Assembly (NCBI GenBank): GCA_028753945.1
Contig: JAPNXP010000003.1
Location: forward strand, 1,984,001-2,048,000
Direction of reading: 5' to 3'
From: Hexactinellida sp. DTS-2022
Lineage: Eukaryota; Porifera; Hexactinellida
Length of the DNA: 64,000 nt
The notes under the pieces are model-generated. The model did no database searches and had not been told where the DNA came from. It saw nothing but the letters and a program-made list of their open reading frames with translations. Position 1 is the first letter of the stretch. Each line of letters opens with the position of its first letter. Positions 1 to 64,000 of this stretch are shown in pieces. A program made the translations under genes and the position numbers.

Positions 1-1100
1 AAACCCGGGCTCGTGAGACAAAATTCTGGGCCCTCTTTTTATACTCTATTTGGGTCCGCCGCCCGGGAGATAATTAGTAATGGCTATACAAATATATATT
101 TTATCCCACCATAATATTATTTGGGCTAACGATTCAATATATCTTACATAGTTTCCCTAGTGTTTTCTTTCTTATTTCTGATAATATAGTAAGTACCATT
201 ACTACGTATTTGAGTAAAACTTTGTGTCACTAATTTGGATTAATTACGTACGGGGTGTGCACCTTGAGGTTCATTTTATCCGACACTATCTGACACTACA
301 ATCAGGGGTTTATCTAAGATTTTCTTGGCTGGAACTTTATTATGGAGGTAAAATTTCCCGGTACCCTGAAGGTGTAAGCCATACTACATGATCTGTATAA
401 TTCAATGATTCTGCATTGAAGGAGGTAAGGTTAGACGGTACCCAAATATGGGTTTATCCAGCCATTTCTAGACCGGAAAATCTGGCCAGACACCCGGCAC
501 CTAATTAAGTGCCAACCCGGTACCTAAATCGAATCACACATCATGTACTTTTTAACCACAAGAATTGTCTGGTCGGCATCTAAAAGTTCGCCAGGTACTT
601 AAATAAACGCCTGACTACAATATCACTTTGTGAATTTTCATTGTTTATTTCAGAGTAATTACGTTTTAATTAGTTACAGAACTAGATACCATAGCAATGG
701 ATAATTGGTTGTCAAGATCAGTACACCTGGAACCAGACATCACAATCAATCTTCCTAAAACACTGCCAAAAAAGCCTAAATTGGATCGGTGAACAGAAAA
801 TAACCGTGAACGAATGTTCAACAAGGATTGGAAGTCCTCTATTTCTTGAGTGAACAAGATGGCAAACCTAAGTATTTATTGTGCTTTGATATAATTAATT
901 AGTATTTGCAAACTATACAATGTGAAGTGCCAATATTAGTCTCTTCATAAAGATAGCGATGAGAAGTTTCCTATTGAGAGTCCTGAGCGTTCTTAAAGGG
1001 TGATATTTTTAAAGGATCAGCTGAAATAACGAACCAAAGGTTTTAATAATGACAATGTCCGACTTTAAAATAATCACTTTAGCATCCTTTAACGTCCCTT
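1..1100. other. Gene-less flank
   Basis: AT-rich sequence with no convincing exon, TIR pair or RNA gene. Short ORFs on either strand here look like chance. Confidence 0.5.
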
Positions 1101-1106
1101 GGATAC

Positions 1107-1517
1107 TTGCAAGGCATAAAGGTTCCTTTGCGATGGCGAACTGGTAAAGTACTGTATTTATGGAATCCATGTTGTCAGTGCTTCTCGAAGGATATGCTAA
1201 TCATACTGAAATATTACACCGAATTAGGATATGCAGCTGAGTCCCCGAACAATAGTAGTACGACGAATTCTACCGATTTAGTTTTCCAGTTAAAAATACA
1301 ACTTATACAAAGTTTGGCAGTCAGTTTAGCTCGTGTGTATGGATACGATACGTTGACACTTGATAGTGATTTTATTTGTCATGAAGAATTGATAAGTTTG
1401 GAAGGAATGCACGATAGGACTCGAGGAGAGGATGTTGCAGCACTGTTAAATAAAATTCAAAATATATCAATATATACGATGAATATCTGTGTGATATTGA
1501 TTGGATTCGTGATCTAG
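1107..1517 (+). CDS. Unrecognised 136-codon ORF
   Basis: An open frame of 136 codons with ordinary composition, rich in Leu, Ile, Ser and Asn. I do not recognise a domain. It lies 220 bases upstream of a hAT transposase C-terminal remnant on the same strand, so it may be another piece of that decayed transposase. No splice sites or start context support it strongly, and it could be noise. Confidence 0.25.
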   Translation: MQGIKVPLRWRTGKVLYLWNPCCQCFSKDMLIILKYYTELGYAAESPNNSSTTNSTDLVFQLKIQLIQSLAVSLARVYGYDTLTLDSDFICHEELISLEGMHDRTRGEDVAALLNKIQNISIYTMNICVILIGFVI

Positions 1518-1735
1518 CCTTTCTAACTGATATAACACACCATTTGAACAATCTGAACCTTAAATTGCAAGGAAAAATAAAACATTATTCACAACCTATA
1601 CTGCAATGAAATTTCCATTGTCGAAGGGAAACATTTGGCTCAAATATTCAGCATGGATTGTGCCAGATTAGAGTTTGACCACATTGATCTTCAATCACGC
1701 CATCTGAATCAACACTTGACTGGAGAAATGTAACT

Positions 1736-1990
1736 CAGTCTTACATTGGACTACTTGCTGCTAAAATTTTATCTATTTTTAGTTCCACATATACTTGTGA
1801 AGTAACATTTGCTGCAATGAAAGCAGTTAAATGCAATACAATAAATTGTTTCACTGAAGAAAATCTAGAAAATGAGGTACGCTGCTCAATAACTTCTCTA
1901 ACCCCTAATTTTGAAGTTCTTGAGGAAAAATGGACTGCAAAATGTCTCATTGATTATGAATTTGGACTTGTTATTGTAGTATTTCACAGT
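1736..1990 (+). pseudogene. hAT transposase C-terminal dimerisation remnant
   Basis: The frame reads AAKILSIFSSTYTCEVTFAA and, after a short gap, EENLENEVRCSITSLTPNF. This follows the hAT-family C-terminal pattern of an FGSTYxCE motif, an F..MK segment, a helix, then LTPDF. In intact hAT transposases this domain mediates dimerisation and completes the RNase H fold. Only about 75 residues are recognisable, there is no catalytic core and no TIR was found, so this is a fossil. It abuts a CCGTAT-ended repeat at about 1990. Family assignment comes from motif memory, not a search. Confidence 0.55.
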
Positions 1991-2390
1991 TACCGTATTA
2001 CCTAGAATAATGCCACCCTCCCCCTCCCTAGAATAATCGCCTACCTCGAATAATCTCCCCCGCAAAGTAGATAATAAAAATGTATTTCCGCTACCCGGAG
2101 TAAACATCTTTATTTAATATAAGTCTCAATACGATTATCAATCAACTATAATAAATAAATAAATTACTTATATAGAGCTCAGCTCTAGTAGAGTTCAGTT
2201 TTTCAGTATGTGTATTCAGGCACTGAGAAAGGTCAGTTTTCCCCAAGCTTTGAAATTGACCTTTAGAAAGTAAGCCTGGGCTTTTAGTATGGGAAAAATC
2301 TGAACTCTACAAAACTCAGCTCTATATAAGCATTCTGATAAATAAATTGTAATAATTGTGATATTCTCGAAAATTCGAGGTAATACATTA
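1990..2390 (+). mobile_element. Degenerate copy of CCGTAT-ended element
   Basis: It shares the segment AATAATCGCCTACCTC, a C-rich tract, the stretch leading to a CCCGGAGTAAA/CCCTGAGTAAA motif and the segment GTGATATTCTCGAAAA with copies at 61229-61492 and 40330-41104. It is split by the small inverted-repeat element at 2167-2330. The right end is degraded. Confidence 0.55.
2167..2330. mobile_element. 164-bp inverted-repeat MITE
   Basis: Imperfect inverted repeats of about 38 bases open with CTTATATAGAGCT at both ends and include TAGAGTTCAG. There is no coding capacity. It sits inside a CCGTAT-family copy, so it is younger than that copy. The superfamily is not clear because no convincing target duplication was seen. 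Confidence 0.6.
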
Positions 2391-3059
2391 TATATATTTT
2401 TTGAACTGTTTTATTGGAAGTTCCATATCATACTTAGGAGCTATGGTCGTCGCAAGAAATGAAAAATTTAGGACCGCAAGGGGGCTCACGGAACCCCAAA
2501 TTAGGGCCCACTTAAGGTTTAAGTTGCCCGTAACTGGTCTAAATACATATTAAAATGCTGGAAATTAAGTTATCAGCATGAATCTGAGAATAATAAGTTG
2601 TTTTGAAAGCATCTGCATAAGATAACCTTGAAAACGGCGATTTTTTTCAAGGTCAATTTCTTTGACCCTGAATATTTTGTACCATGGGAAAAATCCAAGA
2701 TGCCCTTATATCCAAAAAAGTTTCGTATGATGTGCTCTTACTTTGTGCCAAGTTTCACGCTTTTATCATCAAAAGCACAATTTGACCAAAATGTTGCACT
2801 TAGCGGCTGCACTATAGGGTTTATCTATATTTTGATCTCAAAATCATAGTTTCTTAAATTCATAATAAAAAGTAAAAATAAGCCAAAAATTTATTTTTTG
2901 GTGTCTCAAAATATCACTGTATAATTTCTAATAGCACATCCATGGTTTGCTAATACAATATCTCAGAATCTCACGCTTCTCAAAATATCATGCAACAGGT
3001 CTATCACTACTAGTTATTTACATAACGATAAATAACCTATTTATTAATAGCCTTCCTTT

Positions 3060-3113
3060 AATCCATGGTCCAGTTTCACAAAGTTGGTGCATAGGCCTTA
3101 TATAACGTAGGTC
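3060..3113 (-). mobile_element. Solo terminus related to P element E TIR
   Basis: Read on the minus strand from 3113 it gives GTGACCTACGTTATATAAGG and continues to ...AAACTGGAC. This matches about 47 bases of the TIRs at 51172 and 55867, which begin GTGACCTACGTAATATAAGG. The interior of the parent element would lie to the left, where no transposase of this family remains. Confidence 0.55.
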
Positions 3114-3265
3114 ACGCATCAACGTATAAATTTAATTCTGAATTGGCTACTGACAGAAAAAATGTAATTGAAAAAGATAATGAAGACTGGAGGGCCTAAA
3201 ATGGAACCCTGGGAACTCCACGTCTGACGATCTAGATTTTGACAGCTGAATTCCATAAGGGGTGC

Positions 3266-3342
3266 GCGGGGGGGTTGGGCCGCTCCCCCAGATTTTTGGT
3301 CCCCCCCTCCCGATTTTTGGTCCGCCCCCCCGTTGGAGGGGC
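3266..3342. repeat. G/C homopolymer-rich tract
   Basis: Runs of 6-9 G or C enclose two copies of a GATTTTTGGTCC unit. The composition is very unlike the AT-rich surroundings. Confidence 0.7.
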
Positions 3343-3702
3343 GGGTATCCAGTGTTTACGTAAGAAAAGCGGCCGTTCCCAAGCAAGGAGGTCGTGAAAT
3401 TATCATTTCAACTGTATGTCCGCCCCCCCAGCATATCCGTTCGCTCCCCCGAGGCTACGGCGCTTCGCCGCCCCTGAGAAGGCATACTGCTGACAGGTTG
3501 TCTCCCTCCTAGACAACCGTCAAGCGATTATTATAGAAAGAAATTGGACGAACTGCGGGAATCGATCAACCGTGAGCGACTTAGGAAACAAAATAGGAAA
3601 GTTATCCTCTAACATGATCATGCTAGGCCCCAATTCAGTGCTCTAGCTACCAATGCCATTCTACGTTTGGGTTTCAAATGTATCCCGCAGCCTGCCTATA
3701 GT

Positions 3703-5833
3703 TCAGAATGATGTTAATAAGTAGGAATAACCACAGGTCTCTGTTAGAATATTTGTTATCTGGGGTAACACAAGACATGCATGTTTTAAGCTTGTAAATG
3801 TCTGTTTGCTCAATTTACCACCTTTCTTTGGCAGTGACTGCCAAGCATCTAACCAATAAACAATTCTTGTCAGAAAGATAAATCGCTCATCATTAAATGT
3901 TAGAGGTTTAGACATAGGATCATTCAAACTAACATGTTTATATGCATGTTAACGTTGAAGATTTTCCAAAGAGATAAGAGAATCCCAACAAAGTCATAAG
4001 TGTTGGATTTAAATGCTGGAGATCGTTGTTCATTCTGTATGGCTAAACCAGCAATGGTGGATTCATGAACTACTTTCAAAACTAACTTAACATTCTGACG
4101 TTCAAGGCTGGATGGATAACAAGATTTATCTGTCAAACGCGGAGCGAGTTTTGCCAAGCTATCTCTCTCGGAGTTATATAGCATACAGATGTCACGGAAA
4201 GAAGCATGACATATTTTTATTGGATAGGTACACTGGTCAATAGAAATACAATTCAAATCCGGATAAGAAAACAGTTTACCATCAGATTGCTGAATTAACC
4301 AATTATTTCGAACACTTTTAAGAATATGTACAAAGTCAAACGTGAGGAAAAGATTTATATTGATATCACAACTCACAAGGATGTGGTACTTTTGCATCCA
4401 GTTTGCCAATAGGGGAAAACAGTTTGAAAAGTTTGACATTAAGAGGATAGTTGTCGGTAGAGATGATTTGAACGAATAAGCCACATTCTTCGACATCACG
4501 AATACAAGATTTGATAGTCTCGAATTTATCTTCAGTTGTCACAGAAGCACATGGCAAAAGACGAACAATAGAAGACCATTTCTTATACAAGCTGGAGACC
4601 ATAATCGCGAAAACAGTCTTGGTAGGATTATCTGGATCAAGGTTAGAACAAAGTATTTTACCCCCTTTATATGAAATATCGGATTTGACATGAATCTCAT
4701 CCATTTGAAAAATAACATGTCTTTGTTCCAGAGAGAAAGATTGTGTCGCTTGTTTAAGGAATGTAAAGAACTCGTTTTCAAGACCAAAGGATGAATACAA
4801 CTTTTTGTAATGTACTGGGGTGCGGAAGAGATAGACAGGACATACTCTGAAGATACTGGTATGATACAGGTGAAATGAGATGTGTTTCAGAGAACCACAT
4901 CTCATTTCAGCTGTATCATACCAGTAATACGTTATATCTACGCCTATTTTTCGGGACAATACTGTTTTGAAGTTGGCAAATATTAAATTGGAGTCTAGAA
5001 ACCTCTGGATAAGGAATCAATTCGTCATCGGATTTGGTTTCATGCATATTATCAATAATTTGTTTGAGATGACGTTCTGCTGAAGCGATATGAGATGCAT
5101 TATTAGAACTAATGGGAAAAGTTTCAGTGTCTATAGAAGGTGGTGGATTGGAAATTTCATCAAGGATAGATACAAGTTGTCGAATATCACTCAAAGTTAC
5201 TTGAGAAATTGAAAACATTTCACCTTTAAAATAACCTTTACGGATAAATCAAATTCGACTGACAAGTACGTATCAACTTCAATTTTACGATTATGAAAAC
5301 CAGTACGCATAATAATTAAATGTAAATTCATCAGGGTACCATAAGGACCACGTTATATGTATAGAGAGAAAAGGTAACTTATCTTGTAATTCCTGGAAAC
5401 TTTGGATCTTACATCTTTCATTTTCTTCAACTTCTGACTTGAGACTAAGTTACACCGCTTGATTGAGGAGCTCGTCATCCTTGCATTCTCGAGAGAGACG
5501 GCTGCGTTTGTTGATAGAGTGAGATGAATAATATAGTGGACATCCTGGTAGTATAGCTGGCACTGCTCCCTCTTTCAGCTTAGGACGACTTCTTGGCATC
5601 TCTCGATAACTCCCGTCTCCATTCGGGACTCTATGCATATATTCGAGATCTTCCTCTCTAAAATGCTTCGAGCATACATATACGACTTTCAGCTCATCAA
5701 CATCTTCTCTGTGTAGAGCTCGCAGCCAAGCGTGTTTCAGTTCATCTGGCTCAAGTGGCATCTTGAAAACTGGAATTCTGTCATTCGGGTCGTAATTGCT
5801 CCTGCAGCCTGGGGCAGAACAATTGTTCGGCAT
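3703..5833 (-). pseudogene. P-element-like THAP transposase, copy A (broken)
   Basis: The N-terminal 127-codon ORF (5450-5833) is a full C2CH THAP domain: MPNNCSAPGC, then W36, VYVCSKHF (C54, H57) and a GAVPAILPGCPLY tail. Downstream pieces on the same strand are a linker ending in the conserved KNRRRYN block (4916-5218), then the RNase H-like core. The core holds the first Asp in QMDEIHVKSDISYKGG and the second in STDNYPLN (4366-4790), the FDFVHILKSVRNNW block and TFTSLKHACLVLP (3703-4499). It stops before the NDPLE catalytic Glu, so the 3' end is lost. Frameshifts, stops and a palindrome at 4855-4925 break the reading frame. An intact relative would bind TIRs through THAP and cut and paste DNA. 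This copy cannot. Confidence 0.87.
4855..4925. repeat. Near-perfect 30-bp-arm palindrome in P copy A
   Basis: Two 30-base arms with a single mismatch flank an 11-base loop. Each outer end is ACTGGTATGATACA. It lies immediately after the KNRRRYN codons, where copies C and F have an intron donor. The roughly 20 codons that follow in other copies are missing here. Confidence 0.9.
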
Positions 5834-6090
5834 TAAAAAATATTAGCAGCTAGCAAAATTTAGATAACAGGAATGTTAGAAATATCCGCAAATAAAGGAG
5901 AAATAGAATATAAATAAAGTTATCTAGAAAATCTATCAAAACATCTATTACTCAATTATATTAATACATACATAATAGTCAAATTTAATACATTATGGGT
6001 GATTAATAATTATATCGGCTAACGCATCCCTGGTCCAAAATCCACAAGTTACTCTTAGGCATTATGTATAGTACGCTATGATCTATACTG

Positions 6091-6416
6091 CAGTGGTTCC
6101 CAACCTGGGAGGAATTCCTCCCTGGGGAGGAATTTGGCCATCCTCGGGGAGGAATTCGACATAGGTGTACTTATCAATATTAATGAAATATTCTGGATTG
6201 CTTTGTCTCACTGAATGATTTAATCACTGAGTAATTAAAAATACCTAGTATTAATAATATTGACAGTTCTCATTGACAGTATTATTTATATTTCACTTAG
6301 TTTTTCAGTTATTTCAATACCAAAATTCTACATTGTGTGCTGGGGGGAATTATAGCAAAAATATAGGTTAGGGGGGTAATATCCTGAAATCTTTTGGAAA
6401 AGGTTGGGAACCACTG
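6091..6416. mobile_element. hAT-type MITE, CAGTGGTTCCCAA ends
   Basis: Terminal inverted repeats read CAGTGGTTCCCAACCT and AGGTTGGGAACCACTG, a classic hAT terminus. It is about 326 bp and non-coding. The flanks carry near-identical atctatac and atctatag, but two extra bases separate the left copy from the TIR, so the duplication is imperfect. The right flank is also the 5' end of a Helitron. Confidence 0.75.
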
Positions 6417-6417
6417 A

Positions 6418-6912
6418 TCTATAGTATACTATTAAAACACAAACCTATGTGGGTGTATATATTTGTTTGTATGTTCCGAGTTGATTGAAGAAAGTGAACG
6501 GTTTCCAAATGTGATTTTTGGCATATAGGGGTAACTTTTGGCACCCGCCAACAAGTTGAGGTTTCCACTCAAGATTTCTCCCACCTCGACAAGTTATGAC
6601 ATCACTGTCACATTTCGAGAACCCTGAAAAGTCACTTAATCGCACATAATTCGCGCCTCCTAAGAGATAAATATCTGAAAATTTAATAGAACATGCACAT
6701 TAATGATGCGGACACGTTGGTCACACCAGATTGACAATATGCTTACTCATTATCGCATGATGACGTAATCAGTAAAATTTCACATTGTAAATTGGACTAT
6801 TCGCTTTATAATCAATGTTACAAGTACGTATACATACCATACACCAACCGCGAAGCTGTTGGTGTGTGGTCGTGTTCTGCCGCGAAGCGACCTAGCAAGC
6901 GAAGCGCGCTAG
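6418..6912 (+). mobile_element. Non-autonomous Helitron, copy 1
   Basis: It starts TCTATAGTATACTATTAAAA and ends GCGAAGCGCGCTAG, with host A on the left and T on the right, as expected for A|T Helitron insertion with TC...CTRR termini. It matches copy 2 at 40451-40957 (inverted) over nearly its whole length. A GTTGGTGTGTGG hairpin remnant lies near the 3' end. It is non-coding. Confidence 0.82.
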
Positions 6913-6957
6913 TATATATATATATACCCACATTGGTTTGTGTTTTAATAGTATAGA
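6913..6957 (-). mobile_element. Inverted 5' end of the same Helitron family
   Basis: Read from 6957 on the minus strand it begins TCTATACTATTAAAACACAA and continues about 45 bases before meeting the CTAG end of copy 1. Copy 1 is therefore capped on both sides by the same 5' terminus in opposite orientation. Confidence 0.7.
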
Positions 6958-7075
6958 TAGGATTATAGTTATAACGATATTTCGTAATTGAAGACCCATT
7001 GTTAATCATTTTTATCATTTTTGTGTTCGATATTATTCTTATTATATCTAACTTCTTTAATATAATTTTATCTAG

Positions 7076-8230
<1,155 letters not shown>

Positions 8231-8328
8231 TATTTATTATGCTTCTCATTCTTATTATCATTATAACTATGCATATTTATATTTATTATTAAATTATTCT
8301 CTTAATCTATTTTGTAATTTTTGACTAT

Positions 8329-8334
8329 AATAAA
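8329..8334 (+). promoter_or_regulatory. Polyadenylation signal for the HECT gene
   Basis: AATAAA lies 99 bases after the TAA stop in an AT-rich 3' region. Confidence 0.5.
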
Positions 8335-9277
8335 TATCCCGCTTCTAAGAATTAAGCATTATTAATATCAATCTTTTTACAAAACTAGGAAATTATCTAT
8401 TGGACGTTTATAATTATATTTCGCTTTTGAAATGAGGTTTATGAATTGAAAGTACGTATTTCGATATAACACCTCTCAAGAATATAAACCATTACTAGTT
8501 TTGAATTATATTAATTAATACATATAAATTCCTTAAATACAAATTGAGATGAATTAGCGAATTGTTCTTTTGAATCTAAAAATTACTCATTTGGATGTTT
8601 AGAATTGATAGTAGACTACTAATATAATGCACTATAATTAACTGAAATGCTCTTTTATTTTAGATAATATTTGAGAGTTTTTCTATATTCTCAATAGAAT
8701 ATTAACCCTTAGCCATAGCATTCTATACATAAGGCAATGGTACGCTTAAAATACTTGGACCATGGACAAACTAGTATAGTTGGGATACTATAATTTGATT
8801 GGGTAGAATTTGATCGCCAAAAGTTGTACTAAGCTAGATCTGCTACGCCCTGATTAACCACTCCTATAGAGCTATTATCGGCGAACTATAGGGAGGTGGA
8901 TAACTCAATATCAGTCTTACCATAAAGTACATATTTCGATATAGAGATATATTTGGATTTAGTGGTACTTAGTATAGTGATATATTGGATTTAGTGATAA
9001 TTTTGTCGCTTTAGATGCATCCTTGAGCAAATCCCATACAAAATTTATTGGTTATCAAGTGTATCATCATTGGATAGAGTGAGAATTTGTGCACTGATTA
9101 TATACGAATATTGGATTTTGACCTTTCTTGTTGACCTATAATTTAATATTCTATGTTCTAAATATCTTTCCCAGTCGAATTCGATAAGGAATTTGATTGT
9201 ATACTACTATTATTGAACTTACAAACTCGAACTCTTCATACTCTTTATTGATTCAACTGATTTAATTTCTAAATATC
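8335..9277. other. Gene-less stretch
   Basis: AT-rich 3' flank of the HECT exon. I see no ORF, TIR pair or RNA gene. Confidence 0.5.
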
Positions 9278-10650
9278 ATGGGGCTTGCCATGTGCCTGGA
9301 TGTAAAGCAAACTATAAAAGGCCAAGCCGAATTCATCACAGCTTTCAATTTCTCAAAAGATCAAGAATTACGTGATAAGTGGCAATTCCACAACCGAGAG
9401 CAGACAGAGTAGAAAACAATTCAAGGTTAGTTATAAACTCTTGATTACCATAATTGTCAGATGGTGTAGTTTTATTACTTTTATTTATTATTAGCTGGGC
9501 GTTGAAATTACTGAGTTATCCCAATCCATTCTTTGTAGGTATGCATCCAGTGGCGGCTTTAGAGGGGCGCAGCTGCGCCCCCTGATCAAAATCCTGCGCC
9601 CCCTACAGGGGCGCAGGATTTAAGCAATAGTTATGTGAAAATTTGTGATTTCACTTCTATGTATTTTGGATTAGAAAAAACTTTGTTAATAATGAATCAC
9701 AAATAATAGTAGTAAAGTTTCATATACTAATATACACTTTTGTAGTGTGCTTCTTCTAATAAAACGTTATAGTAGGGTTCTACTATAGTTTTATACTATA
9801 AGTGCACACTATTAATAACAACTAATAACAACACAAAATGCTATTTTTTAAATCATAAAATCAACAGAAGTTTTTAAATCATGAAATAGAATAAACTAAC
9901 GCATTTTTTATTTCCCTTCATTTTTATTGCAATCTCCTGAAAATAATCTGCGACCCCTATGCACCCCCTGGTGAAAATACCTAGCGCCGCCCCTGTATGC
10001 ATCACTCATTTCAAAGAACACGATATTGAGAGAACATTTTGACCGACAGCGCACGGTAACAGTTCCGAGGAATAGATTAGCTCTGAGAAAAGATGCAATA
10101 CCATCCATATTCCCCAATTGCTCCTTACCTCAGTGACCATAATATACAGAAGAAAAGGCTATCTAAAGACGATAAGGAGCGATTGAGGTTAGAAGTGGCT
10201 TTTCACAGAGTTTGAGAGACGAAGAAACGGTTGTTAAGTTCTTAGTTACTTCATATCATGAACTTATTCCTAAATTGAATTTAATCGACCTCCACAACGG
10301 GTGGACACTCCATTTATCTAATGACAGCTCCTTAGCTTTTTATAAAATAGTTATTTTCGATTCTGAACTTATTATCGAACGATCACTCATAGTTGATCAG
10401 GATTTGTTTGTAAAAGCTTTTAATAAACAAATCCCGATTTCATTTTCACAACTTTCTATAAGGATACTCGTCAAATTGACAGTCTCCTTATTGAAGTTGA
10501 TCAATTTTCTCACATTATTGAAACTCCGACTCAAAAGGCGTTTACACTCATGTAAGAAATGATATCAGGGAATTAAAAAACCCGCTTACATTAACTCAAG
10601 GTGAATTTCTTGGTTTAGACATAGATGACGGTCCAAATTATAGCAATGAA
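9278..10650 (+). pseudogene. P-element-like THAP transposase, copy B (N-terminal half)
   Basis: The first THAP half reads CHVPGCKANYKRPS at about 9288-9330. The second half resumes at VCITHFKEHDIERTF and RNRLALRKDAIPSIFPNC (9999-10125). A GT-AG intron of about 112 bases (9427-9538) separates them: SRKQFK joins VCITHF in frame across it. A hAT MITE (9548-9995) sits just inside the second exon. The ORF at 10212-10562 (YHELIPKLNLIDL... then IVDQDLFVKAF) matches the linker domain of copy E (EQLIEKINLLPL), followed after a frameshift by DTRQIDSLLIEVD. The long-TIR element at 10653 cuts it off before the catalytic core. Stops and frameshifts make it non-functional. Confidence 0.78.
9548..9995. mobile_element. 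hAT MITE with exact 8-bp duplication
   Basis: The ends read CAGTGGCGGC and GCCGCCCCTG. The target duplication tatgcatc is at 9540-9547 and 9996-10003. It is 448 bp and non-coding. A sub-segment around 9747-9812 recurs near 47229-47295. Confidence 0.92.
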
Positions 10651-10652
10651 TC

Positions 10653-11435
10653 ATGGCCTACTTAATATACGGCCGTGTATGTCACCGAGAAGGCCAAAAA
10701 AATAGAAGGCCAATTTATAAATTTCATTCTAAGCTAAACTATGCCTCCTATTGTTGTTACTTGCATTGCATATGGGGTAATCAACCATCGCGAGACCAAT
10801 TGAACCACTTTTGAGAATCTGGCATTTGTGGTTAAGCTGTTTAGGCGCCATTTCATGGTGACGGTAACAATTTATGGTAAAATTAAAAAATATTCAAATA
10901 TCTTAAATTTCATTTTGTTGCTACATTCTAATAATTTTATAACAGGAATACTAAAATAGGGATATTTTTCATACCCCAAAGGCTACTAAATCACAAAATG
11001 GCGACATTATTAAAAAAAAAAATTATAAAGCAACCACATGCTAAAATACAAATAGTATCCGAGTTATAACTTATCATTAAAGTCCATAAAATGTATATAT
11101 TGGTGGTTTATATATATTCATTCTCATTATATATTCTGAAAATGTATACTAAGTACATTAGCAAATTATCTTCATTTTCTCGTAGTTCTTTAGACTCGAA
11201 TTGTATATTTTGTGTATTAGTGGTGTCATCATTAAATGGCGCCTAATCAGCTTAACCACAAATCTCAGATTATCAAAAGTGGCTCCATTGGACTCGCAAT
11301 GGTTGATTACCCCATATACAATGCAAATAATAACAATATGAAGCATAGTTTAGCTTAGAATGAAATTTATATACCGGCCTTCTATTTTTTTGGCCCTCTC
11401 GGTGACATACACGGCCGTATACTAAGTAGGCCATG
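10653..11435. mobile_element. 783-bp element with ~205-bp inverted repeats
   Basis: The arms (10653-10862 and 11230-11435) are about 90 per cent identical in inverted orientation, beginning ATGGCCTACTTA. Flanking aatgaatc repeats (10645-10652 and 11436-11443) look like an 8-9-bp target duplication. Long TIRs with a 9-bp duplication would suit a Mutator-like non-autonomous element, but I cannot exclude hAT. It has inserted into P copy B. Confidence 0.8.
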
Positions 11436-11443
11436 AATGAATC

Positions 11444-12035
11444 CTTGCGAATTCTACTCCATTTTATGAATGGCCAACTATCATATTTGTTAACTACCAC
11501 CAAAACTAATAGAACGTATAATCATAGCCTACTATACATAATGCCCCACAGTAACTTGATAATTTTGGACCATGGATGCGGTCGAAGATGGATTCGTAAA
11601 TTCTAAATTAAGTCGATTGCAAGCTGAATTATTGATAAACTAAGTGGCTAATATTTAATTTATGTATTTTGTGTCCATTGTAAATAAAAATACTGTCGTA
11701 TACTCCTTCTTTGTTTGAATTAGCTAATACCACTAATGATTGGACTGGACAATAATAGTACAAAACTACAAATATATATAATAGTTAAGTATAAATGTAC
11801 GTGTATTCTACATTTTCTTAAACAATATACAATAATACACATTATACTAGTAACAGCATAGATGACTAAAGATAAGGATTGACCATTAAAGTACCATGGA
11901 TGAGTTCTAAGGCCATTCACTATATTCAAAATAACACCCTTTACTACAATATTAACATTGTTTTGAATCTTATTTGTATCTCCGACTAAAAACAAATCTG
12001 AACACATTACTAAACATTATACTACTTAAATTTCT
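11444..12035. other. Gene-less stretch
   Basis: It lies between the long-TIR element and the minus-strand P C-terminus. Minus-strand ORFs here show no family resemblance. Confidence 0.45.
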
Positions 12036-12566
12036 TCATCTTTCGAGAATCTTTTCCCCAATTAGCAAGATGAGAATTATAATACTGACTTTGTTGGAAA
12101 TGAGACAATTTTCTATGACGCCAAATACATGCTTCAAAATTTCCCAATGAGATGTGTTGCAACAATGGCATACATCTCTCCAAGTTTCACTACCTGTGTT
12201 CTCGATGTATTTAATACCCAATGCGACTAAAGTCTGCTTCGAAGGTCCTTTTACCAGCTCCGACATAAGTGACTTGTCGTTGTCAATTGCAACAAAGATC
12301 TTATAAATTATGACAACTGCTTCTAAGATAACTTCTGAAGGCCACTTAAGTGATCCTCTTTCAACAAACTCTAAGTATTGATATTTTGAGTCTGGTGAAT
12401 GTTCGATAATAATTTCTTTATCGATAGTGAGGTAATTCAAATAGGTAGAACATTTCTCAGACCGCTTATAGAATCGATGTACTGCATATCTTGACATAAA
12501 TGCTAGTGCTTGCAACGTGTGAAAATCATACTCGATTGATTCTATTTCCGGGAGTTTGTTAGCAGG
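12036..12566 (-). pseudogene. P-element-like transposase C-terminal fragment (B')
   Basis: The frame contains LQALAFMSRYAVHRFYK, then EFVERGSLKWPSEVI, then TWRDVCHCCNTSHWEIL and NCLISNKV. These align in order with copy D (LAFIGGYAVHNICK, LADRGGLKYPSNDVI, FWRNECPDCQKPFM, NCLLKNK) and copy E. This is the C-terminal helical domain after the catalytic Glu. Its upstream part is replaced by satellite sequence: the apparent first 20 codons of the open frame are translated satellite leader. It is opposite in strand to copy B, so the two are separate fragments. Confidence 0.82.
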
Positions 12567-12656
12567 TCCCCTGGCCAGAGCTTCATAGTTGATGGACTGC
12601 AACCTGGCATGTAGGTGTGAAGTGACCGTCTAATTTGCACCTGGGGTTACGATTTT

Positions 12657-12905
12657 TACTGTGCCGACTATACTATAGTATAGTGGCCCAGTTCTAATCT
12701 TACTGCCTTGTTATTACTGTGCCGACTATACTATAGTATAGTGGCCCAGTATTGGTCTTAGTGCTTTGGTATATTATTACTGTGCCGACTATACTATAGT
12801 ATAGTGGCCCAGTTCTAATCTTAGTGCTTTGGTTAGTTATTACTGTGCCGACTATACTATAGTATAGTGGCCCAGTTCTAATCTTAGTGCTTTGGTTAGT
12901 TATTA
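12657..12905 (+). repeat. Four tandem ~62-bp palindromic repeats
   Basis: Each unit starts ACTGTGCCGAC, contains the 18-base palindrome ACTATACTATAGTATAGT and then GGCCCAG. Starts are at 12658, 12716, 12779 and 12842. They occupy the place between a type A leader and a type B leader. Confidence 0.95.
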
Positions 12906-13975
12906 GTCCGTGGCCTCTCTACTGAACAGAGTTTTACTAACTAAGAGCCCAAATTTTCAGGATATGTGTCTCATGGGTTACAGATGTGCACCTGGGGTCA
13001 CGTTTTATTATCACATTTTTTTGGACACATTTTTGCACCTGTTTAATATTAGAAAAAGAACAATAAATAGTGCGCGAATATTCTATTTATATGCATTCGA
13101 TAGAGAATTAAATTCTACACCTTTTCACAGTGCACGAATTTTCAAATTGTACTTAGTTTGTGCCACAATTGAGTTGCAAGTTTCCTTTGTTTACTAACAC
13201 TTCAGTTCAATTGAAAGTGTTAAATCTAATTCTATTGTTTCAACTCGTTATTATTATATTGATTCAACTTGTGAGATCGAGTAGGCTTCTATTTTCCAAT
13301 TGAAAACTAAGATTCTACATTCCATAACAACGACAGATTATGTGATTATATTTCCTTCTGCAAGAATACTCTTGCACTGTTAATATACTGACGTAATTAA
13401 TAATAATTAATTAAGTCAGTATATGACTTATATAGATGCTCCCAATTTGTTTATTAGGGGTTATCGAGTGTGCGGAATTGAAATTTGATAGCCAAATTAA
13501 TTAATTAATTATTTATGACAAAATAATTAAACTTAATAAATATAAGTTGACATTGAAATTGGTGTTAAATTATAAATATTATTAATAATTATTTATACTA
13601 ATTAATTAAATATCATATATCTCAGAGATCATAGAAGATAGAAACAAACTTTCAAATTATCAATTGGTCCTTATGGCACGTGCCACCTATACAAGTGGGT
13701 CTTGACACCTTGAGGTGATGATGACATCGTTAAAAAAATGTGTTTTTACAATTTTGCTAATTTGATATTTAAAATAGGTTAGTTGATGTTGGGTGATGAC
13801 CCAACACTCACATAAAATATGCTGAGTCATTAGCTATTATATTCTACTCAAATTTGAATATCTCTAAAATTATATGAACTAAATGGAAACTTCCACCACT
13901 CTAAGGGTCGATGCCTTCTGTAACACCTTTTTGAAATAATTTAACACCTTCATAGTGATGATGACATGGCGAAAA

Positions 13976-14100
13976 AAAAATCCAAAATTGCAGCCTGCGC
14001 CGACAGCATGTTCTTTTGGAGGCACTATAAATAAACAACCAACAAAATATAGTGCCACCAAAGGAACATGCGTCGGCACAGGCTGCAATTTTGGATTTTT
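13976..14100 (+). repeat. Satellite foldback hairpin 1
   Basis: Arms of about 52 bases flank a ~20-base spacer. The left arm carries GCCGACAGCATGTTC and GGAGGC. The right arm, read in reverse, carries GCCGACGCATGTTCC and GGTGGC. The arms therefore differ at a one-base bulge and one mismatch. Confidence 0.93.
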
Positions 14101-15400
14101 CTTTTCTCCGTAGACGGTGCCCTGGCCAGAGCTTTAGAGTTGATGGGCTAAAACTTGGCATGTAGGTGCGATAGGACCGTCTAATTTGCACCTGGGGTTA
14201 CGATTTTTGATTAACAAATTTTTGACACATCTTTAACACCTTTCAAAATTTGCCTGGTCCATAACTCAAAATATGTTTTACTAAACCCCCAAATTTTATT
14301 TCACATTTGGATTCACCATAAAATTCTGCGTCTGATGGGAGAGGAATATTTTCAAAAATATTATAATTTCTGCCATAAATGGGGTTTGAAATTTCTTTGT
14401 TTACTCACACTTCAATTTCAGTAAAAGTGTTAAATCTAATTCTATTGTTTCAACTTGTAATAATTATATTGATTTAACTTGTTAAATCTTACTCTATTGT
14501 TTCAACTTGAGATAAATATATTGATTCAACTTATAAATTCCAGCTGGCTTCTATTTAATTGTAGTATTACTATACAATGGATTAAATAAAATATAATGAT
14601 ATAAGGAATTTGTTGACTAAACTCAAATCACCGTGGATAACATTGCTAAAATAAATAACTAATAATTTAATTTATTATCAATAAGTAATGAATGAATGGC
14701 ATTAAACTAAAGATGGTTTATGATAGAACCGTTAAGATTTTACATACCACAACAACGACAGATTATGTGATTATATTTACTTCTGCGTTAATATTATTGC
14801 ACTGTTAATATACTGACGTAATTAATTATAATTAATTCAGTCAGTATATGACTTATATAGATGCTTCCAATTTGTTTATTAGGGGTTATCGAGTGTGCGG
14901 AATTGAAATTTGATGGACAAATTAATTTATTTATTATTTATGACAAAATAATTAAACTTAATAAATATAAGTTGACATGGAAATTGGTGTTAAATTATAA
15001 ATAATATTAATAATTATATATACTAATTAATTAAATATCATAAATCTCAGAGATCATAGAAGATAGAAACAAACTTTCAATTTATCAATTGGTCCTTATG
15101 GCACGTGCCACCTATACAAGTGGGTCTTGACACCTTGAGGTGATGATGACATCGTTAAAAAAATGTGTTTTTACAATTTTGTTAATTCGATATTTAAAAT
15201 GGGTTAGTTCATGTTGGGTGATGACCCAACACTCACATAAAAAATGCTGAATCATCAGTTGTTATATTCTACTCACACTTGAATATCGCTAAAAGGAAGT
15301 GAACTAAAACGAAACTTCCACCACTCTAAGGGTCGATGCCTTCTGTAACACCTTTTTGAAATGATTTAACACCTTTATAGTGATGATGACTTGGCGAAAA

Positions 15401-16091
15401 AAAAATCCAAAATTGCATCCTGTGCCGACAGCATGTTCCATTGGAGGCACTATCAATAAACAACCAACAAAATATAGTGCCACCCAAGCAGGGTTGGGTT
15501 CAAGTACAATTTACTTAAGTACTTCTGTAATTAAGTACATTTTTTGAGTACTTATACTTGTACTTAAGTACTTTCACCATTTTTCCGTTGTACTTGTACT
15601 TAATTACTTTCCTCATTTTTCTGAAGTACTTGCACTTGTACTTGGTACTTGTTACTCGTGACTTTTTTATCATTCAATACATTTCCAACACACATCATTG
15701 ATGTTCCTCAAATCCCATCTCAAATAAAGTAGTGTTACTTAATACTTAGTATATTAGGAATTGTGTTCGTGTCAAGGACTACTGCTATTTTCAATTAAAT
15801 AGATTTGGATGATACTATATAAACTATGTATTTAGCAATTTCTACTATTAGTACGAGAGATTTATCATAAGAGCTTGGGAGTACTTGTACTTGTACTCAA
15901 GTATTTTCGTAATTTTTTCATTGTACTTGTACTTGTACTTAAGTACTTTAAGTTTACCTGTACTTGTACTTGTATTGTACTTGAATATCTGAAAAGTAGT
16001 AGTACTTGTACTTAAGTACTTTCAAATGTACTTGAACCCAACCCTGCACCCAAGGAACATGCGTCGGCACAGGATGCAATTTTGGATTTTA
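15401..16091 (+). repeat. Satellite foldback hairpin 2, split by a MITE
   Basis: Same hairpin as at 13976, with the hAT MITE 15489-16046 inserted in the right arm. Confidence 0.9.
15489..16046. mobile_element. hAT MITE, CAGGGTTGGGTTCAAGTAC ends
   Basis: Perfect terminal inverted repeats begin CAGGGTTGGGTTCAAGTAC. The target duplication cacccaag is at 15481-15488 and 16047-16054. The 558-bp interior is dominated by degenerate GTACTT/AAGTAC runs. Confidence 0.95.
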
Positions 16092-16093
16092 TT

Positions 16094-16290
16094 ATTACTG
16101 TGCCGACTATACTATAGTATAGTGGCCCAGTTCTAATCTTAGTGCTTTGGTTAGTTATTACTGTGCCGACTATACTATAGTATAGTGGCCCAGTATTAGA
16201 ATCACTGCCTTTATTATTTATATTTTTACTGTGCCGACTATACTATAGTATAGTGGCCCAGTATTAGAATCACTGCCTTTATTTTTATTT
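16094..16290 (+). repeat. Three palindromic ~62-bp repeats
   Basis: Same ACTGTGCCGAC ... GGCCCAG unit as at 12657, with starts at about 16097, 16160 and 16228, placed directly after hairpin 2 and before a type A leader. Confidence 0.93.
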
Positions 16291-17044
16291 TTATTATTTT
16301 TTCTCCGTAGACGGTGCCCTGGCCAGAGCTTTATAGTTGATGGGCTTAAACTTTGCATGTAGGTGCGATGGGACCGTCTAATTTGCACCTGGGGTTACAA
16401 TTTTTGATTAACAAATTTTGGACACATCTTTAATACCTTTCAAAATTTGTCTGGTCCATAACTCAAAATATGTTTTACTAAACCCCCAAATTTTATTTCA
16501 TATTTGGATTCGCCATAAAATTCTGCGTCTGATGGGAGAATAAATTTTCCAATAAAGGGGTCAATTTCTGCCATAAATGGGGGTTGAAATTTCTTTGTTT
16601 ACACACACTTCAATTTCAGTAAAGTGTTAAATCTAATTCCATTGTTTCAACTTGTAATAATTATATTGATTTAACTTGTTAAATCCTACTCTAGTGATTC
16701 AACTTGCTATAATTATATTGATTTAACTTGTGAATTCAAGCTGGCTTCTATTTTGCAATTGAAAATTAAGATTATATATTTCATAACAACGACATATTAT
16801 GTGATTATATTTACTTCTGCGAGAATATAATTGCACTGTTAATATACTGACGTAATTAATTATAAATAATTCAGTTTGTATTTAACTTATATAGAAGCTT
16901 CCAATTTGTATATTAGAGGTTATCGAGTGTGCGGAATTGAAATTTGATAGATAAATTAATTAATTAATTATTTATGACAAAATAATTGAACTTAATAATT
17001 GTATGTTGACATTGAAATTGGTGTCATATTATAAATAATATTAA

Positions 17045-17169
17045 TAAAAAATCCAAAATTGCAGACTGTGCCGACCATGTTCCTTTGGTGGCACTATATT
17101 TTGTTGTTTGTTTATTGATAGTGCCTCCAAAGGAACATGCTATCGGCACAGTCTGCAATTTTGGATTTT
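17045..17169 (-). repeat. Satellite hairpin 3, arms flipped
   Basis: Same foldback, but here the GGTGGC arm is on the left and the GGAGGC arm with the extra base is on the right. That is the reverse of its neighbours in the same array. Confidence 0.88.
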
Positions 17170-18472
17170 TATTTTTTCTCCGTAGACGGTGCCCTGGCCA
17201 CACCTTTATACATAGAGAGCTGAAACTTGGCATGTAGGTGCGATGGGAGCGTCTAATTTGCACCTGGGGTTACGATTTTTTATTAACAAATTTTTGACAC
17301 ATCTTTAACACCTTTCAAATTTTGTCTGGTCCATAACTCAAAAATTGTTTTACTAAACCCCCAAATTTTATTTCACATTTGGATTCGCCATAAAATTCTG
17401 CGTCTGATGGGAGAAGAAATTTTTCAATAAAGGGATCAATTTCTGCCATAAATGGGGGTTGAAATTTCTTTGTTTACTCACACATCAATTTCAGTAAAAG
17501 TGTTAAATCTAATTCCATTGTTTCAACTTGTAATGATTATATTGATTTAACTTGTTAAATCCTACTCTAGTGATTCAACTTGCGATAATTATATTGATTC
17601 AACTTATAAATTCCAGCTGGCTTCTATTTAATTGTAGCATTACTATACAATGGATTAAATTAAATTAATTTATATAAGGAATTTGTTGACTTTACTCAAC
17701 TCACCGTGGATAACATTGCTAAAATAAATAACTAATAATTTAATTTATTATCATTAAGTAATGAATGAATGGCATTAAACTAAAGATGGTTTATGATAGA
17801 ACCGTTAAGATTTTACATTCCACAACAACGACAGATTAAGTGATTATATTTATTTCGGCGAGAATATTCTTTTTGCACAATTAATGTACTGACGTAATTT
17901 ATTATAATTAATTCCTTTTGTATTTAACTTATAGAATTTTCCAATTGGATTATTGGGGTTATCGAGTGCGCTGAATTCAAATATGATAGTGAAATTCGAT
18001 TTAAATTAATAATAAGTGCAAATAATTGAACTTTATTTATTTTGCTGTACATAATAATGGTGTTAAATTATTAATTTATTAATTAAATATTTATACTAAT
18101 TAGGTAAATTTCATTAATCTCAGAGATGATACAAGATAGAAACAAACTTTCAATTTATCAATTCGTCCTTATGCCAGGTACCACCTATACAAGTGGGTCT
18201 TGACACCTTGAGGTGATGATGACATCGTCAAAAAAATGTATTTTTACAATTTTGTGAATTAAATAATTCGCATGGGTTGGTTGGAGTTGGGTGAATACCC
18301 AACACGCACTTTAAAAATGCTGAGTCATCACAGATTATATTCTACTGAAACTTGAATATCTCTCAAATATAGTGAGCTAAATGGAAACTTCCACCACTCT
18401 AAGGGTCGTTGCATACTGAAACACCTTTCTGAAATAATTTAACACCTTCATAGTGATGATGACTAGGCGAAA

Positions 18473-18597
18473 AAAAATCCAAAATTGCAGCTAGTGCCGA
18501 CAGCATGTTCCTTTGGAGGCACTATCAATAAACCACCACCAAAATATAGTGCCACCAAAGGAACATGCGTCGGCACAGCTGCAATTTTTGATTTTAT
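18473..18597 (+). repeat. Satellite hairpin 4
   Basis: Standard orientation, GGAGGC arm left, spacer with AAACCACCACC, followed by a type B leader. Confidence 0.9.
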
Positions 18598-19686
18598 TAT
18601 TATTCTTCCGTAGCTCATCCACAGAACAGAGTTTAATTAACTAACAACCCAAATTTGCAGGACAGGTGTCTCATGGGTTACAGATGTGCACCTGGGGTCA
18701 CGATTTTTTATTAACAAATTTTGGACTTTTTTTGACACCTTGCAAATTTTGTCTGGTCCATAACTCAAAGAATGTTTTACTAAACCCCCAATTTTCTTTT
18801 CACCATTGGATTCACTATAAAATTCTCCATCTGATGGGAGATGAATGTTTTTACTAATAGGTTTGATTCATGCCATAAATTGGGTTTGAAATTTCTTTGT
18901 TTACTAACACTTCAGTTCAATTGAAAGTGTTAAATCTAATTCTATTGTTTCAACTCGTTATTATTATATTGATTCAACTTGTGAGATCGAGTAGGCTTCT
19001 ATTTTCCAATTGAAAAAAAAGATTATATATTTCACAACAACGACAGATTATGTGATTATATTTACTTCTGCGAGAATATTATTGGACTGTTAATATACTG
19101 ACGTAATTAATTATAATTAATTCAGTCAGTATATTACTTATATAGATGCTTATAATTTGTTTATTAGGGGTTATCGAGAGTGCTTAATTGAAATTTGATA
19201 ACAAAATAATTAATTTATTATTCATGACAAAATAATTTAATTTAATAATTGTAAGTTGACATTGAAATTGGTGTTAAATTATAAATAATATTTATTAATA
19301 TTTATACTAATTAATTAAATATCATAAATCTCAGAAATCAAATAAGATAGAAACAAACTTCCAATTTATCAATTGATCCTTATGCCACGTAACACCTCTA
19401 CAAGTGGGTCTTGACACCTTGAGGTGATGATGACATCGTAAAAAAAATGTGTTTTCACAATTTTGTGAATTATATAATTCAAATGGGTCGGTTCGTTTTG
19501 GGTGATGACCCAGAGCTCACATAAAAAATGCTGAGTCATCAGCTATTATATTCTACTGAAACTTGAATATCTTTGAAATGAAGTGAGCATAAAAGAAATT
19601 TACAACTCACTAAGGGTCGTTGCCTTTTGAAACACCTTTCTGAAATAATTTAACACCTTCGTAGTGATGATGACATGGCGGAAAAA

Positions 19687-19807
19687 AAATCCAAAATTGC
19701 AGCCTGTGCCGACAGCATGTTCCATAGGAGGCACTATCAATAAACCACACCAAAATATAGTGCCACCAAAGGAACATGCGTCGGCACAGGCTGCAATTTT
19801 GGATTTT
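19687..19807 (+). repeat. Satellite hairpin 5
   Basis: Standard orientation, followed by a type B leader. Confidence 0.9.
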
Positions 19808-20888
19808 ATTCTTCCGTAGCTCATCCACAGAACAGAGTTTGATTAACTAACAACCCAAATTTGCAGGACAGGTGTCTCATGGGTTACAGATGTGCACCTG
19901 GGGTCACGATTTTTGATTAACAAATTTTGGACACATCTTTAACACCTTTCAAAATTTGTCTGGTCCATAACTCAAAATATCTTTTACTAAACCCCCAAAT
20001 TTTATTTCATATTTGGATTCATCTTAAATTCTGTGTTTGATGGGAGAAGAAAATTTGTTAAAATTGGTTTAATTTCTGCCATAAATGGGAGTTGAAATTC
20101 CTTTGTTTACTCAACACTTCAATTTCAATAAAACTGTGAAATCTAATTCCATTGTTTCAACTTGTAATAATTATATTGATTCAACTTGTGAGATCGAGTA
20201 GGCTTCTATTTTCTAATTGAAACCTAAGATTTTACATTCCACAACAACGACAGATTAAGTGATTATATTTATTTCTGCGAGAATATTCTTGCACTGTTAA
20301 TAGACTGACGTAATTAATTATAATTAATTCAGTCAGTATATGACTTATATAGATGCTTCCAATTTGTGTATTAGGGGTTATCGAGTGTGCGGAATTGAAA
20401 TTTGATAACCAAATTAATTAATTAATTATTTATGACAAAATAATTTAACTTAATAATTGTAAGTTGACATTGAAATTGGTGTTAAATTATAAATATTATT
20501 AATAATTATTTATACTAATTAATTAAATATCATAAATCTCAGAGATCATAGAAGATAGAAACAAACTTTCAATTTATCAATTGGTCCTTATGGCACGTGC
20601 CACCTATATAAGTGGGTCTTGACACCTTGAGGTGATGATGACATCGTTAAAAAAATGTGTTTTTACAATTTTGCTAATTCGATATTTAAAATAGGTTAGT
20701 TGATGTTGGGTGATGACCCAACACTCACATAAAATATGCTGAGTCATTAGCTATTATATTCTACTCAAACTTGAATATCTCTAAAATGAAGTGAACTAAA
20801 TGGAAACTTCCACCACTCTAAGGGTCGTAGCATTCTGAAACACCTTTCTGAAATAATTTAACACCTTTATAGTGATGATGAATTGGCG

Positions 20889-21017
20889 AAAAAAAAAAAT
20901 CCAAAATTGCAGCTTGCGCCACAGCATGTTCCTTTGGAGGCACTATCAATTTACTACTAACAAAATATAGTGCCACCAAAGGAGCATGCGTCGGCACAGG
21001 CTGCAATTTTGGATTTT
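20889..21017 (+). repeat. Satellite hairpin 6
   Basis: Standard orientation, followed by the last type B leader of the array. Confidence 0.9.
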
Positions 21018-21129
21018 TATTTTTTATCCGTAGCCTCTCCACAGAACAGAGTTTTATTAACTAAGAGCCCAAATTTTCAGGATATGTGTCTCATGGGTTA
21101 CAGATGTGCACCTGGTGTCACGATTTATT

Positions 21130-22050
21130 AATTTCGACTTGGGAAAATTATTAACGGGACTTTTAGCTTTTTTTGTCCCATAAGAAAATAAATGCAATAA
21201 CAAGAAAATTTTTAGAATCATTAGTATCGGAAAAGTAATTTGCAACTGATAGCTCTTTACGATTTTTTTAATCCGTCCTCATTTTCCTGATAATTAGGCT
21301 CAAAGTTGCCACAATTCACCCTTAACTTTCTAAAATCGTAAATTCATTAATATTCAATTATGCAATTATTTCGTAGTTTCGGTGGAGAACTACTATTTAT
21401 GAATAATTCAATATATTCAGTATTATTTCGATTCAATTTATTGTTGATATCATAATTACAATAAAGAATTCTAGTATATATGAATAATTAATTTACATTC
21501 AATAGCTATTACTATACAAATCGATTTCTGATATCATAGTTACAATAAAGTATTCTATTTATATGAATAATTCAATTTGATTCAATAGCTGCTACTATAT
21601 AAATCGATTTCTAATACATAGTAGTATTAAAGTTTTCTCGTATATGAAAATTCAATTTCACTCAACAGTTATTCAATTTCAGAACGATTTCTGATATTCA
21701 AACATTGGATTAATTAATGAGATGGAATATCTATTTGTATAAATATTTGTCTATGTGTGTGCTTGGTGCCCGAAATGTATTAGAGTGTAAGGGGGGTTTA
21801 TAACTCATTATAATGGAAATTTAAACTTAATCCCATATGTCATTCTAAGGTAACAATTATGCTGATTTCAATTTCAAAACGATAACTGATATATAAACAA
21901 TGGATTATTGAGATGGAATTTCTAGTTTATGACTATTCGTTTGTGTGCTTGTTTGGTGTCCGAATTGTATTAGAGTGATAGGGTGGGGTCTAAAACGCAT
22001 TTATAATGGAAATTTAAACTTAATCCCTTTTGTCATTATAAGTAAACAAG
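21130..22050. repeat. AT-rich stretch with ~100- and ~200-bp internal repeats
   Basis: About three degenerate copies of a ~100-bp unit containing ATATCATAGTTACAATAAAG span about 21430-21700. A ~200-bp unit with GTATTAGAGTG and GGAAATTTAAACTTAATCCC occurs twice at about 21735-22050 and is echoed at 25260-25350. No gene is seen. Confidence 0.7.
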
Positions 22051-22052
22051 TA

Positions 22053-22236
22053 CAGTAGATCCTCGTTAATACGAACACCAACGGAAGTTATAAATGTGTT
22101 CGCTTTATCCGGAGTTCGTATTAACCGGAGTTTTGCAAATTGAATAGCCATTGTAGGGACCAGATTTTGTGGAACAGTTTATTCGTTTTATCCGGAAATT
22201 CGTATCAACCGTGTTCGTACTAACGAGGTTCTACTG
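22053..22236. mobile_element. pogo/Tc1-type MITE
   Basis: The ends read CAGTAGATCCTCGTTAATAC and its inverted near-match ending AACGAGGTTCTACTG, with TA duplicated on both sides (22051-22052, 22237-22238). It is 184 bp. Confidence 0.92.
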
Positions 22237-22919
22237 TATGCTGATTTCCATTTTTTAACAGTATATTAAAATTCAATGGATTAAAGCAAATTAAATTAAA
22301 TTGGGAATTTGTTTACTTAATTAACTCAACTCACAGTGGATGTAAACATTGCTAAAATAATAAACTATTTATATCATTTATTATATATATGTTGTAGGCG
22401 AAATTGAGTACCAGGCGAGATTGAGTCTCAATTTCGCCTGAAACTCAATTTCGCCTGCGAGTGTCAGGCGAGATTGAGTACCAGGCGAAATGGAGTCATA
22501 ATACTTATAGAAAATTTATAACTAAATATTATGGGTTGTTAAAAATTGATTATATCCAGATCTAATCCCGCTATTTGTTCACTTCCAAATGTTAAAATAC
22601 TAGGTAATCAAGTATGCTGAATACGAATTTGACACTCACAAATTTCTATTAGGTCTATTTATTGTTGTTATTTACAATATAGTAAAGACTTACAACTGGA
22701 ATTTGAAAACGATTGACCCATTTACACATTTATATTACCTACAAATATTTATTCTTGTTATTGTTCTTGTTGTTGTTATTGACAATATAGGTAACAAGTT
22801 TGTAGAATGTTATAATTGAACTAGAGACTAGCTTAAGACGGTTATTTTAAGTAATTGCACATGCTAAATACGAATTTAGAATTAACTACTTGCAAATAAG
22901 GGCTGTTTGTTGTTAAACT

Positions 22920-25752
22920 TGGGGAATTAATTACTAAGAATAAGATTGAGATTTTAAAATATAACTAATTAAGCAAACTAGTATCATATAGTTACGTATA
23001 TAGATTAATATTGAAGACTTGACAAAATGAATACGAATCCTTTTGTAAGTTAATTATATTGCGTTGTAAAGTGTAAATTATACATGATAATTAATTAAGT
23101 GGAATAGTTAAGTATTCCCTAGCAAAAGCGAACGAGATTATACTGTAGGCTCGTATTGCCTCCTAATAAATATTTATCCTAATCTACTCGCGAATTCAAA
23201 CCATTTAACTCAAGCCACCAGTTTAATCTCCAATACATATAATTCTCAATACATTCACCATAAACAGAACATAATTAATCGCGACACATTCTCAAATTAA
23301 TGTTGAGTTTATTGATAAGCTGGTTGTGTTGTTAGTTGGTTTAATAGCTGGTTTTGCTATTAAATCAGCTTATCAATATCACTCAGTTGAGAATGTATAG
23401 TGAGTAAATGAGTAATTACCTTCTAATTATGTAGTAAATGTGTTTAAATGTGCATCTATAAATTAACAATACAAAGGCGAAGGCTCTGGTATGGTTGGTA
23501 GGGCCATGGACATACAAAAGTTTGCCAATTGAATCACCAATGTGCAATGGCCTCCCAATGTCACCGTAATGGACTAACCTATGGGCCCTACTAATCCTAT
23601 TCCGAGACTACGTCAAACTCCGTATGTGGGAATTCTCCGAATCTAAGATGTTGACATTTTTCAGACTACTTTCTCAATATTGGAAAATAGTCTAAAAATA
23701 ACAATTGTTATAATATGCAACCAGAGATGGGGCCAAATCCCTATGGAAATTATAGTTTTAAAGATTTTAAGATTAATCCCAGTCCATTCAGAATGGGATT
23801 GGGAATTAATCAGAAAATTTCAAACTCAAGGTCAGTGTGTGGGAATTAAGGAACTTCTAAATGATATTATTTCGAAACTGCTCTGAATTGGTGAATGACA
23901 AATACGAATGTTAATCCAAGTTATTTAATTTAATTCTGCAATCTACACCAATTTGCATGTCTACAGGGTCTGAAAGTCATTTCGTTTCTCGTACCTTCAA
24001 ACAAACAATAAATGTGTATTGTAATTATATGTAATATAAATTATATAATTGATAATAAAAATTATTTAGAAGCTTCATTACATTTTACTTTCACTAAGTA
24101 ATATTATCTTTGGACAGGTGCGAAGTCAGCCCTAACTATAGTGGGTGTCAAGTGCGTAGGAGTAAGTATAGCCAGCGACCCTAATGGGGGCTCAGCAGAA
24201 AACCTCTTACACACTAAGAGGCCTTGTTAAATGTTAATTCAGGAGCACTTTCTATAAAAAAAGGTGCTATGTAACGACTGAAAAAGAAATAGCACAGTAA
24301 CACATATTGACTGTGAAAGCTAACTAATATGATTACATTCTTGACTGAGCTTAGCTAAAAAGAGCACAAGCCTAGTATATTGATTATCTTTCTTTTGGAT
24401 ACAAACAACTTGTGACCTTCATATGTTCTATATTTTGAACAGCGATTTTATTTATATTGAGCCAAAGTAAAATCCATGTTAATTTAAATATCAATTACTA
24501 AATAGCATTAATATATTTATTATACGTATTCTATTATTAGCCAATATATCATGTTTAAATAAAACACAAGATCTGAAAAGTACATATATCAACAAAAATT
24601 GTGTTGAGTGAAAACATAAATAAATTACAACTGTTATTGAATACTCACATTGCGATAATTAATAAACAGTCGGAGAAATGCCAGCATAAACATAGAGACA
24701 AAGTAGTCGGAAAATTCTAAACATTTGATATTTGGAATTTTTGACAAATGCCGACATGCGGAGCCGGACAAATGCAGGCCTCTAGTTAGTTTTTATCTCA
24801 AATAGAGATGCGTTTTTTATCTCCGAATTACTTTAATGTAATCCGGACAAACACATACCTACTCACACACACACACTCACAAAGAACTATTGTGCTTTTA
24901 ATATATATATTATTGTGGTCTGCTTAAGCACTGCCGGATTTGGTAGCCCGCGAGACCATAGGCGGGCTAACAATAGTGCAATCTTTAGGATAAGTTTATC
25001 CACCAGTTGTAATTCTGGTAGTTCAATAATTGTTTTGCTATCTCGTAAGTAACGCTTCTTATTCAAGAGGTTTTGATCCGGGGTCCCGGCTGTCTATTAA
25101 CGACCACCCCAAATAATATTATGAGGGGCGAAACGATACCTACAGACTAGACTCAATTCACAGGTCTAGACTAAATTCGGTTAGCCGGGTGACCGCTTAA
25201 CAGCTGCTAATCTATATTATTAAATCTCGATTGTTGTTTGTTTGTTTGTGTGTTTGTTTGTGTGTTTGTCCGGATTATATTAAAGTGATGGGGGAATAGA
25301 AACCGCAATTAATATTGGGATATAAACTAACTTTCAAATGTTATAATAGGTAAACAAGTATGCCGAACACGAATTTCGCGTTTATAAATTTCTCATATAA
25401 ATATTTGTTGTTGTTGTTTACACAAAATAGGTAAACAAATTAATTAAAATTCAAAATCATAGCGTCCCTTTCTACCATTTCCATGGTAGAAAATGTGAGG
25501 AGTAAGGCCGCACAGTGGCCGTTAACTTGAGGTGCGTAGCACCGATCTGTCGCAAAGCGACCGAGACCGAAGGACTCGTATTGGTTAACTGTTACAGATT
25601 TAATTGAGCAGTTAACCGCTCTGTTAATCTAGTTAAATAATATCAATGTAATTGCGTATATAAAACACTAATTTAAATTATATTAATTTTGTTAGAATAT
25701 GGTAATCTTAAATATATGCAATTCCATATGTATGTAGTAAATTCCTATAAAC
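22920..25752. other. Interior of the 5.2-kb element, no gene seen
   Basis: AT-rich, with TTG/GTTT microsatellite patches near 22745-22790 and 25230-25270. No ORF with a recognisable domain. A small inverted repeat (AAACTCAACATTAA... type, GCTGGTT centre) lies near 23300-23375. Confidence 0.45.
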
Positions 25753-26328
25753 CAAGGGTGGGGTTGTTAACCGTTCTGAGGCTACAATTATTATTCGTTT
25801 TGTTTATACTACAGTGTAGGACTCAGTATTATAAAGTATTACTCCATAAGTAGTCATTAACTAATACATTTCGCAATTTGGGCAAGTTAGAAACAGTGTA
25901 GTTACAGAAAATATATAATGGGTCATTGTAGTGATGAGAAATGGATTTATGATCATCATTTTCAACAAAATTCAAATATTTTAATTATTTATACTGTACT
26001 TCCTCGCTAATCCCAACAGAGGTGTTCCGATTTAAAAATTTCTGTTCCGATTAGTGAAGTAATACATTTTCTATTGGCCTCTATTACATGAGATTCCGAT
26101 AAATTTTTTAATCCAACTAAACATGTAGTATACTACCTAATTTATTGTCTGAGACTTATTAATTTAGGATTCCATTGTAATATACGTTGGATCTCCTGTT
26201 CGGACTAGCGAGGATGTACTGTAAGATAATTTCCAAATAATACTGCTAGCTGCTGATTATCAACAGGCCGGCTAACTGGTTAACGAAATATGCAACCGCT
26301 AGCCAGCTGGTTAACAAATCCAGCCTTG
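25753..26328. mobile_element. hAT-type MITE, CAAGGGTGGG end
   Basis: The ends read CAAGGGTGGGGTTGTTAACC and GTTAACAAATCCAGCCTTG. Flanking tataaac occurs on both sides, suggesting a 7-8-bp duplication. It is interrupted by the pogo MITE 25994-26221. Confidence 0.75.
25994..26221. mobile_element. pogo/Tc1-type MITE nested in a hAT MITE
   Basis: Ends CTGTACTTCCTCGCTAATCC and GGACTAGCGAGGATGTACTG, flanked by TA on both sides. It is 228 bp. Confidence 0.85.
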
Positions 26329-26341
26329 TATAAACTATAGT

Positions 26342-26764
26342 TAAGGGTGGGATTGGTTAACCATTTTGAGGCCACGGTTACGATTATCTTCACACTACGG
26401 TTAACCGGTTAACCGCCACTGAAAGTTATAACAAAATATATAGACATTTCTCAGAAAATATCTAAATTGTAGTAACGAAAAACACATTCTTTTAGCCAAG
26501 TACTCTATTAGTACAATTAACTGCGGTACAAGTTTATCACTTCAGGTTACTTCTACACTGTGTTGTCACCAAATATATCATGTGACTATGGGTTATAACT
26601 TAATAAGATAAACAATTATTATATTCTGAACAAAATGCGTGCAAATTCACACTATTATCCAAAAAATTATACTTCTAATTGTAATATTAACATATCGGTT
26701 AACTGATCACTAAAATCCGTAACAGTTAACCGGTATTAGCGGCGGTTAATCGAATTCAGCCTTG
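26342..26764. mobile_element. Second CAAGGGTGGG-family MITE
   Basis: It begins AAGGGTGGGATTGGTTAACC and ends GAATTCAGCCTTG, about 423 bp, only 14 bases from the first copy. No clean target duplication. Confidence 0.65.
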
Positions 26765-27013
26765 ATTTAATATTTTCTGAAGGACGAAATGTAGCAGTAG
26801 TAAGGAATAAAAACAAAGCTGAACCTTACTAATTATGTAGTATAAATAATGTTCGACTGTGGTGATCAGCATGGGCGGTTGACTGGCTAACCGTGGCGAG
26901 AAATTGAATCGTAACCGTAGCCACAGAATTTACCATTGAATAAAATATTGGGAACAACAAGATACTCTCCCCTGACTTGAGGGTGGGGTCGACACCTCCC
27001 TCCTGACGCTATA

Positions 27014-27147
27014 CAGTAAGTGCATAGGTCAATCCTTCGGGCAGCCAGGAAATTCCGGGGAAACTCCGGGTATAGTATTAGTAGCATAAGGGCAACCCTT
27101 CCGGGCCGCCCGGACATTTCCGGGCACCCGGGCGAGTAACGACGCCT
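27014..27147. mobile_element. GC-rich MITE, copy 2 (left end damaged)
   Basis: It shares GGTCAATCCTTCGGG and CCCGGACATTTCCGGGCACC with the intact 145-bp copy at 51993-52137, and ends ACGACGCCTATTAG. The left CATAGGCGTCG terminus is missing. Confidence 0.8.
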
Positions 27148-27639
27148 ATTAGTAACTTAGTAAGTGGCTTAGAAATTAGTATGTATCTCAAATACAAGTG
27201 TCACTAAGTGTCTCTTTAACAACAAACAGCACTTATTTGCAAGTACATATGTAGTTAATTCTAGACTAAATTCGTATTTAGTATACTATGCAATTACTTA
27301 AAATAACCGCTAGTCTCTATGTTAATTTGGAATATTCCTTAATTTTTTTACCTATATTGTAAATAACAACAATAAATAGACCTAATAGAAATTTGTGAGT
27401 GTCAAATTCGTATTCAGCATACTTGATTACCTAGTATTTTAACATTTGGAAGTGAACAAATAGCGAGATTAGATCTGGATATAATCAATTTTTAACAACC
27501 CATAATATTTAGTTATAAATTTTCTATAAGTATTATGACTCCATTTCGCCTGGTACTCAATCTCGCCTGACACTCGCAGGCGAAATTGAGACTCAATCTC
27601 GCCTGGTACTCAATTTCGCCTGCGACATATACATAATGA

Positions 27640-28090
27640 ATGAATGGCATTAAACTCAAGATGGTTCAAGATAGAAATAATTTAAAATGAACAATCGTTC
27701 CTTTGTCCCATACAACTTGTTAAATGAGTCTAAACACTATGAGGCGTTCATGACATGGCGAAAAAAATCCAAAATTGCAGCTGTACCGACAGCATGTTCC
27801 TTTGGAGACACTATCAATACACCACCACCAAAATATAGTGCCACCAAAGGAACATGCGTCGGCACAGGCTGCAATTTTGGATTTTTATTACACGTTTTGG
27901 ACACATTTTTAACACCTTACAAAATTTGTCTGGTCCATAACTCAAAAATCCAAAATTGCAGCTGTGCCGACGCATGTTCCTTTGGTGGCACTATATTTTG
28001 GTGGTGGTTTATTGATAGTGCCTCCAAAGGAACATGCTGTCGGCACAGGCTGCAATTTGGGATTTTTTTTTCACCAAGTCATCAACGCCT
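27640..28090. repeat. Satellite continuation with two hairpins
   Basis: The satellite resumes after the 5.2-kb element with AATGGCATTAAACTC. Two foldback hairpins follow: 27768-27887 (standard) and 27945-28070 (flipped). The array then stops against P copy C. Confidence 0.85.
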
Positions 28091-28509
28091 CAAGGTGTCA
28101 AGAACCATTTGTTAATTGTTCCGAGTCACAAGGAACGGTAGATAAATTTGAAGCTATAAATTTTTCGATGGGTAGAGATGTTACAGTCGAACATCCTGGA
28201 TCTTGGCAATTAGAAAATTGCTTGTGAAATCTCGGACTGAAATTTGTTTTGTAGAAGATTGATACAGATTTAAAATGCTGGATACCTTCAGTGTACGCTC
28301 AGACTCAAGAATTTGATAGTAGGAAATATGATAGTTTGCTCCAGACGTTTGTCTGCATAATTATCCCGAAATGATGTTCTAATCATCTAATGCATCATTT
28401 TAGAGGGATGTAGCCAGAACGTGTGAGAATCCACTAGTGTTGGTTAGGTGGCGAACTAAGTGAGGTAGAGCTAAACATGTATGACGCAAACTAGTGAAGG
28501 TCTGACGGG

Positions 28510-29104
28510 CAGGGCCGTGCCACTAATGCAAACTGACCAGGTCAAACCTGGGTAGGATTTATCCAGACCAGGTTCTGACCAGGTTGACCTGGCCATATGA
28601 CCAGGTCAACTTGGTCATTAAACCAGGTTCTCACTAACTGATGAGTTTCAAAACAATTATTATTGTTATATACGAATAAAGCGCTGAAAAGGGGACTCCA
28701 TCGAGAATCTAGATATACGTCAAATACGTACTATGTACATTTAATTAAATTTGTTATAATTATACCTGCCAACCTATATGAGTCAATTCCCAGTAAGTGG
28801 TTTCAATCTTACCCTGTACAGTGGCCTAAATACATGGATGCAAAAAATTTCTTTTTCGCTAGCTCGTCCTGGGAATCCCTGTACCCTTATACTAAGAGGA
28901 ATTAAGAGATTGCAGTATTAAGAAATGCATTCAAATACGTTTATTTCGGATCATTAATCAAAAAGTGCTGCGCACTAAAAATAGTATTTTTTTGCTAATG
29001 TTTGCTAAAAGTATGTCAATGAGAAACTCATTAACTCATGGGGACAGATGTTTACTCTAATTAGGTTTGACCTGGTCAGGTAAAAATAGGCTCGCACGGC
29101 CCTG
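28510..29104. mobile_element. hAT element, CAGGGCCGTGC ends, in P copy C
   Basis: TIRs CAGGGCCGTGC and GCACGGCCCTG. The exact 8-bp duplication ctgacggg is at 28502-28509 and 29105-29112. It is 595 bp. A TACCTGCCAACC motif inside matches the terminus of the element at 34706. Confidence 0.95.
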
Positions 29105-30079
29105 CTGACGGGTTAGTGATGCTTTACTAGTTCTTGTGATTGCTTCACATGCATCAATCCAGGAGACTATGCGTTCTAAAAAGAGGAGGCGAGGATCATC
29201 CTTGACAAATGTCTTTGATAAGGCGTCATTCAATCGGGTTCCCTTCTGGGGTGTACTAACATTGAATATTTTCCATATGTTTAAAATAATAGATACAAAT
29301 TCTGCCGTCTGCGTTTGGAAGTTAGGATTTCGTGCGTAATTTTGAATTTTCAAGCCAGCGATAGTAGATTCGTTAAATACCTTGAAAGCTAATTCACGCT
29401 CTGACGTTCAAAACTGGTGGGCCAACATGATTTTGCTGTCAGCTGAGTAAGAGGATGTTTTATTTGTTCAATTGAAATATCATCAATAGAGGGAAAAATA
29501 AAGGTGTAGTTAAAATCTTTGGTGTTAAGCCAATTGTTCCGAATAGATTTTATTATATGAACGGCATCAAATAAAAGGAGAAGGTTTCGATTAATATCAT
29601 ATGGATGAGGAACAATATGACTGAGTGTTCTTTGATCAATGGAAAACATCTTGAAGATATTTACATTTTGAGGGTAGTTATCTGAACATAGTACCTGAAC
29701 TAATAAAGCACATTTTTTGATGTCACCAATTACAGATTTGATAGTGAGGAACAGTTCTGAAGCGTTGGTGGATGAAAGCGGGAATAATCGAACGATTGTT
29801 GACCACTTTTTGTGGAGACTCGAAACCATTATTGCTAAAACTGTATTTACAGGATCTCCTGAGTCCATTGTAGGTGCGATGATTTTTCCACCTTTGTATG
29901 TGATATCGGATTTCACATGAACTTCATCAATTTGGACAATAACGTTCTTTTGCTGAGCTGAGAAGTCAAGTGTAGAGTTTTTTAGGAAGTTAAAATATTC
30001 GCTTTCCAATCCAATAGGTCGATAAAGTCTCTGTAATGTGTGGAAATGTGGTAGGGATAAACAATTGAGTGATTGTAAG

Positions 30080-30355
30080 CAGTGGCGGACACTAGGGGGG
30101 CGAGGGGGGGCAGTCGCCCCCCCCAATAATTTCGAAAGAATAAAGTTTAAAGAAATTTGAGTCAAAAAGTGGAAACAAAGGAATCTTTTACTTCAAAAGT
30201 GGAAGGAGTGCGTACAAATTGTAATATAAACAACAACACCAAAATAGCATAATTATATAGCGAAATTGAGAAAAGACACTACTAATAATACTGAAAGTGT
30301 GATGAGTCCCAATTAATTTCGCCCCCCCCTATATTTCGTCAAGTGTCCGCCACTG
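30080..30355. mobile_element. hAT MITE, CAGTGGCGGACACT ends, in P copy C
   Basis: Perfect 14-base TIRs with an exact 8-bp duplication attgtaag at 30072-30079 and 30356-30363. It is 276 bp and interrupts the codons for TYLQSLNC of the P transposase. Confidence 0.97.
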
Positions 30356-31512
30356 ATTGTAAGTATGTATAACATGCGTGGGAATAAATATGGGCTTTGA
30401 GTGATAATACCTAAAGACAAATATTAAAATTTATGGAGAACACATTTGCCTTTTAGATTGCATCACTTAATTAATTAACATACCTGGGTAATAACGTATC
30501 TGCGCCTATTTTTGGGTACCATGATATTTTCAAGCTGGCATAAAATAAAGTTAAGTCGTGGGAGGTAAGGGGAGATGCTAACAATTTCTTCATTTAACAA
30601 CCCTGAGTCACTTGAGTTATCAATAGTGTCTATAGCCTTGATTATATGATTGAATGCGGTATTGTGTTTGATCAGTCGGAGTATTAGTATTTAGGGGCGA
30701 ATTGTTTAGAATTTCATCCAGGAGTGTTTCAATTTGACGAATATCTCTAACAAATTCGAGTGATAAAGAAGTTCGTTCGTTGTGGAGAGAAGCTTCTGTA
30801 CTTAAATAATAATTAATTGTTAGTGTTGCTATTATTGTAATGGTAGAATTTTCCAATTGTGGAAATATAATATGGACTGAATCATCATCACTAGACCAGA
30901 ATAACCAGTTGTTAAGAGTAATGAGACTCAGCTATTGTTTCAATTAATCTAGATCAACTACACCAAATCTCTCCTCCTCAAGTATATATGTTTCCCTACT
31001 TTCTCGTATCATACGAGTGAAAAATTGGTCCTCCTTTGATTCGAACTTTAACCTTTACTAGGATGAGATGATTCGGGTGCTGAAAGATATTTGGGAAACC
31101 CTGGTAAGAAGCATGGAACAGCTCCCTTGCGAAGTAATGGAAACTTCCGAGGAACTTCTTGAAGTATTCCATTTGGTCAAGGTACAAAATGGGTTCGAGA
31201 AATATCTTCGATAAGAAAATGATTTTCACATACAAAGGTGTTTACAGGAATATCGACTAAATGGAGTGCTTGGAACCACTAACGTCTGAGCTCAGGTGCT
31301 TTGGATAATTTGAACACAGTTGCATAGTCGGTATAGTGGGGTCAAAAATTAAGGTTCCGTGACCAACCTCTGGATAGTTAAGTTTATGCCTGATTCTGAT
31401 ACTTTAGGATATAACTCGCGATTTAAGCTCCCATGCCGCTCTGGAAAGTTTGGGCAAACTTTTTTATAGCGACAATTTCAAAGGGCCTCCGGCAATCATT
31501 TTGAAAAATTAA

Positions 31513-32221
31513 GGCCCCTCTCTGAACATTTCATAAATTGAGATTAGAGTATTTTTGAACAGTATGCAATAAGTAGTAGCTGCACTGAAAATTTCAACTC
31601 AATCGGGACTATACTTTTAATGTAGTAACCTTTTGAAGATTCTTACGTCATTTGTCACCATGGGAGGTCCCTTCTTTAAACTATTTTTTAAGGGATTTGT
31701 AGCATATCTTATCCTATATATGTACATGAAATAACCTTTTAACTCGCTATGTAGTATGTCTCCATGTAAATCTCGGTAATAGACCTAAATTTAGCACTTT
31801 GACTATACAAAAATTAAAAAATCCAGTCAATTGACGTCAAAATTGTGATAATTATATATATAAAGTGGCCGAATAAGACGATTATGGGTCAATTATTTTT
31901 GCTTCGTCACCCCCATGTGAGATCTCCAGAAGAGTCAAAGTGGTAAATTTAGGTCTATTACCGAGATTTACATGGAGACATACTACATAGCGAGTTAAAA
32001 GGTTATTGCATGTATATAAGATGAGATATGCTTCAAATCCCTTAAAAAAATTGTTTAAAGAAGGGACCTCCCATGGTGACAAATGACGTAAGAATCTTCA
32101 AAAGGTTACTACATTAAAAGTATAGTCCCGATTGAGTTGAGATTTTCAGTGCAGCTACTACTTATTGCATACTGTTCAAAAATACTCTAATCTCAATTTA
32201 TGAAATGTTCAGAGAGGGGCC
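31513..32221. mobile_element. 709-bp TTAA-flanked foldback element
   Basis: Arms of about 290 bases (31513-31805 and 31932-32221) are about 95 per cent identical in inverted orientation, starting GGCCCCTCTCTGAACATT, around a ~125-base centre. TTAA lies immediately outside both ends, the piggyBac target. There is no transposase. It truncates the Helitron-type gene to its right. Confidence 0.9.
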
Positions 32222-33171
32222 TTAACTTAAGTACAGAAGCTTCCTCCCTTCTCCAGGAGCCAATTTCATTAACAGGTTCTCATTAGACAGCAGCAGTGTG
32301 TCTAAAGAACCAGGGTTAATTGGGAGATCATCCTTGGTACTCATCCCAATCATCAATCTCCTTCAACAACTCCTCAAGGTTATAGAAGAGCTCCTCGATA
32401 CCAGAAATAGTCTCAGAATCCTCTTGTTCTTCATCCATAACTATATCAGAAGGCTCTTCATATGGGTTAACAATAAAATTAACATTACCAGAAACCAGTA
32501 CGTGTTACAGAGTTAACCCAGTCCTCTGAAACTACTACCTTCTCTAGCTTGAAGAGCTCAGTATTAGAGAGATAGCGAGATGCTTCTAACACTACATTCG
32601 GTCTTATCGTTTCGTATAAATAAGGTTTCGAGAACGATAACTTACGAAACAATTATAACTGAATAGTTAGGGGCTGTAAGAATGTCCTAGGTAACTGGTT
32701 AACAGTCTTATCTACGTCTATGAGAACATTAACAACCATTCCATGCAGTCCGTGCTGTCTCTCCCTGCCCAGAGATCTGATGTTCATGAACTTGTGTCTG
32801 GGAGATACCAGTCTCTGTTCAATTACAGTTAGACCAGATAACTCAGGAGGGATCTCGGGGAAAGTTAAGCCACGGCATAACGCTATCTTAGGGACTCTGC
32901 CATCTTTGATGTTAATGAGACAGTTCTTACATACATACTCAATGTTGACTGTTTCATAGAGAAAAACCTAAAGGTTAATAACAGATAATAATAATGTAAC
33001 AGAATAACCCGCATATTATATTTGAGTATGTCTTTGATTAAGTAATTATCTCTAATTAAATATTACTTTAGTAAAGAAATTATTTAAATATAAAGTATAA
33101 GAATATAATTACCTGTTTGACGAAATCAGAGTTGGGAAGATTCGTTGAAACAAGTTTTTCTCTCTTTAGAA

Positions 33172-34063
33172 CAGTGGTTCCCAAACTGGGGACCGCGAGT
33201 TTCTTTTTGTAGGACCGCGATATAGTTGAAATTTTTTTTTAGCATAGATTTATGAATTAAAAAATCATTTATTGTGACTAGAAAAAGTTAGGGATACAAT
33301 ACTTGCTAGGTATTGGAAATTGGGCTAATAGCACTCTATTGTATCTGACTTCCAGGAAACTTCCCCCTGGAGCCCACTGGGGAGCTTCCACCGCCCCCCA
33401 GACCCCCAGTTGGTGACGCGAATGTTATATAAAATCACAACCCCCCTTTATTATGACTTTCTACTAATTAGTTTACCCTGTACACCCCAAAATTTTTCTC
33501 GCTCGCTATGCTCGCTTGTACGGGAAATTCCTGCACGCTTGAATAGGAACTGTTAATTTACACAAAACAAATATTACATTTTTATGTATTATATGACTCA
33601 ATGTATGTATTATATGACTCAATCAGTAAACTAAATCCCTGTACAAATGTGATGTATTATATGACTGTATTATGTATTATATGACTCAATCAGTAATCTA
33701 AATCCCTGTACAAATGTGATACTTGTAAATCCCTGTACTCATGTACAGAGCTACCAAAATTGTTAAAATCCCAGTACGGTTGGCAGGTATGATATTGTAT
33801 ATTTAATGGAGGCACTCCACGAATATATAGTTCCTCCAATTAACTTACAACTTGTCGGCGCAGCAGTAATTTATTTGTATTGGTATTTTAAGCGTAGCTT
33901 TTGATATTTTACTGATTAGTGTTATACTTCATAATTTTTTCTAGAGTATTAAAATTACTTGCTTAGAATTTATTTGTGTATAAATTCATGGGGAACCACT
34001 AGAAGTTTCCAAATCACAAAGGGGACCAAAAACTCATTTTTTTTTTAAGTTTTGGAACCACTA
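33172..34063. mobile_element. hAT element, CAGTGGTTCCCAAACT end
   Basis: TIRs CAGTGGTTCCCAAACT and the inverted AAGTTTTGGAACCACTA. Exact 8-bp duplication ctttagaa at 33164-33171 and 34064-34071. It is 892 bp and interrupts the Cys-motif exon of the Helitron-type gene. It contains a reversed copy of the TACCTGCCAACCGTAC family near 33470-33790. Confidence 0.93.
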
Positions 34064-34502
34064 CTTTAGAATAACAACTGTTTTCCTGAAATGGAGACAT
34101 CCACAACAAGAACAAACATACGTTGGACCTTGTGATATCTTGGAGAATAACTTTGAATAACAGTTAACCTCCTCCTTATTAGTGTTGTGCTTTTCACGCA
34201 CATCAGGATCCTTCAACCTCTCTGCTACAGCTTTATTATGCTCAGCACGCTTCTCAGGGTCCTTCAAACTCTCGGCCACAGCTTTATTATGCTCAGCACG
34301 CTTCTCAGGATCCTTAAACCTCTCGGCCACAGCGTTATCATCCATTGCGCGCTTCTCAGGATCCTTCAACCTCTCTGCTACAGTGTTATTATGCTGAGTA
34401 CGCTTCTCAGGATCTTTAAAACTCTCGGCCACAGCTCTATTATGCTCAGCACGCTTCTCAGGATCTTTTAAACTCTCTGCTACAGCGTTATTATGCTGAG
34501 AA

Positions 34503-35164
34503 CAGTGGCGTAGCTAGGGTTTCGGGGGCCCCGGTTCAAAAGTATGTACCAGGGCCCCTGGCCCCACTAGTTCAAATTGGAGTAGTATATTTTAAGGAGG
34601 TTCGCGGCATGCATCTGGGTAAATTTGGGTTCGGAAATGGCATTTCCCGCATTTTGACGAAGTAGATTGAAGTATATCTGCATATGGAGAATTTTGGAAC
34701 ATTTGCATACCTGCCAACCGTACAGGGATTTGAACCATTTTGGCTGTTTTGTACTGGCGTACAGGGATTTTTAATTTACTAATTATGAGTCAAATAATGC
34801 CTAAAAAATGTCTACAGTGATGATAGTATATTCTGCCATGCATTCTGCATTGACCACATAAAGGCACAAGTTGGTTTATATATTTATTCAAGCGTACAGG
34901 GATTCCCTGTACAGTATATAATTCAATGCTTTTTCCTTTCCAAAGTGACAATTTTTATATGTAAGTGTATATAATTTCTTGGACGAGCGAGCGCAGCGAG
35001 CGAGAAAAATTTTTGGGAGGTGTATAGGGATTTTGGCCAATGTACAGGGGAAAATTTGAGCCCTGTACAGGGATATGACACAAATAGGTTGGCAGGTATG
35101 CCTTTGGGGGCCCCCGAGACATCGGGGGCCCTGGTTCAATGAACCGCCTATTGCTACGCTACTG
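34503..35164. mobile_element. hAT element, CAGTGGCGTAGCTAGGG end, with nested MITE
   Basis: TIRs CAGTGGCGTAGC and GCTACGCTACTG. The duplication gctgagaa/gctgagca differs at one base. It splits the tandem 17-residue repeat coding region. The inner element at 34706-35100 accounts for 395 of its 662 bases. Confidence 0.9.
34706..35100. mobile_element. Nested element, CATACCTGCCAACC ends
   Basis: Perfect TIRs CATACCTGCCAACC and GGTTGGCAGGTATG. GCGAGCGCAGCGAGCGAG and several GTACAGGGATT repeats lie inside. Related pieces occur near 28764 and 33470-33790. Confidence 0.85.
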
Positions 35165-35639
35165 GCTGAGCACGCTTCTCAGGATCTTTCAAACTCTCGG
35201 CCACAGCTCTATTATGCTCAGCACGCTTCTCAGGATCCTTCAACCTCTTTGCAATGCCTTGTAATTGATTTTCGTTGTGCTTAGATAGAAAATCGGGATC
35301 CTCACAATCTTCATTAAAACGCTCAAGACGAGCCTCATTCTCAGTTTTACAAGACTCTGAGGCATCAGTTCTTCTCTTCTTCATAGCAGCTTGATTTTTA
35401 TCTTTTCTAGCCCTGTACCCTTTTCTCTTCCGAGACTTAGGTGTAGAGATACCCTTCTCAGGAGTCATTGGGACATCAGAACACAGGCTAGACAAATCCA
35501 GGTCGTTTAGAGGTACAACTTGAGATGATATCGGAGTATGTTGTACCGTTTGAGAAGAGAATATAAACACATCTGTCTGGGAACATTCCTCTATCTCCAT
35601 AGAACAAATCTCTTTCTCTGTTGTTGAACCTGGCCCGGG

Positions 35640-36200
35640 ATTTATTTCGATCCCACCGATCTTAATAAGGCGCTGATTATGTTAGCATGTAGAAATGCGC
35701 CAAAATATGTCGATACATATGGTAAACTTCCTGATAATATAATGGGGTAACTGGGACCTAGCATGTCCACCCCAGCCACTGATTCTTGCTCTATAGAGCT
35801 CAATTGAAATCATATCTAATTAATGTAATAAATATAAACGAAATATAAAATATAAATACAATACAGACAGCGTTTTTACTATATTTTGTATAAAGATTTG
35901 ATGTTTGTTTTAAATTTTGTAGTAAAGCTTCATACACATAAATGCTAGTTGTAAATGTAAATAGTGAGAACGAAAAAGATAGGTTATTAATAACAGAATA
36001 TGAAAAACATTAGTTTTAAAAATATAAGTTAAATCACAATGATTAAAATGAATAAAGTAAAAATAATAATGTCAGAAAGTCAAATCTTGAATCAAGATAG
36101 AAATTCTTGAATTTTACTTGAGAACTATACAAATGGAAAACATAATCTAGAATAGAAACCTGTAAGCAGCAATATAAGTTTAATAAATAAAACAATAATT
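35640..36200. other. Gene-less stretch
   Basis: AT-rich. It holds no recognisable gene or repeat boundary before the inverted satellite array starts. Confidence 0.45.
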
Positions 36201-36464
36201 AATGAAACAATAGAGTAAGATTTAACAAGTTGAAATCAATATATGTATTACAAGTTGAACAATAGAATTAAGTTTAACAGTTTTACTTATTCTGAAGTGT
36301 GCGGAAATAGAGGAGAAATGCACTACAATTATGGCATAAACCTAGACTCAATTGAATATTTGTGATTTGACAAAAGGTGTAGAATTTAATTATCTATCCA
36401 AATATGAAATTTAATCAAGTTCACTATTAATTTTTCAAGTTATGAGCCATAAATAGCTTAAATA

Positions 36465-36649
36465 CAGTCAACTCCGCTTAATAGAGCCACCGGTTAATCG
36501 GTTTCTCCGCTTAATCGGGTCGAAATTTCACAGGATTTATCGGACAGAATTACAGTTTGGCTTACAATATTTTCGGTTAATCGGTTTCTCCGCTTAATCG
36601 GGTCAAAACAACCTGGTCCCGAGGTGGCTCTATTAAGCGGAGTCGACTG
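36465..36649. mobile_element. pogo/Tc1-type MITE
   Basis: Ends CAGTCAACTCCGCTTAATAG and inverted CTATTAAGCGGAGTCGACTG, TA on both sides, 185 bp. Internally it repeats CGGTTTCTCCGCTTAATCGG twice. Confidence 0.93.
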
Positions 36650-37338
36650 TAGGTGTTAAAATTGTTTGATCAAAAATCGTAACCCCCAGTTGTAAATTAG
36701 ACGGTTACTTCACTTCTTCTACCTGCCAACTCTCAGCCCATCAACTATAAAGCTCTGACCAGTACACCGTCTACTGAGAAATAATAATGGCTGCAATTTT
36801 GGATTTTTTCGCCATGTCATCATCACTATGAAGGTGTTGAATTATTTCAGAAAGGTGTTTCAGAGGCAACGAACCTTAGAGTGGTGGAAGTTTCCATCAA
36901 GCTCACTTCATTTTAGAGATATTCAAGTTTCAGTAGAATATTATAGGTGATGACTCAGCATTTTTATGTGCGTGTTGGGTGATCACCCTACAGCAACCAA
37001 CCAATTAAAATTATATAATTGGAAAATTGTGTTTACGATATCATCATCACCTCAAGGTGTCAAGACCTTGTATAGGTGTCACGTGACATATGATCAATTG
37101 ATAAATTGAAATTTTGTTTCTATTTTATAAACACATCTGAGATTAATGAAATTTAGCTAATTAATATAAATATTTAATTAACGTATTCATAATTTAACAC
37201 CATTATTATGACATCAAAAAAATTAAATTAAATTATTAGTAATAATTATTAATTTAAAATGAATTTCACTATAATATTTGAATTCAGCGCACTCGATAAC
37301 CCAAATAATCTAAATTGAACCGTTTCTATAAGTTAAAC

Positions 37339-37966
37339 CAGGGACTTCTCTAATATAGGGACTGTAAACTTCGTTTTACGGTAAAATTAGCGTAGGCCTA
37401 AAACAGTATTGTTACTTATTGATATCCCGTAATCCGCTAATGCTAGACACAGGAAATGTATTATTGTCGTATAGGAAGTCATATTTTGGGGTCCCTAAAT
37501 ATGAATTCCCATTTCCCATTCGCCAATAATATATTCAATATGTATAAAACTAACTAATCTCGAGATTTTAACAATATTACCATATATGGAAAGGTGTGAG
37601 AATCGCATAACTTACATTCCACAAATATTTTCGATAAACCAATATGACCGTTAGACTCCCAAAATATGAATTCCTGTACGAAAATGATACATTTCATATG
37701 TATAAAGTTAAGTAATCTCGAGATTTTAACAATATTACCATATATGGAAGGGTGTGAAAATCGCATAACTTACATTCCACAAATATTTTCGATAAACCAA
37801 TATTACCGTTGGACTCCCAAAATATGACTTCCTATATGACAATAATACATTTCCTGTGTCTAGCATTAGCGGATTACGGGATATCAATAAGTAACAATTC
37901 TGTTTTAGGCCTACGCTAATTTACCGTAAAACGAAGTTTACAGTCCCTATATTAAAGAAGTCCCTG
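37339..37966. mobile_element. hAT-like element with ~145-bp TIRs and internal duplication
   Basis: Ends CAGGGACTTCT and inverted AGAAGTCCCTG. Inverted arms extend about 145 bases on each side. The flanks agttaaac and ggttaaac look like an 8-bp duplication with one change. The centre holds two tandem ~158-bp copies starting near TGTATAAA at 37541 and 37699. Confidence 0.85.
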
Positions 37967-38104
37967 GTTAAACACAGAGCGAATTAATCAGAATTATAAT
38001 ATATATGTCAGTGTATCCATTGTGCAAGAATTTTCTTGCAGAAATAAATATACAGTCAGGTCTGCTTATTGTGAACAAGATTTCGTCTGCTTAATATGAA
38101 GATT

Positions 38105-38217
38105 TTTTTAGCTGTGCCGACGCATGTTCCCTTGGTGGCACTATATTTTTGTGGTGGTTTATTGATAGTGCCTCCAAAGGAACATGCTCTCAGCACAGCT
38201 CCAATTGTGGATTTTTT
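38105..38217 (-). repeat. Satellite hairpin (inverted array)
   Basis: Reverse-complement version of the foldback hairpin, GGTGGC arm first, consistent with the array orientation. Confidence 0.88.
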
Positions 38218-39302
38218 TCGCCATGTCATCATCACTTTGAAGGTGTTAAATTATTTCAAAAAGGTGTTTCAAAAGGCAACGACCCTTAGTGAGTTGAAGT
38301 TTCGTTTTAGCTCACTTCATTTTAGAGATATTCAAGTTTGAGTAGAATATAATAGCTGATGGCTCAGCATTTTTGTGTGAGTGTTGGGTCATCACCCAAC
38401 ACCAACTAACCAATTTTAAATGTCGAATTAACAAAATTGTAAAAACACATTTTTTTAACGATGTCATCATCACCTCAAGGTGTCAAGACCCACTTGTATA
38501 GGTGGCATGTACCATGAGGACCAATTGATAAATTGAAAGTTTGTTTCTATCTTCTATGATCTTTGAGATTTATGATATTTAATTAATTGTATAAATAATT
38601 ATTTATATTATTTGTAATTTAACACCAATTTCAATATCAACTTATATTTATTAAGTTTAATTATTTTGTCATAAATAATAAATAAATTAATTTGGCTATC
38701 AAATTTCAATTCCGCACACTCGATAACCCCTAATAAACAAATTGGGAGCATCTATATAAGTCATATACTGACTGAATTAATTATAATTAATTACGTCAGT
38801 ATATTAATAGTGCAAGAGTACTCGCAGAGGTAAATATAATCACATAATATGTCGTTGTTATGAAATATATAATCTTAGTTTTCAATCGGAAAATAGAAGC
38901 CTACTCGATCTCACAAGTTGAATCAATATAATAATAACGAGTTGAAACAATAGAATTATATTTAACACTTTCAATTGAACTGAAGTGGTAGTAAACAAAT
39001 GAAATTTGCAACTCAATTGTGGCACAAACGAAGCCGAATTTCAAAATTCGTGTACTGTGAAAAGGTGTAGAATTTAATTCTCTATCGAATGCAAATAAAT
39101 TAAATATCTGGGCACCATTTATTGTTCCTTTTCTAACATTAAACAGTTTAAAAATGTGTCCAAAAAAATGTAATCAAAAATCGTGACGCCAGGTGCACAT
39201 CTGTAACCCATGAGACACATATTCTTAAAATTTGGGCTCTTAGTTAATTAAACTCTGTTCTGTGGAGAGGATACGGAAGGATAATTACTAACCAAAGCAC
39301 TT

Positions 39303-39610
39303 AGACCAATACTGGGCGACTATACTATAGTATAGTCGGCACAGTAATAATAACTAACCAAAGCTGTAAGATTAGAACTGGGCCACTTTACTACTATAGT
39401 ATAGTCGGCACAGTAATAATAATATACCAAAGCACTATGACGAATACTGGGCCACTATGCTATAGTATAGTAGTCGGCACAGTAATAAAGTCAGTCATTT
39501 CAATACTGGGCCACTCTTCTATATAGTCGGCACAGAAAAATATAAATAATAATAATAAAGGTTGCATTTCAATACTGGGCCAACCAACCATACTAAAGTA
39601 TAGTCGGCAC
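39303..39610 (-). repeat. Five palindromic ~62-bp repeats, reversed
   Basis: Reverse-complement units of the form CTGGGCCACT...AGTATAGTCGGCACAGT. Several palindromes are degenerate, with deletions in the ACTATACTATAGTATAGT core. They lie between a type B leader and a hairpin. Confidence 0.9.
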
Positions 39611-39627
39611 AGTAATAAAAAATCGAA

Positions 39628-39745
39628 AATTGCAGCTGTGCCGACGCATTTCCCTTTGGTGGGACTATCTTTTTATGGCTAGCGGTTGGGTAATTGATAG
39701 TGCCTCCAAGGAAAATGCTGTCGGCACAGGTAAACTTTAGATTTT
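39628..39745 (-). repeat. Satellite hairpin, degenerate
   Basis: Same foldback with a changed spacer (GGCTAGCGGTTGGG) and mutated arms. Confidence 0.82.
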
Positions 39746-40329
39746 TGCCTTCTCATCATCACTATGAAGGTGTTAAATTATTTCAGAAAGGTATTTCAGA
39801 AGGCAGCGACCCTTAGAATGGTGGAAGATTCCATTTAGCTCACTTCATTTTAGAGATACGGGTATTCAAGTTTCACTAGAATATAATTGTCATGAGTCAG
39901 CATTTTCATGTGCGTGTTGGGTGATCACCCAACATCAACCAACCCATTCGAATTATTTAATTTCTAAAATTGTAAAACACATTTTTCAACGATGTCATCA
40001 TCACCTCAAGGTGTCAACACCCATTTGTAGAGGTGTTAGGTGGCATAAGGATCAATTGATAAATTGGAAGTTTGTTTCTATCTTGTATCATCTCTGAATT
40101 AATGTTATTTATCAAATTTTTATAAATAATTATAAATATTATTAATAATTTAACACCCATTTCAATGTCAACTATAATTTATTACGGCTTACTTATATAT
40201 CCTATATACCGGCGACTACTTAAATATCGGCGAGATATGCTTAGATATCGGCGACTACTTAAATATCGGCGAGATTTGCTTATATATCGGCGGCCGATAT
40301 ATAAGTAAGACGAATTTATTAAGTTAAAT

Positions 40330-41104
40330 TACCGTATTTATTCGAATAGTAGCCTAGGCGATTATTGTTTTTTAGGCCATTTTCTGACCAATATTTTTTA
40401 TGACTTTTTGAGAATATCACATGTTGATACATCATACAATTTATTTAGTACTAGCGCGCATCGCATGCTAAGTCGCTTCGCGGCAGAACACAACCACACA
40501 CCAACCGCTTCGCGGTTGGTGTGTGGTTTATATACTCCTAATATTGATTATAAAGCGTAAATAGGCCTAAATAGTCAAATTTAACAATGTGAAATTTAGT
40601 GATTACGTCATCATGCGATAATGAGTTAGCATAGTGGCGATCTGGTGTAACCAACGTGTCCGCATCATTAATGTCCATGTTCTATTAAATTTTCAGATAT
40701 TTATCTCTTAGGAGGCGCGAATTATGTGCGATTAAGTGACTTTTCAGGGTTCTCTAAATGTGACAATGACGTCATAACTTTTCGAGGTGTGATAAATTTT
40801 GAGTGGAAACCTCAACTTGTTGGCGGGTGCCAAAAGTTACCCCTATATGCCAAAAATCACATTTTGAAATCTTCCACTTTCTTCAATCAACTCGTAACAA
40901 ACAAACAAATATATATATACACACACTACACCCAGGCTTGTGTTTTAATAGTATAGATAGTCGGTTGATAATCGTATTACTACTAATATTATATTAATTA
41001 ATTTACTCAGGGTATCGGTAGTAAATTTTTATTTGCTAATTGGGGGTGCTATTGTTGGAGGTAGGCGATTATTCGAATAGGGGCTACTATTAGAGTATAT
41101 ACGT
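40330..41104 (-). mobile_element. CCGTAT-ended element split by a Helitron
   Basis: The left end begins ACCGTATTTATTCGAATAGT. The right end, reversed, gives ATATACTCTAATAGTAGCCC. Without the 507-bp Helitron it matches the copy at 61229-61492 in reverse. Confidence 0.82.
40451..40957 (-). mobile_element. Non-autonomous Helitron, copy 2
   Basis: On the minus strand it starts TCTATACTATTAAAACACAA (40957) and ends GCGATGCGCGCTAG (40451), between host A and T. A near-perfect palindrome CACACACCAACCGC/GCGGTTGGTGTGTG lies about 50 bases from the 3' end. It is 507 bp, non-coding and clearly homologous to copy 1. Confidence 0.9.
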
Positions 41105-42895
41105 ATTTGTCAAAATGGTAATTTATATTAATTTGGATACCAAATTTAAATTCCGCACACTCGATGACCCCTAATAATCAAATTGGAAGCATCTACGTAT
41201 ATCATATGTCAAATATAGACCGAGTTAATTATAATTAATTACATCAATGTATTAATATGTTTAAGAGTGTTCTTGCAGAAGGAAATATAATCACATAATT
41301 TGTCGTTGTTATGGAGTATGCAATCGTATTTTTAATTAGAAAATCGAAGCCTACTCGATCTCACAAGTTGAATCAATATAATTATTACAACTTTAAACAA
41401 TAGAATTAGATTTAACAGTTATAACAAAGAAATTTCAACACCCGTTTATGGCATGAATTAAACGCTTTATGAAATTTGTTCTTCTCTCATCAGATGCAGA
41501 ATTTATGGTGAATCGAAATTTACATGTTTGCACTCTTTGATATATCCACAGACTGTATTCCTCTTGGTAGCTCGTTTTTATACTTTTACTAATTATTGTT
41601 CTTATTATACCAAAATTTATTGTATTTTGTTTAGTTGGTCTGCAATTCACATATTCCTTAGTTTTTCCTGAAGTTGTCTGCAATTCTGTGACATGTTTGA
41701 CTATTTGATATATCTACAAACGGTATTCCTCTTGGTTACTCGTTTTTTTACCAAAGGAACATGCGTCGGCACAGGCTGCAATTTTTATTTTATTATTTAT
41801 CCGTAGCTCATCCACAGAAGAGAGTTTTATTAACTAAGAACTTAAATTTTCAGGACAGGTGTCTCATGGGTTACAGATGTGCACCTGGGGTCACAATTTT
41901 TAACAAATCTTTTTTGGACGCATTTTACACCAGTTAATGTTAGAAAAGGATCAATAAATAATGAGCGAATGTTCAATTTAGATGCATTCGATAGAGAATA
42001 AATTATACACCCTTTCACAGAGCACGAATTTTCAAATTGGGCTTAGTTTGTCCCACAATTGAGTTGCAAATTTCCTTTGTTTACTAACACTTAAGTTCAA
42101 TTGAAAGTGTTAAATCTAATTCTATTGTTCCAACTTGCGATAATTCTAGTGAGATCGAGTAGGCTTCTATTTCAACTTGTTACATTTAACTATTTATATT
42201 ACACAATTAAATCACATATACAGATTTCCCTAGGTAATCGTTGTTAACTACAATATAAACTAAAGACTTGGGTTAAAATTACAACTAATTTAGCGATTGT
42301 ATCAGAGCCGGATTTAGGGTGTTGTGGGCCTAGGGCTGTTATTTTTATTGGGCCTATTTTTATATCTTTTATTTTTCCAATGATAGTCCCTACTTTACAT
42401 ATTTAAGCAGAAACAATGAAATAACATATTTTCTTCCATAATTACTATTAATTATTTGCTATTAATATAAACCAGTTCTTCGGTCTAGGTCGCACCGTGT
42501 CCTTTTTTCGTTGGTGTTAGACTATAAAACACAATTAACGGACGCTTCGCGACCTTACCAACCTCAAGAAATCACTCATAATAAAATAAGTTAAGCCTGT
42601 GAATTGTTAATTACACGTATATTATTTTATTCAGATTAGTTTGTCACCACAGACTACGTTACTATAGACTATTCACTGAATTTACCATGGATTACTTCAA
42701 GTCTAGTTACTTAGATAAGTCAAATCTAAAATATACTCTCTAATATTTAATATCATGCTTTGTATAGTTTAATAACTTGAATGATAACGAAATGGTTGCA
42801 TTCAACGATATTACGAATACTTGAACGCATACAATTAACTAATAATAATAAAATACATACTATCGAATTCACTTTGACTGCAACTTTAGTAGCTT

Positions 42896-42901
42896 TTTAT
42901 T
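42896..42901 (-). promoter_or_regulatory. Polyadenylation signal of transposon D
   Basis: AATAAA on the minus strand, 45 bases beyond the transposase stop codon and inside the TIR. Confidence 0.55.
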
Positions 42902-42945
42902 CGATCTTGTAGGATTGTTTAGGCCACGTTTAGAATTCAAATTTC

Positions 42946-44847
42946 TTATTTATTCTTCAATAAACAATTAGTAGTAGCAGAGAGAATTTGAGCCAGATAG
43001 TACATAAAAGGTTTCTGGCAGTCAGGACATTCATTTCTCCAGAATTCGAAACTAACAAATTCTATTCTAGATATCGCTAATTGAATTAAATCCTTTCTGT
43101 CTGATTCAGCAATGAATTGTCTCAACAAAGCTGGGTTCTGTTCAAGAATAGTAAGTATTTGCCATTGAATAGTAACTGCGCTTATTACATCATTGGATGG
43201 GTATTTAAGTCCACCCCGGTCAGCTAAGTGAATTAGTGTAAGATCGGACTCTTCACACTCGAGAGAGAAACATTCTAGTTCAGTGAGTAGAGATACACAA
43301 TGATTACAATATGTTGTGAATTTAGACTTCTTTGAATAGAGCATATTCTTACAGATGTTGTGAACTGCATATCCACCAATAAAAGCCAATGCTTGGCGGA
43401 TTTCCACTGTAGGTGAGAATTCAAAATTTTCATGTAGAAGAGAAGAATAAATGTTCAAGTCTGATTGGCGAACTCCAGCATCCTGTTGAACTGAAAAACC
43501 TCTAACGAATTCCTTTAGTGACGACTCATATTTGCCATCTTGGGCTTGGTACAACTTCAGAATGTTACCAATCTTGATCCGTCGCTCGCTCTCAAGAACT
43601 TGACAAAAGGAAACGTTGTATTGGCAACCAGACATTAGCCGGTAAACACCAAAATGCTTCTCTAGAGAGTCGTTTTGTAAGAATCCGGTTAACACATAGG
43701 AAAATCCACATTCATCGCTGGTCAAATGATTGATAATTTTAGGAATTACTTTAGTAGTGTGAATTAAGCTGGTAAAGGTCTGTGGGCTAAGTTTGCCGGC
43801 TTTTCCTGTACAGCTATGTATTTTCCAGTTCTCAAGCCAAGAACAAAATTTTGCAAGAAATTCAAAACGTTCATCTTGGTGTTTGAATACTTTGGAATCA
43901 GAATCACGTAGACGAATATCTTTACCAGGACAATGAATGTTGCACATCTTCCAAAATCTGGATATAAGATCGATAAATTGATGAGTCTGGTTGAAAATTT
44001 TGTTTCTCTGGTTGAATACAAAGATAGCGTTGTGTGTTGATTGATCCCAAACTGCTAGAGCTAAGGGTACACTTTGTCTCTCAAAGGTTGATGGCCAGAC
44101 TACTTGTGAAGTTAACTTGTGGGCTGTCTTAGCATTTGAAAATTGCTCGAACTTGTACAAGTTCCTGATATCCTGGAAAGAAGCCGTTGCTAGTTGATAA
44201 GGAAAGGTATTATTGAAATAATCAGTGATAGATGGGAAAATAAGCGTGGTAAGGGGATCTTTCTGATTTATCCAGTTATTCCTAATACATTTAACAATAT
44301 GTACTGGATCGAACATCAAGAATATAGCTCGAGTGGGATCAGCTGGGTTCGGAAAACTAAACTGCAAGTTAGATGAATTAGCTAACGATTTGAATAAACT
44401 CACGTTCAACTGGTAATCGTCAGTGCAGATTGCTATTACCTTTAGGCCACAACTTTCGATGTCTATAATTACTTGATTAATTACTGGAAGTAATTCAGAA
44501 GATTTAGCATTACAACATGGAAGGAGTCTTACAATTTCGGACCATTTGGTGAAGAGACTTGAAATTTGAAAAGCCAAAACAGTTTTAGCTGGATCCAGGT
44601 CAGAAGATTGGCTGACAGACGTGATGGAATCGGAATTAATAAAAGGCGAACCAAAGATTCTTCCTCCCTTGTAGGTATACTTAGACTGTACGTGAATTTC
44701 ATCAAGTTTTAAAATAACATGTCTTTTGAACTTATCAAAATTCTGGCACTCAACTTTCAAATAATCAACAAAATTTGTATCTAAACCAATGTTAGAATAG
44801 AGTCTTCTGAGTGTTGAAGGATGGGGTAAACTAAGACAATCCAATGA
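42946..44847 (-). CDS. P-like transposase D, catalytic and C-terminal domains
   Basis: It is in the same frame as the upstream THAP ORF, separated from it only by one TAA codon at 44848-44850. Counting the TTG (44844) as residue 1, the RNase H-like DDE residues appear to be D48 (LKLDEIHVQSKYTYKGG), D142 (ICTDDYQLN) and E395 (LQNDSLEKHFGVYR). Conserved blocks between them are FDPVHIVKCIRNNW, WPSTFERQSVPL and TFTSLIHTTKVIP. The C-terminal helical domain runs from LAFIGGYAVHNICK to NCLLKNK at the stop. No frameshift is seen over 633 codons, so the copy is young or selected. In P elements this domain cuts both strands at the TIRs and joins them to target DNA, with GTP as cofactor. Without a start codon of its own it would need readthrough or a suppressed stop. 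Confidence 0.92.
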   Translation of the reverse strand, partial: SLDCLSLPHPSTLRRLYSNIGLDTNFVDYLKVECQNFDKFKRHVILKLDEIHVQSKYTYKGGRIFGSPFINSDSITSVSQSSDLDPAKTVLAFQISSLFTKWSEIVRLLPCCNAKSSELLPVINQVIIDIESCGLKVIAICTDDYQLNVSLFKSLANSSNLQFSFPNPADPTRAIFLMFDPVHIVKCIRNNWINQKDPLTTLIFPSITDYFNNTFPYQLATASFQDIRNLYKFEQFSNAKTAHKLTSQVVWPSTFERQSVPLALAVWDQSTHNAIFVFNQRNKIFNQTHQFIDLISRFWKMCNIHCPGKDIRLRDSDSKVFKHQDERFEFLAKFCSWLENWKIHSCTGKAGKLSPQTFTSLIHTTKVIPKIINHLTSDECGFSYVLTGFLQNDSLEKHFGVYRLMSGCQYNVSFCQVLESERRIKIGNILKLYQAQDGKYESSLKEFVRGFSVQQDAGVRQSDLNIYSSLLHENFEFSPTVEIRQALAFIGGYAVHNICKNMLYSKKSKFTTYCNHCVSLLTELECFSLECEESDLTLIHLADRGGLKYPSNDVISAVTIQWQILTILEQNPALLRQFIAESDRKDLIQLAISRIEFVSFEFWRNECPDCQKPFMYYLAQILSATTNCLLKNK

Positions 44848-45786
44848 TTACAAATATCTGTAACAACCAGAAGATATCAATTGAGCTTTAAGGGAGAAGA
44901 CTAATGTCAAGACGTTATAGCGACGTCTTGTTTTCGACATATCTAAGTTTTCGAGCTGACAGAGAATAAATTGCAAACGATTAAGTAAAGTTTGAGAATC
45001 ATGTATTGTGGTATCTTCGTTAGTTGTTAACTTTCCTACTGTGTACTTAACACTATCGATAGCTTTGGTGATTCCTAACTCAATATCATCTGGCTTTTGA
45101 TACGTGTCGAGTTCTTGTATTAATTGAGAAATTTGACGCATGTCAGTAATCTGAGAAATCCGTGTTTGAATTTGTACCTCGTTAAGAAAACATTTGACAT
45201 TCAATTCTTCATTTAATATTATCTGGTGAGACATTATTAGTAGATGTCCAGACAAGATTTTCTTGAAGATGTGCAGGGTAGTTGGACTAGAGCGAAAATA
45301 TAACCATTCTTCATACAAGTTTAAAATTGTATATTTCTGTTGCATTTCATCAATGCTCATCACGGAGTACTTTTCATTCTCTGTTTGGTGTTCAGCAATA
45401 CTCAACTGAAGCGCTTGACGAAAATGTCGGATATCTAATTCATCGCGGTCAAGACGTTCAGGAAGTACATTTTGATCTTGTAAGTAAGATGGGCAATTTG
45501 GTAGAATAGTAGGCTTAGCACCCTTGCGAAGACCAGGCTTACGGGGAAAATTCTTGATAGAACCATCGCCTTGAGGAATTGCAACAGAAAGTAACAGGTC
45601 CTGCTCACTAAAATGTTTAGCGCAGATGAAAATTCTGCACAATTGCCAGGCATCATCTCGATGTAAAAACTTTTTCCAATCATCTTGTACATCCTTTGGC
45701 CAGTGATGTAACATCTCAAAAATAGGAGTGTATTCAGTACCATCATAATTAGAAGTGCAATTAGCAACACTACACCTGTTTGGCAT
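44848..45786 (-). CDS. P-like transposase D, THAP and coiled-coil N-terminal part (312 aa)
   Basis: The ATG at 45786 gives MPNRCSVANCTSNY. The C2CH THAP zinc site is C5, C10, C55 and H58, with W37 and the tail GAKPTILPNCPSYL. A linker domain (IDEMQQKYTILNLYEEWLY, ITDMRQISQLIQELDTY) has heptad-like Leu/Ile spacing and may dimerise. It ends with TRRRYNVLT...CYRYL and then TAA. All other copies that cover this site (C, E, F) have CAA (Gln) after YL, so the stop is a C-to-T change. The product would be THAP plus a dimerisation region without catalysis, the same architecture as the Drosophila P 66-kDa repressor. Expression is unknown. Confidence 0.9.
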   Translation of the reverse strand: MPNRCSVANCTSNYDGTEYTPIFEMLHHWPKDVQDDWKKFLHRDDAWQLCRIFICAKHFSEQDLLLSVAIPQGDGSIKNFPRKPGLRKGAKPTILPNCPSYLQDQNVLPERLDRDELDIRHFRQALQLSIAEHQTENEKYSVMSIDEMQQKYTILNLYEEWLYFRSSPTTLHIFKKILSGHLLIMSHQIILNEELNVKCFLNEVQIQTRISQITDMRQISQLIQELDTYQKPDDIELGITKAIDSVKYTVGKLTTNEDTTIHDSQTLLNRLQFILCQLENLDMSKTRRRYNVLTLVFSLKAQLISSGCYRYL

Positions 45787-47295
45787 GATTCTAGTATATA
45801 TAAAAATGAAAGAAAAGATAAATAAAGAGTAGAAGCATAAAAGAGTAAGTGGTGTGGTAAATAGAAAGGCACAAAGAATGTGTAGAAAAGAGATTGATCT
45901 AGACTGAATGGTAGTAAACTTATATTCAAATATTGTGGGTGGTTTACAAAATAGAGTTGAAGTAATCCATGGTAATGGAAAATCAATCAGTGAATAGTCT
46001 ATAGTAACGTAGTCTGTGGTTTGTCACAATTTGGGAGTCAAGGCAATTCAACTTATCGATTAAAATGCTATTTAATACCAAGATTTTCCTCCAGACAATA
46101 AATTGTTGGATCAATATGTCATTTACAATGCAGAAGATATATGCGGGTAAATCGTTGAACATCTTTGATAGTAATATCATGCATAATTATGTGATTGACG
46201 TAGCAAAAATAAATCACCAATAGAAGTAATTGATGTAAGCCAAACTGGATTAATCAAAGTATGCAATCTCGGAAAAATGTAGGGGAAGATTAAATCTACA
46301 AAACACAATTTGAGCCATGAGGAAGCAGTTGGAGGTGCGTTTTTGATAATATCTGCGCAGATCAAAAGTGAAAATTGTTAAATTTTGAAGAGAAATACAA
46401 TACAATATATATTATAATGTGACAAATTTGTGTCGTCTGAATCAAAATACTAGGAGTCAATCCAAATTAGTTCCTACGTGAGGCAATAATCCCATAAATC
46501 GTACGTGTGCTTCATTTTATCCTGCTTTGTCATCTAAAATTGTGGCGATTCGGACAAAAACTAATTAGTTATTCCTAAATACACTAAACTTCCTATATCC
46601 GGGCACTTTTAACGAAGGGTGCCCGTAACTGGCAATTTACCCGCATCTCAGAAAGTGTCTTGTCAATATTTTTATCATTAAACGTGATTATAGTAATGAG
46701 TACTTGTTTAGTTTGAGTATCATCAATAAGGGTGCCCGTTTGGAAGGTTGATGTTATGCGCTTTTAAGACTTCAGAATGCCGATATTTTGTTTGGAAGAC
46801 GTTAAGACCAATTCATCGTTGTGAACGTCTAAAATTACCCTTGCATGCCAATTTGTATTTTCTAGAGCATATTGTATTCCCTAACAATTCTAGACTAACA
46901 CACACAAAAGCAGACAACAATTGTGCTTTTAATATATGGATAGATAACTTTTATTGCTAAAAATGTCACGAAGTACTTATGTACCTGGTGTTGCTAAAAT
47001 TTTATTGAAACATCGGGTTTAGCTCATGCAAACTATTCATTATATTTTGAAAAATTTTCGGCGGAAACTAGTTTCTACTCCCAAATCAATCCCATTTCCT
47101 GGCCAAGTTGACCTAAACTGGGCCTAAGAATGAAGTGGGCCTAGGGCTTTAGCCCGAGCAGCCCTATTGTAAATCCGCTACTGGATTGTATACTTGCTCA
47201 TACTTGTTATTTTTATTTGCAATTTTAGTGTGCTTCTTCTGGTAAAAACGTTATAGTAGGGTCTTACTATAGTTTTATACTACTATAAGTGCACA

Positions 47296-47938
47296 TAGGG
47301 CCGGATTACCCAATAAGCTAACTAAGCTATAGCTTGGGGGCCTCGCCAAGTTTGGCCTCCACAAGTTTGGGGCCTCAATTGTTATCAAGGCCATCGGAGT
47401 AGGGGGGCCTTGCCGCCATGGCACCCCCACTTTATAGGAGCTTCCGATGGTATTGGCATTCGAGACTGAAACATATAAAAAATGAATTGAGAACAACAAC
47501 GCTACAAGGAAAACTATCTGCCCTGAGCATCATGTGTATTGAAAGTGACAAATTGCGGCAATTAACTTTCAATGACATCATAGAAGAATTTACTCGCCAA
47601 AAGGTTCGTAAAAAGAAACCTTGCATCAACATGCAAGGTCTTAAGTAACTGTATTGCTGTCCGAGCACACTTAATTAATACTGTATAGCCTGTACATATT
47701 ATTGCTTTCATAAGTAGGGGCGACTGGGCGTTACTAACTTGTATTTAGGAAGAGGTGTTAATCCTCTCTTTTCAGTGCTTAGCCTCCATTTTCTATTGTA
47801 TTCGCCTCTTTTTTTAAGCGAAATTACTATCATTGGTTCCTCTCACCGGGATTTTATTAATCCCCAATAAAACTCATTGGGTAGGGGCTCCGACACTCAT
47901 TTAGCTTAGGGGCCTCAACATACCTTAGTCCGGCTCTG
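47296..47938 (+). mobile_element. hAT element with AGGGCCGGATTA end
   Basis: The exact 8-bp duplication agtgcaca lies at 47288-47295 and 47939-47946. The ends read TAGGGCCGGATTA and inverted TAGTCCGGCTCTG, so the first C is mutated to T. It is 643 bp and contains a hAT C-terminal exon. Confidence 0.9.
47430..47648 (+). pseudogene. hAT transposase C-terminal fragment (ZMYM/TTF type)
   Basis: The frame reads LKHIKNELRTTTLQGKLSAL, then SIMCIESDKL and FNDIIEEFTRQKVRKK before the stop. It matches the very C-terminus of hAT transposases related to ZMYM1-like proteins (IK..LRSTM.EERL..L..LSIE...L.F...I..FA..KARK). The catalytic region is absent. It shows that CAGxGCCGGATTA ends here belong to hAT. 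Confidence 0.75.
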
Positions 47939-47946
47939 AGTGCACA

Positions 47947-48649
47947 GTATTTAATTTACCTCTGTCGGACTTCCGGCCGGCCATACGCGATGGCCTGACT
48001 AAACCATTAGGGATAGAGATTTAAAATTTGGACAATAGATATATAATTTCCTGGAGATGATCACCTCGAAGCCCGATTTCTCAATTTCTCTTTTATTCGT
48101 CAGTTATATCGTAATTTGTATTCTGGTCCAGTGACTCTTTAATTAATATTTCGAATTAGTTATTGATAATATAGAGGTTGTATTCTCCTAAGGTGTTCTT
48201 TCTATATATCAATTAAAATTATTAGGTCGCTAATCAATTCTACGTTTTATTGACGGTTTTTTATGTAAATCAGCCATCTTCTCCATATTGTAATTACTCT
48301 ATAGTATACTGAATACTATAGAACCGTGACCTTCGTTATATAAGGCCTGTTGCGTAGATTTCTGAGATCGTAGAATTCTGAGATTCCTGTACTAAAAAAC
48401 CATGGACGCAATAGTAGCATAGAATTCTGAGATTCACCATAGAATCGTGAGATTTTGAGTAAAATCTCGTGATTGAGTTGAAGTTGGATATTAATTAAGA
48501 TGATCACAGTTCGTTACGTTAGTACTTACTTACGTATATAATCGAAAATTATGTAAATATCAGTATACTCTAATATTATTTTCTTTTGACTTTGATTCTC
48601 TAAACAAACACTATCTCTAAAGATCTACGTTGTAACGTTGAAACTTTAA
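47947..48649. other. Gene-less stretch upstream of the integrase gene
   Basis: AT-rich, with a few GAATTCTGAGATT repeats near 48360-48440. The promoter of the integrase gene would lie here but no clear element is visible. Confidence 0.4.
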
Positions 48650-51189
48650 ATGAATTCTACTGAATTTGGAGAAATTGTCAAGTTCCTTGAAAGTGGTTGC
48701 TTTCCTGAAAAATTGAAACCTTCCGCTCAAGGACAATGGAATTTCAAGAGAAGGGCAGGAAATTATACCCGTTCCGAATCTAGACACCTGTATAAAGTAA
48801 GTTGATCCTCCTCAATATAATATCCACATTATAATGCACCTATCAATTATAGCCCCAATTCTCCCCAGTCTTGGGCAACTATGATTATCATAGTGTAAAA
48901 TTGGAATGGAAAAAGAATTGATTTTTGCAATAATTTAGTAGAAACACTTCAAAATTGTTTATTGTTTACAATCCATTAATCTTTTATTAGAAAATCGTTC
49001 AGAATGGAAACGAGTTGAGGTTTCAAGTTCCTATTCGAGAAGATATTAGTCAAGTTTATGAACAATATCACGATTCACTTGGTCACCCTGGGATAAATTC
49101 CACTCAACAAGCAATCAAGCAGAGATACACTTGGCCCGGGATGTATGTGGTAAATTATGTAAGTAATTTTGATGAATTACGATTTTACATCTTGTTTATT
49201 AATTAACTCGAAAACATCATTAACTTCGCAGCAATTGTTGAAAATCCTCATGATATGTTATTATAGGTGAAATCTTGTAACATTTGTCAACAAACAGCTG
49301 TGCTACCACCTAATCCTCAAAAGAAGCTGCAACCTATTCCACCTCCAAATGTTCCATGGAAACATATAGGGATGGATCTAATATGCGATCTCCCTGAAAC
49401 ATCAGATGGCTACAAACACATTCTTGTTACTGTGTGTTACCTTTCTAAGTACGTCGTCGCTCGAGCACTCAAAAATAAAACAACTATTGAGGTTCTAGTT
49501 CAATTGGAAGATATCTACCTCGAGCTAGGATTACCCGATATCATTCAATACGACCAAAGGAAGGAATTTACATCTAAGGTACTTATGCTAAATTAATTAG
49601 AATTATATACAATAATATCTTTGTACTACATTTAGTAAAGTTCTACTACCTAACTGACATATTTGTATAATTATCATATTCCTAGATATTTCAGGAGTTC
49701 CATCACAAATTGAATGTTCAAAATCGCAGTACTCGAGCATACCACCCAATGGCGAATGGATTGGTTGAGGCTCATAACAAATACTGAAAAAGTAAGATTT
49801 TTAGCATTTTAAATAATTAGTTTCGAGATTTATCTTTAATTGTAATACAGTGGAATCCGCTTAATTGATAGGGAGACGGATTAACAACGGGTATTCTGCT
49901 TAATCGGTACAAATATTTAGAACGGATTCTTATCTTTGAATTATCTTCGTTAATTGGGACTCAACATCTTAACTGGGAGAAAAAGTATGCTCCCGAGGTG
50001 TCCCAGTTAAGCAGCTTCCACTGCAATACTAATTATTTCCCTAGTACAGGTGTGTGCAACCTCTCTTAACACTGGGCCGCATTGTGCTTCTCAGATCTGT
50101 TCACGGGCCGCGATTCGGATAGTTTTCGAATCTTCAGATTTAGATTAGAAGAAAACATTGTTTAAATTTTGAATAATTAGAATGATTAAGTGTTTAGACT
50201 AAGAGAAATATTTTCACAAGGTCACATATGTGTTCCTTAGTGTGAGATCTGTGATTGTTAGGATTACTTCGCGGGCCGCAGCACAGAGCGTTGCGGGCCA
50301 CATATGGCCCGCGGGCCGCAGGTTGCACACCCCTGCCCTAGTAAGTTGAACAAGATGCACATTCAGTGTGGAAAGGATTGGACTCAACTTCTAAAATCCG
50401 CTGTGCTTTGCATGAACTCAACGTTCAAAAAGTCTCATGGCACTACACCATTCAGAATTATGTGGGGTAGAGATTCTCGGTATGAAGAACTTGTCCCATT
50501 CGTCAGCAGTGTATCAGTGTCTGCAGAGGAGGATGTTGATGAAGAAGAAGCTATCTTTTCTCTATGCGACTTTCTTGCTGAAAAAGATGAAGAAGACATT
50601 TTCTCTCCCCCAACTGAACACCCAGATGATTCCATTGCTGCACTGACGGAATATCGTGATACCACGTGCAAACTTGCTGGTGAAAATATTATGATTAAGC
50701 AACTGAAGCAAAAGAGGCAGTATGATAAATAAAGTGACTCAAAATAGGTTTGTTAGCAAGCACTAATTGCTTCTTTTACGTATGTAATATAGGGAATTTC
50801 TGTGGAAAATGTTTCAAAATTTATTCATTTGATTGTAATAATTTGGCTTGTTCATTCACCCAGTATCTGAAATGTAGTACGGAAAATAGATACATTCGAT
50901 CAATTTCGATCAAAGTACAATACTAAATTTAGTTCACTGCTTGGTGTTAATTAACTTGACTTGATTGTAATTATATAGATCTGAGATACACGAGGGTGAT
51001 GAAATTCTGTATACTAACATGCCCAAATTAAAGAAAATGCCTAATACTAAGCAACAGGAGAAATATATCGGTCCATTTACTGTCTCGCGGCTAACAGATA
51101 GCCATGCCTTCATTCCAAATACCAAAGGATTGAAAAAGGACAAGAAAATTCCGATCGATCTAGTTCGAGCAGTGACCTACGTAATATAA
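48650..51189 (+). CDS. Six-exon integrase-like gene (DD35E), ~440 aa, one in-frame TGA
   Basis: Exons 48650-48796, 48991-49158, 49267-49578, 49686-49792, 50342-50719 and 50979-51189 all have GT-AG borders and keep one frame. The protein has an N-terminal stretch (MNSTEFGEIVKFLESGCFPE), an H2C2 zinc-binding domain (YHDSLGHPG ... CNICQQ) and an integrase core. The core triad is Asp in IGMDLIC, Asp in IQYDQRKEF and Glu in NGLVEAHNK, with 35 residues between the second Asp and the Glu. A C-terminal domain follows (IHEGDEILYTNMPK, YIGPFTVSRL). This is the arrangement of Gypsy/Ginger-derived genes such as GIN1 and KRBA2. No protease, RT or LTR is nearby. A TGA at 49786-49788, just after the core, is the only defect. 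It may be a Ginger-type transposon gene or a once-domesticated integrase now decaying. Confidence 0.8.
49848..50023. mobile_element. pogo-type MITE in integrase intron 4
   Basis: Ends CAGTGGAATCCGCTTAATTG and inverted CAGTTAAGCAGCTTCCACTG. TA on the left, CA on the right. It is 176 bp. Confidence 0.85.
50047..50335. mobile_element. hAT MITE at the intron 4 splice acceptor
   Basis: Ends CAGGTGTGTGCAACCT and inverted AGGTTGCACACCCCTG, with GC-rich GGGCCGC repeats inside. Exact 8-bp duplication ccctagta at 50039-50046 and 50336-50343. The duplicated sequence contains the acceptor AG, so exon 5 still begins directly after a ccctag. Confidence 0.95.
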
Positions 51190-51219
51190 GGCCATGACAC
51201 AGGATGTTAAATTTGGACT

Positions 51220-52357
51220 GTTGTATGACAGTTTTACTACCATGACAGACTTACTACCTCTATTACTAGTACCATGGATGTTCTCTATCCATGACAGATT
51301 TACTACCTTACATGACAGAATTACTACCCTTTGATCATGACTTGACTATTACTATGCACTTTTAATGGCTTCTTTCTTTCTTCTACTTGACTAAATACAG
51401 ACAGCATGTATTCAATATAGGAAATATTTACTTGTATCTTTAAAAAAAATTATTGAATTTGACTTGCTCAATTATCTATATAATTGACATTTCCACATCC
51501 GCCTTCCCCGTATTCATTATTCACTAGGTAAATTATTATGTATAGCATTGTGAACGGTATAGCAAATAGATAATTATTCTAACATCGGAGATAGGAACTA
51601 TTAATGGATTTAACAATACATAACCTATGGGAAATCTGAGAATATATTAGCTGTCAAAAACCGTATCGCTCTACTCAATAATAATTGCATCACTGAAGCT
51701 GTCTGCGTAAAAAGTTGTAGTACGACTATGTATCATGTCAATAACTTCACCACGTTGATAGCCTGAGGCACGCACTTTAAAATTTCGTCTCGCGAATTTT
51801 GTTGAGTTCAATAAATCGCTCGGCAAAATAACATGGGAAAGAAAATTCACAAGCTTTGAATATTCAGAGATATTCATTATTGTATGTGATTTCTTGAATC
51901 AAGACTATAATTTGTGTACTTTCTTAAATCGATGAGTAGAATAGATAATATAAATGAATTACCATTTCCTAATATTTTGAATACCTGCTGTTCATAGGCG
52001 TCGTAAATGCAAAGGTCAATCCTTCGGGCCGCCCGGATATTCCGGGTAAAGTCCGGGTATAGCATTAGTAGCATAGGGGCAACCCTTCCGGGCCGCCCGG
52101 ACATTTCCGGGCACCCGGGCGGGTTACGACGCCTATGCTGCTGTTTGTATTTAGTCAAGTAGAAGAAAGAAAGAAGCCAATAAAAGTGCATAGTAATAGT
52201 CAAGTAGAACTAAGAGTTGCGTGATGAGTACTCAAGTCAAGATCAAAGGGTAGTAATTCTGTCATATAAGGTAGTAAATCTGTCATAGATAGAGAACATC
52301 CATGGTACTAGTAATAGAGGTAGTAAGTCTGTCATGGTAGTAAAACTGTCATACAAC
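51220..52357. mobile_element. 1.1-kb inverted-repeat element nested in the left TIR of E
   Basis: Arms of about 200 bases begin GTTGTATGACAG and contain repeated ATGACAG.TTTACTACC motifs. GGACT flanks both sides. It is non-coding and hosts the 145-bp MITE at 51993-52137. Confidence 0.85.
51993..52137. mobile_element. GC-rich 145-bp MITE, copy 1 (intact)
   Basis: TIRs CATAGGCGTCGTAA and TTACGACGCCTATG, exact 8-bp duplication ctgctgtt at 51985-51992 and 52138-52145. The interior is rich in CCCGG/CCGGG repeats. A damaged copy lies at 27014. Confidence 0.95.
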
Positions 52358-52724
52358 AGGACTAAGGATATGTTACCAGGCCGACCCTATATTGAACAAA
52401 GATTGGATGTAATATTTTTTGTTGTTGAATGTCTTGTTATGGGTTTATAAAAAATGCTTGTTAATTACCTTTTTGAGTAACCATAATGTGCTAGAATAAT
52501 TTCTATCAATGTCTTTGCATTATGTCTACTGTCACATTTTTATATTGTTTACTATATATTGTGTTACTATCACAATTATTTTACGCACATATTCCCTACC
52601 ATGCTCCACAATTTATTTATTATGATTGTACAAATATAATGTTTTTTCAAGATCTTTTAATCCATTACTCTTGCTTGTAGTTTATTATTCTCTTGCCAAC
52701 TTATTAGCTAATCAATATTATATT

Positions 52725-55621
52725 ATGCCTAACAAATGTTCAGTGCCGGGTTGTACAAGCAATTACAGATTCGCCCATGTTCCTAGTCCACCCCATGTTC
52801 CTGTATTTACACCACCTACGAGTCCTCCAGAGCGTGTACATGTATGGCTACGAGCGATTCATCGTGAAAACATTTCTGACTTAAAGAATGTATTTGTTTG
52901 TGTAAAGCATTTTCGTGAAGAAGATATCATTAGAAATTATAACGTCTTGCAGTCTGACGGTACCTATCGTGGTATACCTCGTAAAAAATGCAAATTATCT
53001 GACGATGCGGTACCATGCATTTATCCTAACTGTCCATCTTACCTTACTTCAATTCAAACAAAACCAGTTCGTTATTCTCGCGATGAGAAAGAGGCTGAAT
53101 TATTTGAAAAAGCGATCAGACAGAGTCTAGATCAACACGTTACAGATAAAGTAGCTTATACAATCGACTCATATGAGCAACTTATAGAAAAAATCAATTT
53201 ACTTCCTCTTCCTGAGGATTGGATACAGTGGAATTCTAACTCGAACTATGTACATTTTCTTATGCCAACATACTTCAATGAACAATTGGAACTAAATTCT
53301 TCGATAACAATTGATTCTTCACTCTACGTTAGGGCTAAACGTGGTAGCGTTACTGTTTCTCTTAGCGTCAATACCATCTGCGACACCAGACAAATCGAAC
53401 TCCTCAACGAAATAACAAGTTTTAAATTAACAACAGCGGAAGATCCGATTACAAATCAGTTGGATACATATGTCCATGAAGCAGCAGCTCAAATAAAATT
53501 AGCTATAGCCGAATGTGATTATTCAGACCAAGATTCAAAGAGTTTTAGTGGAAATACTTCATACAATCTTAACATGATTCAACAGAGACTGCAATTTATC
53601 CTCTGTCAAGTTGAAAATTCCCTCCGTTTCAAGAATCGTCGGCGATACAACATCATTACACAAGTTGTTGCTTTAAAGGTACACCTCATCTCTCCAGCTT
53701 GTTATAGTTATCTTCAATCGCTCGAGTGCCTTTGTTTACCGAATCAAAGGAATATATTAAAATTGTGTTCCAATATTGGCTTAGAGAGTGAATTTTCAAG
53801 TTATCTCGAAAAGTTACTTCTAATTTCACATCTCTTCAACGCAATGTTATCATCCACATGGATGAAATCCATATCAAATCAGACATCTCATACAAAGGGG
53901 GGAAAATCATTGGTTCTACGCTTAATTCAAACGAGCCCACCAAAACTGTTCTTGCTGTAATGGTATCCAGTTTGTATCGAAAATGGTCAGAAATTGTACG
54001 TCTGTTACCTTGTTCTAGCACCTCAGCAATTGAACTAAAGCCTATAATTACACAACTAATTGGCGATATAGAAAATTGTGGATTGTCCGTCCATGTTATC
54101 TGCACTGATAACTATCCTTTGAATGTTAGTCTCTTCAAATTATTTTCACCAGATCAAAAGACATTAACACCAGAAGTTATACACCCTTGTGATCCATATC
54201 GGCCATTGTTCTTGGTATTCGATTTTGTACATATTCTAAAAACCATTCGGAACAATTGGCTCAATCTTAAAGACTATCAGCGAACATTTGTGTTTCCCAG
54301 ATTCGAAGATTTCAGTGTTCTTAATACAGCTTCGTTTGAAGACATCCGCATGTTATACAAAACTAAACAACATTCTGTAGTTAAGCTCGCTCCTCGACTA
54401 ACTGCTAAATCGTGTTACCCTACAAATTTTTAGAGACAAAATGTAAATCTTGCCTTAAAAATTTTTGATGAGTCTACAGTTGGTGCTCTTTCTGTATTTT
54501 CGAATTCTCGTTCAACTATCAAATCACACACAACAGAATTTTTTTCCCTCATCCTTAATATTTGGAAAGTATTCAACGTCAATGTTCCAAATAAAGACAT
54601 ACGATTAAATGATGAATATTCAAAACAACTTGGACATAACGATTTTCGTTTTTTCTTTCTTTCCAAAGTAGTGGATTGGTTAGACTGTTGGTCATCAAGA
54701 TCAGAGAAAAATGGGAAATTATCAGCACAAACCTTCACTTCTTTTAAGCATTCTTGTATGGCACTTCCTAAAATCGTTAATTTTCTCACTGAGAATAGAC
54801 AGTTTCAATACGTGTTAAGCTCTCGATTACAGAATGATCCTCTCGAACATCATTTTGGGCTCTATCGCATGATGTCTGGCGCTCAATACCACATCAGTTA
54901 CTGTCAAATTCTGGAGTCTGAAAGAAGATTGAAATTGTCACATGTATTAAAATTGTTTTCCCAAAGTACAGAGACAGACACAAGTGATTGTAATTCACTA
55001 AAAGATTTTCTCGCGAATTTTTCAGGACAGACCACTGGACCCGGATACGAGTTAAATTTCTCCTTTGCTTTAGAAGATTACATGGTCGAAATGGATGACC
55101 TTTCTCGAATTGTTTTGAAAGACGAAATTTTACAGTCCCCTGTGTTCATCGCAGGCTATGCTGTTCATTCCTATATGAAATCGACTTCAAAATGTCAAGT
55201 ATGTTAAAAATTTCTTACAGAAGATAAAGATATGCTTTTTGATAACCCGAAATTTCAATTAATCAATGTAATAGACCGCGGATCCCTCAAATGGCCATCT
55301 AATATAGTTGTGGATTCCATTGTTATGGTTTGGAGATGCTTTTCAATAATAGAACAGAATGAACCTCTCTTGAAACTGTTTTCAACAGGTCCTTCACGGG
55401 AAATCCTAGTCCAACTATCCCTTACACTAATTGAACTAGACAGTAATGAAGAATGGAGAAGAAGCTGTCAAAATTGCAATACATTTGGTTGGGATATTCT
55501 AAGTAAACTGATAACAGTCACCAACAACTGTATTATTGCTAACAAAGTGAAAAACGTAAATTCAGTATTGTTGTCAAGAAGCGAAAATTGTAGGAAATTA
55601 AAGAAGTTCAAATTGAGTTAA
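52725..55621 (+). pseudogene. P-like THAP transposase, copy E
   Basis: The ATG at 52725 gives MPNKCSVPGCTSNY, with VFVCVKHFREED and DAVPCIYPNCPSYL completing THAP. Then come the linker (YEQLIEKINLLPLPEDW, DTRQIELLNEI), KNRRRYNIITQ without an intron, and YLQSLECL. The reading frame shifts near 53815 inside LEK/VTSNFTSLQRNV. The core has the first Asp in HMDEIHIKSDISYKGG, the second in ICTDNYPLNVSLFK and the catalytic Glu in LQNDPLEHHFGLYR. Stops at 54431 (TAG for the Glu of FERQNV) and 55205 (TAA for an expected Leu) break it. The C-terminus runs to NNCIIANKV and beyond. It is full length but inactive. Confidence 0.9.
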
Positions 55622-56044
55622 AATAGTATATAATAATTCTCTGTTCTAATAATCCTTTCCTAGTTCATTGTGTTACGTATAGAACATGCAACTGTACATG
55701 CGTATATCTGTTTTAATACTTTACGCTTCATAAAGAAGCTACATTATGAGGATAACCAATCAAATAAACTATTTGAATTGATTTTGTGCTTTTTAAATCC
55801 GGCCTGGTGACATATCCATAGTCCAAATTTCACATCCTGTGCCATGGCCTTATATTACGTAGGTCACGATATGATAATACACTCATTATCTCAAAGGTTA
55901 TTGAATTTAGGCCTATAAAATGCGCCAACTGTCTGAAATTACTGTCGAACTAACGCCCACTGTCTGAAATTACTGTCGAACTATTGCCAAATGTCCAAAT
56001 TCGAACTAATGACAACTGTCCAAATTCGAACTAATGCATGCGCC

Positions 56045-57383
56045 CCGGTTGTATCAACTCAATTTGAGTTGGCAGAATCAAATCATTTTCTTGAATGAGT
56101 TGAATGCAGTGATGCTCGCGAGCGCAAACCGGGTACGGGAGCGGGAGTATGGAGCTTAGTAGCGAGCGGGAGCGCTAAACTCCCGTTCCCACTCGCGCTA
56201 TAGACAAAAGCATCTGTGGTTACCTTTTCTACCATTTCGAATGAATACCTCATTTATACTTTCTTTCGCGAGTCCCCGACTCGCAAAATTCATTGGACAC
56301 ATATTTCCTACAACAAGATCTTTCTTAACTCTAGAATATATATGAGAAAAGAACAATTAGTTTATACTAAAAGTGAGTACCTATAAATCAATCTATTCTC
56401 CAGAGTTGTGTTCGCCAAACGATTCCTGTGTTTATCAGTGAGAAGTTTACATTGACTGAAAAGTCGTTCAACTTCACTATTCGTGGCATGGTGGGCCATA
56501 GTTATACCCATCCAGACTTATACTCACCAATGCTTTTGTATTCTTCATTCTCTCTTTGATATCATCCTTCTTTAGTGTGGATTTCTCGGCTATTGTACGT
56601 ACAACTGTAGCCCTACCCGGTAGTGTAGGGATACAACCGGTCGTGTGTACTATAGCGCCAACCTCTTGAACCACTGTGTTGACGAAAACAGACGATAACG
56701 CAGAAAGGGGGAGGGATTTGCGTACTAGAGCTTGGATGACAAAATCTTTGAAGTGTATTTGCTCGGGATCCCTTAATTTCAATTTGGGTGGCTGTTTGTT
56801 TGTTTTGAAATGGGAGGCCATCACGCACTTGCTTTGAAGTTGATGCAGTGATTTCAAACTTATTTCTTCTCCCATAATCCACGATAGCGGACATCAGATG
56901 CTTGGATATAATGTGGCGAGTCACATTTGAATAGCTTTACCGTCGTACTGGAATGTCCAACTACATCCTGTCGTTTGGTAGAAGCATTTGCCTTTGATTA
57001 CGAAATTGTTGAACAAGTCTTTGTGACTAGCACCTATGTGTATTCAATTGGGGTTGATTTTATTGGAAGACATAAAAAACAAATTGAACATAAAGGAATA
57101 ATTTAATACGCAATAAAAATTTGCACCAAATAAGATGTCCTATTAAAATTAAGTAAAATGAACAGAACGTATTCACGAGCGGGAGCGGGAACGCTACAAA
57201 AAACCGGGAGCGCGAGCGGGAGCGGGAAAACTTGAGGTAGCAAGAGAGGGAGAGGGAGCGAGAGCGCATTGATAGCGCTCTAAAGTCAACACTGGTTGAA
57301 TGAGTTGGTGAAGGAAATTTGAATGAGTTGGTAGACAAAAAATGAGTTGTTTTGCCAACTCAAAATGAGTTGATACAACCCTG
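56045..57383. mobile_element. Internally deleted hAT element
   Basis: Ends GGTTGTATCAACTC and inverted GAGTTGATACAACC, bordered by CC/CTG and C-rich flanks. Subterminal regions on both sides are crowded with GAGCGGGAGCG-type motifs (56110-56200 and 57175-57275), as expected for transposase-binding repeats. It encodes the two ends of a hAT transposase with the middle missing. Confidence 0.8.
56395..57020 (-). pseudogene. hAT transposase, middle deleted
   Basis: The N-terminal part has a finger-like KGKCFYQTTGCSWTF segment, followed by the ORF 56477-56875 containing FVIQALVRKSLPLSALSSVF, GCIPTLPGRATVVRTI and ALVSISLDGY, the last holding the first catalytic Asp. The sequence then jumps directly to the C-terminal dimerisation block HATNSEVERLFSQCKLLTDK and RNRLANTTLENRL in another frame. 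An intact hAT has about 400 residues between these blocks. This product could at most bind DNA or dimerise. Confidence 0.8.
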
Positions 57384-58938
57384 GCCCCATTATGCATTAT
57401 ATAGTGATAACTTAAACCCTTCTAATGTGTAATTGAGGAAGATATAGTCAATAATTCATTGAAAAATATCATCAATATATATTCAAGTAATAGATAAAAA
57501 ATACAATATATACATATACGGTACATATACATATACATATATAACAGGATTTGCAATGCAAATCAGTGGAAATGTACTACCGGTATATATGCACTTTTCG
57601 GTGTTCCTTATAAGAAACTGATAAATCACTATAGAACATCTCTATAGATTCTCTGAATAATTCTAAGTAACCTCTGAAAATCATCTGGATAAAAATAGCG
57701 AAGAATTTATTCATTCAAGTGCATATTGAATTGTTTTGTCTAGGTATGGATTCTTTTAATATACGTACAGTTATTCGCGTCTATTCAATATAACATAGGC
57801 AGTGTCAAGCAATTACTTAGTTTCTAATTGTTCTAGAATGTTCTCTAGCTCAATTCAACTATATAAAGGCCTAATCTTTCGACTCAGTTTCCAACAACAT
57901 GTGATTTCGAAATTCCATCAACGAATATGAAGGGGAGAGCGTCTAAAGGTAAGGATTTTTGATTGTTTATTTTATTTTGAGATTGTTTCTCTCTTATTAG
58001 TAGAAGTTTGGTGACTTATCGGAATTTTCTGGAATGTTCTGGAATGTTTCATCATCCAAAATATTCCGACTGATCACCCACGTAGTGTGAAAAGTAAACA
58101 ATAGATAAAAAAATGCTCTCTATTCCCCCAAAGCTAATACTTAGTACTAACTATATCGACATTAACATCGCATTGATAATAACCCAAATTTCAGATCCGT
58201 TCGTGTTTATACTCAAATTTCAATTAATCTTAATGTAAATGATATGTCATTTAGTTCCAAATTCACATACCTTGCTGTAACTCGGAAAGTATATAAGCTA
58301 GAGAGTCAAACTTTGTCTTAAACAATAGATAATTGGAAGGGGTATTAATAGAAAAACTAACAGTTCGAAGTAGTGTTTAGATTTCCAGGGGATACTTAGT
58401 CTTGATTTCGTCACACTCCGTGACATTAGCCCCCTATCTCCGCCTGATAATTTTATTGAGATATCCTCGATCAAAGTTTACCCCCCCGGACCGAAAGATC
58501 GATGGAATATATGACATTTTCCGGACGCATGTTTCGATCGAAAATTGGCAACCAGGGATATCATAGAGTTTCAAAATGTGTTGAATGGTAAATTTTATTT
58601 TGGAAAATGACACTTTGAGACCTTGGAACAATAAATTGCACATGCCCATATATGGCGCAAGGTAATATGACGAATTGTGGGCGAAAATGGTTATTTTCAG
58701 AGTTACAGTATTTTGATGTATTAGTTGTGTATAGTATATCATGGATTGCATACAAAATGCCGTTGAGAGCTAAGCTCTAGCTCAACGGAATCAAAAGTTA
58801 GAAAACAGTTTTTAGTTTCTGTTATGACCATATATGGGAGACAAACGCGCATATTGTCAATTTTGGAGATACAACATTTTTGAGTATTATTGGGGTATAG
58901 TAATTCGATAATTTATATTCTAAAACTGTCGAGATCTG
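57384..58938. other. Gene-less stretch
   Basis: AT-rich with CATATA microsatellite near 57515-57545. No recognisable exon or TIR pair. Confidence 0.45.
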
Positions 58939-59264
58939 TGGCCGTATTCACTAAGAAGTTAAGCACTAAGTTTGAACTTAAGTCTTAAGTTCGAACTTAA
59001 GTCTTAAGTTCAAACTTAGTTAAGTTCGAACTTAAGTCGTATTCACTAAGAGTTAAGTTCAAACTTAAGTTCAAACTTAGTTAAGTTTGAACTTAAGTAT
59101 GAACTTTTTTACTTTTAATTTTATTTCACTCAATTTCTATTCTCTTGGAGTTTGGAATCGGCCTCAAATAATAATATAGTTAAATATACCTAAATATTTA
59201 CATAAATATTTGTTGGCTACAATGTTTTGTGAATCTCTTATTTATTAAAGAATGGCTACATAAT

Positions 59265-59405
59265 ATGGCTATAGTTTGGAAGCAACCAATGCTGGACGAT
59301 TCGCCTATTGACCAACTTATGGATGAACCAATTGTAATCGAAGAATTGGGACACTGGGCTGCTAAGCATTACAGAGATCAATTTGCTATTCATAATTTTG
59401 ATTGA
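59265..59405 (+). pseudogene. Possible Harbinger transposase last-exon stub
   Basis: A 46-codon frame (PIVIEELGHWAAKHYRDQF, ends NFD). Position and the terminal RD.F pattern suggest the C-terminus of a HARBI1-like nuclease. The evidence is weak. Confidence 0.3.
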
Positions 59406-59682
59406 ATTTATATATTTAAATGAAGATAATTAGTTGAAATATATTTAATTAATTCAAAAAAGAAATATACTACTCTGGTATGTAGACAAGTACTTCCTAA
59501 GAACATTTAGAGGAGTGTCTACGTTCTCTATATATGAAACAGTTAAGTTCTCTATTCATATACAAAGTAGCTTTGATGCCAAAATAACAAATGCATATAA
59601 TTCCATTGAAGATTAATTTTCATGATCAATGTTTTTTCTCCCATTTGTATAAATTGCAGTTGAACAAAACCAATTCTAAACG

Positions 59683-60423
59683 GAATGGAAAAATCCAGGA
59701 AGATAAATTGGACTAAGGAAGAAGAGTGCGCGCTCATTGGTGAAATTGAATCTGCTGGCGACTTATTGAGAGGTTCAGGAAACAGCGCTGACCTCAATAA
59801 GAAGAAGAAGGAACTGTGAAAACCATTACATGCAAAGTCAACGCTGTATATGGAAATAATAGAGTGGTAGAAGACTTAAGAAAGAAATGGAATAACTTGA
59901 AGTTAGCTTCCAAGTCAAAAGTTGATGCTAGCTTTAGGGAATCTAGAATAACCGGAGGGGGCTCAAACTCCGCTGGGATTGTCGAAGACGAAGATATATT
60001 AATTTTAGCTGCAGATAGGAGTATAAATAACTCTGATAGAATTAGAGAGATGTTTGAGAACACCCCAGCTTTTATCGGAATCTCAGGTGCTGTCGATAAT
60101 TTCGTACCACCAGCAACAGCAACCAGCAGCGAACAGATTCCTCAGGTACTGTAGACGATACGTCAATTTTGTATGCTCCCGAAGAACCCAACATTAACGT
60201 TAATCGTAATGGGAAGAGAAGTAGGAAGCGAAGACGTGATCCAACAAATTATCTACATACAACGGAGTCCCAGCAGCAGCCGGAAATGAAGGTAGCGGAC
60301 TTACTCCCTTTACAGCAGGAAGTGCTGCTACAACAGATGGCTGTATTCGCAGCACAACTTAAGCTAATTGAAGAGCAGAGGGAGTACTACAGGCTGAAAC
60401 GTCAGAAGCTGTTAGAAAAATAA
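59683..60423 (+). pseudogene. Harbinger SANT/Myb-like DNA-binding protein, two lesions
   Basis: MEKSRKINWTKEEECALIGE begins a Myb/SANT-like fold. After an in-frame TGA at 59817-59819, in the usual position of a Trp, it continues with KTITCKVNAVYGN and VEDLRKKWNNLK, completing the helix-turn-helix. A frameshift near 60146 precedes a C-terminal Gln/Glu/Lys-rich helix (LKLIEEQREYYRLKRQKLLE). Harbinger elements encode such a protein to bind TIRs and import the nuclease. Confidence 0.8.
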
Positions 60424-60729
60424 TTAAATTAGTTACTAGCTAGACTAGATAGTGTGCAGAAATATAACGATTTACTTGTATTATGTCTACCAAATTAGAG
60501 AGTAGCATAAAAGTATACTATTATTATTACGAATCCGAAGAAATTCTTAATTTAGTCTAATACTAAATTACTTAAGCAACCTCCCTAGCTTTCTTAAAGT
60601 TCGTACTTAAGTTCGAACTTAAGTACGAACTAAAATCTTAGTGAATACCAATCTTAGTGAATACGACTTAAGTCCGAACTTAGTACTTAAGTCTTAAGTT
60701 CGAACTTAACTTCTTAGTGAATACGGCCC

Positions 60730-61228
60730 CTGAACTCTAGCACTTCCGCTTCGCCGCGTACTTGATGTCGAAAAATACGATTACGAGGATTTCCATATAT
60801 GGTATTTGTGGTTATAAGTCAGCGGGATGTTGTGATTTACACCTCAAAAATTTTATGTATTGTCTACGGAACATTTGCTTTCCGAAACTTTGAAAAGCTA
60901 AGCTCTAGGACAAGAATTCAAAATGACCATATACGGAAAATTACACGAAATAAGCGTTTTTGAAGACATTTTGAATTAGCGATACATATGAAACCATATG
61001 TTTTAATTATTTTCATAATATAGTTCTAGACGATAAAACCTATATTTCTCTTGAAACCATGGATATTTATACATTTTGTCGCATAATTGGCCTTTTTCGA
61101 ACTTTCTAAGAGTTTGAATTGAATTATAAGATTAGGAAGTTGTCTAGAATTATGTTTTTGGTATTTGGGAACTATCAGGGTCCATATTTACTGCCTATTT
61201 TTCATTATAGGTCAGTTTTACTATACAT
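60730..61228. other. Gene-less stretch
   Basis: AT-rich with no clear feature. ATATATGG/CCATATAT-containing sentences resemble those at 58600-58850 on the other side of the Harbinger element, so it may be the rest of an older repeat split by it. Confidence 0.4.
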
Positions 61229-61492
61229 ACCGTATATACTCTAATAGTAGCCCCTATTCGAATAATCGCCTACCTCCAATAATCTCCCCCCCCCCAAATT
61301 AGCAAATACACATTTACTACCGGTACCCTGAGTAAATTTCTTTATCTAATATTAGTCGCTATACGAGTATCAACCGACTCTACTAAATAAATTGTATCAA
61401 CATGTGATATTCTCGAAAAGTCATAAAAATTATTGGTCATAAAATGGCCTAAAAACAATAATCGCCTAGGCTACTATTCGAATAAATACGGT
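61229..61492. mobile_element. CCGTAT-ended element, best copy
   Basis: Ends CCGTATATACTC and inverted CCGTATTTATTC; subterminal GAATAATCGCC and GGCGATTATT pair as extended TIRs. It is about 264 bp. Copies lie at 1990 and 40330. Confidence 0.75.
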
Positions 61493-61509
61493 CATAGATG
61501 ACTCAAGTA

Positions 61510-62328
61510 CAGTAAAACCTCCATTAGGGAACACCTCCGATTAAGGAACAACTCTGTTTAGGGGACACTTTTCTATAGTCCCGATTTTCTACTATGCTTT
61601 AACATTGATACCTACCTCCCATTAAGGAACACCTCCCTACAGTGAACAGGGAACACCCTTTTGTGTCCCAAATTTCACTTAACCATTCAGATGGACCTCT
61701 CATTAAGGAACATTCGTATTTAATATATTTATCATAATTTGTGGGGTTAGTTTTTATCTCAAGTCATTTTAGCCAATATACATTAATTGGCATAAGTGTC
61801 TCTGCCAGGTGCCAATTCTGGCACAAGTGGCACTAATAAAATGTGCTATATCTCCGTAGAAAATAATCGTATTGGTTTGAAATTATGCACTTAGAGTAAT
61901 CGACCATGTGGAATTCAAATCTGCAATCAGAACTTGTATATTGTAATTGCATCTTAATTAATGATCATAATTTTGTATTTAATTAGCTAATTATATAGTT
62001 AATGATTTATCACCTCCCTAAAAATCTGAATTCAAAAATTTCCCTATTATATTTTAATTGACATATAAATTTATCAAAATAGCCATGTTGAAACATCTAA
62101 TAATGTTAATATGCTACTATAAGCATTAATTTATGAATACAAATTATTGCTCTTCAAATACTTTTGGCCGGTTAGTGTACATATTGAGCATATTTATAAC
62201 AAACATTCTTAAACCTTACAAAGTTTATGATAGGCTCCTAAAAGGCAGACCTCTTATCAAGGAACACCTCCATATTAGGAACACTTTTCAGCAGTCCCCA
62301 AAGTGTTCCCTAATTAGAGGTTTTACTG
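61510..62328. mobile_element. pogo-type element, CAGTAAAACCTC ends
   Basis: Ends CAGTAAAACCTCCATTAGGG and inverted CCCTAATTAGAGGTTTTACTG, TA on both sides. It is 819 bp with several GGAACACCTCC repeats and no transposase. Confidence 0.9.
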
Positions 62329-62597
62329 TATAAGGATATACCATTACAAATGAAAACTACACCAAGGATGAGTGCGAAGGCCATTTTATTACCCAACCAC
62401 AATATAATTTTTTTTGTAAAAGTCACATTCAACTATCAGTTTATAAGAGTTTAATTCAAAAATATGGCTGTCTCACTATTATTTCTTGTGATATGTATCC
62501 TTAATTTATTAAGTAGTCTACAATAATATATATTTTCGATTTATTTCATGATAATTCACTTTACTATAATCTTTAATATTCAATTAATTAGCAAATT

Positions 62598-64000
62598 ATG
62601 CCCAACAAATGTTCTGCGCCTGGCTGTAAAGGAAACTACAGTTCTACTGATGGTTATGTAACCGTGTTTAAACTACCTGTGGAGCCAGAAGTCAGATCTA
62701 AGTGGATAACAGCGCTACACTTAGTAGATATCCATATTAACACTTTTGTTTGTGAAAACATTTCCGCGATGAAGACATCTCACGGACATACTCGGTGCCA
62801 TCAGGTCCAAACGCATCCCTTCAAGAATTCCCTCGTAAAGTGCCAGTCCTTCGCAATGATGCCGTTCCATGTTTCTTGCCAGGATGTCCCACATATCTTT
62901 CAGCACCCGTAGGATCTAAACATATTAGACGTTTAAAGTTTGAGGAGAAAGAAGAGCATTTATTTACTCAGGTGATAAAGTAAAGTCAACAATCATTCAA
63001 AGCTGATGAGGAGAAGTATTGTATTGCCACTCTTGATGCATTGAAGCAAAAGCTCAATTTGATATCTCTTCAGAACTGGGTTATTTGGTATTCGAGTTAT
63101 AAATCAATTCATTTTTACTCCCACAGTTAGAAAAATCAAGGAATTCAATTGAAGCCAGTCTATCTGTTAATTCTGATTTAATTACCAACGCTTTTTACGA
63201 AGACGAACCGATTTCTCTCTCCCTGAATGCGCTAAATGATATACGCCAAGTTGAAGCTCTTTTAGTGAAATTGTACGTAGCTCATTTATACAGACTGGTT
63301 CTGAGACTGATTCTATATGTCATCATGTTAATTCAAGCTAAAGTACATATCATTGATGCAATTGATGAAGTAGAGGAGTGTACCGCAAAAGATCTAAAAC
63401 TGAATAAAGAAGATAATGTGATATCTACATACCTCCCTCGACTTCACTTCATTTTAGGCCAGGTTGAGAATATCATGGTTCCAAAAAATAGGCGCAGATA
63501 CAACATTATTACACAGGTACGTACTTATATATTTCAACAACAACCTCCTTATATATTTGTGAATTTATACAATTTTGTATTTTTAGGTTTTGTCGCTCAA
63601 GGCTCATATCTACTCCCACTCCTGTTATAACTACTTGCAATTTCTTGACTGTTTATCACTCCCACATTTCCACACGTTACAGAGGCTGTACCATCCTATT
63701 GGGTTAGAGAGCGAATACTTTGTTTTTCTAAAAAATGCAACAAAAGACTTCTCACTCCAGCAAAAGAACGTCATCATTCAAATTGATGAAGTTCATGTCA
63801 AGTCAGAGATTGCGTATATGGGGGGTAATATCATTGCACCGACACTTGACACAGAAGATCCAATTAAGACGGTTTTAGCAATAATGGTTTCTAGTCTCCA
63901 CAAGAAATGGTCAACCATTGTTCGCCTATTCCCTCTGTCCTCTACCAATGCATCAGATTTACATATGTCCATAAAATCTGTTATTTGTGAAATCGAAAAA
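62598..64000 (+). pseudogene. P-like THAP transposase, copy F (runs off the window)
   Basis: The ATG at 62598 gives MPNKCSAPGCKGNY. A one-base loss near 62758 shifts the frame inside VCEKHF. The other frame then carries NDAVPCFLPGCPTYL. A stop at 62981 sits where copy E has the Gln of IRQSL. The linker (LDALKQKLNLISLQNW, DIRQVEALL) leads to KNRRRYNIITQ, then a 70-base GT-AG intron (63517-63586), then VLSLKAHIYS and NYLQFLDCLSLPHFHTLQRL. The core begins with the first Asp in QIDEVHVKSEIAYMGG. The rest lies beyond 64000. It is closest to copy C in wording and intron. Confidence 0.87.

What the first reader, a model, noticed from the sequence alone, without database searches (positions are those of the whole stretch)
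42648..46018. A complete P-element-like transposon with 31-bp TIRs and a near-intact THAP transposase
Perfect 31-base inverted ends, a flanking gtttgtcac repeat and a single transposase with an intact C2CH THAP finger, DDE triad and C-terminal domain make this a likely source element for the family. One nonsense codon is the only lesion seen over about 946 codons.
Basis: partly seen in the sequence, partly recalled or inferred. Interest (0 to 1): 0.85.

Follow-up and report, generated by a model that had tools for sequence, protein, structure and literature searches.

The report
Jumping gene with unusual 9-base footprint
This is a real, complete but broken P-element-type transposon from a lineage that duplicates 9 bases of target DNA instead of the usual 7 or 8, which makes it a natural test of what sets that length.

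Summary
The element is real: perfect inverted ends, a transposase with THAP and RNase H domains, and a flanking 9-bp repeat. Joined flanks of the window copy match uninterrupted (empty) sites elsewhere. It is not the source element: it has two early stops, and copies with uninterrupted frames exist.

The surprise is the 9-bp target-site duplication. Subfamilies A (window), B and C show an exact 9-bp duplication in 21 of 26 two-ended copies. Other P-type families of the same genome show 7 bp in 25 of 37 copies, 8 bp in 4, none in 8 and 9 bp in 0. Drosophila P gives 8, Galileo mostly 7. In both groups A/T-only target positions begin one base outside the duplication, so the middle seems widened by 2 bp.

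The same clade (support 100/100) has a 12-13-residue insert after the first catalytic aspartate, and unequal ends: the subterminal ACCATGGA motif lies 9-11 bp nearer one terminus in 26 of 26 copies. Best filed as a new variant within the P superfamily. That these changes are mechanically linked is inference.

The parts
42648..46018 (-). whole element, 3371 bp (subfamily A copy; G000:C12:2026648-2030018)
   Evidence: empty sites
42639..42647 (.). 9-bp target-site duplication, left copy (GTTTGTCAC)
46019..46027 (.). 9-bp target-site duplication, right copy
42648..42679 (+). terminal inverted repeat, gene-3' side (32 bp perfect)
45987..46018 (-). terminal inverted repeat, gene-5' side
42684..42705 (+). 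subterminal motif ACCATGGATTACTTCAAGTCTA, starting at position 37 from the gene-3' terminus (short arm)
45952..45973 (-). subterminal motif (one base different), starting at position 46 from the gene-5' terminus (long arm)
44848..45786 (-). transposase, first part: 312 codons and an early stop, found in no other copy aligned
42946..44847 (-). transposase, second part: 633 codons; ends early relative to L010, L013 and L047
45505..45774 (-). THAP domain (C2CH zinc finger; residues 5-94)
44383..44793 (-). TNP-like RNase H N-terminal domain
44701..44703 (-). first catalytic acidic residue (aligns with P D230)
44605..44640 (-). 12-residue insert found in the 9-bp clade only, among the rows aligned (12-13 residues across A, B, C)
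44419..44421 (-). second catalytic acidic residue (aligns with P D303)
43660..43662 (-). third catalytic residue, E (aligns with P E531)

Best explanation
The window element is a recently inserted copy, now with a broken transposase, of a cut-and-paste DNA transposon of the P superfamily. It belongs to a lineage (subfamilies A, B, C) whose transposase joins the two transposon ends to target DNA 9 bp apart rather than 7 (most relatives here) or 8 (Drosophila P). Shown by sequence: the ends, the 9-bp duplications, empty sites, the broken frame, uninterrupted sibling copies, end asymmetry and the protein insert. Inferred: the THAP domain and neighbours bind the subterminal ACCATGGA motif; two transposase active sites cut and join with a 9-bp stagger; the insert and the roughly one-turn difference between the two ends belong to the same change in complex geometry.
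For: Exact 9-bp TSD in 21 of 26 two-ended A/B/C copies, 2 more at one mismatch. Empty sites with one 9-mer for L012 (99.2% over 600 nt), L048 (99.2% over 487 nt), L034 and L045, and for the window copy, with 39 of 40 scored matches crossing the junction, the best at 99% over 300 bases. Internal control: of 37 copies of other P-type families, 25 show 7 bp, 4 show 8, 8 show none, 0 show 9. Target positions -3..-1 and 11..13 around the 9-mer are A/T in 122 of 126 cells against a background of 0.659; around 22 7-mers the strongest A/T positions are -2,-1 (43 of 44) and 9,10 (41 of 44), i.e. starting one base outside the duplication in both. Transposase profile matches P transposase 6p5a at 3.3e-23 and THAP structures; the three acidic residues are invariant in 12 of 12 rows. 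Clade support 100/100 with insert columns left out. B-C dN/dS 0.08-0.12. Motif spacing over the 65 ends that match an exact pattern gives stretches of 32-34 (33 ends) or 42-43 bases (32 ends), nothing between.
Against: Within A/B/C, L017 has an 8-bp duplication, L044 has three mismatches and the second L016 copy has none; the L026 site lies in a short tandem repeat, where 9 is not unique (14 also fits). The 7-bp sites prefer G at position 1 (15 of 22) and C at position 7 (16 of 22), which the 9-bp sites do not, so the target contacts are not identical. No biochemistry. The fold prediction was poor (mean pLDDT 41.8), so the insert cannot be placed in 3D here. All 9-bp families form one clade, so the association of 9 bp, insert and asymmetry rests on a single branch; a tree with the long-branched L053 and fewer columns gave that branch only 75/86. 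Two copies of an L076-type subfamily (L105, L111) also have asymmetric ends (37/47); one has an 8-bp TSD, the other no exact TSD, so asymmetry alone does not give 9.
Confidence: 0.9

Rival explanations
1. The window copy is the active source (master) element of the family.
For: Perfect ends, intact THAP and catalytic residues; 99.5-99.7% identical to the four closest copies.
Against: Two early stops in this copy; other A copies are uninterrupted.
Confidence: 0.03
2. The enzyme still makes a 7- or 8-bp stagger and the 9-bp repeats come from mis-set termini or bases added in repair.
For: Other families in the genome and the known P superfamily give 7-8 bp; one A copy shows 8 bp.
Against: The repeats vary freely in sequence while termini stay fixed; close empty sites hold one 9-mer; the A/T target positions start one base outside the 9-mer as they do outside the 7-mer.
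Confidence: 0.04
3. It is a domesticated THAP9-like host gene, not a transposon.
For: THAP plus RNase H architecture; its likeness to THAP9 is recalled and from abstracts.
Against: Many dispersed copies with terminal repeats, target duplications and empty sites.
Confidence: 0.01
4. Mutator-type element, since 9-bp duplications usually point there.
For: Duplication length only; the Tetris paper assigned a transposase-less element to Mutator partly on 8-10-bp duplications (passage).
Against: Transposase matches THAP and TNP-like RNase H and aligns with P transposase; no Mutator-type domain among the Pfam matches.
Confidence: 0.01

Closest known systems
Drosophila P element (transposase structure 6p5a)
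   Same: THAP at N-terminus, RNase H with D-D-E, about 31-bp inverted ends, unequal spacing between terminal repeat and internal site at the two ends (9 v 21 bp in P; PMC7776569, passages).
   Different: 9-bp instead of 8-bp duplications; 12-13-residue insert after the first catalytic strand; one long open frame without the introns of P (P gene structure recalled); spacing difference 9-11 bp rather than 12.
Galileo (P superfamily)
   Same: P-superfamily transposase with THAP domain; palindromic, A/T-rich target motif (PMC4168063, passages; THAP in PMC3688188, listing and start of abstract).
   Different: In D. willistoni Galileo makes 7-bp duplications (8-bp in three copies) and has long, Foldback-like terminal repeats.
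Zebrafish Pdre2 / THAP9
   Same: THAP transposase with terminal and subterminal inverted repeats (PMC10983969, passages).
   Different: 13-bp terminal repeats, 8-bp duplications, distant subterminal repeats.
Other P-type families of the same genome (L049-L053, L074-L076)
   Same: Homologous transposase (25-41% identity to L013), termini starting CA or CG, and in most an ACCATGGA-like subterminal motif at positions 45-49.
   Different: 7-bp, sometimes 8-bp, duplications; ends symmetric in all but one L076-type subfamily among those read; no insert.

Membership tests
P superfamily (defined by transposase) | Transposase homologous to P transposase over RNase H | tested here: met
   profile to 6p5a E 3.3e-23; PF21787 in 12 of 12 rows and in the window copy
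P superfamily (defined by transposase) | N-terminal C2CH THAP domain | tested here: met
   PF05485 E 2e-8 in the window copy; THAP structures matched
P superfamily (defined by transposase) | D-D-E catalytic triad | tested here: met
   D362, D456, E709 of L013 invariant in 12 of 12 rows, align with D230, D303, E531; catalysis itself not tested
P superfamily (defined by transposase) | GTP-binding insertion domain | tested here: inconclusive
   PF21788 found in 6 of 12 rows at E up to 0.1 but not in L013; the region aligns with 6p5a
P superfamily (defined by transposase) | Terminal inverted repeats with direct target duplications | tested here: met
Drosophila P / Pdre2 type proper | 8-bp target duplication | tested here: not met
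   9 bp exact in 21 of 26, 8 bp in 1 of 26
Galileo type | 7-bp target duplication | tested here: not met
   0 of 26
Drosophila P / Pdre2 type proper | GTP-dependent cleavage with 17-nt stagger | not testable with these tools
   needs biochemistry
Mutator superfamily | MULE-type transposase | tested here: not met
   no such family among the Pfam matches

The most novel reading that the evidence does not exclude
One lineage of P-superfamily transposons re-engineered its transposition complex: strand-transfer spacing widened from 7 to 9 bp, with an insert after the first catalytic strand and one transposon arm shortened by about one helical turn, the three changes being mechanically coupled. The in-genome contrast makes the determinant of target-duplication length directly testable by swapping the insert and the arm spacing between 7-bp and 9-bp enzymes.
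Probability: 0.35. Interest if true: 0.8.

Novelty: new variant of a known kind. Interest (0 to 1): 0.56.

Why it matters
Target-duplication length is used as a clue that tells transposon superfamilies apart (so stated in PMC4079207, passage). A 9-bp P-type lineage shows that the number can shift inside one superfamily, so transposase-less elements with 9-bp duplications need not be Mutator. It also offers a controlled comparison, 7 v 9 bp in related enzymes of one genome, for asking what sets the distance between the two active sites, and whether unequal transposon ends (as in P and, by the analogy drawn in PMC7776569, the 12/23 signals of V(D)J recombination) can arise from equal ones.

Tried and rejected
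Source-element reading: rejected (two stops; uninterrupted copies elsewhere). Conserved stop, retained intron or readthrough (as P's third intron, recalled): rejected, since the stop is absent from the four other A copies aligned there. Mis-set terminus: rejected by empty sites. Viral carriage: 82 pattern matches in viral contigs, none a relative. Fold model of the 633-aa piece from 7 window rows: too poor to use, so no fold search was run. Rfam on the window at gathering thresholds: no match. L052 gave no convincing ends and is in no duplication count. Literature searches for a 9-bp P-type duplication: 0 papers; 15 papers, 14 listed; 2 papers: a Mutator/Foldback family, listing only; Tetris, passages read; 0; 2; 55,800 papers with either term, 20 listed, none of those 20 with the 9-bp phrase. 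No P-superfamily case seen; papers read were seen as passages only, and most subscription papers are not held.

Full report
OBSERVATION. An inverted repeat of 34 nt (100% complementary) joins 42646-42679 and 45987-46020. Its outer two bases belong to the flanking repeat, so the element runs 42648-46018 with 32-bp perfect ends. GTTTGTCAC stands on both sides. The transposase lies on the minus strand in two open pieces, 312 (from the first Met of the THAP frame) and 633 codons. The first holds a THAP domain (PF05485, E 2e-8), the second a TNP-like RNase H domain (PF21787, E 3.5e-15).

COPIES. The window is G000:C12:1984001-2048000 of a 112.4-Mb genome in 18 contigs. Subfamily A copies are mostly 95-100% identical to the window copy over long matches, with an older one (L020) at 85-90%. 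Two further subfamilies, B and C (about 70% nucleotide identity), share the termini. The TIR pattern hits 91 places with at most two mismatches, 0 in the reversed control.

BROKEN COPY. The window copy has an early stop after residue 312 and ends 26 residues before the C-terminus of L010. Other A copies (L010, L012, L013, L014) are open at the first stop; L010 and L013 reach the shared C-terminus (972 and 975 aa from the first Met), while L012 and L014 have altered C-termini. B copies L029, L035, L036, L037 (977 aa) and C copy L047 (974 aa) are also uninterrupted. Pairwise differences among the five closest A copies, window included, are 0.27-0.47%, so spread was probably recent. B v C dN/dS is 0.08-0.12; dS is saturated for A v C and could not be computed for A v B.

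NINE-BASE DUPLICATION. One search listed 31 copies; five with a lost or altered end (L015, L018, L020, L025, L046) were dropped before the count. Of the 26 left, 21 have an exact 9-bp duplication, 2 have 9 bp with one mismatch (L012, L042), L017 has 8 bp, L044 has three mismatches, and the second copy in L016 has none. One of the 21 (L026) sits in a short tandem repeat where 14 also fits. Empty sites with a single 9-mer were found locally for L012 (99.2% over 600 nt, in L011, within the stretch that interrupts the A copy there), L048 (99.2% over 487 nt), L045 and L034, and with more mismatches for L041 and L039; some more diverged repeats aligned there with gaps. For the window copy itself, joined flanks minus one repeat gave 40 scored matches out of 232 candidates: 39 cross the junction, 28 span all 300 bases, the best at 99%, and the fortieth is the window's own right flank. 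So the element sits in a high-copy repeat.

IN-GENOME CONTROL. Seven other P-type families with identifiable ends gave 7 bp in the copy first read (L049, L050, L051, L053, L074, L075, L076). That search demanded an exact repeat, so it could not score failures; L052 gave no ends. Ten more copies, found by offset, gave 7 bp in 3, 8 bp in 3 (three loci with identical flanks, probably one event) and none in 4, two of which lacked a recognisable right end. Twenty more, taken as pairs of TIR matches (some short, internally deleted elements by their length), gave 7 bp in 15, 8 bp in 1 and none in 4 (two of these had 1 and 2 mismatches in 7). Together: 25 of 37 with 7, 4 of 37 with 8, 8 of 37 with none, 0 of 37 with 9. 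The families and pairs were chosen by me, not drawn at random from the 150 listed transposase matches or from the TIR hits.

TARGET SITE. Around the 9-mer, positions -3 to -1 and 11 to 13 are A/T in 122 of 126 cells (21 sites; flank background 0.659; binomial 1e-17, which ignores that the positions were picked after looking). Around the 7-mer (22 sites: 15 and the seven first-read copies) the strongest A/T positions are -2 and -1 (43 of 44) and 9 and 10 (41 of 44), with 18 of 22 at -3 and 15 of 22 at 11. In both groups the A/T positions begin one base outside the duplication, so the middle differs by 2 bp. This fits a wider distance between the two active sites rather than altered cutting at each. 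The groups also differ: 7-mers prefer G at 1 (15 of 22) and C at 7 (16 of 22), 9-mers show no such preference.

ENDS. A subterminal motif, ACCATGGATTACTTCAAGTCT in most A/B/C ends, starts at position 46-47 from the gene-5' terminus but at 36-38 from the gene-3' terminus in 26 of 26 copies (difference 9-11 bp). A pattern search with no mismatch allowed gave 65 ends, 33 with stretches of 32-34 and 32 with 42-43 bases. In the seven other families the spacing is equal at both ends (difference 0, or -1 in L076); in L053 the motif is only 6/8 and may be chance. Of twenty further copies 14 are equal, 4 differ by 1-2, and two (L105, L111, one L076-type subfamily) are asymmetric (37 v 47); L111 has an 8-bp duplication, L105 none. 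Drosophila P has 9 v 21 bp at its two ends (PMC7776569, passage).

PROTEIN. The profile of 12 transposases matches P transposase 6p5a (E 3.3e-23) and THAP structures. D362, D456 and E709 of L013 are invariant in 12 of 12 rows and align with D230, D303, E531 named in PMC7776569 (passage). A, B and C carry 12-13 residues more than the other families just after the first catalytic strand. The three window relatives with a piece that covers that place lack it too. By alignment and RNase H topology (recalled) this is the hairpin between the first two strands; the fold prediction (mean pLDDT 41.8) is too weak to show it. The A/B/C clade has 100/100 support with those columns left out and L053, a very long branch, removed; with L053 and fewer columns it was 75/86.

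MECHANISM. Most likely a cut-and-paste P-type transposon: the THAP domain and helix-turn-helix region recognise the subterminal motif, two ends are paired, excised and joined 9 bp apart, and gap repair makes the duplication. Cut-and-paste, GTP use and motif binding are inferred from P (PMC7776569, passages). The link between insert, arm spacing and stagger is a correlation on one branch.

NOVELTY. In the passages read, P-superfamily duplications are 7 or 8 bp. No 9-bp P-type case turned up in the searches named in Tried and rejected; the library is partial. I rate it a new variant within the P superfamily.

Noticed in passing
G000 genome-wide: Very large P-type expansion: 150 scored matches to PF21787 (the cap) out of 928 first-look candidates, several with open frames over 900 codons.
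   Followed up: partly
3924-5016, 12036-12629, 29389-30192, 51171-55868, 63103-64000: Further P-type remnants in the same 64-kb window. The one at 51171-55868 has about 30-bp ends resembling the L050 type and a broken frame; the one at 12036-12629 has no Pfam match and is assigned by eye to the C-terminal region.
   Followed up: partly
L016 (G000:C16:1487330-1496469): Two A copies in opposite orientation, 377 bp apart, differing by 0.06%. The spacer ends are inverted copies for about 17 nt, but the spacer as a whole is not a palindrome (132 of 377 positions); origin unclear, an assembly effect is possible.
   Followed up: partly
L105/L106 and L111/L112: A subfamily of L076-type elements has asymmetric ends (motif at 37 v 47) like the 9-bp clade; one copy has an 8-bp duplication. 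Possible second origin of asymmetry.
   Followed up: partly
G000:C1:15252166-15260195: Two L049-type copies head to head with identical flanks and 8-bp duplication, and a third with the same flanks at C1:15372803-15376647: probably segmental duplication.
   Followed up: no
12652-20655 and 38450-40911: Repeated blocks (e.g. about 3-kb offset between 14.4 and 17.5 kb, with 63-68-bp tandem units) that include candidate empty sites for B and C copies.
   Followed up: no
7076-8230: HECT domain open frame, nearest among solved structures to WWP1 and WWP2 ubiquitin ligases (best E 1.4e-188), which suggests an animal host.
   Followed up: no
34203-34500: 51-bp tandem repeat near an open frame (35154-35681) that has no Pfam match.
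   Followed up: no
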